Shown piece by piece: positions 1-46,475 of a DNA stretch of 46,475 nt. The stretch is from positions 1-46,475 of the forward strand of contig NZ_CAKMAA020000039.1 of NCBI RefSeq assembly GCF_924101635.2, read 5' to 3'. This DNA comes from Candidatus Nitrotoga sp. HW29. Lineage in GTDB: Bacteria; Pseudomonadota; Gammaproteobacteria; Burkholderiales; Gallionellaceae. Within the stretch, counting starts at the first letter, position 1. Each line of letters opens with the position of its first letter. A program made the translations under genes and the position numbers. Below the pieces are notes generated by a model that saw only the letters and a list, made by a program, of their open reading frames with translations, had not been told where the DNA came from and searched no databases.

Positions 1-44
1 GAAAACAATTTGCCCCAGTTGGCGCGATTTGATTTTTCTTGCAT
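1..44 (-). CDS. start of an unidentified gene (partial, runs off the left edge)
   Basis: Only the first codons are present, reading MQEKSNRANWGKLFS from an ATG at 44-42. The start is supported by the leader immediately upstream (45-112): a GGAG Shine-Dalgarno sits seven bases before the ATG in the same arrangement as at the other leader-controlled genes. It is the next cistron after the 241-residue gene at 153-878. Too little is visible to assign a family. Confidence 0.6.
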   Translation of the reverse strand, partial: MQEKSNRANWGKLF

Positions 45-112
45 GGTGTTCTCCTTTTTATGAAAAAAACGGAGACACCATGCCCTTGCGGGGAAGTGTC
101 CCCGCGTGGGTT
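45..112 (-). promoter_or_regulatory. repeated intergenic leader, copy A (before the gene at 44)
   Basis: On the minus strand a GC hairpin (GCGGGGA/TCCCCGC, loop CACT) is flanked by CCC and GGG. It is followed by GGTGTCTCC (79-71), a T-tract, an A-tract, and GGAGAACACC (54-45) directly before the ATG. GGTGT pairs with ACACC and CTCC with the Shine-Dalgarno GGAG, leaving one bulged A; the T and A tracts extend the helix. The alternative pairing GGGGACAC with GTGTCTCC (one G-U) is followed by G and seven Ts. Confidence 0.8.
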
Positions 113-152
113 AAATTCGCCGTATTAACCGACGAATTGCTTATTACTTATT

Positions 153-878
153 TCAAGATGCGTGGCAGCATTCAATCCGCTTCACGGTCTTGGGAATCAT
201 TACAACCTCTTCGACAACCTTGCAACTCCTAATCAGCTCAATGAAATTATCCCGAATTTCGTCACACGCCTGATCGAACCGGCGAACCAGTTCAACGTGA
301 TTACGAAGTTCTGACATCGACCATTCAGAAAATTCCTCATTCTGGTCGATGCTCTTTCCGGGATACACCGACAAGCGTTTTGGTGGCAACGTGTAATTGA
401 CGCGGCCATATTCTCCTTCAGCGCCGCATGCGCCACACCTGTTGCCAATGGTGTAATCCCTGGCAATCACCGCAGCCGTTATCACGCCTTCTGCCGTAGC
501 GTCAGGCGTATAAACATAACGGTAATTTCTTTGGCCGCAGGTGCGACAGTGCGACTTGTGTCCAGTCAACTCATACTTGCTGTTGTAAAGGACGAGGTAG
601 CCACTGGATCGCCCATTGGTTCCAATCGTGTATCTCCCACTCATTTCTGAGGTGAAGTCTGCAATTGGCTGGTCGATTTCGTCCCAAAAATCCGTTTGCA
701 GCATGTCGTATGCTGCATTCAATTGCTCGGAAGTCAGACCCAGTTTGTGCAACTTTATGTTGTGCGCATAGCTTGTCGAGCGATTCCAACTGTTCATTGT
801 GTTGTACCTGTAATGGCCAGTCACAAAATCAATCATCACTTTTTTGCTACGCTTGTCTAACGTCTTTTCAAAAAACAT
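153..878 (-). CDS. hypothetical protein with two CxxC pairs
   Basis: A 241-residue protein of no family I recognise. Two cysteine pairs in the middle, HCRTCGQRNY and RCGACGAEG, suggest a small zinc ribbon and hence possible nucleic-acid binding, but this is inference. An in-frame start exists further upstream at 953, but it would translate through the leader hairpins. I chose the ATG at 878 because a GGAG Shine-Dalgarno and leader copy B lie just before it. The residues after that start, MFFEKTLDKRSKK, look like a normal N-terminus. It is the third gene of the radC unit. Confidence 0.7.
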   Translation of the reverse strand: MFFEKTLDKRSKKVMIDFVTGHYRYNTMNSWNRSTSYAHNIKLHKLGLTSEQLNAAYDMLQTDFWDEIDQPIADFTSEMSGRYTIGTNGRSSGYLVLYNSKYELTGHKSHCRTCGQRNYRYVYTPDATAEGVITAAVIARDYTIGNRCGACGAEGEYGRVNYTLPPKRLSVYPGKSIDQNEEFSEWSMSELRNHVELVRRFDQACDEIRDNFIELIRSCKVVEEVVMIPKTVKRIECCHAS

Positions 879-945
879 GGCGCGCTCCTTTATATGGAAA
901 ACGGAGACACCATGCCCCTTGCGGGGAAGTGTCCCCGCGTAGGTT
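879..945 (-). promoter_or_regulatory. repeated intergenic leader, copy B (before the 241-residue gene)
   Basis: Same layout as copy A, starting about 4 nt after the stop codon of the upstream 76-residue gene. The arm next to the ATG is changed from ACACC to GCGCC, yet still pairs with GGTGT through two G-U pairs, and CTCC still covers the GGAG Shine-Dalgarno with one bulged base. The T-tract is only four bases. This pairing-compatible change is evidence that the helix matters. Confidence 0.75.
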
Positions 946-949
946 AAAT

Positions 950-1180
950 TCAAGCTTCTCTGGTTAAATAATCGTCATCCTTCATCACTCCAAGACCAAC
1001 CAAATGGTTTCTCAGCCCCATAAGGTCATTCTTGTTCCGCATCCAGCCATCTTCAAAAATATCAAAACCCTTGATCTCGAAAATGGTGTTATTGCTTTCA
1101 TCACGAACATCAGCATAAAACTCGCCGCGTTCGTCAAGATTGATGAAGTACAGATACGTCTTTCTTTCAGGCACACTCAT
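950..1180 (-). CDS. small hypothetical protein, translationally coupled to radC
   Basis: A 76-residue acidic protein (N-terminus [15 protein letters not shown]) with no recognisable family. Its ATG overlaps the radC stop codon as ATGA, so it is almost certainly translated by ribosomes finishing radC. Like the other overlapping genes in this region it has no leader of its own. Aromatic and charged residues alternate as in a small beta-rich domain. No cysteine motif, signal peptide or membrane segment is seen. Confidence that it is a real gene comes from the 4-nt overlap and its position between radC and the next leader. Confidence 0.65.
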
Positions 1181-1776
1181 ATCAAACCTCGTTCGGCAAA
1201 AGACAATGCTTCTTGCTCGCCGATCACAATGTGATCGAGAACTCGAACATCTACCAATCCAAGGGCTTGCTTCAGTGCATCAGTTAGCATGCGGTCGGCG
1301 CTGCTTGGCTCTGCCACCCCTGAAGGATGGTTGTGGCTCAGCATTACCGCTGCCGCGTTGTGTATCAGGGCGCGTTTGACAACCTCGCGTGGATACACGC
1401 TGGTTTGTGTGAGCGTCCCGTGAAACAGCTCTTCCGAAGCGATAAGACGATGCTGGGCATCGAGAAACAGCACCATGAATACTTCCTGCTGCCGTCCACC
1501 CAACACCAGCCTCAAGTAATCCTTGACCACATTGGGTGAATTAAATGAAATCGGATGGATGCTAATGTCCTCTTTGAGTGCCCGCGCAAACAACTCTTTG
1601 GCTGCGGAGATGATAGGTGCGGGCACATACTGAGCTTCGTTTTCGCAAATCATTTCCTGACGATTTGCACGCATTCCAAATAAAACGGAAAGTGGAACTT
1701 GTGATATCTTTTTAGCCATCCCTTTTCCTACCAGGACGGACAATAAATCAGGTGTGCTGCAATGTTGGATATTCAT
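1177..1776 (-). CDS. radC: RadC-like JAB/MPN-domain protein
   Basis: A 199-residue RadC-family protein. The JAMM metal-binding signature is intact: Glu at about residue 99 ([11 protein letters not shown]), then HNHPSG at 148-153, and the serine/aspartate of PSSAD ending at Asp161. The helix-hairpin-helix N-terminal part of chromosomal RadC is shortened. RadC copies like this are common on conjugative elements and genomic islands; their true biochemical role is unsettled, and a function in processing recombining DNA is inference. It opens the second transcription unit, just downstream of a 65-bp repeat (1842-1906) and leader copy C, and overlaps the next gene by 4 nt. Confidence 0.85.
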
Positions 1777-1842
1777 TTTGTGTCTCCTTGAAATAAAAAA
1801 GGGGACACAAGCCCTGTCGGGGATGTATCCCCGATAGGGTAG
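1777..1842 (-). promoter_or_regulatory. repeated intergenic leader, copy C (before radC)
   Basis: Minus strand: TCGGGGA/TCCCCGA hairpin (loop TACA) flanked by CCCTA and CAGGG, then TTGTGTCCCC, six Ts, and GGAGACACAA before the ATG. The Shine-Dalgarno helix is 9 of 10 pairs with one C-A mismatch. The competing helix GGGGATAC/GTGTCCCC has eight pairs (one T-G) and is followed at once by the T-tract, as in an intrinsic terminator. Confidence 0.8.
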
Positions 1843-1906
1843 TTATAACGATTGCTCGCCTTCTGTTTGTTTTGATTGGTCAGCCGCCAATATCAGCTCA
1901 AGGCAT
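1842..1906 (-). repeat. 65-bp direct repeat, copy 1 (head of the radC unit)
   Basis: Sixty-five bases matching 13009-13073 with two differences. In both places it lies immediately upstream (minus strand) of the first leader of a transcription unit. It contains ATTGG-N7-CCAAT, a possible activator or repressor site. This copy also ends in an inverted repeat, CTCAAGGC-ATA-GCCTTGAG (1897-1915), that the other copy lacks. It probably carries the promoter and/or an antitermination or regulator site; I see no convincing -35/-10 pair. Confidence 0.75.
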
Positions 1907-1925
1907 AGCCTTGAGGATGAATTCA

Positions 1926-1960
1926 CTTTTTATGGCGCACTCATCGAATGCGTCATAAAA
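1926..1960. repeat. inverted repeat next to the terminator
   Basis: TTTTTATG-G-CGCA and TGCG-T-CATAAAAA face each other across nine bases, pairing in 12 of 13 positions. It follows the intrinsic terminator of the upstream unit and precedes the 65-bp repeat, so it may be a second termination or RNA-end structure. Confidence 0.5.
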
Positions 1961-1976
1961 AGCCCCGCAAGCGGGG
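1957..1976 (-). terminator. intrinsic terminator after the Toprim gene
   Basis: Minus strand: CCCCGC-TT-GCGGGG followed by C and five Ts, 40 bases after the stop of the gene at 2018-3085. It closes the long unit that begins near 13000, so radC needs its own promoter, which fits the repeat at 1842-1906. Confidence 0.75.
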
Positions 1977-2017
1977 TAAAACAGCCCTGGACAAGCATGC
2001 CCATGAAACTGGCTTGC

Positions 2018-3085
2018 TTACCGTATGGCGGTTTTTTTGGCGAATGCCTGATGCACGTCGCCATTGACCACATCCAGCCAGTCAACAGATTTCATCCCTC
2101 GCGGAATATCTGTGTCAGGCAACTTGATGCTGGCCTTTACGCCTTCTTTCCACAGGCGTTTTACCAGTGACTTCGCCGAGCTCAACCCGTGACCTTCCGG
2201 ATGAATTCTGGAAGGCCGATCTTTGTCGGCATAGATCACCACATCAGCACCTTTTGGCGGCACGAAGTTTTCCAGCAAGTAGGCGTTGCCGGCAGCCCAT
2301 ACAGGCACGTTAAAAGCACCCATGACGGCCAGTGCTGTTTCGATGCCTTCTGTGATTGCCAATACCCTGCTATCACCTTGTGTCGCTATCCTCATCGCAC
2401 CAAACAAATTATCGGCACAGTGCCGCATCATTTTCTTGGGGGACGGGACTTTGGCTTTCTCGCCATCGTGTGTGATGTATGAGCGATGCACGGTCGAAGG
2501 ACGACCGTTTGCATCGCACACCATCGCGACAATGGCGGGGTACGTGCCGACCGGCTTTCCCTCTTCGTAATACTCAAGCGAAGGGACAAAACGGATCATC
2601 CTGCCATCAACTTTTCGATAGTCGATCTGCCCGATTCCACGGTTCGCAAAATACAACCTTGCTGCCCGCGCTTCGGGTGAGGTCAGAGGAACACTGACTT
2701 TCCATACATGATTCAGGGAATCGCGAATGTCCTGCCTGTTTTCCTCTTTTTTGACACACACTTTTTTGGCTGGCAAGGGCGCGTAATACTTCTCGCCGCT
2801 GCCCAACAGCATGTCGTGTATGGCGCGGTGGGTAGTTAGAAAATCCCATCCGTTCGCCCACATGAGCAGCGTATATCCATCGTGATGGATGCCGCATGTG
2901 TTGCACACACCGCCACCCGTATCTTCAAAATCCCGAAACAGCCTGAATCCATCTGTCCCGCCATGCACGGGGCACGGTACATGATTCGGCGTGCGCTCTA
3001 CTGCCTGGCCAAGCTGCGGGGCAAGCGATGCAACAATGCTTTCCCAGCGTCCTGCGGCCAACAACTTCAATTCCTTCGCTTCCAT
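2018..3085 (-). CDS. primase-like protein with zinc finger and Toprim domain
   Basis: A 355-residue protein. N-terminal zinc-binding element: CPVHGGTDGFR (about residues 40-50) with CNTCG about 25 residues later, as in phage and plasmid primases of the P4/DnaG type. A C-terminal Toprim domain has ITEGIETALAVMG (catalytic Glu) and VVIYADKD (metal-binding Asp pair). There is no helicase domain. It probably makes or helps make primers on the single strand received in conjugation, or supports element replication. I chose the ATG at 3085 (GGAGG Shine-Dalgarno) over an upstream in-frame start that would run through the leader. Last gene of the recE-recT-ssb unit. Confidence 0.8.
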   Translation of the reverse strand: MEAKELKLLAAGRWESIVASLAPQLGQAVERTPNHVPCPVHGGTDGFRLFRDFEDTGGGVCNTCGIHHDGYTLLMWANGWDFLTTHRAIHDMLLGSGEKYYAPLPAKKVCVKKEENRQDIRDSLNHVWKVSVPLTSPEARAARLYFANRGIGQIDYRKVDGRMIRFVPSLEYYEEGKPVGTYPAIVAMVCDANGRPSTVHRSYITHDGEKAKVPSPKKMMRHCADNLFGAMRIATQGDSRVLAITEGIETALAVMGAFNVPVWAAGNAYLLENFVPPKGADVVIYADKDRPSRIHPEGHGLSSAKSLVKRLWKEGVKASIKLPDTDIPRGMKSVDWLDVVNGDVHQAFAKKTAIR

Positions 3086-3228
3086 GATGCCTCCTTGGTC
3101 TATCCCGCATGGGACACGCCAAAGCACCCAGCGGGATGTATTGGTGTGTCCCGTGTGGGCGGGTGGTTGTAAAACCACCGGCAAAGAAGCACCCCATGGG
3201 GGATGATTCCCCCGGTGGGTGGTTGATT
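3086..3228 (-). promoter_or_regulatory. diverged, apparently tandem leader, copy D (before the Toprim gene)
   Basis: A 143-nt gap holding two GC hairpin modules in a row, GGGGGA/TCCCCC and then CGGGA/TCCCG, each flanked by CCC and GGG as in the canonical leader. GGGACAC and GTGTCCC can still pair perfectly (7 bp). The arm that would cover the Shine-Dalgarno, and the T-tract, are missing, so this start (GGAGG) looks open. Probably a duplicated and decayed copy. Confidence 0.55.
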
Positions 3229-3654
3229 TTAGAAAGAGCCTTCGTCCAATTTGGGCTTTTGGCCTGCCTTTGTGGTTTTGCCTTTGTTGGCAGCGGGTGC
3301 GGGTGCTGCAACGTGGGACTCATCATCCGTCTTGTTGCCGCCGAGCATTTTCATCTCGGAGACAACAATTTTTGTGACGTAACGATCCTCCCCATCTTTC
3401 TGATATTTCTCGGTCGTGATCTTGCCTTCGACATAGATTAGCGCGCCCTTCTTGAGGTGCTCACCAACCATTTCTGCCAGGCGGCGATAGAACACGAGGT
3501 TGTGCCACTCTGTTTTCTCCTGTTTCTCACCATTCTTGTCTTTCCATGACTCGGAAGTTGCCAGGGAAACATTTGCGACTGCTTCGCTCCCCTGGGTGTA
3601 ACGAATTTCCGGGTCTTTTCCAAGACGGCCGATTAATTGCACTTTGTTCAACAT
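3229..3654 (-). CDS. ssb: single-stranded DNA-binding protein
   Basis: A 141-residue SSB. The N-terminal OB-fold (about residues 1-107) is clear: [33 protein letters not shown], and [18 protein letters not shown] flexible Ala/Pro/Lys linker follows. The C-terminal tip is LDEGSF instead of the usual acidic DDDIPF, so the docking peptide for SSB partners is weaker. Element-borne SSBs coat the incoming strand and support single-strand annealing with RecT. It lies between recT and the primase-like gene, preceded by its own leader copy, with the recT stop codon directly abutting that leader. Confidence 0.92.
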
Positions 3655-3730
3655 GGTATTTCTCCTTTGATAAAATATAAAAAGAAGACACCATTCCCCA
3701 GAGGGGAACGATGTCCCCGTGAGGGTGGTT
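3655..3730 (-). promoter_or_regulatory. repeated intergenic leader before ssb
   Basis: It starts at the recT stop codon (TAACCACCC). The hairpin GGGGA/TCCCC is flanked by CCC and GGGG. GGTGT pairs with ATACC (one G-U), CTTC with the GGAG Shine-Dalgarno, and TTT with AAA, with a two-base bulge. The competing helix GGGGACAT/GTGTCTTC has eight pairs including three wobbles and is followed by a T-tract. An alternative TTCCCC-TCT-GGGGAA hairpin is also perfect. Confidence 0.75.
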
Positions 3731-4784
3731 AAACCAGGCTGCCTTGTTCAGTGATCGCGTCTTTGCATTTACGATACTCGCGCAGCGCGACATCAAGCTC
3801 TGCATCCTCCAGATCCACTTCGGCACGGATATAAATCTCATCCAATGCCTCAACAGTGCTGGCTGATTTCAAAGCCGCGACAACCTTGTCCAGCTTTTCG
3901 AGTTTGCTCACTGCCTTTGCCGATTGCGGTTGGCTCTCGGCTTTGGCTGGTGGTTTGTCCTTGATCTCTTCCGCCCCCTCAGCGACATCAACCGGCGCGT
4001 AACTGCCGTCGATCACGTCGTTCAGATTCAGGTTTTGACCTTGGCCTGCATGCGCTTTTTCATCCATCGCCAGTGCTGTTGCCAGCTCGGGTGATTTAGG
4101 CAAGAACTTGCAGATGCGCCGGATGACCGTTTTCAGCCCCATCGCCACAAAGTCGGTATCCCAGACGGATTCCTTCTTGTATTTTCTGGCTGCCTGGTAG
4201 CCGCGACTGCCATCACGGATGCTTTCGACTTCTTTGCGCCCCATTGCGACAAACGTCCTGCTGCCATCCTTGAGGACGCCTACCGCATAGAAGCCAACCA
4301 CTTCTCCGCGTTCTTCATCAGACGCGGGGAAGCCGCCCGGTGCAGTCAGCGGTTCGTGTTCCAGGCTTCGTTCCATGCCGAGTTTTAGCGCGAACGTGTC
4401 GTTCATGCGCACCTCGTGTGCATAGATGTCCTGCACCAATCCACTCTGACGCGCCAGCTTCATCAATCCGGTGTAACCCGGAATGAGCTGGCATTGGTTG
4501 CCAAACGGGACAAGGTGAGCTTCGCCCATCAGCCCCACTTCCAGTCCAAGTTGCGAGGACTGGATGACGGCGGCAAACACACTGCGCGGGTCGCACTCCC
4601 CCAGCTTCGGGGTCATGCGAAACGCCGTGAGCGCAATGCGTGCCATGCGGTCAGGATTGATGTGCTTGGGCAGCGCGCGGGCGATTTCTCCCTTGAACTG
4701 TTCAAGCATTGCCGGGAAGCCCTGCGGTTGCTCGTTATTGGCTGCGGCGGTACGGTTGATGTTTTTGAGTGCTTGTAATGCCAT
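3729..4784 (-). CDS. recT: RecT-family single-strand annealing recombinase
   Basis: A 351-residue RecT protein. Diagnostic stretches are [54 protein letters not shown] and the later [19 protein letters not shown]. RecT anneals complementary single strands and works with a RecE-type 5'-3' exonuclease, encoded here at 11975-12787, and an SSB, encoded next door. The C-terminal third is a Lys/Ala/Glu-rich extension. SXT/R391 elements carry the analogous ssb-bet-exo set, so a role in element recombination and diversification is likely. The start at 4784 is fixed by leader copy E. Confidence 0.92.
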
Positions 4785-4862
4785 GGTGTTTCTCCTTTTT
4801 GTTAAAACAAAAAAACGGAGACACCACGCCCCAGAGGGACAATGGATGTCCCCGTGGGGTTG
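4785..4862 (-). promoter_or_regulatory. repeated intergenic leader, copy E (before recT)
   Basis: A long Shine-Dalgarno-covering hairpin: GGTGT/ACACC, CTCC/GGAG with an AA bulge, then TTTTTG/CAAAAA. Upstream, GGGACA-TCCAT-TGTCCC is flanked by CCCC and GGGG. The competing helix GGGGACAT/GTGTCTCC is followed by G and seven Ts. Confidence 0.8.
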
Positions 4863-4968
4863 CTTGAATCGAACCGGTTGCCCGATACGATGCTTGATGC
4901 TGTTTTACCTTCCGGCAAGGCCAGCGGCCTCTTCACGTCACTGCATTACGCAGCGACTTGAATTTTCT

Positions 4969-7900
4969 TCAGGCTATTTCCTCTGTTTCATCAACAGCGG
5001 TGTTTTCGCCCTTGCTCAAATCGAGCTCGGCTTCGATTTCTCGTTGCCGTTGTTTTAACCACTCCAGCCGCGCAGCCTTGTCAAACGGCTTTGCGGCTTC
5101 GGCCTGAATGTCGGCCATGCGTTTCTCGGTTCTGGCCAAATTCTCCTGCTCTTCCAGGAGCCACTGTTCCATCCTGTTGAGTGAGTTTTCGAGTACACGC
5201 ACAAAACCTTGCGCTGATTCCGCCTGGCCGCATCGATACTCGACACCTCCCAGGACAACCAGTTGTCCGCCCATTTCCTGTAATGCCGACAACTGCACGG
5301 CAACACGGAACCCGGCAATTTGACCCACTATCCGATCACCGCCTGACTTCACTCCATACACAGCGTACAAAAGTGCCTTTCCCGCTTCGGCGCGATCTGT
5401 ATAGCGTTTCCCCTCTACTTCCATCAGGAATTTGCTACCAGATACGTCTTGCCGGGAAGCCATGTCGGACTCAATGCCGGTAATTCTGGCCTGGACGCGC
5501 TCGATGCGACCTGGCAAGGTTGCCAGTTCCTGCTTGTTGCGCCATTGCTGCTGATCCCATTGAGACCTGAGCAACGACAGCTTGGCAAGTTCGGTATCGA
5601 CCCCCGCTTTTTCCAGCACCAGCGGATTGCCTGACGCCAAGGCTTTCACCTCCGCATAAGACAACGCGGCCAATTCAACATCCTCTGCGCTACGCATCCC
5701 GGTATCCCCTTGCATGACTTGTGCGATGAATCTCGCCTTTGTCTCAAGCGTTTGCCAGATGTAGGCATCGAACGAGCCTTCGGTTACATAACGGTAGATG
5801 CGCACACGCTCGTTCAGGTTGCCCTGGCGAATGATGCGCCCCTCCCTTTGCTCCACATCAGATGGCCGCCATGGGGCATCCAGATGATGCAGTGCCGCCA
5901 ACCGGGTCTGGATGTTTGTCCCGACCCCCATCTTCTGCGTGCTGCCCAGAAGGATGCGGATACGCCCATCACGCGCGGCCTTGAAAAGCTCTTCCTTGGC
6001 TGCATCGCTCTCGTAGTCGTGAATGAAGGCGATGTCCTCGATTGGAACGCCTCTCTCTACCAGATTTTGACGCAACGCCTGATACACGCTGAACCGACCG
6101 TTTTCCACCGGAGTGGACAGGTCGCAGAACACAATTTGTGTTCCACGGAACAGCATGGTTTCCCCCCAGATACCGAATACTTTCTCGGCACAATGGTTCA
6201 CCTTGCCATTCTCGACCTCGGCGAATAAATCGATCAGACGCATGTCCAACGCGGCCTTGCGGCCATCGTTGGTAACGGCCAGCATGTTGTCCACAGAGGG
6301 ACTGACGTTGCCGTTCCTTATTGCTTCTGCCCGCTCCACGAGGGTTTGGACGAGTGCTTTCAAGTCATCTGTCGGCTTGATCGTTACAGTTTCCTTGTGC
6401 GCATCTGGCACCGGCAATTTCAGCATCTCCGCAGTGCGAATATCCGCCACCTCACCGAACATGGACATCAGTTCTGGAAGATTGACGAACTTCGCGAAAC
6501 GGGTATGCATCCGGTAGCCTCTACCATCCGGAGCCAGCTCCAGAGCCGTTACCGACTCGCCGAAGTTGCCTGCCCAGGTGTCAAACATCCCCACCTGAAA
6601 GGCTTCCATCGTCTTCGGTTGCAGGTATCGCTGCATGACCCACATTTCGGCCATGCTGTTGGACACCGGCGTGCCAGTCGCGAACACCACGCCTGCTCTG
6701 CCCTTGTGTTTTGCCATGACGCTGCGAGTCTTGACGAACATGTCGAATGCCCGCTCCGAATTGCTGTTAGGCAATCCGGCAACCCGTGTCATCTTGCTGA
6801 ACCTCCACAAGTTCTTGAACAGATGCGCTTCATCGACAAACATCCAGTCGATGCCCAATTGCTCGAAGGACAGAATTTCATCCTTCTTGTTTTTACCTGA
6901 CAGCTTTGCCAGTTTTGCTTCCCATGCTTTTTTCGCACGGGCCAGCTCCTTGATGATGCGGTTACCGCGATCCTGCTTTTCAGCGCGAATGGCATCTTCA
7001 ATGAGATCGATTTCATTCTGGATATATTCCTCCATGAATCCATCGCTCATCTTGATGCGCTCGAACGAAGCATGCGTAATCAGCACACCATCCCAATCGC
7101 CGGTGGCAATACGGGAAAGAAGCTGACGGCGCTTGTCCCCCTGAAGATCGTCTTTCGACGCAATCAGGATGTTGGCGCCGGGATACGCACGCAGGAACTC
7201 GGCTGCAAACTGGTGAAGCATGTGGTTTGGCACCACATACATCGGTTTGCTTGCCTTGCCTAGGCGACGAAGCTCCATGCCGGCACAGATGCAAGTCAGC
7301 GTCTTGCCAGCCCCAACAACATGGGCAAGCAAGGTGTTTAGCTGACTCGCAACAATACGCCAGATGGCATCCCGCTGATGCTCGTGCAGGCTGACTATCC
7401 GGGAATATCCCGGCAACACCAGATGCCGACCATCAAACCTGCGCGGCACAACGCTGTTGAACGTATCGTTGTAAAGCCTTGCCAGTCTTAGTGCTCGTTC
7501 CTGATCGGACCACAACCACTCCTGAAATTTCTCCTTGAGCGACTGCTGCTTCTCGCGTGCCGCGATGGTCTCCTTCTGGTTGACCACGCGCTTGTCACGA
7601 TCCTCGGGATCAGGATCATGCACGGTCGGCACGGTTTGATTCAATGCCTGGTCGAACAGGGTTGCTGCATTTACCCGCTCGGTTCCATACGTCTGCGTAG
7701 CTGCTATCGACGATTTGGTACTGTAATGCGTGTCGATATTCCACGCGCCTGCTGCCTGGTTGAACGTCACGGTGTTTCCGTTGCACTCCAGAGTTTCATC
7801 AAGGAATGCTTCGTAATCGCTTGTCGGTATCCAGGTGGATCCGATGCGCGCACCGATCTCGCCTGGTGTCAGATCATCGGGAATCACGGCTTCCAATGCT

Positions 7901-9876
7901 TGCGCATTTCGGCTGAAACGCTCACCCGACACCCTGGCAGCAGATAATTTATTACGGACATTACCGGCAAGATAACTGTCTTTGGTTTCCCAATTGCCGG
8001 TTTGCGGATCGAGGAATACCGCGCCCAACGCTTCGAGCTCCTTCATGGCTTCGCTGCCCGGTTTCCCGAGCAATTGGCCAATCCGGTTTTCTACGACGTG
8101 GCCACACTCGGTCAGGCTGACCAGCAACGCCTCTTCCGAGGTTTCGCAATGATCGACCTTTTTGAACATCCCCACCGTGCGCTGAAAAAAGATGTCTGCC
8201 TTTTCGGCGGTCTGAGTTTCCCCATCCCAGCGTTCCAGCGACATCAGCAACGGCAGATCGGGATCACCTTTGAAAGCGGCCCTGTTTGCCTTGGTGTGGA
8301 TGCTCCCGCATTTTGCGACGAAGTGGTCGTATTCGATATTCAGTGTCAACCGGTAAGCGGCAAGAATCGCCTCATCCCCGGTTTCAACTTGTGACCGAAC
8401 AATCTTGCGTGCCGCATCACGGATACCGCACATGCCAGCGATGCGTTCCAGCGTTTTTTGCGGCGCGATGAATTGCGACGCTTCCAACCCGTCATTTGTT
8501 TCATACACCTTGCCGTCAATCACCCTGAAACCTGGGCGACCCTGGGCGTTGTACTCCAGACGCAAAACAGCTTTTGTTTTTTCAACTTCCCGAATCGCCG
8601 CGTAGATACCTTCCGGCAGCATGGACACCTTTTCGGCCAGTGCGGCTTCAAGGTTGCCCTCGAATATGCAGCCAGTCGATTTCTGGTATCCGTTTTCAGT
8701 CAGTGCAAGCTTGCCGATGACCCATTGAGGGTTCTCGGCAAAATACTGGTTGCACGATATTTGTTGATGTCTCCAGTATTCCCTGCTCTCCCCGTAGATC
8801 GGGGATGTTTCCGGCAGAACGAGTGTTTCCATCCAGCCTTTTTTACTGCTACGCCCTTCCAGCGGTTTTTGCAGCACCAGTATGTCGGTCGTCACTTCGG
8901 TGTTGGCGATTCTCTTGAAAGCGGTATTGGGCAGGCGAACTGCTGCCACCAAATTAGCCTTGCTGCCAAGATATTGCCGCACCTTGTCGTCACACTTGTC
9001 CAGCGTCCCGGAGGACGTGATGAACACAACCAACCCGCCCGGCCTGACAACTTCCATCGCTTTCGCAAAGAAGTAATCGTGGATCAGGAAGTTGGCGTAG
9101 GGAACGTTGCGCAGTTCCGGCACCTGGTAATTCCCGAACGGAACATTCGAGATAGCCAGATCGTAAAACTCATCCGGCAGCTTTGCCGCCTCAAACCCGC
9201 TCTGTATGACGTTTACCCCGAAATCCCCGTAAAGAGCCTTCAGGATGCGCGCCGATAGTTGATCGAGTTCAATTGCTGTGACGGTGCTTTGCTGGGCAAT
9301 CTCCTGCGGCATCGCGCCAAGAAAATAACCAGCACCGGCTGATGGCTCAAGAATGCGGCCACCCTTGAAACCCAACCGTTCCACCATACTCCACGTCGCC
9401 TCGATGACTTCCAGGGCGGTGTAGTGGGCGTTTGGTGTGCTGGCTTCAGCAGATTGGTACTCATCTTCACTCAGCAATGCCTTGAGGCGTTCAGCGCGGG
9501 CAACCCACGATTGTTCTTTCTGGTCATCATTGAATGTTTGCGGAATGCCGCCCCAACCGGTGTAACGGTTGAGCACTTCCCGATCTTCCGTGGTCGCTTG
9601 CCTCTTCTCGGACTCCAGCTTGCGCAGGCATTCGATTGCGGCAATGTTAGCCTCGAATTTGGTGACGTTGCCGGATAAACCGAAAAACGTGACGGCATCG
9701 AGACGCGGCCATACTGCTTTGATTGTTGCGACTTCGGCAGCCAGCGCTTTGGAAAACGGGATGATCTCGGCTTCGCGTTGCGTGACAACCGGCCCTTGCA
9801 AAACAATCGGGGCGTTGTCTTCTGGCTCAAAACCGGGCAACCACATGATTGCCGCAGCGATTGCTTTCAATTTCAT
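4969..9876 (-). CDS. giant N6-adenine-methylase/SNF2-type helicase (DarB-like)
   Basis: A 1635-residue fusion. The N-terminal third is an adenine methyltransferase fold: GRILEPSAGAGYFLG (SAM site) and SNVPFGNYQ at about 242-250 (the NPPF-type catalytic motif). The rest is a superfamily 2 helicase: HVVGAGKTLT (Walker A, about 852), MFVDEAHLFKNL (about 1014), FATGTPVSNSMAEM, and the motif VI region VEQREGRIIRQG (about 1340). A coiled C-terminus follows. Large proteins of this build occur on conjugative elements and phages; P1 DarB protects transferred DNA from host restriction, so anti-restriction is the likely role (inference). An in-frame start at 9990 is rejected because the ATG at 9876 follows a GGAGG and leader copy F. 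Confidence 0.85.
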   Translation of the reverse strand: MKLKAIAAAIMWLPGFEPEDNAPIVLQGPVVTQREAEIIPFSKALAAEVATIKAVWPRLDAVTFFGLSGNVTKFEANIAAIECLRKLESEKRQATTEDREVLNRYTGWGGIPQTFNDDQKEQSWVARAERLKALLSEDEYQSAEASTPNAHYTALEVIEATWSMVERLGFKGGRILEPSAGAGYFLGAMPQEIAQQSTVTAIELDQLSARILKALYGDFGVNVIQSGFEAAKLPDEFYDLAISNVPFGNYQVPELRNVPYANFLIHDYFFAKAMEVVRPGGLVVFITSSGTLDKCDDKVRQYLGSKANLVAAVRLPNTAFKRIANTEVTTDILVLQKPLEGRSSKKGWMETLVLPETSPIYGESREYWRHQQISCNQYFAENPQWVIGKLALTENGYQKSTGCIFEGNLEAALAEKVSMLPEGIYAAIREVEKTKAVLRLEYNAQGRPGFRVIDGKVYETNDGLEASQFIAPQKTLERIAGMCGIRDAARKIVRSQVETGDEAILAAYRLTLNIEYDHFVAKCGSIHTKANRAAFKGDPDLPLLMSLERWDGETQTAEKADIFFQRTVGMFKKVDHCETSEEALLVSLTECGHVVENRIGQLLGKPGSEAMKELEALGAVFLDPQTGNWETKDSYLAGNVRNKLSAARVSGERFSRNAQALEAVIPDDLTPGEIGARIGSTWIPTSDYEAFLDETLECNGNTVTFNQAAGAWNIDTHYSTKSSIAATQTYGTERVNAATLFDQALNQTVPTVHDPDPEDRDKRVVNQKETIAAREKQQSLKEKFQEWLWSDQERALRLARLYNDTFNSVVPRRFDGRHLVLPGYSRIVSLHEHQRDAIWRIVASQLNTLLAHVVGAGKTLTCICAGMELRRLGKASKPMYVVPNHMLHQFAAEFLRAYPGANILIASKDDLQGDKRRQLLSRIATGDWDGVLITHASFERIKMSDGFMEEYIQNEIDLIEDAIRAEKQDRGNRIIKELARAKKAWEAKLAKLSGKNKKDEILSFEQLGIDWMFVDEAHLFKNLWRFSKMTRVAGLPNSNSERAFDMFVKTRSVMAKHKGRAGVVFATGTPVSNSMAEMWVMQRYLQPKTMEAFQVGMFDTWAGNFGESVTALELAPDGRGYRMHTRFAKFVNLPELMSMFGEVADIRTAEMLKLPVPDAHKETVTIKPTDDLKALVQTLVERAEAIRNGNVSPSVDNMLAVTNDGRKAALDMRLIDLFAEVENGKVNHCAEKVFGIWGETMLFRGTQIVFCDLSTPVENGRFSVYQALRQNLVERGVPIEDIAFIHDYESDAAKEELFKAARDGRIRILLGSTQKMGVGTNIQTRLAALHHLDAPWRPSDVEQREGRIIRQGNLNERVRIYRYVTEGSFDAYIWQTLETKARFIAQVMQGDTGMRSAEDVELAALSYAEVKALASGNPLVLEKAGVDTELAKLSLLRSQWDQQQWRNKQELATLPGRIERVQARITGIESDMASRQDVSGSKFLMEVEGKRYTDRAEAGKALLYAVYGVKSGGDRIVGQIAGFRVAVQLSALQEMGGQLVVLGGVEYRCGQAESAQGFVRVLENSLNRMEQWLLEEQENLARTEKRMADIQAEAAKPFDKAARLEWLKQRQREIEAELDLSKGENTAVDETEEIA

Positions 9877-9950
9877 TTGTGCCTCCTTTTTTGACAGCAA
9901 TAAAAAAGGGGACACTTCCCTAACGGGGATTGTGTCCCCGGTAGGGTTTT
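9877..9950 (-). promoter_or_regulatory. repeated intergenic leader, copy F (before the methylase-helicase)
   Basis: CCCTA-C-CGGGGA-CACAA-TCCCCG-T-TAGGG forms a strong nested hairpin. GTGTCCCC plus six Ts then faces AAAAAAGGAGGCAC, covering the Shine-Dalgarno with one C-A mismatch and one T-G. The competing helix GGGGACAC/GTGTCCCC is fully Watson-Crick (8 bp) and is followed directly by the T-tract. Confidence 0.82.
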
Positions 9951-10013
9951 TGAAAAAACTAGATAGTGCTCTGGGCATGAAAAAAATCACTCATGCCCAT
10001 CGCTCCTGTGTTG

Positions 10014-10364
10014 TTACACGTTATTACCGCGCACGACCTCAACCAACCATTCCCTGCGCTTTGTTCGACGGATCAAATAAATACCTGTCAGCAGATGTCC
10101 GCAACAGTCATGCTCGCACCGACAATGCCAAGTGAAAGCCCCTCGAAGAACGTTGGCAACGTCCGCTTCGGATGCGCCTCTTGGTGCTGCTACGGTATAG
10201 ATGCGACCTTCCGCCTCTCCGTTGCTTGTGTCAGTGTTGGCGACGCGCCTGATTTTGAGAATTCGGAATTTACCGACGTACTCATGCTCATCGTCGCCCT
10301 TCCACCCTTCGTTGAATCTGAAGGTTATGCGCTTGTAGCCATCAAAGGTTTTAGGGGTTGGCAT
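10014..10364 (-). CDS. small hypothetical Cys/His-rich protein
   Basis: A 116-residue protein starting MPTPKTFDGYKRITFRF. The second half contains WHCRCEHDCCGHL, a cluster that could bind metal. No family recognised. The start at 10364 has a GGGAGG Shine-Dalgarno and overlaps the end of the upstream 98-residue gene by 14 nt. A longer in-frame version would lie on top of that gene and is rejected. Last of three overlapping small genes served by leader G, followed by about 60 nt and the methylase-helicase leader. Confidence 0.6.
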   Translation of the reverse strand: MPTPKTFDGYKRITFRFNEGWKGDDEHEYVGKFRILKIRRVANTDTSNGEAEGRIYTVAAPRGASEADVANVLRGAFTWHCRCEHDCCGHLLTGIYLIRRTKRREWLVEVVRGNNV

Positions 10365-10647
10365 TGCTGCCTCCCTTGGTGGCCTTTGCGATGGCGGCAC
10401 GGATCTGAACCAACTTGCTGGACATACCTTCTTGCGTTTCGTCCCCATCAAAACCGAGCATAAAGAGTTCGGCCATGATGAGCGCTTCGAGCAAATCAGG
10501 TGCGGCAGCGATGAGTCTTGCATTCGCTGCTGTTTCTGATTCTCCATTCGCCCAGACCGTTGCGATGTGATCGCCATTCTGGTTTGGGAAACGCGCCATG
10601 ATTTCGGTGTTGGCGATGTTATGCCAGGTACCTTGTGTATGCCTCAT
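10351..10647 (-). CDS. small hypothetical phage/plasmid-type protein
   Basis: A 98-residue protein. The centre, NARLIAAAPDLLEALI, is a stretch common in small uncharacterised proteins of phages and mobile elements that begin with a short beta-rich part (here GTWHNIANTEIMARF). Function unknown. Its ATG overlaps the stop codon of the preceding 212-residue gene (ATGA), and its end overlaps the next gene, so the three are translationally coupled. Confidence 0.65.
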   Translation of the reverse strand: MRHTQGTWHNIANTEIMARFPNQNGDHIATVWANGESETAANARLIAAAPDLLEALIMAELFMLGFDGDETQEGMSSKLVQIRAAIAKATKGGSNANP

Positions 10648-11282
10648 TGCACACCTCCTTTCGGAGAGAAGTCATAGAGAACTTCACCGGACACCTTGTC
10701 GTACACCGATGCCCAGTAGCCATCGCTCGCCCATTGCCTTGCCTGATGCAAGGCAATATCGCGCGACTCGGTGTCATATCCCAGCGTTGAGCCACCCTTC
10801 ATTCCCTCGTTGGTACGTGGATCACGAACTGTGGCGACCACATGGTAGTGAGCAGAAGATAAAAGGTTAGCCGCCATGTACAACGTTCTGCCATTTGCAA
10901 CAAAAACGCCTCTCATGGTTTGCGCCTGAAACTTTCCTTTAATGCCGAAGACCTCGCCGATAGGTTCACCTTCTGCGTTTCGTGCCAGCCAACGGCCTTC
11001 GGACACTTTTTCGATCTTGCACAGACTGGAATCTTCGCAGCGATACGATTCATAGCTGCGAATCCTGGATCGACAATCAGTGTGATGCGTCCTGATGTCG
11101 GCTTCCTTGAGTGCAGCCAGGAAAACTGACAAGTCGCAATCCTCTTCCAGATAGGCCGTATCGCCACGTTGGTAGCTGTATGGCGTGATCTGAGAGGCTA
11201 TGCCAAAACTATGCAGGTAGTGTTTCTTGACGGCGAGCCAGCCGTGACCGGGGTCGGCGTAGAAATGAAAAATTTTTTTCAT
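10644..11282 (-). CDS. hypothetical protein
   Basis: A 212-residue protein beginning MKKIFHFYADPGHGWLAVKK. This start resembles small plasmid proteins with a DPGHGW motif seen on conjugative elements, but I cannot name a domain with confidence. It has no signal peptide or membrane segment. The ATG at 11282 is fixed by leader G, whose last bases (GGAGACACCATG) include the start codon inside a perfect 12-bp inverted repeat. First of three overlapping small genes. Confidence 0.65.
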   Translation of the reverse strand: MKKIFHFYADPGHGWLAVKKHYLHSFGIASQITPYSYQRGDTAYLEEDCDLSVFLAALKEADIRTHHTDCRSRIRSYESYRCEDSSLCKIEKVSEGRWLARNAEGEPIGEVFGIKGKFQAQTMRGVFVANGRTLYMAANLLSSAHYHVVATVRDPRTNEGMKGGSTLGYDTESRDIALHQARQWASDGYWASVYDKVSGEVLYDFSPKGGVQ

Positions 11283-11353
11283 GGTGTCTCCTTGCTGTTA
11301 ATAAGCACGGAGACACCATGCCCCTTGCGGGAACGATGTCCCCGGGTTGGTGG
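11283..11353 (-). promoter_or_regulatory. repeated intergenic leader, copy G
   Basis: The strongest Shine-Dalgarno-hiding hairpin of the set. CATGGTGTCTCC and GGAGACACCATG are a perfect 12-bp inverted repeat that includes the start codon, with TGCT/AGCA pairing inside the loop. The upstream GC hairpin is CGGGGA/TTCCCG. The T-tract is absent here (GTGCTTATT), so a terminator form is unlikely in this copy. Confidence 0.8.
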
Positions 11354-11355
11354 AT

Positions 11356-11565
11356 TCAGAACAGCGTCAACGTGCCGGTTGGCAATGTTGTCGGGCGATT
11401 CTTTTTGAGAACTTCCTGCAAAACAGCTTCATCGGACATGCCCGCCTGCAAATGGGTGATGATTTCCGAGAAAAGTGATTTGGCCTGACGCGCCCCTAGT
11501 GACGGGTCTGCGCGAAAAGCATCCAGGGCGATCTTGAGAGCTTTGGGTTTGATTTTTTGTTGCAT
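11356..11565 (-). CDS. small basic hypothetical protein
   Basis: A 69-residue, mostly helical protein (MQQKIKPKALKIALDAF; LGARQAKSLFSEIITHLQAG). It could be a small DNA-binding or regulatory protein, but no family is recognised. Support for a real gene comes from its own leader (copy H), a GGAGG Shine-Dalgarno, and a stop codon 2-3 nt ahead of the next leader. Confidence 0.6.
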   Translation of the reverse strand: MQQKIKPKALKIALDAFRADPSLGARQAKSLFSEIITHLQAGMSDEAVLQEVLKKNRPTTLPTGTLTLF

Positions 11566-11635
11566 GATGCCTCCATACTCGGATGAGCAGAGACACCATG
11601 CCCCTTGCGGGGCATGACATCCCCGCGTGGGTGGT
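11566..11635 (-). promoter_or_regulatory. repeated intergenic leader, copy H (sequence-diverged, pairing kept)
   Basis: The bases around the Shine-Dalgarno differ from other copies, but GGTGTCTCTG still pairs with TGGAGGCATC over all ten positions by using four wobble pairs, and CTC/GAG pairs inside the loop. Upstream, ATGCCCC-GCAA-GGGGCAT is a perfect hairpin with a GNRA loop. No T-tract. Confidence 0.72.
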
Positions 11636-11638
11636 TGG

Positions 11639-11899
11639 CTAATTAACGCAAGCCGGTGCGTCCGCAGCTTTTGCTCTGCGGATGCGCTTCTTTTTCTTTT
11701 CAGCCAGAATGGGAATGGCTATCCCACGCCGGATGAATGTGGGTGTGTCAAGTCCTGCCCAGTTTTGCTCGTTCGGCATTGATGCCGATTTAATCTCGGC
11801 CGCAAGCTTTGCCCTGGCGCGTGAATTGATAAACGCCACCACGACCCGAATGCCCCAATAAACTGCCAATGCGATGCCAAACAAGATCAAGATGCCCAT
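11639..11899 (-). CDS. small single-pass membrane protein
   Basis: An 86-residue protein. Residues 1-24 (MGILILFGIALAVYWGIRVV) form one hydrophobic helix, probably an uncleaved anchor. The rest is cytoplasmic and basic, with EKKKKRIRRAK near the C-terminus. Function unknown. Leader copy I precedes it, and the stop codon is 3-4 nt before leader H. Confidence 0.65.
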   Translation of the reverse strand: MGILILFGIALAVYWGIRVVVAFINSRARAKLAAEIKSASMPNEQNWAGLDTPTFIRRGIAIPILAEKKKKRIRRAKAADAPACVN

Positions 11900-11974
11900 T
11901 TTGTGTCTCCTTTTTGAAATAAAAAAAAGGGGACACGAGCCCTTGTCGGGGACGTGTCCCCGATAGGGTTGTTG
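11900..11974 (-). promoter_or_regulatory. repeated intergenic leader, copy I
   Basis: TCGGGGA-CACG-TCCCCGA is flanked by CCCTA and CAAGGG. Then CGTGTCCCC, eight Ts, and AAAAAGGAGACACA before the ATG. The competing helix CGGGGACACG/CGTGTCCCC is a perfect 9-bp stem followed at once by the T-tract, the best terminator-like copy. Confidence 0.82.
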
Positions 11975-12787
11975 TTACGCTTCGATATCGAAGTTTGCTG
12001 CCCAGCGCGGAAGATCAATCGTCTCGATCTCGCCGTTCGGTTGATAGCCGGGGAACTGTTTGTTTTCCTGGCACCATTTCAGCAACTCAAGCGCGCCGCG
12101 ATACTTTGCACGCCCGACTTCGATCATTTCCTGACTTGCGATGTAACAGGCCGTCGAAAATGGTGCATTCTTTTCCACTGCGATAAAGTGAAAGCTGACC
12201 GTTTTTCCAGTCACCGCCTTCATGCCATCCGTGTAAAAAGCGGCCTGCACGTCATAGCCAAGATTGGCTATCGCTTTGGAGAAACTGTCTTTGCTCGCAC
12301 CGCAGCAGCTTTTAAGGTCTGCCATGCCGTACTCGCACATCCAGTCTGGACGTATCCTGCACGGCAATCCCGTGTAGTCATCAGTCCAGAACAAGGATGT
12401 CTCGGCTTCGCCATCGTTAAGCATTCTGGCTGCGCCCGCATGATTGAAAACGCTTACCCGCATTGCGACAAGTGTGTCCATCTGCTCTGCGGTCAAGGGT
12501 GTCTTGCCCGCATTTTCAACATCCCACTTTGCGGCTGTTTCCTTGCCTTCCTTGGTGCGTCGGTCAAACTTCGGCGCGAGCACATAACCTTTTGAAAAAG
12601 CCTCGGGTTCCAGGATAAAGCTGTGGAATGCCGAACCGAATTCCATTGCTGGCGTTGGCTCGGCTGATCCCGTTTTGTATTGCAGGTAATGTTCGGGAGA
12701 CTTGAGTAACTGAACAATCCCGCTGTGTGATATTGCCTCACCGGAGTGGTAAACCTGTATAGGCAAATGTCTGACGATGCGTTTCAT
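11975..12787 (-). CDS. RecE-like exonuclease (PD-(D/E)XK)
   Basis: A 270-residue protein matching the nuclease domain of RecE/exonuclease VIII. The features are VYHSGEAISHSGIVQLL at the start, AMEFGSAFHSFILEPEAF, the catalytic core CRIRPDWMCEYGMADLKSC (Asp...Asp-X-Lys) at about 143-161, and YDVQAAFYTDGM, which holds the Gln and Tyr typical of this nuclease class. It should degrade the 5' strand of double-stranded ends to make 3' single strands for RecT (3729-4784). A start 11 codons upstream lies in the leader; the ATG at 12787 has a GGAGG and is preferred. Chromosomal RecE is far longer; the single-domain form is usual on mobile elements. Confidence 0.85.
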   Translation of the reverse strand: MKRIVRHLPIQVYHSGEAISHSGIVQLLKSPEHYLQYKTGSAEPTPAMEFGSAFHSFILEPEAFSKGYVLAPKFDRRTKEGKETAAKWDVENAGKTPLTAEQMDTLVAMRVSVFNHAGAARMLNDGEAETSLFWTDDYTGLPCRIRPDWMCEYGMADLKSCCGASKDSFSKAIANLGYDVQAAFYTDGMKAVTGKTVSFHFIAVEKNAPFSTACYIASQEMIEVGRAKYRGALELLKWCQENKQFPGYQPNGEIETIDLPRWAANFDIEA

Positions 12788-12853
12788 TTTGTGCCTCCTC
12801 TTTGAAAAAAAGGGGGACACAAACCCTTGGCGGGGAGGTGTCCCCGCGTGGGT
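12788..12853 (-). promoter_or_regulatory. repeated intergenic leader, copy J (before the RecE-like gene)
   Basis: GCGGGGA-CACC-TCCCCGC is flanked by CCCAC and CAAGGG. TTGTGTCCCCC plus seven Ts faces AAAGAGGAGGCACAA. The competing helix GGGGACAC/GTGTCCCC is perfect and is followed by C and seven Ts. The micro-ORF stop codon lies only a few bases upstream. Confidence 0.8.
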
Positions 12854-12856
12854 GAT

Positions 12857-12937
12857 TTAGTTCAACCCCAGCATCCAGACAATTGGACGGCTGAGGGTGT
12901 AGCCACTGATGCAGCAAGCGATAATGACAAGTTCCAT
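12857..12937 (-). CDS. 26-residue micro-ORF at the head of the recombination operon
   Basis: It reads MELVIIACCISGYTLS followed by RPIVWMLGLN and a TAA. It has the complete leader and GGAG Shine-Dalgarno used by the real genes (copy K), and its stop codon sits at the next leader in the same spacing seen elsewhere. The peptide is hydrophobic with a CC pair. It could be a tiny membrane peptide or a leader peptide whose translation sets the fold of the next leader. Coding is inferred from context only. Confidence 0.5.
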   Translation of the reverse strand: MELVIIACCISGYTLSRPIVWMLGLN

Positions 12938-13011
12938 GGTGTTCTCCTTTTTATGAAAAAAAACGGAGACACCATGACCCTTGCGGGGAACGATATCCCC
13001 GCTGGGTGGTT
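12938..13011 (-). promoter_or_regulatory. repeated intergenic leader, copy K (first of the long unit)
   Basis: GCGGGGA-TATCGT-TCCCCGC, then GGTGTCTCC, G, eight Ts, and AAAAAGGAGAACACC before the ATG of the micro-ORF. The Shine-Dalgarno half is nearly identical to copy A. The 65-bp repeat adjoins it upstream. Confidence 0.8.
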
Positions 13012-13073
13012 ATGACGATTGCTCGTCTTCTGTTTGTTTTGATTGGTCAGCCGCCAATATCAGCTCAAGGCAT
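13009..13073 (-). repeat. 65-bp direct repeat, copy 2 (head of the recE-recT-ssb unit)
   Basis: Matches 1842-1906 with two differences over 65 bases, in the same orientation and in the same place relative to a leader. Includes ATTGG-N7-CCAAT. Likely a shared promoter or antitermination/regulator site for the two units. Beyond 13073 the sequences diverge. Confidence 0.75.
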
Positions 13074-13129
13074 TAAGCACATGAAGCAAGATGAGGCAGA
13101 CACTACACCGGTTTTATTCTTTCTTCCAT

Positions 13130-13142
13130 GCGGATAATCCGC
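13130..13142. promoter_or_regulatory. palindrome between divergent units
   Basis: GCGGAT-A-ATCCGC, a perfect 6+1+6 palindrome, lies between the leftward recombination unit and the rightward regulator gene at 13244. A candidate operator. Confidence 0.35.
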
Positions 13143-13243
13143 AAAATCGCCGACTTTCGATCAGATTTTCCTGAAGCACTGTTTCACTATCAGCCTTTGT
13201 ATTAGCGCTGTTGTTTTGTTCCTCAACCGCAAAGGAGAGATTC

Positions 13244-14002
13244 TTGGAAAACGGTAAAGCAGTAAAAGGCGCACCCAGAAAAAAAGCTGATGAATTCAGC
13301 AATCCATTCCTGACCCAGGAGGTGAAGATACATTCGTCACCTGCCCAGGCTGTCTTTGAAAATGGTTTCGAGAAATGCGATTCGGCACTGCGTAGCTTGA
13401 GCGTTGTTCTGCCAGCCGTCCTCAAAAGCGATAACGAAATAATGACCGTCAATGGCGCGGTCGATCACCTGATCAACAATGCGTTTGTGAATCTGCGCAA
13501 CGAAAGCGCGCGGCTCAAGAAAATCGCCGAGGACAACGGCATTGAAATTGGCAGGGTGAATTACACCAACGTCACAACTTATCAGGCCAAAATTACCTGC
13601 AACAAATCCGGCCAGTATCTGCAAATGATCCGCGAACTCGACAGGTTGATGGAATTGGTGCATTCAACATGGCTTGCCGGATTCATCGCCGACGATGCGA
13701 AAGGCGCATTGGAGCGGCAATGGCGCAGGAAAACGCTGGGGGTTTCGGCAGAAATTTCTGCGATCCTGGCGCGCGCGTTCACTGCCGCGCAGAAGCTCAA
13801 GCATGATGCTCAGGCAGAATCCGGCCATGCGGCAACGGAAATCCCCGCAGACGAGGTAGTAGAAATACCCAAGAAAAAGTCGCGCAAGACGAAAACCAAG
13901 ACACCTGACAGCACGGAAACGAGCACGCCATTGATGGGCGAGGATGCCTGTCTGGCGGAACAGGCGACGAAAGACGATGGCCTAATGGCAGCTACTTTAT
14001 AG
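13244..14002 (+). CDS. AcaB-like / PFL_4669-type conjugative element regulator
   Basis: A 252-residue protein. The middle (ELDRLMELVHSTWLAGFI, then GALERQWRRKTLGVSAEI) resembles the DUF1845/PFL_4669 family found next to transfer genes in integrative elements and A/C plasmids, where AcaB is an activator in the transfer regulatory circuit. The C-terminus is a Lys/Thr-rich tail (KKKSRKTKTKTP). I place the start at a TTG (13244-13246) because AAAGGAGAG (13231-13239) sits at ideal distance; an earlier in-frame TTG at 13211 has no such site. It is divergent from the recombination unit, a fitting place for its regulator. Family call is from memory of motifs and moderate. Confidence 0.55.
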   Translation: MENGKAVKGAPRKKADEFSNPFLTQEVKIHSSPAQAVFENGFEKCDSALRSLSVVLPAVLKSDNEIMTVNGAVDHLINNAFVNLRNESARLKKIAEDNGIEIGRVNYTNVTTYQAKITCNKSGQYLQMIRELDRLMELVHSTWLAGFIADDAKGALERQWRRKTLGVSAEISAILARAFTAAQKLKHDAQAESGHAATEIPADEVVEIPKKKSRKTKTKTPDSTETSTPLMGEDACLAEQATKDDGLMAATL

Positions 14003-14028
14003 TCCTGATCCAGCAAATTCTGCCCCAA

Positions 14029-14074
14029 GTCATACGCAAAAATCGACACGAAACCAAGATTTTTTGCGTATGAC
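14029..14074. repeat. 16-17 bp inverted repeat after the AcaB-like gene
   Basis: GTCATACGCAAAAATC (14029-14044) and GATTTTTTGCGTATGAC (14058-14074) pair over their whole length except for one extra A-T, with a 13-base loop. It could be a bidirectional terminator or the scar of an inserted unit at the border of the dnd island. Confidence 0.6.
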
Positions 14075-14098
14075 CTAGGAATAGGATTCCTTGAATAA

Positions 14099-14391
14099 TT
14101 CATCGGTGACCGATATGTCCATAGTCGCGCCCACTTCTCCCGCGAAGAGGCGTTGATCGTACTAGACCTGAAGCAGGAAGCTCTGGCTTCCGCCATTAAC
14201 CGGCTGGTAGGGTGGCGAATCACCGCCACGGCTTCTATCTTATCCTGCGTCCCGAAGACCAGATTAGCTGTGCCCCCGACCCCGTGCGATGGATCGATCC
14301 CTTGATGAAGTATCCAGGGACACGACTACCGTATCTCGCTGCTGCGCGCAGCGGCCTTCCACGGATCAACGCACCAAGCTGACTATCGATA
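14099..14391 (+). pseudogene. frameshifted AbiEi/COG5340-type transcriptional regulator remnant
   Basis: Three reading-frame pieces line up as one protein. Piece 1 reads HFSREEALIVLDLKQEAL then ASAINRLV (winged-helix start). From about 14227 in another frame comes HGFYLILRPEDQIS then APDPVRWIDPLMKY. From about 14315 in a third frame comes QGHDYRISLLRAAAFHGS then THQADYR and a stop. The order and words match the N-terminal half of the 'viral defence' AbiEi-type antitoxins. No intact partner nucleotidyltransferase follows. It is a different subfamily from the intact AbiEi at the right end, so it marks an older defence module at this site. Confidence 0.75.
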
Positions 14392-14418
14392 GTCAACGTT
14401 ATCGTTAGTCAGGGTTTT
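14377..14418 (+). terminator. possible terminator after the pseudogene
   Basis: CTGACTATCGATA and TATCGTTAGTCAG pair in 12 of 13 positions, followed by GGTTTTT on the plus strand. The left arm overlaps the palindrome GACTATCGATAGTC. It lies between the pseudogene and the 3' end of dndE, so it may serve either side. Confidence 0.4.
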
Positions 14419-14479
14419 TACTGTGGATGGCACCGCCGACAATAATGTGCCACTTCACAGTTGCCAGGCCAGCATGAAG

Positions 14480-14872
14480 TTAGCCCCGTTTTTTTGTAAG
14501 TGCCAAGTGAATAAACTGAGGAAGATCAGTGGGACCATTGGCTCCTGTGAGGTAGGAAATACCTCTATGGAGATGCAATCGAAAGTAATGAGCGAGCGCT
14601 TCTTTTTTTTGCGGAACGGCATTTTCCTCAGCACGAATCAACAACAAACCCCAATACACCTCTTCGGCACCCCCCGTAAAGGTTTTCCACGTCATTTCGA
14701 CAGAACTATCCGAAGGGATTACTTCTTCTGGTGGACGGGTCGGCTGGTTGATAGAAAGGCAGAATGCCCAGCGGCACAGAACATTCCAATTGGCTATGCC
14801 GGTGCGACGTTTCATCGTTATCAACTGTATCTTGGCCTTCTCGGAAAGCCTGACGGTTTCAATGGGAGTCAT
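14480..14872 (-). CDS. dndE: DNA phosphorothioation protein DndE
   Basis: A 130-residue DndE. Typical N-terminus VRLSEKAKIQLITMKRRTG, then NWNVLCRWAFCLS and the later GGAEEVYWGLLLI and HLHRGISYL. DndE binds nicked DNA and is needed with DndC and DndD to replace a non-bridging phosphate oxygen by sulphur. Its ATG overlaps the dndD stop codon (ATGA). Last gene of the dndBCDE operon; the region beyond it (14003-14479) holds only the pseudogene and inverted repeats. Confidence 0.9.
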   Translation of the reverse strand: MTPIETVRLSEKAKIQLITMKRRTGIANWNVLCRWAFCLSINQPTRPPEEVIPSDSSVEMTWKTFTGGAEEVYWGLLLIRAEENAVPQKKEALAHYFRLHLHRGISYLTGANGPTDLPQFIHLALTKKRG

Positions 14873-16851
14873 ACGCGCATCTCGGAATGTGAGGGAGAGA
14901 AGTAACCGTTGACGAACTTCGACGTGTTTGCCGATTCGTCGTGCTCGATCAGGTAATACCGTCCAACGGACGGATGTAAGCGATCCAGATACGTTCCGAC
15001 CACCTCTTCATCGGTCGAAAGAAGGATGACCTGATGGCTTGCGGTCGGGAAATAGTTTTGAACAAGAGTGCCGCGATGCTTGCTGTCGAGCCTGCTCAGT
15101 GGAGTATCGATGACCGCAGGCAGATATCGTCCAGACGCGTGGGCCAATGCCCAAAGGGTTGCCACGGCCAAGAGCTGACGCTCTCCAGCGGACAGACGGT
15201 GTGCGGGAACGAGTTGACCCGCCTGATTCGTGACAGATATCTGAAAGGACTCCGCATCTATGGCAATACCATGGACCAGAGTCTTCTTTCTGATGAGCCG
15301 TTGGAAGTAATTCAAAATCGAGAATTCCAACCGATGCAGATTGTTTGCCAGAAGCCGTTCCCGAAAGGTCGCTAGCACCTTGCGACCCCTGGATGAATGA
15401 TCGATCATACGCTTCGATACCTCGTCGCGCGTCAGTCGCTCCCCCAGCTTTTCGGCTTCTCGCTCCGCCTGTGCTTGGAGTCGCTCCATTTTGACTCTTT
15501 GGGCCGCAACTTCTTCATCCAACAAACCAATCGTTGCTTCGATTCTGGCTCGCTCCGTTCTGCAGGCGTCCATTTCTTGCTGGATGCGCGACACTTCGGC
15601 GCTTGCCGGAACCGCAGCGAGATTCCGCTCAACGACTGACAGATGTTCATCGACATCAGAAAGGGATTTCAATGTATGCGCGGCAACACGGCCCATGGCT
15701 TGGGTTGCCTCGTGGCTGAACTGGTTCAGGATTTCCTCGGAAATTGCGCCAGTAGGAACATTTGACCTATAACGCTGCGCCCTATCTGCCTTGAGATGGG
15801 AACGCAACTTGGTCAAAACATCACGCCTCAACCCAAGAGTGCCAACGAATTTTTCGATGGAGGCATCCCTCGACTCGGCCTCTACTTTTAGCAAGTCGGC
15901 GTTGCCATTGCGTCGGGCCGACAACGCCCTCGAATAGGCAGTTTCGAGCGTCTTCGCTGGAATCATCAGCGGAAGGGCACCCGCAGCCAGCACCCGCAGC
16001 TCATCTTCGATTTCGGCCTTCTTCTTCCGGTAATACGCTTGTTCCGAAACCAGGTGGTCACGTTGGACGAGGAGATCGCCGCCCAAACGCCTGAACTCTT
16101 CCGCGACCGAAGCCTCCTTCTTCTCGATGCCGTCGACATCGTTTTGAAGGGACGCACGCTTCAACATATTCGCTTCGTGCGCATGCTGGATCTCGTTGCG
16201 TTGTGCCTCGATGGCTTGCAGCATGGATTTGTCGCTTTCCGATGCCGTATCGGTCATACGTTTGCGCTCGACTTGCTGGAGGCTGCGCAACAGGCTTTCC
16301 ACCAGGTCTATCCCGAGCAGCGAATGGATTCCAACTCTGAGCAAGGCGGCGGATCGTAGCGGATCGGCAAGGGCCTCGATTTTCTCGCCATCGAAAAAAA
16401 ACAGGTCCGCAATCTGCGACGGCATGAAGTCTTCGACGAACTCCACCCACCGCTCCGACGCCACGGCGTCATGTTCCCCGTCGCGGAATACCTCCAGGTT
16501 TTCTTTGATGCTTTCCCCACGTTTTTGCCAGGTTCTGGATACGCGAATACGCGCATCCTGTCCATTGGCGCGGGCACGGAAGGTAAACTCGACACCAGCC
16601 CCTTGGTGTGGTGGCGCATCGCGATTAATCATGGACTCAAGATATTCAGGATATCCGACCCGATCACGTCCCGAACAACGCGCACTTTTTCCATATAGGG
16701 CCAGCTGCATCGCATCCAGAAAGGTCGTCTTACCCGACCCGTTCAACGCACCGATAAGCACTACCGGCTTTTCGGGAGCAACGTCCAGATCGATTCTATG
16801 CTCCCCCCGATAGACTCCAAAATTATGCAAAACCACCTGCTCAAAAATCAT
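14869..16851 (-). CDS. dndD: DNA phosphorothioation ATPase DndD
   Basis: A 660-residue SMC/RecF-like ATPase. Walker A is GALNGSGKT at 34-42. A long coiled coil follows. The C-terminal ABC signature is RLSAGERQLLAVATLWALA at about 550, with Walker B-like YLPAVIDTPLSRLD just after. DndD is thought to open or nick DNA for sulphur insertion. It overlaps dndC by 4 nt upstream and dndE by 4 nt downstream, the usual tight dnd arrangement. Confidence 0.95.
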   Translation of the reverse strand: MIFEQVVLHNFGVYRGEHRIDLDVAPEKPVVLIGALNGSGKTTFLDAMQLALYGKSARCSGRDRVGYPEYLESMINRDAPPHQGAGVEFTFRARANGQDARIRVSRTWQKRGESIKENLEVFRDGEHDAVASERWVEFVEDFMPSQIADLFFFDGEKIEALADPLRSAALLRVGIHSLLGIDLVESLLRSLQQVERKRMTDTASESDKSMLQAIEAQRNEIQHAHEANMLKRASLQNDVDGIEKKEASVAEEFRRLGGDLLVQRDHLVSEQAYYRKKKAEIEDELRVLAAGALPLMIPAKTLETAYSRALSARRNGNADLLKVEAESRDASIEKFVGTLGLRRDVLTKLRSHLKADRAQRYRSNVPTGAISEEILNQFSHEATQAMGRVAAHTLKSLSDVDEHLSVVERNLAAVPASAEVSRIQQEMDACRTERARIEATIGLLDEEVAAQRVKMERLQAQAEREAEKLGERLTRDEVSKRMIDHSSRGRKVLATFRERLLANNLHRLEFSILNYFQRLIRKKTLVHGIAIDAESFQISVTNQAGQLVPAHRLSAGERQLLAVATLWALAHASGRYLPAVIDTPLSRLDSKHRGTLVQNYFPTASHQVILLSTDEEVVGTYLDRLHPSVGRYYLIEHDESANTSKFVNGYFSPSHSEMRV

Positions 16852-18593
16852 ACTTCCAGTTCCTGTGCTGGTTGTTCTTCCGGTATGTAAGCGAAGACAT
16901 CGGAGGCATCACGCATCTCGTACATCAGCTCGTTGCCCCCTGCTTTTCGTTGAAGCGCAAAATCCAGCGCCTCATCCTCATTATCAAATGACCGTGTCTC
17001 CAGCATATCCTCCAATTCTCCGTGCAGCCCCACTCGCCTGATCGCCCCACGGTAGCTATGCTGTATCCCCAACTGATTACGCAAAACGGTAAATAACAGC
17101 TGTTTGGAATCCAGCGGGCCGCTCTGAGGTGAATCGATCGCCATGTCCATGCAAACATCGCGGAGCAGGCGAATATCTTCCGGCCTGAAAGGCGTTGTTT
17201 CATCCAGTTCGGGTATCGGATAAGCTTTGCCTGTGGCTCTCAAGAAAATATCGGGAACGGAGTCTTCGAACTCTCGCTTCTGGATCACCCATATCCGGCG
17301 AATCTCCTCCAGCTCTTCCGGTGTAATGATGGAAAACTCGGAGATGGATTCGGGCAAATTGTTGCGGATGGTTTCCTGGGCCCGCAGAAGCGCTTCGAGC
17401 ATGGCCTCCCGATAATTCTGCGTGTAGGGTCCGTGCACCAACGTCGCGATTTTTTCTATCTTATATGTCGTTTCGCGCGTTTCCCCATCACCCTCAACCA
17501 CGCGCGTTTCCAGAACGAGCACCTTACGATTCGGCATCGGATAGCCTTCTTCGCCATCACTCGTCGAAGTCAACCTCCGCACCACCTTCTCGCTGACGAC
17601 TTTTCCAGGACGTGAGGGTGCTGTGCGTCCGCCGCTTTTCACGCCCAGAAACTGGAGCTGCAGGCTTCCACCCATTTTGGTGAACTCGCGCAGCCCCCTG
17701 TCGCCTTCCGTCTTCAGGTATTCATTCCGGAAACTCAGCAAAGGCATCATCCAGCGCCTATCCTCGTCGTTCTGGATCATGGCCTGCATGGATTTATCTT
17801 CCGACACCATCGTGCAAACGAAGCAACCGAACCTGCTATCACCACAACTCGGCGTGCTTTTATCGACGACCAGCGGGCACTCAGCATCCGGCGTGGCCCC
17901 CCGATAGATATGGAACAACTCTATATTGTCGTAATTCCACGGGTTCTCATTCTCGATGAGATACTCCCACACATCATCGCTGGTCCATGTCGATACTGGT
18001 GTGTAGACCCACACACGGTCCAGATTCGCGTCGGCGTTTCTGCTCAAGAGCTCGCGAGTGCTGTTCTCGTAGCGGGCCAGCACTTTGTCTCGAGCCTGGC
18101 TTTCTGCCTTGCGGGACCCAAGAACCAGGATCGCCTCCCCCTGATTGTTTGCAAGTTCGGTAATGAATGTGTTCGATGCGTTGATCTTCAACCGGCTGGT
18201 GCACCAGCGAAACAAGGGACGCGGGGCGGGATATCCCCTGCCTATCAAGTTGACCCAAAACCTGTCCTCCAGTTTCGGCGTCAAACGATGGGGGATGATG
18301 GGCATTTCCTGTTCCGTCGCCGCCTTCTGCATAGCTATTAGCGAGTTCGTCACCCAAATGGCCACAACGGGGTTTTCCACCAGCGTATCGGTGCTGATGA
18401 CGTGTATCGGCTTGGAACGTTTATCTACCGGAAGTGCCGCTATCGCCTTCCAAATAAGTTGTAAGGTTGCGGTCGAATCCTTGCCGCCGCTGTATCCTAC
18501 AACCCAGGGTAGCGTATCGCTCAGGTAAAGGTCTTGGGTGTTGCGTATCGCCGTCTCGATGCGGTCTTCCATCGTTATATTTTCTTTGCTCAT
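16848..18593 (-). CDS. dndC: DNA phosphorothioation sulfurtransferase DndC
   Basis: A 581-residue PAPS-reductase-like protein. The PP-loop VVGYSGGKDSTATLQL is at residues 31-46. The cysteines expected to hold the 4Fe-4S cluster are in DAECPLVVD, TPSCGDSRFGCFVC at about 243-265. DndC activates DNA with ATP and passes sulphur received from a cysteine desulfurase. No dndA is present here, so host IscS must supply sulphur, as in several known dnd loci. It starts 3 nt after dndB. Confidence 0.95.
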   Translation of the reverse strand: MSKENITMEDRIETAIRNTQDLYLSDTLPWVVGYSGGKDSTATLQLIWKAIAALPVDKRSKPIHVISTDTLVENPVVAIWVTNSLIAMQKAATEQEMPIIPHRLTPKLEDRFWVNLIGRGYPAPRPLFRWCTSRLKINASNTFITELANNQGEAILVLGSRKAESQARDKVLARYENSTRELLSRNADANLDRVWVYTPVSTWTSDDVWEYLIENENPWNYDNIELFHIYRGATPDAECPLVVDKSTPSCGDSRFGCFVCTMVSEDKSMQAMIQNDEDRRWMMPLLSFRNEYLKTEGDRGLREFTKMGGSLQLQFLGVKSGGRTAPSRPGKVVSEKVVRRLTSTSDGEEGYPMPNRKVLVLETRVVEGDGETRETTYKIEKIATLVHGPYTQNYREAMLEALLRAQETIRNNLPESISEFSIITPEELEEIRRIWVIQKREFEDSVPDIFLRATGKAYPIPELDETTPFRPEDIRLLRDVCMDMAIDSPQSGPLDSKQLLFTVLRNQLGIQHSYRGAIRRVGLHGELEDMLETRSFDNEDEALDFALQRKAGGNELMYEMRDASDVFAYIPEEQPAQELEV

Positions 18594-18596
18594 GCT

Positions 18597-19697
18597 CTAT
18601 TTCGAATTGTTGCGACCACGCTCGAACATCTGCTCGACCCGTTTCTCTTCGGGGCCAAGCTTGAGGCCTAGCCTGTTCTTGATAAGGTTTGCCGTCAGGG
18701 TGACGTTGTTGGACGACTTCGAGACCCGCCCGCCGATGAGGGCACGCCCTTCCCATACGTCCGCGCTAGATCTGGACCAGTCGATTTTTCCGATTTCAGC
18801 CAAGCGGGTCTTCCAGTTTGTGCGATCACTTTGCACCAGATCACGCCCCACTATTCCAAAGACTTGCAAAGCAATGGCATGAGAGTGGAGGAAGTCTCTC
18901 CTTATCTCTCCTGCTGTCATCCTAGAAGACCGCACCAATCCCCATTCTGGTATGTGTTTCGCGATCTCATCCCAAAATTCGATACAAACTTTGGATGCAT
19001 GTTCGACGTTCGAATATTCAGCCGAGTCGAGCAAGACCGAACACCCCGTATAGATGGCACTGAGTGTGAAAAGTTTGCGCGAGCGCCCAGATAAGGTGCT
19101 GCGCTCCATCTCCACCAAGTCCTTGAAGGCCGTAGATTTCAATGCCACCAACTTCGCAATCTTCGAAAGATCGTTTCGATGGTCATACAGAAGACCCAGA
19201 GAGCGGCTGGGGCGGACCGCATGCCTATTCAGATCCGAAAACATCTGCTGGCTGCGCTCAAGCCCCCGATCGATGAAAAATACGACGGCTATAGTTTCGT
19301 CGCCGAGTTCGGGTGCGTTGTTCAAAGCCTGTTCGATTGCCGCACGTCGATGCTGGCCATCGTTGATGATGAAGCGTGCGGACATATCTACATGTAAGGC
19401 ACCCAATCGATTTGATTCACCATTTTCCCCCAATGCTTTAAAACGTACCCCGCCGTCTAGTGAGGCTGTTATGGCTGAAAAAACGTAGCTCGTTTGATTG
19501 TTCAACACGTATTGTGCAATTTCAGGCACTCGTGCTCGATTTAGAATGCGTTGCGCTCTAAACTCCGGCATGAGTTCTTCTTCGTCGAACAAGAACATCC
19601 TTGGGATGACTCGTAGAGGGCACATCGAGACGAAATACTCTCGTCCAGCCTGAATGCCACGGATGGCAGGAAAAATGTATTCAAATGCGGGATCCAT
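18597..19697 (-). CDS. dndB: DndB, DGQHR-domain regulator of phosphorothioation
   Basis: A 366-residue DndB with the signature INDGQHRRAAIEQAL near residue 115. In characterised systems DndB represses the dnd operon and limits modification. I place the start at the ATG at 19697 (MDPAFEYIFPAIRG), preceded by AGGTAGGA. An ATG ten codons upstream is inside a consensus -10 box (TATAAT) and is rejected. The gene is divergent from dptF across about 360 bases with repeated sites that could be its own operator. Confidence 0.92.
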   Translation of the reverse strand: MDPAFEYIFPAIRGIQAGREYFVSMCPLRVIPRMFLFDEEELMPEFRAQRILNRARVPEIAQYVLNNQTSYVFSAITASLDGGVRFKALGENGESNRLGALHVDMSARFIINDGQHRRAAIEQALNNAPELGDETIAVVFFIDRGLERSQQMFSDLNRHAVRPSRSLGLLYDHRNDLSKIAKLVALKSTAFKDLVEMERSTLSGRSRKLFTLSAIYTGCSVLLDSAEYSNVEHASKVCIEFWDEIAKHIPEWGLVRSSRMTAGEIRRDFLHSHAIALQVFGIVGRDLVQSDRTNWKTRLAEIGKIDWSRSSADVWEGRALIGGRVSKSSNNVTLTANLIKNRLGLKLGPEEKRVEQMFERGRNNSK

Positions 19698-20060
19698 AAT
19701 CCTACCTGTATGTGTGACGAGCCTCATTATAACGTACAGACCGCATTTTAATACATACTTTGCGGATAATTTTACGTAATCGACCGCATTTTTCCCATAG
19801 GCGTAAAAATGGGAAGCATCCCGTCTTTATTGGCGTTGCAGCGTGATAGACTCGCGTATTCGGCAACTTTTTGGTCGAAAAAACGCGCACGAAAAAGGAT
19901 GGGTGTCCTTCTTGCAAAGCAAGTTCTGCGTGGGCCGGTAGAGCGAGATAATCATGGTCACCTTCAGTTCCTGACGGTTTTCCCATTTTGCGCTTCGCCT
20001 GCGACTCGACGGCTCCCTCCGCAACAAACAACCGTTTCGCCAGATAACTATGGGATTCAA
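19698..20060. promoter_or_regulatory. dndB-dptF divergent control region
   Basis: 363 bases without a gene. For dndB, TATAAT on the minus strand lies at 19731-19726, without a clear -35. GACCGCATTTT occurs twice in the same direction, at 19739-19749 (just upstream of that -10) and 19782-19792, 43 bp apart; an inverted TGCGG is at 19761-19765. TTCCCAT and ATGGGAA form an inverted repeat around 19792-19815. These could be DndB operators. On the plus side 19815-20060 shows no clear promoter and no credible coding sequence. Confidence 0.45.
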
Positions 20061-21677
20061 ATGGATCTAACCTTACGAGATGCGCTGTCCGTCCTTTCCA
20101 AGGCGTCGCCGTTCTCCGTAAAGACCTTGAGCGAAAAACCGCACGAACCATTGGATGATGCCAAAGAATGGCTCTACATCGAACAAGACATCGAGCGCGA
20201 CTTCCGAAATGCGCTATCCACCATCGGTTGCGGGAACATCATTTTTCTGTGCGGAAGCAGCGGTGACGGAAAATCGGAAATCCTCGCCAGATGCCAGGAA
20301 CAATACCGAAGCAGCATCCGGTTCCACCTCGACGGCACCCACAGCTTCTCCCCCTACCAATCGGCCATTGATGCGCTGGACCAGCTTTTCGATGCCAGCC
20401 AAACCGATAGCAGAGCATTGGTCGTCGGCATCAATATCGGAATGCTGGCCAATTATGGCAAAGAAGGGGCAGCGCGGCATTCACCAATCAAGGACGCTAT
20501 CGATAAGTTTCTAAGCGGTGGGGCGGCAAAGTCGAATTACCACTTCTTCGATTTCGAGAATTACCCAAAATTCCAGTTCAACACCGATTCCACCTCCACC
20601 CATTCCAAGTTTGCCAAACAGCTTATCCAACGCCTCACCGAACCCAGCAACGAAAATCCGTTCTACGCATTAAGCCTGAAGGATGATGGCGAACGACGCG
20701 ATCCCGCACTGCTGGCGAACTACAAGCTGTTAGGGTTAGACTGCGTGCAGGATGCCATCATCACCAACCTGTTTAAAGTCCGCCTGATAAAAGACCAGTT
20801 CATCACCGCGCGGGCCCTGCTGGATTTCATCTACCAGTTATTGCTCGGAAATGGCTACCTGCCCGACAACCTGTTCGGCGGAAGCGACAACGAGCTGATA
20901 CAGCGGATGGGAGATTTCGACCCCGCCCTTTTGCATACCCAGGCCCTCGACCAGTTCGTGTTGCGCTACGAGCTGGGACTTCCCAACCCCGAACTTGCCG
21001 CCTTCATTGAGAGCCTTCAAGAAAAGGGACTCTACGGCGAGGTTAAAGAAGTGACAGATGGAAGTGCCGCGACCCTGGTCAGGCTGTTCTATCTGCTGCG
21101 CGACCTCTCCATCGGCAACGATTTTCACCACCAGTTTCAAGGTGACTTCGAGGAAACCTTGCTCAACGAATATGCCAAGGTCTGGCTGCTCCATGCGCAT
21201 TACGATGACAGCAACGAAACCAAGCTGGCATTGCGCTCCTTCTACGGTAACGAACTCATCAGTGCCATCTATCGTTACGCGAACCGTAATGCGCCTTGGT
21301 TACAGAAGGGGGAGGTTTTTCTCGGAAAATCCGGAACGCTCCAACTGGCAGCACCGATCGACGTGAAGGCCGATTTCGCATCCATCCAGAAAAAGACCAG
21401 CCCATCGGTCTCCCGTTTCTGGGCCAGCTTGAAAGTATCAGATAAAGTTCTGGAGCCCATCGCCATCAACCTGAATCTTTTCGAACTCATCTCCAAGCTC
21501 AACCGGGGCTATCGGCCCAACAAATATGACAAGAATGCCGTCGTGCTGCTGGACGAGATTATCGAGCAAGTCAGGGAAGTGGCAAAGCAGAGCAACATCC
21601 TGCGGTTCTACGAAAACGGCCATTGCTACACCGCCCAGCAGGATGATGACATGATAGAAATCAGCGGGGTGACCTAG
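20061..21677 (+). CDS. dptF: phosphorothioation-dependent restriction protein DptF
   Basis: A 538-residue P-loop ATPase. Walker A is IIFLCGSSGDGKSEIL at 60-75. DptF, DptG and DptH form the restriction half that attacks DNA lacking phosphorothioate. I choose the ATG at 20061 (MDLTLRDALSVLSKASPFS). In-frame codons further upstream encode an unlikely Arg/Pro-rich stretch. The Shine-Dalgarno is weak (GGGA). One base separates it from dptG. Confidence 0.88.
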   Translation: MDLTLRDALSVLSKASPFSVKTLSEKPHEPLDDAKEWLYIEQDIERDFRNALSTIGCGNIIFLCGSSGDGKSEILARCQEQYRSSIRFHLDGTHSFSPYQSAIDALDQLFDASQTDSRALVVGINIGMLANYGKEGAARHSPIKDAIDKFLSGGAAKSNYHFFDFENYPKFQFNTDSTSTHSKFAKQLIQRLTEPSNENPFYALSLKDDGERRDPALLANYKLLGLDCVQDAIITNLFKVRLIKDQFITARALLDFIYQLLLGNGYLPDNLFGGSDNELIQRMGDFDPALLHTQALDQFVLRYELGLPNPELAAFIESLQEKGLYGEVKEVTDGSAATLVRLFYLLRDLSIGNDFHHQFQGDFEETLLNEYAKVWLLHAHYDDSNETKLALRSFYGNELISAIYRYANRNAPWLQKGEVFLGKSGTLQLAAPIDVKADFASIQKKTSPSVSRFWASLKVSDKVLEPIAINLNLFELISKLNRGYRPNKYDKNAVVLLDEIIEQVREVAKQSNILRFYENGHCYTAQQDDDMIEISGVT

Positions 21678-21678
21678 A

Positions 21679-22989
21679 ATGTTCCCAATCCCCGAAGACC
21701 TCGCCCCGTCCGACAAAAACAAGCTCACCAGCTACCTTCCCATCCGCAACAAGGGAAACGATTTCGAATGGGACATCATCACCGGGATGGTGCTGGGTCA
21801 TGCGATGAAAAAGCAGATCAAGCAATACGACTTCGACCAATTCCGCGAGGACTGCCGCACACAGTTCCTCGTCAGACTGGACCAGCCATCCTTCTGGGAC
21901 GTGCTGGACCGCATGTATTTTTCAACGAAGGCCGTATTCAACATATCCCCCATTTTTCTGCTGTTCAAGGCTCAACGCAAGGGCTCGGGCAAGGCCGAAT
22001 TGGGGGCATCGAACGTGCGCATGGGGGACCTGTTCTTCGGCTTGACGGGGAATGCTGACCCGCTCAACGACGTGAACGATCAGCTCAATTTCGTCGAACG
22101 GCAGATGCTCCACGTCCTGCAACAAAAACTGACCGACGACACCGGTCACGACGCGAGCGAAAAGCCGTATCTTCCGTATATTGCCAAAGCATTCCAGGAT
22201 GACATCAACTTCCTGGCCGCACATCCCAAGTATCTACTCCAGGAACTGACCAACACCCTCAGGCTCTACGCATTCAGCTATTGCTCCCAAATGGCTTTGA
22301 ATATCGCCGCATGGAAGGATGGGGAGCCCGTCAGCAAACCGCTATATTTCATTCTGGATGTGGAGAAGGCCAGCACCGAACGCATCAACGTTCATCGCGG
22401 TTACAGGCTGTTCGCCAACACCAGCGAATGGTTGTTTCCTATGCTTTCCGCCCTGGAAGCCATACAGCGCAAAGAACTCAAACGCCCACTGTGGCAGGTA
22501 TTCAAGGACTGCGCCGACCATCCCGACCAGGACGGCATCCTAAAGGTCTTGAACGGGTATCTCGACGCTTTCGCAAAAGTCAGGGAGCTTCCAAGCCGCG
22601 GAGGGGCGGGAACCGTCGAGGCCGCATTCGACCAGTTGATCGGTCTCGCCATCGAGCAGTTCAAGGTGAACAAGACGACGCGTAGCGAGATCAACGAAAA
22701 ATACACCAAGGAACTCGAAAAGCAGATCTGCGGAGACTTCATTCAAACCCGTGGAAGGGCTGGACGCGTGCTGGTGCTCAACCAGGACCAGCTTCTGCTT
22801 CTCACCAATCTTGCTATAGGTATGAACGAAAAGCTACGCCTTCACGAACTAATGGACGAGTTCCGCCGGAGAGGGTTCTATTTGGACGGCCAGACCCAGC
22901 AGGTTCTGGTCGGCTTCTACGAACGCATGGGCAACGTTGAAAGAATGAGTGACAGTGGAGATGCCGTATATGTCCGCAAGACCGTATGA
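21679..22989 (+). CDS. dptG: phosphorothioation-dependent restriction protein DptG
   Basis: A 436-residue protein (start MFPIPEDLAPSDKNKL) in the invariable middle position of dptFGH. No catalytic motif is obvious; family members are known mainly from genetics as required for restriction. It is encoded 1 base after dptF and overlaps dptH by about 20 nt, so the three are coupled. Confidence 0.85.
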   Translation: MFPIPEDLAPSDKNKLTSYLPIRNKGNDFEWDIITGMVLGHAMKKQIKQYDFDQFREDCRTQFLVRLDQPSFWDVLDRMYFSTKAVFNISPIFLLFKAQRKGSGKAELGASNVRMGDLFFGLTGNADPLNDVNDQLNFVERQMLHVLQQKLTDDTGHDASEKPYLPYIAKAFQDDINFLAAHPKYLLQELTNTLRLYAFSYCSQMALNIAAWKDGEPVSKPLYFILDVEKASTERINVHRGYRLFANTSEWLFPMLSALEAIQRKELKRPLWQVFKDCADHPDQDGILKVLNGYLDAFAKVRELPSRGGAGTVEAAFDQLIGLAIEQFKVNKTTRSEINEKYTKELEKQICGDFIQTRGRAGRVLVLNQDQLLLLTNLAIGMNEKLRLHELMDEFRRRGFYLDGQTQQVLVGFYERMGNVERMSDSGDAVYVRKTV

Positions 22990-25900
22990 GAACTACCTAG
23001 CCGGACGTTTCATCGAATGGGTAACTCCGGACATTCGCTCGGGGTTCCGCTATCAATTCAAATCGCCCGATGCGAACAACGCGCTCCATCTACATCAGGC
23101 ATTTCTAGCGTTGGCCAATGGACAAACCATCGATATCGGCGGCGTTCATCTGCCCTACGTGCTTTGCAACGAGGTCTATCTCATCCCCGTCCTGCATGGT
23201 GAAAAAGGATTCACCGAGAACTACATCTCGTTCCTTCGCGACAAAGTTGCCGGGCGCGGCCAACAGTTCTCTCAAGCCGCCCTGCTCATCATCCACAACA
23301 GCCTACTGGATACCCTGATCAACAGCGCTAAGGACGTGGGTACTGCGGGAGCAATTTGGCATCCGAAGCGTCTCGAAAAAGAGCTGGAAATCCTGATAGA
23401 CCAGCGGATCGAGGGCCGTGAACTATCGATCTGCCTTCTCAAAGACCAGTTGGCCATCATCACTGAAGAAGATGCCACAGTCTTCGGCTTCGCCCCACTA
23501 TATAAAACCCTGACTGATGGGGTACCAGAATTTGGCGAACTGGGTTTATTCAACGATCCATTCATCCTCAATATGAAGGGCCAAGTAGCCCCCATCCGGA
23601 AACGCCTGGAGGAGAACCGCGCCCTCCGACGGAAAATCGAAGTTAACGTTGAGCATTTTTCAGATCAATTAGAAAACGTCCTTAAGGATTACAGCGCAAA
23701 ATTCATCAGAGAACACTTCATCGAACTCAATGATTGGAGCACCCTGGAGTATCAAACCTATCTTGTTGAGGCCAGTGCCAACCAAGAACAGAAGATGGAA
23801 CTCGACGAGGTGGATGTTGCTGGATGCACTTTCTATCAACGGGCGAAAAGCCAAACCAAAGCGGGCCAAAAAGAACTGAGCCTGCTGATAGAGGTTCCCG
23901 TGGGTCAACTACAGGTGGCCAGCAAATTCATCTTTACCGGCAGCGACCTTGAGGCTAGCCAGATCAAGATCTCACACAACAAGGCACTGGAAAAGTCGGC
24001 ACAGATCGATGTGAGCCGGGCGGGAGGGAAGCGTTGTCGGGCAACCGTTACACTGCCATTCGATGGGCAGGTGACCTTCTTCAGCGTCGAACTCAAACGC
24101 GATAACAGGGCCGAAGACTACAAGTTCCGCTGCCTTATGGTAGAGCAAGGGCATTTCCATCTGGAGGAAATCAAAAATCGGTTCCGGGTCGACCCCCGCC
24201 ACGAATGGTTGACCCTGTTGATGGAAGAAAACCATCTTCAGATCAAGGCGGATGGAGGCGAGACCATCCATCTCGATGAAGGAGATGAACACGTCGATTG
24301 CACGCAATTCGGGTTCGTAGATTTCGAACAGCTGGCCAACCAGACCGAAATGATCCAGTTCTCTTTGCAATCGGGCCAACACAGCCTCTGCCTCAATGTA
24401 GAGGGACCGGCAGCCGAAGAAGGTGTGACCATTCCGCTTCTGTTCGATCAGGATCGCTTCGGCAAACTTTTCAGCGACGAATACAACGCCGAGTTCAATA
24501 GGGCCAAGAACAAAATCGTCATCGACAACTCGGAAATCAGCGTCGTCGGATCCCGCCAGCAAATGCTCATCGCCGAGGCTAGGCTGGTGGATGAGCAGCT
24601 CCTGTTCGTCGGGACCAATACCAGCATCACGCTGGCAGACCTCCAAGTATTCTGCGAACCCCTGCACTTCGCCTACCAGGCCCTATTCAACTACCTCACT
24701 CAACATAAAACGCTGCCAAGCCTCGTGGCTTGGGGCAACGGCTACCGGGGACTGGTCCAGAACGTGGTTGACGCATACGAAGCTGCGTTGCAGGCCATAC
24801 CGCTTCACGAGGTATTGAGCCAGGACCACAAGCGCCTCTTGCGTATCGGCATATATTTTCTCGAAGGCAAAGAACGCATCACGCCGTTGCATCCACTCGT
24901 TTTAGCCTATCACCTCGATCTGGTTCGCCACATCGAGGTGGACCTGTCGGGGTCGTTCGGAGAGCTGCCCGTAGTCACCCGCGAGCGGCTGGTCGCATCT
25001 GGGTTATTGCCGTTCGTCTACAGCACCGAGACCGATTTTTCCCATGTAGTTCCCGTCCGGGAGAACCCGTTCTGGCTGGAGCTGGTGCCCCAGAAGCAGG
25101 CCAGCCACAGCTACGTCCAACGCCTGGTCAAAGATAAACTGGCCGAGTTCACCCAAGCCTATGCCAGGTTATTCAAAACGGCGGCCCGTAGCGCATTGAT
25201 CGTTAATGCCATCCATCAGGCAGATGCGGCTGAGTTATTTTTGGGTCTGGTCGACCATTTCAAGTTGAACAAGGAACGGGCCAGCGCCATCCACGTCAAT
25301 TTCTACGACGACACCTTGCTCTACAATGATTTCGACCGCTTTGCCGAAACCGCATCCTACGACGAGCTCAAATCCTGGCTGGGACTAAACTCCGGAGATA
25401 TCCGCGCGGATGCGGACATGCTGATCGACTTGGTCCGCAGCAGGCTCACCTACAGCAAGTTCACGACACCGAAGGTGGGCGAGCCACTCGCCTACGCCCA
25501 TCTGGCCTTCTTTTCCAACAATGCCCCCGTCGATTGCCGCCTCGTAAATATCGAAGAAGCCGCGAGCGGCGTTCTGTGTGACGGTCTGATCGCTGGCGAA
25601 GCATCGGAGACCAAAGGAAATTCCTACTTCACCGCCTTCGGCTTGCGCGGCGTTCAGATCGACCAGCACCAGCCACTGAGACTGGCCCGTCTCATCGGCA
25701 CCCTGTTCCAACCCGCAAGGCAGAGCAACGCACACAATCTAGGGATGGGCATAGGACTTGCCGTCGGAACCGAGTTCAAGGAGCTGATGGAGCGCTCCTA
25801 CGACAGTGCGCTGTGGACGACCATCATCGACCCCAAGGTAACGCTCGACTTTTTCGCCAACCAACAGGATGTAGTTCTTATCCACTACTCGGACCAATAC

Positions 25901-28003
25901 ACCAGCGCCGCCGGCTACGACGCCATCACCGTCACCAAGCAGGTGGGTCTTTTCAAGAGCCTGCTCCGCAGCGACAACCTGCTCTCCGAGTTCAATGCGT
26001 TCAACGGAGAGTGGCTGCTCAAAATGCTCACTGCCAACCCCAAAGAGCGCAAGGAGAAGAACGGCATCATCGGGGCCTACAAGTTCGTCAGCTCCATCCT
26101 GCGCGATTCCGACATCACCTGGATCCCATTGTCGGTGGCGGAGATGATCAGGGTCTCCGGCAACGTCGGTCTCAAAATGAGCGATAGCGAATTCTCGCGC
26201 AACGTCCATGGATATCGTAGGGGTGCCATCTCGGATGATGTGCTATTCGTAGGCTTCAAGGGAGAAAGACTCTACCTGCTCCCACTGGAAGTGAAAACGG
26301 GCGTCAGGCCAGATTTCAACTACGCGGGGAAACAGGCTACCGAGTTAAAGCGCTATTTAACCGAAGAGGTTCTTGGCCCCCAAACGCTGGCGGCGCGACT
26401 CTATCGGGGACTGTTCGTCCGCCAAGTTTTGATGCAAGTCGACAAGTTGCGTCTCTACCAGGTTCTATCCGACAGCAATCTGAACGAGTTGATGTCCCGT
26501 CGCGAATGGTGGTTGAGGGGGCAATACGGGTTGGCCGACCTTGATGATTACGCCTCCGGATTCGTCGTGGCGCACGTCGAGAATGACAGCTGTTTCGAAC
26601 CCCATTACCACTTGACCGATGCCAATATTTTGCAGGTGGAGTTGCCCTTCGGATTGCTCGATTCACTGATCAACGTAAAAAAGACAACAGAGCTGGATTC
26701 CCTGGTGGCAACCCTCCACGTCCCAGACCAGCATCGTCTGCGCCCGGCCCATGCCGCATCAATCCCAGCGAAAACCCCTGAAGCCGAGACCGAACCGGCA
26801 ACTCCAGCAGAGGTCATCACGACCGAAAAGGTCGCGCCCGTAGTTGTCGAGCAAAAGACACCCGTCACTCCGTTAAAAGTGCTGTTCGGCCATGAAGTGC
26901 TAAAAAATACCCCACTCTACTGGGAGCCTACTAATACTGCGAAGTTCATGAACACCAATACGGGCATCGTCGGGACGATGGGAACGGGGAAAACCCAGTT
27001 CACCAAATCGGTAATCACCCAACTCGTTCGCAACCAATCCTGCAACGTGGGCGGGCTACCGATCGGAATGCTCATATTCGATTACAAGTCGGACTACGTC
27101 GATGATGCCTTCATCGACGCCACCGGAGCCAAGAAATATCGACTGCACGGATTGCCCTACAACCCGCTGAGCCTGTACGGTGACATGCCGATGCTGCCCG
27201 TTCATACCGCCACCGGATTCGCGGAAACCATGGCACGCGCATTCAATCTTGGGCAAAAGCAGCAGTTGCGTCTTCGCAAGATGATTCTCGACGCCTACGA
27301 ACTTGCCGGAATCAGCAGGTCCGACGCCTCGACCTGGAGCAGACCCGCGCCGACGATCCAAGACATCTGGGAGCTATTCGTAAACCAAGAGAAGGTGGAA
27401 GAAGATTCGCTTTATGCGGCATTGGATAGCCTGACCAGTTACCAGATTTTCGAGAGCGATCCATCGAAGGTGTCAAGCCTATACGATCTCATCGAGAGGG
27501 TGACCGTCATCGAGTTGGCGGGATACTCGCCCCAGATCCAGAACCTCGTCGTTGCCCTGACCCTAGATCTATTCTACTCCCAAATGCAGAAGAAAGGGAA
27601 ACCGGCCGTCCAGGGAGATTTTCGCCAGATCACTAAAATGATATTCGTGGACGAAGCTGACAACTTCATGTCGCAGGATTTTTCATCGTTGCGCAAGATA
27701 CTCAAAGAGGGACGCGAATACGGTGTCGGCATCATTCTTTCCACCCAAGACATCACCCACTTCAAAACGGGCGAGAATAATTACGCCAGCTACGTTCTGA
27801 CCTGGGTCATACATCGGGTATCGGAAATAAAGAACGCCGACATCAAATCCATATTCAACACGGACGATAAGTCCGAGCAGGAAACCTTGATGGAGAGCGT
27901 CCGCAAACTGGAAAAACACTACAGCATCTTCATCGATGGCAATAAGAAGTTCCAGAAGATTCGCGACTTGGCATTCTGGGAATTACAAGAACGTCATGCC
28001 TAA
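22970..28003 (+). CDS. dptH: phosphorothioation-dependent restriction protein DptH
   Basis: A 1677-residue protein. The long N-terminal region has no family that I recognise. The C-terminal quarter is a HerA/FtsK-like ATPase: GTMGTGKTQFTKS (about 1336-1348), MLIFDYKSDYVDD (about 1366), KMIFVDEADNFM (Walker B, about 1557), and GVGIILSTQDITHF. The presumed DNA motor/effector of the Dpt complex. I use the ATG at 22970 (MSARPYENY), which has GGAG nine bases upstream, over a GTG at 22949. An Ala/Thr/Glu/Pro linker (about 1250-1290) separates the two parts. Confidence 0.9.
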   Translation: MSARPYENYLAGRFIEWVTPDIRSGFRYQFKSPDANNALHLHQAFLALANGQTIDIGGVHLPYVLCNEVYLIPVLHGEKGFTENYISFLRDKVAGRGQQFSQAALLIIHNSLLDTLINSAKDVGTAGAIWHPKRLEKELEILIDQRIEGRELSICLLKDQLAIITEEDATVFGFAPLYKTLTDGVPEFGELGLFNDPFILNMKGQVAPIRKRLEENRALRRKIEVNVEHFSDQLENVLKDYSAKFIREHFIELNDWSTLEYQTYLVEASANQEQKMELDEVDVAGCTFYQRAKSQTKAGQKELSLLIEVPVGQLQVASKFIFTGSDLEASQIKISHNKALEKSAQIDVSRAGGKRCRATVTLPFDGQVTFFSVELKRDNRAEDYKFRCLMVEQGHFHLEEIKNRFRVDPRHEWLTLLMEENHLQIKADGGETIHLDEGDEHVDCTQFGFVDFEQLANQTEMIQFSLQSGQHSLCLNVEGPAAEEGVTIPLLFDQDRFGKLFSDEYNAEFNRAKNKIVIDNSEISVVGSRQQMLIAEARLVDEQLLFVGTNTSITLADLQVFCEPLHFAYQALFNYLTQHKTLPSLVAWGNGYRGLVQNVVDAYEAALQAIPLHEVLSQDHKRLLRIGIYFLEGKERITPLHPLVLAYHLDLVRHIEVDLSGSFGELPVVTRERLVASGLLPFVYSTETDFSHVVPVRENPFWLELVPQKQASHSYVQRLVKDKLAEFTQAYARLFKTAARSALIVNAIHQADAAELFLGLVDHFKLNKERASAIHVNFYDDTLLYNDFDRFAETASYDELKSWLGLNSGDIRADADMLIDLVRSRLTYSKFTTPKVGEPLAYAHLAFFSNNAPVDCRLVNIEEAASGVLCDGLIAGEASETKGNSYFTAFGLRGVQIDQHQPLRLARLIGTLFQPARQSNAHNLGMGIGLAVGTEFKELMERSYDSALWTTIIDPKVTLDFFANQQDVVLIHYSDQYTSAAGYDAITVTKQVGLFKSLLRSDNLLSEFNAFNGEWLLKMLTANPKERKEKNGIIGAYKFVSSILRDSDITWIPLSVAEMIRVSGNVGLKMSDSEFSRNVHGYRRGAISDDVLFVGFKGERLYLLPLEVKTGVRPDFNYAGKQATELKRYLTEEVLGPQTLAARLYRGLFVRQVLMQVDKLRLYQVLSDSNLNELMSRREWWLRGQYGLADLDDYASGFVVAHVENDSCFEPHYHLTDANILQVELPFGLLDSLINVKKTTELDSLVATLHVPDQHRLRPAHAASIPAKTPEAETEPATPAEVITTEKVAPVVVEQKTPVTPLKVLFGHEVLKNTPLYWEPTNTAKFMNTNTGIVGTMGTGKTQFTKSVITQLVRNQSCNVGGLPIGMLIFDYKSDYVDDAFIDATGAKKYRLHGLPYNPLSLYGDMPMLPVHTATGFAETMARAFNLGQKQQLRLRKMILDAYELAGISRSDASTWSRPAPTIQDIWELFVNQEKVEEDSLYAALDSLTSYQIFESDPSKVSSLYDLIERVTVIELAGYSPQIQNLVVALTLDLFYSQMQKKGKPAVQGDFRQITKMIFVDEADNFMSQDFSSLRKILKEGREYGVGIILSTQDITHFKTGENNYASYVLTWVIHRVSEIKNADIKSIFNTDDKSEQETLMESVRKLEKHYSIFIDGNKKFQKIRDLAFWELQERHA

Positions 28004-28832
28004 GATAAAGGTTAACGAAAATTTGTTCGGATTTCACCCCTCAACACAAGGTGAATTTTTATTTCAGCACATAGCGAAACAGTTCATTCCATCTGAAGCG
28101 AAGAGTCAAGTTTACCAATTAAGTCACTTACAAATAGGCAACCGCCAAGATGATTTGGCCGAATACTACATTGGTGTGTACTGTTTTAATCTTATGGCGC
28201 GTCTTATCAAAAAAGCCGTTCATCTAATTGAGGACTACTCCCTCAATCAAGAACAACAACAACCAAAAATGAAACGGTATCTTCAAACTCAAATGGAAAT
28301 TGCCATTGATCGTCAGAATAAAGAGGCTATCAACAAACTGATTTCTCTATCTCTCTCAGCGGCATTAAGCACCAGGAAGCAGGTCAATCCGAGCACAAAA
28401 CTATTAGTGACTCCCAAATACAAACCCATTTATTGTTATATTTGCGACCGTAAGCTTGAGCTGTTAACCGAAGATATAACCACCCAGGTTCAGTACGAGC
28501 ATATCTGGCCCAGAAATTTCGGAGGGGACAGCACTGCAGAGAACCTGTTGCCCGCATGCGCTCTTTGTAACCACGCAAAGGGATCTACCCTTCTATGGCA
28601 AGATGCACACGTTCATTCTTTTGTATTGAGTCCATCACCGACCGCTGAGGATTTGAATAAAGGGATTCAGTATAAAATGAAGATTGCCATGCATAGACGG
28701 AATATTTTTCGCAGGGCCTGCGATGATCAGATTACTCTAAAAGAAGCTGCGCTCAAAGTTGGGGCTATGGGGAAGTCAATAAAACACAAGCATCCAGATG
28801 ACGCCGTAGATTTTTTTAATTGCACAATTTAG
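27996..28832 (+). CDS. HNH endonuclease attached to the dpt operon
   Basis: A 278-residue protein. A classical HNH/zinc motif lies in the second half: YCYICDRKL, then QYEHIWPRNFGG, AENLLPACALCNHAKGS (two CxxC pairs, catalytic His, Asn and His). The N-terminal half is helical and unassigned. The ATG overlaps the last codons of dptH by 8 nt, suggesting coupled expression, and the next gene follows after 8 nt. From here to 29941 the sequence is visibly more AT-rich than dptFGH. It may be an accessory nuclease that reads phosphorothioate status, or an independent defence pair with the next gene. Confidence 0.8.
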   Translation: MPKIKVNENLFGFHPSTQGEFLFQHIAKQFIPSEAKSQVYQLSHLQIGNRQDDLAEYYIGVYCFNLMARLIKKAVHLIEDYSLNQEQQQPKMKRYLQTQMEIAIDRQNKEAINKLISLSLSAALSTRKQVNPSTKLLVTPKYKPIYCYICDRKLELLTEDITTQVQYEHIWPRNFGGDSTAENLLPACALCNHAKGSTLLWQDAHVHSFVLSPSPTAEDLNKGIQYKMKIAMHRRNIFRRACDDQITLKEAALKVGAMGKSIKHKHPDDAVDFFNCTI

Positions 28833-28840
28833 GCTCTCCA

Positions 28841-29941
28841 ATGAAAAATTATTGTTGTATCAAATTTAAACAACGCAACAGCGAACAATCGCTTGAAACG
28901 TGTATTTTTAGCGCGCCCGTTGGCGAGTTGTTGAATTGGGTAACTATCCCTAGTCTTTCTCCTGAAAGGAAAGATGGAATACAGCGAGCTAGAAATGATT
29001 TCCGAGTTAGAGGAATCACCAAATTTATGGTGGAGGATGAAAGGAACATTATTCCGACAGCCATTGTTATTGCGTTATCCAATGATGTTTTCAAGATATC
29101 TAACGATGTTGTGACTGGGCTTCATACCTTAGAGATCGATGAATCCAAATCTGCTGAAGCTTTGGTCATTGATGGGCAGCATCGATTATATGGAATGAAT
29201 GCATACAATCCCAACACTGTCGTTCCTGTGGTTGCAATACTCGGGGCCAGCACTGACGAAAAAGCATTCCAGTTCATTGTCATTAACAATAAAGTATCCA
29301 AAGTTTCTCCAGATCATATTCGAGCCCTCACCATAAACTGCTCTGATCAGGAGCTTGAAACTCGGCTGCGTTCAGCACGATTAAGCCTGAGTCGACAAGT
29401 TAGCTATGTTGGCTGGGCAAATGAGGTTGAAGGAAGTCCATTCAAGGGGCTGTTATCACTGCCTGATATTGCAGAAGAAAATCGATGGATAATACCCGCT
29501 TCAATCGAATCATCCATCGCATATATTCAATCCAAGAACATGAGAGCCATTGAGGATGAAGATATGTTATTAGACTTTTTTCTGACCCTCTGGAATGCAA
29601 TAAAAAAGAACTGGGGGAATGCTTTTTCGAAAGATTGCAAACTGCTGAGCAAGGTCGGTTTGACGTGTATGAACCAATTTGTTGTTGATGCGATTGAATT
29701 CATCGTAAATTATTCTGAAGAAGAAATCGATCTGTCAAATGAGGAAGATGTCACCAAATGCGTTGAAAAAGTGCTCAAAACACAACAGGAAGATTTCTGG
29801 TTGGCCACATGGACGATTACCATATCTGACACTCGATCCGTTAGAGATCAGATAACCGATGCCATGAAACAGATACAGCAAAATATAAAATACAAATCAC
29901 AATGGGCGACGGATGTGAATTTAATAGATAAATCAGCTTAG
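28841..29941 (+). CDS. second DGQHR-domain protein (DndB-like)
   Basis: A 366-residue protein with LVIDGQHRLYGMNAY near residue 110, the same signature as DndB, but otherwise divergent. Later stretches include NNKVSKVSPDHIRALT, typical of the wider DGQHR family. I chose the ATG at 28841 (MKNYCCIKFKQ); the Shine-Dalgarno is poor, and translation may be coupled to the HNH gene ending 8 bases before. Function unknown. It could be a regulator, antitoxin-like partner or specificity factor for the HNH nuclease. Confidence 0.75.
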   Translation: MKNYCCIKFKQRNSEQSLETCIFSAPVGELLNWVTIPSLSPERKDGIQRARNDFRVRGITKFMVEDERNIIPTAIVIALSNDVFKISNDVVTGLHTLEIDESKSAEALVIDGQHRLYGMNAYNPNTVVPVVAILGASTDEKAFQFIVINNKVSKVSPDHIRALTINCSDQELETRLRSARLSLSRQVSYVGWANEVEGSPFKGLLSLPDIAEENRWIIPASIESSIAYIQSKNMRAIEDEDMLLDFFLTLWNAIKKNWGNAFSKDCKLLSKVGLTCMNQFVVDAIEFIVNYSEEEIDLSNEEDVTKCVEKVLKTQQEDFWLATWTITISDTRSVRDQITDAMKQIQQNIKYKSQWATDVNLIDKSA

Positions 29942-30068
29942 TTTATCAGCAGGCAGCACAAACCAATGACTGAGCACATCGATTCTTGGAAAGTACATGG
30001 CGCGAACATCTCGTTCGAGAAACACGTTCGAGGAAATGTAACTATCGATATGGCCACCTTATAGCTAG

Positions 30069-30366
30069 TTGGCTGGTTCCTTCATTGCTGCTGTTGCGAT
30101 GGCAGCCAAGTATCGGTCACTATTTCAATCTTGCGCCACATCAGATTTATCTGGTAGATCTTTAACCAATTCTTGATACCTTGTCCAATGCGCTATCAAA
30201 GGGAGACCGTATAGAGATTCGTGGCTTCGGCAGCTTCGCTCTCAATTACAGGCCATTACGCACAGGGCGCAATCCAAAGACGGGCAGCAAAGTGTTAGTA
30301 CCAGCCAAGTATGTGCCGCACTTCAAGGCCGGAAAGGAACTTAGGGAGAGAATGGATTGCAAATGA
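30069..30366 (+). pseudogene. ihfB: decayed ihfB (integration host factor beta)
   Basis: The last 65 codons are clear Ihf[21 protein letters not shown], then [20 protein letters not shown] and [17 protein letters not shown]. The N-terminal third is in another frame and degraded, reading FIAAVAMAAKY at 30081-30113, and stops before the join. So a frameshift or small deletion lies near 30150-30165. The intact family member is about 95-100 residues. The 127 bases between the DGQHR gene and this remnant hold only a 32-codon ORF (29966-30064) of unknown meaning and a repeated CGTTCGAG. Confidence 0.7.
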
Positions 30367-30418
30367 CCATCGAATCCATAGGAATAGGACTCATCGCTAT
30401 TGGAAACTCTGCCTGGCA

Positions 30419-30835
30419 TCAACCTGTTTGAGCCGCTTCCCAAGCGGCACGTACACGCTGCATCAAACTTGGATGAAGCACACCGAGCTTTGGTGTTTGA
30501 CCGTTTGGTGCAGCGGGTGGCACCTTGAACCATTCGCTGCTGTATGGCAGTTCAACTGTGTTATGGAAACTGAATTTTGTCGAGTAGCTTAAGCCTGCGA
30601 GTTGGTACGCCGCCGTCTCGCGATCAGCGATAAGAAATTCTCCTGAGCGGAGTTGGTCAGTTTTCTGACTGGTGCCATAGGCCACCAATACAATGAAATG
30701 GGGCGCTTGGTCGTCAAATACCTTGATGATTAAAGCAGGCCGAGGCTTCGGCCCCGGCTTGATTCCCTTATTTTCCGGGAAGTGACACCATACAATTTCG
30801 CCTGCTTCCGGAGCCGGCCACCAATGTTTCCCCAT
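30419..30835 (-). CDS. PemK/MazF-like toxin
   Basis: A 138-residue protein. PEAGEIVWCHFPEN then KPGPKPRPALIIKVFD matches the start of PemK/MazF endoribonucleases, including the conserved PRPALI segment. HSRP-type family words further on are diverged. It probably cleaves RNA when its antitoxin is lost, stabilising the element. It starts 3 nt after the upstream small gene. Confidence 0.75.
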   Translation of the reverse strand: MGKHWWPAPEAGEIVWCHFPENKGIKPGPKPRPALIIKVFDDQAPHFIVLVAYGTSQKTDQLRSGEFLIADRETAAYQLAGLSYSTKFSFHNTVELPYSSEWFKVPPAAPNGQTPKLGVLHPSLMQRVRAAWEAAQTG

Positions 30836-30838
30836 ACC

Positions 30839-31114
30839 TCAGAACAAGCTCGATTTGACCGATTTTGCGCGGCCTTGGGGTACCGCTTTGCGAATTGCGG
30901 CCAACTGTGTCGGCGTTAGTTCGCCATCGTCGGCTTCATAGGCTGGCAGCACTTCCTTCGCCAGCTTGCGCAACGCATAGTGAATAACTTGCGTTTCCCC
31001 TGTGAAACCGAGATATTCAGCCAATTTTTCCACGGTTGAACGGCTGATGCCGTTCTGCGTGTCGGTTGACCGGAAACGGAGTAATAGTTGATCTGGTTTC
31101 GCTGTAGTCGTCAT
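30839..31114 (-). CDS. antitoxin of the PemK-like toxin
   Basis: A 91-residue protein starting MTTTAKPDQLLLRFRS at 31114, after GAGAA. The segment GISRSTVEKLAEYLGFTGET then QVIHYALRKLAKEVL looks like a ribbon-helix-helix or similar DNA-binding N-terminus. The C-terminus (GRAKSVKSSLF) would wrap the toxin. A longer version starting at 31240 would cross the promoter and is rejected. Function assigned from position next to the toxin. Confidence 0.7.
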   Translation of the reverse strand: MTTTAKPDQLLLRFRSTDTQNGISRSTVEKLAEYLGFTGETQVIHYALRKLAKEVLPAYEADDGELTPTQLAAIRKAVPQGRAKSVKSSLF

Positions 31115-31133
31115 GATATTCTCGAAAAACGGT

Positions 31134-31156
31134 AAAGATATACTAAATATATCTTT
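31134..31156. promoter_or_regulatory. operator of the toxin-antitoxin pair
   Basis: AAAGATATA (31134-31142), CTAAA, TATATCTTT (31148-31156): a perfect 9-bp inverted repeat that overlaps the -10 box. A natural site for autorepression by the antitoxin or toxin-antitoxin complex. Confidence 0.65.
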
Positions 31157-31174
31157 CTCTATTGTCATTGTCAA
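31146..31174 (-). promoter_or_regulatory. promoter of the toxin-antitoxin pair
   Basis: Minus strand TTGACA (31174-31169), exactly 17 bases, then TATATT (31151-31146), 32 bases before the antitoxin ATG. The -35 box contains the stop codon of the upstream exported-protein gene. Confidence 0.75.
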
Positions 31175-31569
31175 TTGCCCAGAATCTTTGCGGCCTTCCC
31201 CAAATCCATCCCCTCGTTCGGCGGCGTGCCGTTTCGACATAGATTCAGTTCGTAATTCAACGCAAAGTCCGTTTTACCGCCCTCTTTGGTTGGCGTGTTA
31301 GGCTGAATTAATTTAACCGCAAGGCGGCTACACCCTTCCTGGTTAAATTTCTTGATTGTTGATACCTCCGCTCTGATTGGAACGGACGCGCCGGTTGCAG
31401 CGTGAATTGCATCTGCTTCTTTGCCTTCTACAACCCCTTTGGCTGCGCCATTTGGCGCATTCAATGCCTGCATGAGCAACACCTTCACGCTAACGCTTTC
31501 CGCTGCGTTTGCCGCAGTTGCCAACAGAGTGATTGTCGCAATGGTGATAAGGCATTTTGTAACGATCAT
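31171..31569 (-). CDS. small exported protein at the end of the tra operon
   Basis: A 132-residue protein with a clear cleavable signal peptide (MIVTKCLITIATITLLATAA, cut after NAA at about residue 23). The mature part has two cysteines (GCSRL, NLCRNG) that could form a disulphide. Its ATG overlaps the traN stop (ATGA), so it belongs to the transfer operon and is probably periplasmic. No family name recalled. Confidence 0.7.
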   Translation of the reverse strand: MIVTKCLITIATITLLATAANAAESVSVKVLLMQALNAPNGAAKGVVEGKEADAIHAATGASVPIRAEVSTIKKFNQEGCSRLAVKLIQPNTPTKEGGKTDFALNYELNLCRNGTPPNEGMDLGKAAKILGN

Positions 31570-33308
31570 TGACGACCTCGCGTGTAGTAGTTATTCAGCT
31601 TGCGCTGCATGGTGGCGGCGCTATCGGTATTGATAATGGTTGCGCTTGGCATTCTTACGTTCGCCATTATCTCGTTGGTGAATTCGGTAAGATCAATTCT
31701 CGAAAAATCCAGACTGGAAAACTCGGTTGGGGTGAAGCCTGTGCAGTCCGTGACAGGTTTACCAATTTGCACGCCGCCTGATGTATTGATAATTCTTGCC
31801 AAACGGGAATTGAAACAGCAATAACTTTCCGTTGTCTGCAAACATGTGCCAATAATTGGTATCTTTATTGAACAATGGCTCCCTGTGTAACGACAAAGGT
31901 TCTGCCCTTTTTTCATGGCGAGCATTTTTTCTGGTTGGTCGCACGATAGAAGTTCCTGAAGAATCATTAGTCCTACTTGGATCGCGAGTGAGGTGGGGTC
32001 GAATGCAAAGCTGATCCCACCGAAAGAACCCAGTGCCCCTGGCATTGCTCCCCACGTTGCGGTAAAGCCGTAAAGCGAAAAGGCCGGACTGAATGGCATC
32101 GACGACCCACCGGCGAGTGATCCGACCGGGGTTGATGCAAGCACCGAGTCCAATCCTCTCACAATATGAAAGTTGTCAAACAACGTGTCGTACATGTAAC
32201 TACTGCCATATTTCAGGGTCTGCCCACCGGCATTCACGGCATATCCCATGACGGAAGCATTGTTTAGCGCCGCACCACCTCCACTCGGCTTGCAGCAGTT
32301 AACCAATCCAAACAGTGATTTTTTACAACTGGATCCCTGCCCTCCAAATATACGCAGGCTCGCTGCATCCATGTAATTTCCGGCTTGTCGCGTGACTTCC
32401 ATCATGGCGGCTGTTTGAGCAAAGTCCGTGTCCGGCACATGACCGGTATTGAAACAGTTGCCGCCTGTGCAGTATGTGTTTCCACCGCAATCTGCAACGG
32501 TGGAAGACGATCCGGATGCGCTTAGGCAGCGATAGGTTTTTTCGGTAAGGCTGCACTGGTTGTTGAGTGCTGTTGTCAGGCATTGCGATGTGTTGAGCGC
32601 GCATCCTCTAGACTGCAATGCGCCGCAGTCCGTTTGCGGCGTCCCCAGACACGAATAGTTGTCTTGCCAGCTCCAGCAGTCTTTGTACACCGGCAATCCG
32701 TTAATTATGCGTGTTGCCGCTGGCTCAACGCAGATGTGCGACGCAATCGCGCAGGTCGGGCTGTTTGCGTAAGGTTGGCACTGGGTGTTATTGAGGGTGT
32801 CGGTCACAATGGTATAGCTATCAGCTACTCTTAGTGTGTTCGGCGGCGTGGATAACGCCGGGTTGCCACACCGCCATGTGTTATCCCATTGCATGCAGCC
32901 AGTGCCAAACGTGGTGTCGATAACCGCACACGTTGAGCTGACTTGCCAACACCCTGAAATTTGCCTGAAGGCTGAACAATAATCGACAGCGTTGGGTTTG
33001 ATGCAGGTATAGGTGTCCTGATACTCCCAGCAACCGCCAACCTCGGCCAGCGTCACCGTGACACCGGCAATCGTTTTGCTGGCCGTGCTATCGACGCAAG
33101 TGGAACTTGCCAGCCGACAATCAGCGGCAATTGCCCGACCGCAGAGCACCATAACGAGAATGATCACTACAGAGCCGACCAATAAATAGTGTGCCGTGCA
33201 CCCCGAGGTTGTCGAAGAGACAGGTGGTTGGACAAGCTCACCACGAACGGATTTCAATACGGATTTCAATCTGTTTAATGACCGAACCACTAACGCTAGC
33301 AACTTCAT
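31566..33308 (-). CDS. traN: TraN, C-terminal half as a separate gene
   Basis: A 580-residue cysteine-rich protein. After a basic start (MKLLALVVRSLNRLKSVLK) a hydrophobic segment, LLVGSVVIILVMVLCG, ends in RAIAADC, a plausible late signal sequence. Then come many cysteines in TraN-like order (GGCWEYQDTYTC, CWSWQDNYSC, CDQPEK, GTCLQTTESYCC, DCTGFTPTEF). TraN is the outer-membrane mating-pair stabiliser of F-type systems. The ATG overlaps the stop of the upstream half as TAATG. Together the halves give about 827 residues, the normal size of one TraN. Confidence 0.75.
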   Translation of the reverse strand: MKLLALVVRSLNRLKSVLKSVRGELVQPPVSSTTSGCTAHYLLVGSVVIILVMVLCGRAIAADCRLASSTCVDSTASKTIAGVTVTLAEVGGCWEYQDTYTCIKPNAVDYCSAFRQISGCWQVSSTCAVIDTTFGTGCMQWDNTWRCGNPALSTPPNTLRVADSYTIVTDTLNNTQCQPYANSPTCAIASHICVEPAATRIINGLPVYKDCWSWQDNYSCLGTPQTDCGALQSRGCALNTSQCLTTALNNQCSLTEKTYRCLSASGSSSTVADCGGNTYCTGGNCFNTGHVPDTDFAQTAAMMEVTRQAGNYMDAASLRIFGGQGSSCKKSLFGLVNCCKPSGGGAALNNASVMGYAVNAGGQTLKYGSSYMYDTLFDNFHIVRGLDSVLASTPVGSLAGGSSMPFSPAFSLYGFTATWGAMPGALGSFGGISFAFDPTSLAIQVGLMILQELLSCDQPEKMLAMKKGQNLCRYTGSHCSIKIPIIGTCLQTTESYCCFNSRLARIINTSGGVQIGKPVTDCTGFTPTEFSSLDFSRIDLTEFTNEIMANVRMPSATIINTDSAATMQRKLNNYYTRGRQ

Positions 33309-34051
33309 TACTGTGCTCGCTGTTGCAAGACGACGCACTCGTTGGACGTCCAGGTGCTTACCGTCGAGGCACCTCGCCGACAACTCAGGGATTCGTAGCT
33401 TTTTGCTGTCTGGCTGCATTGATAGTTGGCATCGGCATCCACCACAATCGTGCGCCCGACAATACACATGTGACTGGTTGTGCTCAGATACTCGTTACAA
33501 ACTTCGGTGGTATAGGTTGGCGGCTTGGTGATGGTTTGAGTCGTGCATCCGGTAAAAGCCCCGATTGCGGATGGACTGGCATACCCCAATGATGTTGCTG
33601 CCAGTGTTCCGGGATTGGCTTCTATGATTCTCGATCTTGTGACATTCGGATCGCCCGGGGGGAGGGTGAACTGCGGTCGCGTTGTCGGATTGCGCGCCAT
33701 GTAATTGATGGCTTCGCAGTTTTGCTGGAGGAAGGCGTTTGGGTTGACCGGGCCGGCCTGACAGGCGGTCACTTTCCCCGCCCCTTGTGTAATCGTGTCT
33801 CCGCTTCCCCCCATGAAATAGCCAGCCTCTGGCGCGGTACTGCTGTAATTGTAGTAGCTCGAATTGAAGCTGTTGACCGTAGTCGCTATCGTGCCGTTGG
33901 TGATGTTTGTCGATGCGCTGGGTGTGGCACTTTGCGCGGTCGCTTGACCATCGATAAACGCCTGCTCCACGGGTGTAACGGCGTGTGACAGCAGCGGGAT
34001 TGCGCCACTCAGATACAAGACCATGGCAAACTTTCTGCACCCTGCTCTCAT
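33308..34051 (-). CDS. TraN, N-terminal half
   Basis: A 247-residue protein with its own signal peptide (MRAGCRKFAMVLYLSGAIPL, cleavage near SHA). Gly/Asn/Ser/Thr-rich middle (TNITNGTIATTVNSFNSSYY). The cysteine-containing end (YQCSQTAKSYESLSCRRG, WTSNECVVLQ) is the kind of stretch that continues without a break in ordinary TraN. It stops at 33308, where the second half begins. The start overlaps the trbC stop (ATGA). Confidence 0.7.
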   Translation of the reverse strand: MRAGCRKFAMVLYLSGAIPLLSHAVTPVEQAFIDGQATAQSATPSASTNITNGTIATTVNSFNSSYYNYSSTAPEAGYFMGGSGDTITQGAGKVTACQAGPVNPNAFLQQNCEAINYMARNPTTRPQFTLPPGDPNVTRSRIIEANPGTLAATSLGYASPSAIGAFTGCTTQTITKPPTYTTEVCNEYLSTTSHMCIVGRTIVVDADANYQCSQTAKSYESLSCRRGASTVSTWTSNECVVLQQRAQ

Positions 34052-34704
34052 GGATGATCCACTTTGACTTTGTCGCCAAACAAGCGCGCAGTCACCGCCC
34101 ATTGCGGTGACGTGCGCTCGATGTATTCAAGTGCATAGTCCTGACTTACGTCGCCCGTAACCTTCACGTACCGATCCGGTTGAGCGCAGCCACTGTCCAA
34201 TTGGTCGCCAACGTCGGATTGAGCAAGCACCAGTGCAGGCACTTGATTCACTTTGAACTGAGTAAACGCGGGCGGATGGATGACTGCTTCAACACGATGA
34301 TTGCCTAGCAGCGCGCTGATGCGCTTTGACATGTCGGTCATTTTGTCGCCTTTGAAACCACGGAAAATCAGTCGCGCACCGGTTTTTTCCGACTGTTCAA
34401 CAATGCGCAGCAAACTCTCTCGCGGCATCGAGAACGACACAAAGATCATCATCTCTGGTGTTGCTAGCTTTGTTTGCAAGGGCTGCTGGTGGAATTGCTT
34501 TGCCACGTCTTCCGGGTTTGCGGTGGTCGCAGGTTGAGGCAATGCGGTTACATTAGGTGCGGGCGCGCGGTATTGATTAACAACGCGCTCGTTGATCTCC
34601 TGGAGAATGCGGTTTGATCTTTCCAGTACCGTTTCCGCGCTGGCTTGCTGCACCAGTAAAACAAGCACACAGGCCAATGTGATACGCGACGTGACGTTCA
34701 CCAT
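34048..34704 (-). CDS. trbC: F-type conjugal transfer protein TrbC
   Basis: A 218-residue periplasmic protein. Signal peptide MVNVTSRITLACVLVLLV...ASA. The TrbC thioredoxin-like domain is seen as MMIFVSFSMPRESLLRIV, GARLIFRGFKGDKMTDM and VNQVPALVLAQ. It supports pilus assembly with TraW and TraU. I chose the ATG at 34704 (GGGAG upstream), overlapping the traU stop as ATGA. A longer reading within traU is rejected. Confidence 0.88.
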   Translation of the reverse strand: MVNVTSRITLACVLVLLVQQASAETVLERSNRILQEINERVVNQYRAPAPNVTALPQPATTANPEDVAKQFHQQPLQTKLATPEMMIFVSFSMPRESLLRIVEQSEKTGARLIFRGFKGDKMTDMSKRISALLGNHRVEAVIHPPAFTQFKVNQVPALVLAQSDVGDQLDSGCAQPDRYVKVTGDVSQDYALEYIERTSPQWAVTARLFGDKVKVDHP

Positions 34705-35711
34705 CAGAAAGCTCCCTGGCAACAGTTCCGCTTGCGGAAGATCATGTAGGCAAAGTCTTCGCCAGCGGCCGGAATTTCTTTGCCAGCTCCCCAAATGACA
34801 GTTGTGCGGCCTAGTGGCTGGCAACACTTTCCATTGATTTTGTCTTGCGCTACCGGAAAGTGCATCTGGTATTTGTAGTTAGTCTTGTCCATGAGCAGTT
34901 GCGGGTAGTATCCACACAGCCCGGAACTCCCTGATGCGGCCCACATCAGCCCTTCGCGATGCATCTTGGCAATGATGCGCGACACCAGCAGGCTCGATGC
35001 CTGCACGCCTCCAATATGTGAGGCGACATGTCCGTTCAACGGATACATCGAACCCTGACAACCGGCACACCAGAACAACGTGTTGCTGCCAAATCCAAGG
35101 GAGGACGCAACGCAATCCGCGCCACAGGCGAGTCTGGCTACCAGGTTGCCAAACAGGAATGAATCCGGATTGAGGATGCTGGTCATTTCGTCATCATTCC
35201 AAAGCGGATCAAGTTCGGTGAGATAGGCCACATCGAACACCTGCTGTTCGAGACACGGACTATCGACAACGGCTTCCAGCAATATCAATACCGGATCAAC
35301 ATACCAATGCACCTGATAGAACGAGCTGGTGTCGGAATTGTCTTTTTTTCTTTGTGTGCCGTGTGGTGCGTCGAATCCGGGGTTCATATCAATACCGCCC
35401 AACGATGTCATGCAGAATGGTTTTCGCACCACGTCAACGTGACGCACCGGCTCCCAGAAGCTGATCTTGATGCCGGGATTGACGCCGCACAGGCAAATCG
35501 GCGCACCACCGGGATTCGGTGTGTCCTCTTGCCCGAGCGCGACGGGTAGCGACAGTGCGCCCGCACCGAACGTGATTGGGAAAACACAACTCCAACAGAT
35601 GTCAGTAATCGGATTTGGGAAACGCCCTTGGCACTCAAGAGATGCCATCGCATTCTGTCCACATATCAGCAGGCCGAACGCACAGAGTAATGTTTTAGTA
35701 ACGTAGTTCAT
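34704..35711 (-). CDS. traU: F-type conjugal transfer protein TraU
   Basis: A 335-residue periplasmic protein. Signal peptide MNYVTKTLLCAFGLLICGQN (cut near AMA). The typical start of the mature form is RFPNPITDICWSCVFPITFG. Many conserved cysteines follow (ACGADCVASS, FWCAGCQGSMYPL, KINGKCCQPLGR). TraU is needed for DNA transfer rather than pilus outgrowth in F. Its ATG lies inside the end of traW. Confidence 0.93.
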   Translation of the reverse strand: MNYVTKTLLCAFGLLICGQNAMASLECQGRFPNPITDICWSCVFPITFGAGALSLPVALGQEDTPNPGGAPICLCGVNPGIKISFWEPVRHVDVVRKPFCMTSLGGIDMNPGFDAPHGTQRKKDNSDTSSFYQVHWYVDPVLILLEAVVDSPCLEQQVFDVAYLTELDPLWNDDEMTSILNPDSFLFGNLVARLACGADCVASSLGFGSNTLFWCAGCQGSMYPLNGHVASHIGGVQASSLLVSRIIAKMHREGLMWAASGSSGLCGYYPQLLMDKTNYKYQMHFPVAQDKINGKCCQPLGRTTVIWGAGKEIPAAGEDFAYMIFRKRNCCQGAF

Positions 35712-36327
35712 CAATACGCAGCCTCTTCCCTTCTTGTCTGACGATGGCGGGCACTTGGGTGATGGCGAAACGTTTGGTCAGTCTGCCGCCTTGATCGAAA
35801 TAAACGGGCATTTTCCATTTCCGCATCAGCTCCAGTGGGGCTCCTGCTACCAGCACTAACTTGACCGGCCTGTCGGATGCTGCGGTAATTTTTTTGCTGA
35901 ATTCCAACTGCTTTGCATCACGCGCATCCACGAACAACAAGTATTTATTCCAGCCGATGTAATCGAGCGGATTAACGCGCGTCCCACGGGGATAAAGGAT
36001 TTTTCCGGTTGTGTCAGTGACATCCTTGTCAGTGACTATGGAAGGGTCGTAATAGTGTGTATTGGCTGTTTCTGTGGCTTGCATGCCCGGTATCGGCTTG
36101 GGATGTTCAATGCCCGACATCACGCGGTTTTTGTATTCAGTCTGTCGTTTTGCCAGCTCGCCGGTTTTCTCCATGTGGCGCAATTTGTCTTTGATGAGCT
36201 CAATGAGGTCACGTTCGGCAATGTCATATGTCTTGCCGATAACACCGAGGTCTTCTGCGTGAGCCAAGCCGACCTGAGTTGCGATCACCACAGCGTAAAG
36301 CGCAGCAAGATAAAAGTTGTTTCGCAT
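35695..36327 (-). CDS. traW: F-type conjugal transfer protein TraW
   Basis: A 210-residue periplasmic protein. Signal peptide MRNNFYLAALYAVVIATQVG (cut after AHA). Family words: LGVIGKTYDIAERDLIELI, HYYDPSIVTDKDV and GKILYPRGTRVNPLDYI. The ATG at 36327 follows the stop of the small gene as TGAGATG; earlier in-frame codons overlap that gene and are rejected. It overlaps traU by 17 nt. Confidence 0.92.
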   Translation of the reverse strand: MRNNFYLAALYAVVIATQVGLAHAEDLGVIGKTYDIAERDLIELIKDKLRHMEKTGELAKRQTEYKNRVMSGIEHPKPIPGMQATETANTHYYDPSIVTDKDVTDTTGKILYPRGTRVNPLDYIGWNKYLLFVDARDAKQLEFSKKITAASDRPVKLVLVAGAPLELMRKWKMPVYFDQGGRLTKRFAITQVPAIVRQEGKRLRIDELRY

Positions 36328-36328
36328 C

Positions 36329-36553
36329 TCACCGTCCGTTTTGCAAGACTGAATGTATCGAATGCCAGACAATCTCAATCGGCTTCTCGATGCCGTGCAT
36401 GCTTGCCAGTCCCGGCGCAATATCGGCCAAGGCTTCACGGGCAGCCGCAAACGATTCGCCTTCTGCGGCCAACCAGGGGATGTCTGGAGATAGCGCGAAC
36501 CACTGCCCGAGCAGATCATGTCCAATGAAAATGTTGATCTGTTTAGTGTTCAT
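36329..36553 (-). CDS. small HicB/DUF1902-like protein
   Basis: A 74-residue protein: INIFIGHDLLGQWFALSPDI then PWLAAEGESFAAAREAL. The beta-beta-beta-alpha pattern with a D-x-P-W/G-L turn is that of HicB-like and DUF1902 proteins. No HicA partner is adjacent, so it is not an obvious toxin-antitoxin pair. It overlaps traI by 4 nt upstream and abuts traW downstream, so it is a cistron of the transfer operon. Confidence 0.65.
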   Translation of the reverse strand: MNTKQINIFIGHDLLGQWFALSPDIPWLAAEGESFAAAREALADIAPGLASMHGIEKPIEIVWHSIHSVLQNGR

Positions 36554-38649
36554 GTTTTCAATTCCGGGATGTCTGAAAGCGCGATGCCCCGCATGAGGCG
36601 CGCTGCTGCCATGACGCCAACTTTCTGCTGCACCAGCAAATTGATGTCGCGCCTGATGAGTTCTTTGCCATCCCTCTTGGCCGCTTGCAACAATTCATTC
36701 AGCCTGGCAATTTGGCTTGGCGGATCAACCGGTGGTAGCGATTGCTCTTTGACTTCGGCAACATGAGTAGCGCCTGGCTTTGGCGCAGGGCGCTTCTTGG
36801 GCTTATTGGGTGGTGTGACGATGTTCTGCCGCTCAGGCACATCGCTCGTGGCAAGTTGGCGAACCGTCTTTGTTTCCTGCCGCGCTTCGATTGCGGAATC
36901 CGTATTGGCAGGTGCGCATTGCGGCGCGGTTGTTGCGCGCTGTGGAAAAAGATTGCTGATCGATCGGCTAAGCCTGATGGCCTTGGCGATACCGCTGGCG
37001 AACTCGGCTTCACCCACCTTGGCAACCTCACTGTCCGCTTCCATCCAGCCGCGCTCGGTAAGACCGTCCAGAATCTGCTTGGGCGTGAACCCGTAACCGG
37101 CAAAGGCCTGTGGCCACTTGAGACGCAGGCAGCCGTCTTCGAGACACACGGCAAGGTCGTTCAATACTTTCTTGCCTGTCTGAAAATCATCGATCAGCAC
37201 CTTGAGCATTTCGCCCACGCTGCCGGTGAGCTGCTCGGCGGTGGCAGGCGTTGCTGGCCCAAGGGTTTCAGACTCAGCTGTACTGAAGACGTGCTGTAGG
37301 TGTACTGGGTTTTCTGTGCCGGCGCTGATCACTTGCTCAGACGTGCTGGAGAGGTGCTGGGGACGTTCTGGGTTTTCTGCGTCAACATGGGTTTTGGTGC
37401 TGCCAACAGCTTCGTTGCTGCCGATCACGCAACCGGCGACAGGCGCAATCGGCATCGTGCTGATGAGCGCCTGATCGCGAAGCCGTATGGACTTCAGTTT
37501 CAGGGTGGGTATTTTTTCAGTGAGTACATCGGGCGCAATGTAGAAATACGGATCACCATCGCCTTCGCGCATACAGGCAATCCCTCTTTCAACCATCATG
37601 TCGAGGATGCCATCCGGGGTTTTGGGCAAGCCGGGAATATCTTCATCGTTGGTGCGCCGGGCAATCTCCTCACCCGCCATCGGCCAGACAAGGTAGGTCA
37701 TGCCGTCGATATTCCATACTCTGGCTGATGGTTCGTTGATTCGCCACACGCCCTCGCGCACCAGACGACGCATGATGTCGGTCAGATAGCGCTCGACTGG
37801 CACACCGATCTCGTAGCCTGCCATCGCCACGCCCATGGTTTTCAGGTCACGCTCGACGCTTAACTGGTCGGCTCTGACCACATAGTCATGTATCTGGTTG
37901 GTTTGTCCAGGATTGCTGTTGAGCGATTCCGTCAGCCAGATCACCACATCCGTGCTGCCGTCACTGATCCAGTCGAACGACTCTTTGGCAATTACCGCAT
38001 CAATCAGGGTGCTGGACACATTGGTGTGATGTCTTCCCCGCCCCTCTTGCCAGTGCAGAAAATAATTCTCAATGTCGTTCGACAGCGCCCAGTGATAAAC
38101 CCCCTGGTTGTAAGGTCGCCACCTTTGCGCATTCGCGCGGTCGGTGACAGTCAAGTCGGTCACCACCTTGCCGAGGTCGTGGCAGATGCCAGCCAGGAAC
38201 ACGGCCAGTCGCCAGCGCGGCTCTATCACGCGTCGTTGCTGTGGCGTGGTCACACCGCGTATCAGTTTGCCCTCGGTTTGTTGCAGTGCCCATAATCCGA
38301 CTTCGAGAGAGTGGCGCAACATGCCGCCCGCACCGCGATGATGATGCGCTTGCGAGGCCGGCAAGAGATGGACAAAAGCGGCAAGGCGCAACATCGCCGG
38401 GTTGTAGTGAGTTGCCAGCAGCTCCGCGTCAGCAATCAGCTGGCGAATTCCGCCCGTGAGTTCGTGTTGCGTGGCGAGCAGTTCGGCGGGGGCATACACA
38501 GGCAATCCCTCCATGAATGGCGGATAGCGCGGTATCCTTTGCAGGTCTTCAATCCGCTTGGCAAACGCCATCTGGTTGATTTGCACAGCCTCATGCACGC
38601 TCGGCAGAAAGCGGAATTTGCGTAACAGTCGGTCGGTTAAAGTATCCAT
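36550..38649 (-). CDS. traI: MobH-type relaxase TraI
   Basis: A 699-residue TraI_2 (MobH) protein as in SXT/R391. The HD-type metal site is visible: AHHHRGAGGM (His102-104), RHSLEVGLW (112-120) and ICHDLGKVV (156-163). These relaxases nick at oriT and pilot the strand. The C-terminal half has the DUF1528 region (LRLKWPQAFAGYGFTPKQIL, AIRLSRSISNLF). The C-terminal 130 residues are a low-complexity tail and TrfA-unlike coil. It follows the S26 peptidase by 3 nt. No coupling protein TraD is in the window. Confidence 0.9.
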   Translation of the reverse strand: MDTLTDRLLRKFRFLPSVHEAVQINQMAFAKRIEDLQRIPRYPPFMEGLPVYAPAELLATQHELTGGIRQLIADAELLATHYNPAMLRLAAFVHLLPASQAHHHRGAGGMLRHSLEVGLWALQQTEGKLIRGVTTPQQRRVIEPRWRLAVFLAGICHDLGKVVTDLTVTDRANAQRWRPYNQGVYHWALSNDIENYFLHWQEGRGRHHTNVSSTLIDAVIAKESFDWISDGSTDVVIWLTESLNSNPGQTNQIHDYVVRADQLSVERDLKTMGVAMAGYEIGVPVERYLTDIMRRLVREGVWRINEPSARVWNIDGMTYLVWPMAGEEIARRTNDEDIPGLPKTPDGILDMMVERGIACMREGDGDPYFYIAPDVLTEKIPTLKLKSIRLRDQALISTMPIAPVAGCVIGSNEAVGSTKTHVDAENPERPQHLSSTSEQVISAGTENPVHLQHVFSTAESETLGPATPATAEQLTGSVGEMLKVLIDDFQTGKKVLNDLAVCLEDGCLRLKWPQAFAGYGFTPKQILDGLTERGWMEADSEVAKVGEAEFASGIAKAIRLSRSISNLFPQRATTAPQCAPANTDSAIEARQETKTVRQLATSDVPERQNIVTPPNKPKKRPAPKPGATHVAEVKEQSLPPVDPPSQIARLNELLQAAKRDGKELIRRDINLLVQQKVGVMAAARLMRGIALSDIPELKT

Positions 38650-38652
38650 GAA

Positions 38653-39135
38653 TCAGAACAGCTTGAACGCCTTGCCAATGACGTGGCTGGCTGACACCAA
38701 TCCGACCGCTTCATACCGGGAATCAAGACTCAGCAGGTGATCGGCCATTACATAGTAGTGAGCAGCGGGGATGACGCCATTGAAACCCAGCTCCCGAATC
38801 GGTCGCCCGGTGCTGGTCGTTGATTTTGCCTCACCCACGAACGTCCCATTGACATAGTATTTGTGGTCGCGAGATTCAACAGAATCGCCCGCTGTACCCA
38901 TGACGCGCTTCAAGAATCGTGTGCCTTGTGGGTACAGAAAATTGCTCTGGTAGTTGAAGGCGACATACTCCCCTCGTTTGGGAAGCTCTCCCTTCTCTAT
39001 GAGGTACAGCGTACCCGGCAGACTTCGGCTTACGTTGACGGCAAACTCAAAGCGCAACGAGAAAGCGAGATAGGTAAGCAGCAGCAAGATGTAGGCTTTG
39101 TACTGGCGGCATAGATGCTCGTACAGCACATCCAT
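38653..39135 (-). CDS. traF: TraF-type S26 signal peptidase
   Basis: A 160-residue conjugation-associated S26 peptidase. One membrane helix (YKAYILLLLTYLAFSLRF), then the catalytic serine in NVSRSLPGTLYLIEKG and the catalytic lysine in FLKRVMGTAGDSVE, then PIRELGFNGVIPAAHYYVM and the box SLDSRYEAVGLV. It probably processes the pilin or cyclises it. I prefer the ATG at 39135 (AGG four bases upstream). An ATG at 39183 would add 16 residues and is possible. First gene of the visible transfer operon. Confidence 0.82.
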   Translation of the reverse strand: MDVLYEHLCRQYKAYILLLLTYLAFSLRFEFAVNVSRSLPGTLYLIEKGELPKRGEYVAFNYQSNFLYPQGTRFLKRVMGTAGDSVESRDHKYYVNGTFVGEAKSTTSTGRPIRELGFNGVIPAAHYYVMADHLLSLDSRYEAVGLVSASHVIGKAFKLF

Positions 39136-39726
39136 CTTGCCTGAAAACCAGAATAACGCCTTGAGGGATTGAATGTCTTCCATGCAACAATTGTTGCGCG
39201 GGAAGCATAAAAAAATCAGGTGGGTTCTGAGCAATTATGCGCAGAATCTGTGTTGCAATTTATGGGGTGGTGTGAACGGTGATTATTTTGGATAACGTAT
39301 CCAACACGGCAGTGACACTCATTACAATCACAAACCTACCACCTATAACGATGCAAAATCGGTCACCTAAAATGGTTCAAAAGCGCCACTGGATTTTCGA
39401 GGATTTGTGGGAGCAGTTTATGGATATAAAGCGGTCATTGGTTTCAACATGAAGTGGCGGTCAAGTAACAACTTTGAACACGGTCTCATCTCGTTTGCGG
39501 CGAGCGGCTACTCTTCGGTGTAAGTTCAACTGTGCGATGCAACACATGCATAAGTGGTATGGTGCGTACTGCTGTTTTCTAGTTCAAATTCAGGATTTCT
39601 GGCCAACACAAACCTATGCAATTCAGTACCATTTATTTTGTCTCTCGGAACCCATCAATTGGTATGCATCTGTAATTCTTGGCATACTCTCTACCCTAAT
39701 ATTCTGACGCCACAACATTAAGAGCC
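39136..39726. other. 591-bp gap between the tra operon and the STAND gene
   Basis: Divergent promoter region without a credible gene. It holds the palindrome TTGGATA-ACG-TATCCAA (39288-39304), a candidate operator. It also holds an inverted TATGC...GCATA pair near 39662-39688. Short open frames (for example 39474-39707) lack a Shine-Dalgarno and family words. I do not see a clear -35/-10 pair for either side. Confidence 0.5.
39288..39304. promoter_or_regulatory. palindrome upstream of the tra operon
   Basis: TTGGATA-ACG-TATCCAA, a perfect 7+3+7 inverted repeat, about 150 bases upstream of the S26 peptidase start. The best operator-like site for control of transfer genes in this gap. Confidence 0.4.
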
Positions 39727-42700
39727 ATGCAAGTAGATCTTCAGCGCACCTTCTCTATTCCCAAGGATCAGGCCGAGGATAACTTCGACTGGGGACATTA
39801 CCTTGATCAAGGCAGCGGCAAACTCACTTGGAAAATACTTCACGATAAACACGTGACGGTTGTCGTGGGCGAGGCCGGTATCGGCAAAACAATCGAATTC
39901 AAGAACGAGGTTAAAAGACTACAAACAGAAGGTAAAGCTGCGTTCTTCATCGAACTCAATCAACTGGCCGATCTCGAGTCCTGGGGTTTAGCTCTGGGGC
40001 AATCAGCATCCGCCTACGCGAAGTGGCAGGCATCATCAAAAGATGGCTACTTCTTTCTGGACGCTGTTGACGAAGCGCGTCTAACCAGCCACGCCGCATT
40101 CAAGAAAGCACTTACGGTCGTTCAAGCGAGCCTGCGTCTACATTTCGGCTGTGTGCGAATCGCCATTTCCAGCCGATGGACTGACTGGTCCATCGTCGAA
40201 GTGCGAGCCACGGTAGATGAATATCTCGTTTTCCCAATTGAAGCAGCTCGTCGCGCAGCAAGTGTGGTACCGGAAAGCGAATTCAGTGAGGAGATGCCAA
40301 CCGTTAATGTTGATCAGCCTACCAGCGATATACAACCGGAAGCATTTGTTGTTTCTCTCGACCCACTCTCAAGACCGGAGGCATTCAAACTCGCTGAGGC
40401 TTTGAGTGTGGAGAACACACCGGCATTTTGGGCCGCTATTGATGACGGGCAATACGACTATATGGCGACAAGACCACTGGACTTGCGATGGATGGTGAGC
40501 CTGTGGAATCAGAAAGGTAGCCTTGGCACTTATCTCGAACTTATCGAAGCCAACGTCGCCAATCGGCTAACTGAAATGAACCCGAGTTACCAAACTACTG
40601 GCGCTGTCCTTTCACTGGATCAACTTCGTAGGGGTGCAGAAGAGTTGGCTGCCGCATCCGTATTTTCTGGGCGCGCGTTTGTCGAAGCGGGGTCGACATC
40701 GACTCTTCGCCCAGATGAGTTCATGCCACGGGAAATATTAACTGATTGGACTACGGTTGAAGTCACTCGATTACTCGCGTCAGCAATTTTCGACGAGGCG
40801 ACCTTTGGTCGGGTCAAATTTCACCACCGCTCTGTGCGCGAATATCTTGCCGCTTGTTGGGTAAACCGACAAATCGCAACTGGAATGCCGTTCCATCGAG
40901 TGCTATTTTTATTTGCTGCGTCGCCCTTTGAAGAGATGGTTCTGATCAGTCCCCATCGTTGGACGCTGTGCTGGCTTGCAGCCTTTAATGTAAGAATCCG
41001 CGAGTGGGTTACGTACCACTTCCCAGAAATGATTCTCTTTGATGGTGACCCCGAGGCATGGGATGTTTTAACTGTGGATCAGGCATTTTTGGGGTATGTG
41101 CAACGGCTCAAAAGCGGATTAAAAACAGACTGGTACAACAATGCGAGCGAGTTCAGGCGTGTTGGCAAATGCTTGCCCTCTGGACGAGTCGCCGCACTGC
41201 TCGCTGACACGGAACTTCCTTCCCAAGTCAGAATTGCCCTCATGCCCATAATTAAGCACGCCCGACTGACTGATTGTGCTGAAACTGTGTTTGGCATCTA
41301 CAAGAATGCGTCTGCGCCCCCGCGAGAGTGCCGGTATGCGATTGATGCCCTGCAGACGATTGCGACACACGATCAGCGCCAAGCCTTTTTGGCTGACCTG
41401 TTGGCCGGCACACTGACTTCGAACGAGCTTATCGCATCAGTGATTACAATTGTCGACTGGGAGAAGCTCACGGCTGACGAACTTAGCAAGGTATTCGCCA
41501 ATAGCACCTCTGAAGAGAGCTATGGACCTATGTCACTAGCCATAAAGACTGACATGCTCCCAACCGCATCTGCAGACTCAGCAGTTTTGATTCTTGAGGC
41601 TGTTGTTGCCGCATTGCCCACACCAGAAGAAGGTCAGCGATTTGCAAAGTATCCTGATTCAAATCAGCCTGAGCGTGCATGGCTATTGGATGTGCTGCCT
41701 GACTGTATTGAACGGCTATTGAACATTTTGCCGACGACACTCGATGAATATCCGGTGGTTTGCCTGAATGCTTCGGAACTCATAGAGATACACCGAGACA
41801 CAGGCTTTACTAACCCTCAGGAATTAAATCGAATTCACGGCCTGATTGCCAAACATCCGATGTTGCGCTGGCAACTGGGGTTCTCGATTGCGCAATCAAA
41901 AGACATCATGCTCTCAACAAGCAGGTTGACATGGGGTACCAATTGTATTGTCAGTTTTTGTGGCACGGACCTGCCTGAACTGATTAGGCGAGCAAACGAT
42001 ATATGCTCTAACTTAGACGAACGCACCGTATGGTTTGCCGTAGCAAAAGAAATTGTATTCCGAAACTTGCGAGGTTCAGCACGCAAAATATCTCTCACAT
42101 CTCTTGAAGCAGGCCCTGAAGGCGGAGCGCGATGCATAGACATCGCGCAACAGCGTGCGGGGTGCATCAAGGGTGTGCAACAGATGCGCTCATTTAAGGC
42201 AGAACAGCGACAACGTAAGCGCGCGAAACTTGCTACGAATAAAGCCAACAAGTCCAAAATCCGCGATGGTATTCAACATATTCGAGACGCGACGTACCCA
42301 GATACACTCCATTGGCTTATCCATTACTCTTATAATCATTCAGCCCTTAAGAGCCTTACTTGTGTTGACTACGAAGTGATCGCAAAAGCCTTTGGTCAGG
42401 ACGTCGCCGATGCCCTAGCTGATGGACTCAAGGTGGTATGGGCGAGTGCCGAAACGCCAAACCCGGCAGACTATCTAAACGGCTCGGTGCCTTGGAAGGC
42501 CATCTCAGCATTAGCTGGGCTGCATACACTACTTGCAGAGAGCTTGGACATCGCAGCGCTAACAGAGAAAGACGCTGCCCGGGCTGCGCGACTCTCTGTT
42601 TGGGAACTAAATGGTCCACCAAGTTGGTTTGAGAGTTTGACGTCTACCCATGGCTCTGCCGTTTGCGATGCCCTTCACCCGTGGATTTGTAATGGTGCTC

Positions 42701-43986
42701 TGTCTGTGACAGATGTTTATCGCTTACGTAGTACTCTTGAAATGGTCTTGCGTTGCTCGACAGGAGTGCGTTCGATATTGATTCGACCGCTCGCGGCAAT
42801 GGTTACGGAGGGCCGTATAACTCGCTCGGAAACGGTCAGGGCCGTTGTTGACGCTCTTCGAGAGGATGCTCTCATTACCCCGAATGCAATTGCGGATCTG
42901 TGCCGCTCTATGCTGCTTAAGTCGATTGGCAGCGACGGCTTGATTGGGGAGATGCGCTGGCTTAGCATATGGCTGGAAGAAGATGCACATAGTGCGTGGA
43001 CTTGGTTTGAGGTGTTTGTTACTGGGCTTGGCACCACCGCAGAAACGCAGGTCAAGGACTTCGCCAAGGCGATGTGCGACTGTAATTGGGAGAGGAAGCA
43101 GTTGTGCAGCACATCCGTCGAAGTTCTGTTGCGGATGGATACTTTACTGATGAAACACTCCCCGCCACCAGGAACGCCCGTTGCGGATGAGGATGCTGGA
43201 ATATTCGGAGGGCACCCGATTGCGCAGTTTCGAGAGGCCATTCCGGGAGTGCTGGTGCAAATTCGAGGCATTATTGCTCACCGAGCTTTGACCGAGCTTG
43301 CTACCACAGAAGTTAACCAGCATAGGAAGAGCTGGTTAGGTGCCCGAATATATGAGCACGCAACTCTGGAGGCAAATCTAACTGCACAGATTGATCCAAG
43401 CGACCTTAGAGCAATTAGCTCGCCATTCCTCACTGAGCCAAGAAGCGAAGTTCAGCTCTTCCAGCAAGTTATGGCGCGGCTGGAGGAAATTAAAAAGGGC
43501 ATTGAGGAAGGGCCCTTCAGCGAACGAGACCTTTTCAGTCTGAGCATGCCAGAAAAGCACATACAACGCTGGCTGGCCGCGCGATTCCGAGACACACCCA
43601 ACCGACGGTTTAGTGTTCACCGGGAGGAGGAGGTGGACGATGACAAAAAGACAGATATTCAACTTGGCTGCCCACTAGGTAATGTCTGCATTGAGATTAA
43701 GCCGGTGAATGCGGGGAGAAGCTATTCCGCGAACTCACTCGCCAAAACGCTAAAAACGCAAATCGTTGACCAATACCTGAAGGGCTATAACAGCAGTCAT
43801 GGCATCTTGGTCCTATGCCGTCTCGATGAGAAAACTTGGGACATCCCAGATGGTTTGAAAAAGCAACCGATCTCAGCTCTCGTGACCTACTTGCAGGAAC
43901 AAGCCCGCCTCATCAAAGCTGATTTTCCAGGCATTCAGGAATTAATTGTCTTTGCTATCGATTGCACGGCACCAACGACTCAGTAG
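39727..43986 (+). CDS. large STAND/NACHT-like NTPase with C-terminal nuclease-like motif
   Basis: A 1419-residue protein. N-terminal P-loop VVVGEAGIGKTIEF at 45-58, Walker B GYFFLDAVDEARL at 107-119, sensor-like RIAISSRWTDW at 144-154, and FHHRSVREYLAACW near 360, the small element closing the NTPase region in many NACHT/STAND proteins. A helical, repeat-like middle of about 900 residues follows, of the sort used for sensing. Near 1305-1325, KKTDIQLG then VCIEIKPVNAG fits a PD-(D/E)XK nuclease core. Build and neighbours (AbiE) suggest an anti-phage sensor that cuts nucleic acid when triggered. I cannot match it to a named Avs family. The Shine-Dalgarno is weak (AGAG). Confidence 0.8.
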   Translation: MQVDLQRTFSIPKDQAEDNFDWGHYLDQGSGKLTWKILHDKHVTVVVGEAGIGKTIEFKNEVKRLQTEGKAAFFIELNQLADLESWGLALGQSASAYAKWQASSKDGYFFLDAVDEARLTSHAAFKKALTVVQASLRLHFGCVRIAISSRWTDWSIVEVRATVDEYLVFPIEAARRAASVVPESEFSEEMPTVNVDQPTSDIQPEAFVVSLDPLSRPEAFKLAEALSVENTPAFWAAIDDGQYDYMATRPLDLRWMVSLWNQKGSLGTYLELIEANVANRLTEMNPSYQTTGAVLSLDQLRRGAEELAAASVFSGRAFVEAGSTSTLRPDEFMPREILTDWTTVEVTRLLASAIFDEATFGRVKFHHRSVREYLAACWVNRQIATGMPFHRVLFLFAASPFEEMVLISPHRWTLCWLAAFNVRIREWVTYHFPEMILFDGDPEAWDVLTVDQAFLGYVQRLKSGLKTDWYNNASEFRRVGKCLPSGRVAALLADTELPSQVRIALMPIIKHARLTDCAETVFGIYKNASAPPRECRYAIDALQTIATHDQRQAFLADLLAGTLTSNELIASVITIVDWEKLTADELSKVFANSTSEESYGPMSLAIKTDMLPTASADSAVLILEAVVAALPTPEEGQRFAKYPDSNQPERAWLLDVLPDCIERLLNILPTTLDEYPVVCLNASELIEIHRDTGFTNPQELNRIHGLIAKHPMLRWQLGFSIAQSKDIMLSTSRLTWGTNCIVSFCGTDLPELIRRANDICSNLDERTVWFAVAKEIVFRNLRGSARKISLTSLEAGPEGGARCIDIAQQRAGCIKGVQQMRSFKAEQRQRKRAKLATNKANKSKIRDGIQHIRDATYPDTLHWLIHYSYNHSALKSLTCVDYEVIAKAFGQDVADALADGLKVVWASAETPNPADYLNGSVPWKAISALAGLHTLLAESLDIAALTEKDAARAARLSVWELNGPPSWFESLTSTHGSAVCDALHPWICNGALSVTDVYRLRSTLEMVLRCSTGVRSILIRPLAAMVTEGRITRSETVRAVVDALREDALITPNAIADLCRSMLLKSIGSDGLIGEMRWLSIWLEEDAHSAWTWFEVFVTGLGTTAETQVKDFAKAMCDCNWERKQLCSTSVEVLLRMDTLLMKHSPPPGTPVADEDAGIFGGHPIAQFREAIPGVLVQIRGIIAHRALTELATTEVNQHRKSWLGARIYEHATLEANLTAQIDPSDLRAISSPFLTEPRSEVQLFQQVMARLEEIKKGIEEGPFSERDLFSLSMPEKHIQRWLAARFRDTPNRRFSVHREEEVDDDKKTDIQLGCPLGNVCIEIKPVNAGRSYSANSLAKTLKTQIVDQYLKGYNSSHGILVLCRLDEKTWDIPDGLKKQPISALVTYLQEQARLIKADFPGIQELIVFAIDCTAPTTQ

Positions 43987-44228
43987 CACTAGACCCCACA
44001 AGTTAACTGAGGGCGGTTCAATGTTTCATTTTGAACAATCGCGCTACATCACCCATGCATAAAATAATGTCGCTATCATTTTCTTCGGCTTAAAACCCCC
44101 TGTTCGATGTGCTCAATAACAGACACACGCGACTAGCTGAATCTGACAAACTTTAAGCGGCTGCTGAGGCCGAGAAATGGATGGTCGAAGCGATTCTATT
44201 GACGGTTTGTTCCTAGTGTTTTGTAGAT

Positions 44229-44249
44229 GGCCAAATTCCCAGTTTGGCC
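44229..44249. terminator. hairpin just after abiEii
   Basis: GGCCAAA-TTCCCAG-TTTGGCC, a perfect 7-bp stem touching the abiEii stop codon. No T-tract follows on either strand, so it is an RNA-end structure or weak terminator at best. The rest of 43987-44228 shows nothing I can assign. Confidence 0.35.
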
Positions 44250-45161
44250 TTACCCATTCTTTCGCCAACCCAGCCCTGCCCGCCAGACCATGTCGTGCCT
44301 GCTGCTCTTTGCTGCGGCCACCAACACCGGCAGCAAAAATTCTCGAAGATCACTGATTACCGTCGCCAGCGGCATCGGATCCAGTGCGTTCTTGCGCAGG
44401 AAGGCCTGCCACTGCTTGTTCTTCTGATTATCGTTAATGAATTCGTCGCTCAGCCCAATAGATATTCCTTCTGGAAACCCTGTGCGCCGACGTTCGAAGG
44501 TAGCCGCGATTGCCCGTGACAGTAACTCACCATCGAAATCAGAATATTTCGCCAGCACCCAGAGATCGAAAAAATCTTTCATTCGACTGTTTAATATGCC
44601 AAGCGATGTCAACGCCTCCAGCTTTTCCGCAACAACCGTGTATCGAGGATAGGCCCGCAGTTGCGGCTCTGGCAAACCGGTCAAAATGATCGGATACCTC
44701 ACATCTTCAGGACCGGGCACAACGGCATCACCGAACCCGACATCCACCTGTATTGGGCAGCGGGCACTATCCAGCAAGCCCGTCAGCGTGATCCGAACGC
44801 CCGCGTAGTTGGCCTCCTTGCGAATTTCGATACCTTTCACGGAATCAGGCTGGAACACGATGCCATCCTCGACTTTAATGCGGCTGATATTACGAAAAAC
44901 CTCTTCCAGATGAGGAATTTCAGGTGAACCAAAACCGAGCAAATCAGCATCATGGGTCGGACGATGCGGCACATCGAACCACAAATCGAACAGCAACGCC
45001 CCCTTGAGCAGGAATTGATCGTACTGTGCCGAGATGCTTAAACGATACAGCATGCGCTCCAGTGCATAACGCGTCAGCAATAGGTTGAAGTCCAGCTTTT
45101 CTGTACGCGCCTTATCGAGCAGCCGGTTGCGAATGGATGCGCCCATATTCTGAACGCTCAT
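44250..45161 (-). CDS. abiEii: AbiEii-type nucleotidyltransferase toxin
   Basis: A 303-residue protein of the AbiEii/AbiGii family. The nucleotidyltransferase core is FLLKGALLFDLWFDVPHRPT followed by HDADLLGFG (the G...DxD pattern). Later YTVVAEKLEALTSLGILNSR and MKDFFDLWVLA are characteristic. It causes growth arrest by nucleotidyl transfer (to tRNA in studied relatives) and gives abortive phage resistance. The ATG at 45161 overlaps the antitoxin stop (ATGA); a longer reading inside abiEi is rejected. Confidence 0.93.
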   Translation of the reverse strand: MSVQNMGASIRNRLLDKARTEKLDFNLLLTRYALERMLYRLSISAQYDQFLLKGALLFDLWFDVPHRPTHDADLLGFGSPEIPHLEEVFRNISRIKVEDGIVFQPDSVKGIEIRKEANYAGVRITLTGLLDSARCPIQVDVGFGDAVVPGPEDVRYPIILTGLPEPQLRAYPRYTVVAEKLEALTSLGILNSRMKDFFDLWVLAKYSDFDGELLSRAIAATFERRRTGFPEGISIGLSDEFINDNQKNKQWQAFLRKNALDPMPLATVISDLREFLLPVLVAAAKSSRHDMVWRAGLGWRKNG

Positions 45162-45766
45162 GCCAGGCTCTCCAGATACGGGCGCATCACGTTGGCCACG
45201 CGGCAGACCTTGGCGTAGTACCAAATATCATCACTCGTCATTCGTTTTGCATGCCAAGCCTCTCGCAGTGCTTCAAGTGCGACATCGAGGCCGATCTTGT
45301 TGCGGTATTTGAAACAGTCGGCAACAGTCTTTGCAACACCGGTGACGCGGACAGTCACGCCATCCACGACGTGTTCCTCGACCCCCTCGGTAAACGCCGC
45401 ACCAGAGAAACGCACAATACGCAGCGGCGGGTAATCGAGCTTCGGTTTGACGGCCTTGTTTTCAACCGCCAGCCACACCTCAAAAGGCGCTTGGGTAGTC
45501 AGGTTGTGAAAACGGAGGGCAGAGAGCAAGCAGACAACCCCTTTGGGAACCTTGCGTGACACTTCCGACAGCGATCCTTGGGTTGACACTACGCGCCCAG
45601 GCAACCCATAAAGACCGCGCCCGACACGCTCTAGCTGCCCGCGACGGACAGCGCGCGTCAGCGAAACACGCGGAATACCCAGCGGTGCCAGATCACACGG
45701 ACGTATCAGTCCTTTGTTTCGAGCCAGGTCGAGCAGATTTTCGGCAAGCTTGTTCATAACCGTCAT
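45158..45766 (-). CDS. abiEi: AbiEi-type antitoxin
   Basis: A 202-residue winged-helix antitoxin: LIRPCDLAPLGIPRVSLTRA, RGQLERVGRGLYGLPG, then LLSALRFHNLTTQ and TVADCFKYRNKIGLDVALEA. Type IV antitoxins of this family neutralise the toxin and repress their own promoter. Starts at 45766 and 45757 are both possible. Two tandem 10-bp repeats upstream are its likely operator. Confidence 0.92.
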   Translation of the reverse strand: MTVMNKLAENLLDLARNKGLIRPCDLAPLGIPRVSLTRAVRRGQLERVGRGLYGLPGRVVSTQGSLSEVSRKVPKGVVCLLSALRFHNLTTQAPFEVWLAVENKAVKPKLDYPPLRIVRFSGAAFTEGVEEHVVDGVTVRVTGVAKTVADCFKYRNKIGLDVALEALREAWHAKRMTSDDIWYYAKVCRVANVMRPYLESLA

Positions 45767-45788
45767 ATTGTTCCATAACGTCGGTAGT

Positions 45789-45809
45789 TGTCAATATATG
45801 TCAATATAT
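45789..45809 (-). promoter_or_regulatory. iterated sites upstream of abiEi
   Basis: TGTCAATATA occurs twice head to tail with a 10-bp period (minus strand TATATTGACA twice), 23 bases upstream of the abiEi ATG. Each copy supplies a consensus -35 TTGACA. One helical turn spacing suggests cooperative repressor binding. A good -10 is not clear. Confidence 0.55.
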
Positions 45810-45858
45810 CGGAACGCATTTACTGCAAGAAGCGCCCACAGCGCACCGTCTGGATTAT

Positions 45859-46362
45859 TCACTTCAGCATTCTTAAACATTCCACCAATGACCAGCCATA
45901 CATCCCGAATGCCAACAGATACTCGCGCAGATCACCTGTGCATAACCTGAGCGGCGAAACGAACCGCCTTTTGATTGGCCACAACAGCGGTACACCCGAG
46001 TTGGTGAGCCAGTCGCCAGCAAGGTGAGACAGGTAGCCGGTTGCAATTCCAATCACCATCGGCACGGCATATCCTTGCTGCCAGTGCGCAGAATTGAACG
46101 CCCACCAGATCAATCCAGACATGCCGACAACGGCCAGCAGGCTGTGGGTGATACCGCGATGCCCGAACACTGTTGCAATCGGTATCGAGAGCGGCAGAAC
46201 ACGTTTGCCAAATGCGCTTTGCGGGTGATCGATGTCCGGCATCATGCTGCCAAGGATTCCGCCACCGAGCATAAGTATCGTCTGCGAGGACGACGCGTTG
46301 AGCGCGCCTGAGACAAGTAACGACGATGCACAACCCGCTGCAATATGGGTGAATGCCAGCAT
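45859..46362 (-). CDS. YdjM-like membrane-bound metal-dependent hydrolase
   Basis: A 167-residue integral membrane protein. The family motif MLAFTHIAAGCASSLLV at the start, GSMMPDIDHPQSAFGKRV, FGHRGITHSLLAV and GYLSHLAGDWLTNSGVPLLW supplies the His/Asp residues of the YdjM/LexA-controlled inner-membrane hydrolase family. I chose the ATG at 46362 because the upstream gene stops 2 nt before it and family members start at this point. Substrate unknown. Confidence 0.85.
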   Translation of the reverse strand: MLAFTHIAAGCASSLLVSGALNASSSQTILMLGGGILGSMMPDIDHPQSAFGKRVLPLSIPIATVFGHRGITHSLLAVVGMSGLIWWAFNSAHWQQGYAVPMVIGIATGYLSHLAGDWLTNSGVPLLWPIKRRFVSPLRLCTGDLREYLLAFGMYGWSLVECLRMLK

Positions 46363-46364
46363 CC

Positions 46365-46475
46365 CTAAATCCGTTTCTGCAAATTGCTGACCCACATCCA
46401 AGTCGCCCAGCCGATGGATACAATCGCCAGAGGAGCAACCATTGAAGGCAATGGTATCGGTAGCACCAGCCAGAT
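46365..46475 (-). CDS. C-terminal end of a membrane protein (partial)
   Basis: Thirty-six codons entering from the right edge, hydrophobic (WLVLPIPLPSMVAPLAIVSI then GWATWMWVSNLQKRI), with a TAG two bases before the YdjM-like ATG. Probably two membrane-spanning stretches. Operon partner of the next gene; family unknown. Confidence 0.55.
   Translation of the reverse strand: MWLVLPIPLPSMVAPLAIVSIGWATWMWVSNLQKRI

Follow-up and report, generated by a model that had tools for sequence, protein, structure and literature searches.

The expression platforms of translational riboswitches sequester the SD with an anti-SD that can also pair elsewhere, an arrangement shared by the repeated leader described here, although the leader offers little room for an aptamer, because 6 of the 11 copies in our locus that have an upstream gene begin 3-7 nt past its stop codon. 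Integron attC sites carry core sites (GTTRRRY/RYYYAAC) at their ends; a tally of 35 non-redundant leaders, covering only the 16-nt 5' flank, revealed no fixed core there. The radC RNA motif is, like the leader, a candidate cis-regulatory RNA of Proteobacteria. According to the account in PMC6733600, which cites van Meerten 2001, the maturation-gene leader of phage MS2 is translated during a transient structure, before the final fold is reached; a transient structure with a free SD ahead of the final fold is likewise predicted here, but MS2 as described there is a single viral case, whereas our leader is about 70 nt long and stands before individual cistrons in hundreds of copies with changing letters. 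The same source describes sequential metastable hairpins with SD/anti-SD exchange in the type I toxin mRNAs aapA3 and hok, and both features are predicted for the leader; in aapA3, by that description, the transient hairpins hold the SD closed during transcription, whereas the predicted intermediate of the leader leaves it open. The STAXI motif, as presented by Weinberg 2010 (PMC2864571), recurs as a structure in the neighbourhood of ssb, topoisomerase, antirestriction and integrase genes and in this resembles the leader, which also stands before ssb; STAXI differs, on that description, in consisting of pseudoknot repeats, and Rfam yields no match to it on the window (the whole 46,475-nt stretch of Candidatus Nitrotoga sp. 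HW29 DNA that was analysed).

All 12 copies of the preliminary description, 11 of them clear and one diverged, were recovered, on the minus strand between positions 45 and 13,011 and each ending at a start codon. With filters off, the covariance model R2 returned exactly the 11 clear leaders at 50.0-82.6 bits (E 2.7e-10 to 8.1e-18), scores that are partly a matter of construction, since R2 was built including them. They end at the ATGs of the following genes: 45-110 before a gene that starts at 44 and is cut by the contig end (283 aa in its homologue from the relative L017); 879-943 before a gene (153-878) whose 241-aa product has no Pfam family at E<=0.01; 1777-1839 before radC (1177-1776); 3655-3725 before ssb (3229-3654); 4785-4858 before recT (3729-4784), where the leader is also kept in recT relatives; 9877-9946 before a 1635-aa SNF2/helicase-methylase gene (4969-9876); 11283-11350 before a 212-aa gene (10644-11282); 11566-11631 before a 69-aa gene (11356-11565); 11900-11968 before an 86-aa gene (11639-11899); 12788-12852 before a DUF3799 exonuclease-like gene (11975-12787); and 12938-13007 before a 26-aa ORF (12857-12937), the first of the run. 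The leaders at 11283-11350 and 11566-11631 have no T-tract, the former having HP2 lengthened instead by UGCU/AGCA. The diverged copy (3086-3160), before a primase-like gene (2018-3085), keeps GGGACAC/GTGTCCC and gives only a weak partial R2 match (3108-3159, E 0.08); just upstream of it, at 3176-3219, lies what is left of a second leader hairpin in tandem (partial R2 match, E 0.026). All 12 copies fold better than their own dinucleotide shuffles (z -3.1 to -6.1). The opposite strand gives weaker R2 matches (best E 0.00013), most of them at these hairpins.

Where the start of a gene overlaps its predecessor (1180, 10364 and 10647), the leader is missing in all three cases, as had been noted. 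The two operons proposed earlier are better described as one same-strand run, with no clear split. A whole-window search with model R1 returned nothing at E<=1 beyond 13,014, and therefore the Dnd and transfer genes are without a leader. Across the 3.0 Mb genome, matches to the exact pattern GGGGACA..GTGTCYCC are confined to contigs C39 (the window) and C73, and its reversed control has no match.

The covariance-model search that had been recommended found hundreds of further copies, including in related elements. Leaders occur in 32 of the 399 genomes sampled from the order (our own counted), a lower bound, with 12-13 candidates scored per genome; named plasmids and ICEs, among them pKLC102 and ICEhin1056, carry them too. 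These two are long-studied elements, and a literature search of open-licence papers found no report of the leader family on either; conjugative plasmids and ICEs thereby gain a large RNA family. Homologous elements carrying the genes without the leaders, which would have spoken against a function, were not the pattern found: the leader is retained before orthologous genes, 46 of 53 loci having a model-placed leader that ends where recT starts, and 289 of 294 distinct model matches end in a start codon, where the model itself also ends. Plasmid pSTJ1 (L031) gave a single match, at E 1.5. Viral contigs gave no match to one strict pattern covering a single leader subtype, a result that leaves room for phage-borne copies. 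STAXI is a family contained in Rfam. No Rfam 15 family matches the leaders (window positions 1-13300, E<=1), and none of the Rfam matches on the relatives searched overlaps one.

Each leader consists of four strands, A (GGGG and a loop), B (CCCC), C (the anti-SD) and D (the SD and the start), with A complementary to B, A to C and C to D. The hairpin flanked by CCC/GGG of the preliminary description is only one of these three alternative helices, whose three-way pairing went unnoticed there. Distant leaders change their letters and keep the three fits, which we assessed by comparing own with swapped partners, A:D serving as the control, in a threshold-only set free of manual additions and removals (363 rows, of which 294 were distinct and 290 could be parsed). 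Among 33 non-redundant leaders the z values were -10.6 for A:C, -12.0 for C:D and -10.5 for A:B, against -1.0 for the control, and among 99 they were -16.2, -19.5, -17.2 and -1.6, respectively; earlier runs with partly hand-picked leaders agree. The C:D and A:B scores are inflated, because those pairs belong to the search models, and A:C is the most independent test, its pairing being absent from both R1 and R2. Upstream regions of recT picked by protein homology (13 non-redundant) gave -5.0 for A:C, -2.8 for C:D and -3.1 for A:B, and since the control is low there as well (-2.5), C:D and A:B are weak in this set and only A:C clearly stands out. On alignment A4 the A:C helix has 12 double-changed cells versus 8.9 in shuffles (reached by 50 of 500) and a covariation score equalled by 5 of 500 shuffles, a weak signal to which the misregistration of some recT rows contributes; the 150 best of 235 matches make up alignment A7. 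The A:C columns contain 80 G-U pairs and 3 A-C, so the RNA-sense strand is the constrained one. Compensatory change is thus present where its absence would have counted against the element, and, together with its retention before orthologues and the lack of an Rfam match, it supports the original proposal of a functional RNA of this mobile-element family. By comparison of sequences, the leader belongs to the general kind of SD-sequestering cis-regulatory RNA, with the SD paired to a covarying anti-SD, and its three helices keep their own partners, under RNA-sense constraint, while letters change.

The first pairing runs, SD-pairing folds, U-run tally, prefix folds and path counts used a partly hand-picked set, to which 25 weaker matches had been added while others of similar E were left out, and from which eight had been dropped (antisense echoes, no start codon or badly aligned); one of the eight, L033:3178, is a genuine variant and re-entered the set for the U-run tally (311 leaders), and parsing failed for one leader, L074:1501. 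In minimum-energy folds the SD is paired in 204 of 218 leaders, with the C region in 193. Transcripts ending before D adopt A:C in 255 of 311 cases, and full leaders combine A:B with C:D in 282 of 311; a path from B through C to the closed form was followed by 86 of 111 leaders versus 76 of 333 chimeric controls in equilibrium folds of prefixes, these counts of 311 and 111 resting on the partly hand-picked rather than the threshold-only set. In silico, this ordered path from an open intermediate to a closed end state corresponds to delayed folding of the MS2 type. Opening the SD costs a median of 5.1 kcal/mol in genes with a leader (n=33), versus 2.9 in other genes taken from those records (n=117). 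When the SD is forced free, the best fold has A:C in only 104 of 218 leaders, HP2 opening internally in the others. The ssb leader of the window retains A:C in its predicted end state, and predicted folds vary with the chosen ends, the 878 leader without its ATG also favouring A:C.

We propose, with a probability of roughly 70%, that the leader is an intercistronic RNA gate of about 70 nt in which A:B would form first, then A:C with the SD free, and then the closed form. In this model, A would initially pair with B, clamped by CCC/GGG; the emerging C would then strip A from B and form a long hairpin with it, so that the SD yet to emerge stays unpaired; and once D is complete, C:D would form, A would return to B and the SD would be buried. 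Both this folding order and the final burial of the SD are predictions of energy computation. An RNA translation gate with some SD-burying state is very likely, and A:C is fairly probably its open state, as we infer its competence for translation. Were A:C competent, translation would be limited to young transcripts, as by a timer, unless the gate were held open, whether by a factor reading the constant clamp or by an upstream module such as the radC RNA. A factor-free timer and a clamp-binding factor are both tentative suggestions. It is rather unlikely, though worth stating, that the leaders are widespread ligand-free RNA timers, whose strands compete in fixed order during transcription so that genes of a conjugative element are translatable only on young mRNA, the radC RNA being a sensor that some elements placed in front. 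With letters changing from gene to gene and complementarity persisting, the leaders amount to a natural experiment in co-transcriptional folding, and they are compact parts for asking whether folding order alone times translation.

A possible alternative, which we hold with reserve, is an operator at which an element-encoded or host RNA-binding protein reads the CCC/GGG clamp and adjusts every gate in an operon together, a parallel being phage Mu Com acting on mom. Because A, C and D vary from gene to gene around an almost constant clamp, a factor acting in trans would need to recognise the clamp or the shape; one leader per cistron would also suit a common regulator, but the constancy of the clamp could equally stem from the needs of folding. 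One shared trans-acting RNA was rejected as the general mechanism, the letters of A, C and D differing among leaders within single Simplicispira and Delftia plasmids.

An attenuator, with A:C as an intrinsic terminator (hairpin and U-tract) before each gene and A:B as the antiterminator, would explain why a U-run often lies directly 3' of the A:C hairpin (at least 5 consecutive T after the start of C in 167 of 311 leaders of the partly hand-picked set) and why a terminator scan of window positions 1-13500 yielded 26 sites versus 16.5 (sd 4.0) in shuffles, with the ssb leader topping the list. Yet just 14 of 35 non-redundant leaders have the U-run, for which reason we reject intrinsic termination as the general mechanism of the family, and in the 21 without it A:C is still cognate (z -7.5), as is C:D (-9.8). 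The arms flanking the HP2 loop, compared in those leaders of sufficient length (79 of 111), match each other even without a U-run (z -3.2, 47 leaders), something termination does not need, and the pairing of C with the SD would have no role; an attenuator is therefore improbable. Plain insulation, the hairpins fixing a low translation rate or protecting mRNA ends with no switching, seems similarly unlikely: it accords with the paired SD of the predicted end state, but C:D alone would suffice for sequestration, leaving the cognate A:C and A:B unexplained. A single-stranded DNA element used in transfer, like STAXI or Frpo, an alternative the preliminary description had kept beside RNA, would suit the position of leaders on DNA-handling genes of conjugative elements but is highly improbable, because G-U pairs of the other strand would look like the scarce A-C, and the start codons at leader ends and the lack of an Rfam match on the window also speak against it.

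Translational coupling to the upstream gene was likewise rejected as the general mechanism, given that leaders of the window begin anywhere from 3 to 178 nt past the preceding stop codon, and so was a uORF starting in C, as judged by eye in two leaders.

The radC RNA (RF01754) is absent from the window at the gathering cut-off and from positions 1-13300 at E<=1, its best score in the whole genome being 17.2 bits, below the cut-off of 40. Nine Rfam radC RNAs lie on three of the plasmids, namely pKLC102, one of P. veronii and one of E. ludwigii. One of them has no leader and another is followed by a leader seen by eye only; for the other seven, the model detects a leader between the radC RNA and the gene, five at E<0.001 and two weak (0.016 and 0.081). 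This hints at what stands downstream of the orphan radC RNA motif, which differs from the leader in its 149 model positions and lies upstream of it with no overlap.

The window spans contig C39 from end to end (genome size 3.0 Mb) and carries a minus-strand gene run (gene starts 44 to 12937) that includes radC, a zinc-ribbon/Toprim primase gene, ssb, recT, and genes for a 1635-aa helicase/methylase and a DUF3799 (RecE-like) exonuclease. A leader of about 70 nt is present at 12 of the 15 genes of this run, exactly those whose start does not overlap the preceding gene, with the copy before the primase gene being a diverged one. Read from 5' to 3', the leader consists of CCC, strand A (GGGG plus a loop, typically ACAC), strand B (CCCC), GGG, strand C (in the window type GGUGUCUCC or UUGUGUCCCC), usually a U-tract, strand D with the Shine-Dalgarno (SD) motif (GGAG-ACACC or GGAG-ACACAA), and AUG. 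Strand C is complementary to A as well as to D, and comparison by eye reveals that one leader class has G-G/C-C on the two sides of C:D where the other has U-U/A-A. Single leaders are telling as to the pairings: one from the Simplicispira plasmid combines A GGGCAAUC with C GGUUGCUC and D GAGCAACC.

The cognate nature of the pairings was assessed by comparing each leader's own strands with strands borrowed from other leaders, the main set comprising every parsable hit of our covariance models (290 distinct). With 33 non-redundant leaders the z values were -10.6 for A:C, -12.0 for C:D and -10.5 for A:B, against -1.0 for the control pairing A:D; with 99 they were -16.2, -19.5 and -17.2, against -1.6, and runs on partly hand-picked hits gave the same picture. 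The search models contain the A:B and C:D pairs, which are hence partly selected, and do not contain A:C. In the recT set, picked by protein alone, A:C reached a z of -5.0, with C:D (-2.8) and A:B (-3.1) lying near the A:D control (-2.5). The leader alignment A4 shows 38 double-changed cells in the A:B helix versus 8.6 in shuffles, and 12 versus 8.9 in the A:C helix, where some of the recT rows are out of register. The A:C columns of A4 contain 80 G-U versus 3 A-C combinations, so selection acts on the sense strand.

The order of folding was predicted from equilibrium energies of prefixes rather than from kinetics. Of 311 leaders, 255 have A:C in the best fold of the prefix that ends before D, including all 11 of the window; the full-length leaders fold best as A:B plus C:D in 282 cases, among them 10 of the window's 11. 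Among the clear window copies folded with the ATG included, A:B plus C:D is the minimum-energy fold in 10 of 11, the ssb copy keeping A:C; A:C is preferred, too, by the copy at 878 when folded without the ATG. Traced base by base, the succession from A:B through A:C to the closed form occurs in 86 of 111 leaders versus 76 of 333 chimeras whose 5' and 3' halves come from different leaders. The median cost of opening the SD is 7.4 kcal/mol (218 leaders); in annotated records it is 5.1 kcal/mol for leader genes (n=33) versus 2.9 kcal/mol for other genes of these same records (n=117), some of which have leaders that escaped the model or received low scores.

Termination would work without C:D and plain sequestration without A:C; a gate that can be either open or closed requires both. 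The strand order would naturally lead the RNA through the open form to the closed one, and this suggests that the leader may act as a timer. The leader of the phage MS2 maturation gene is the precedent (PMC6733600). It is equally possible that a factor binds the constant CCC/GGG clamp instead.

The leaders extend well beyond the window. With a threshold of E<=0.0018, the covariance model R1 detected 63 of them, distributed over the window and seven further loci (L023 being from the window's own genome), always on a single strand per locus. R1 detected leaders on plasmids of Sulfuricystis, Simplicispira, Delftia, Azospira and Azonexus as well. A distant element, L022, has 12 leader-headed genes in an order unlike that of the window. 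The model R2, built from 85 sequences, found leaders at E<=1e-4 in at least 32 of the 399 genomes examined from the order and at least 19 of the 369 from the class. For the phylum the count at E<=1e-5 was at least 9 of 398, one of them outside the class; the own genome is counted each time. It also matched pKLC102 (best E 2.8e-5), ICEhin1056 (7.6e-7) and plasmids of P. veronii (1.1e-5), Shewanella baltica (3.2e-5) and Enterobacter ludwigii (1.1e-5). Genes headed by leaders encode, among others, DUF3577/STY4534 ICE replication proteins, RadC, RecT, ArdC-like and DUF3150 proteins; in the window's own family, leaders also precede the genes for PRTRC ParB and PRTRC E. A search with the RecT protein yielded 53 named loci; the model (E<=0.001) places the end of a leader at the start of recT in 46 of them, and inspection by eye does so in 49. 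As for the remaining four, the recT start was not found in L108, L126 is masked, and L149 and L150 are distant and have no mapped start. A cruder pattern placed a hairpin before recT in 42 of 52 loci (L126 left out), and 234 of the 235 model matches in the recT loci lie on the recT strand.

Rfam 15 returned no family at E<=1 for window positions 1-13300, and we found no description of the leader in the open-licence literature. We rate the leader as a new family of a known kind, SD-controlling cis-regulatory RNA, with an architecture for which no description was found. The radC RNA of Rfam occurs nine times on pKLC102 and the P. veronii and E. ludwigii plasmids, and in seven cases the model detects a leader between it and the gene (five at E<0.001; weak matches at L095:8941, E 0.016, and L095:9562, E 0.081). 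The radC RNAs just upstream of leaders are located at L093 8669-8816, 9746-9896 and 12274-12411, L095 8781-8926 and 9404-9551, and L097 5257-5399 (leader recognized by eye only), 6168-6310 and 9727-9876; the ninth, L097 3323-3465, is followed by none. This adjacency suggests a composite 5' UTR, with the radC RNA as an upstream module and the leader as its output stage. The leaders of the window stand alone, without a radC RNA.

Several elements have a conserved hydrophobic ORF of 25-26 aa with its own leader directly before the exonuclease gene (window 12857-12937, minus strand; L017 17099-17179; L018 354-431; L022 3357-3434; L054 1567-1644), these ORFs sharing an SRP motif close to their end. 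The genome of the window has a second leader-bearing set of exonuclease, small-ORF and recT genes on contig C73 (1226-2594, locus L023), and on contig C82 (L033) a leader precedes the PRTRC E gene and a weak match (E 0.0057) the PRTRC ParB gene. Elsewhere in the window there are Dnd genes B, C, D, F and G and F-type transfer genes. Phosphorothioate modification and restriction genes occupy 14869-22989: the minus strand encodes DndD/PbeC-like, DndC and DndB proteins, the plus strand DndF and DndG. Across the matched stretch, the DndC-like protein exceeds its profile by about 80 aa. At 27936-29941 (plus strand), an HNH nuclease gene adjoins a DndB-like gene whose top PADLOC match is DpdB (E 6.9e-18), and an AbiEi/AbiEii pair (44250-45766, minus strand) lies close to the contig end.
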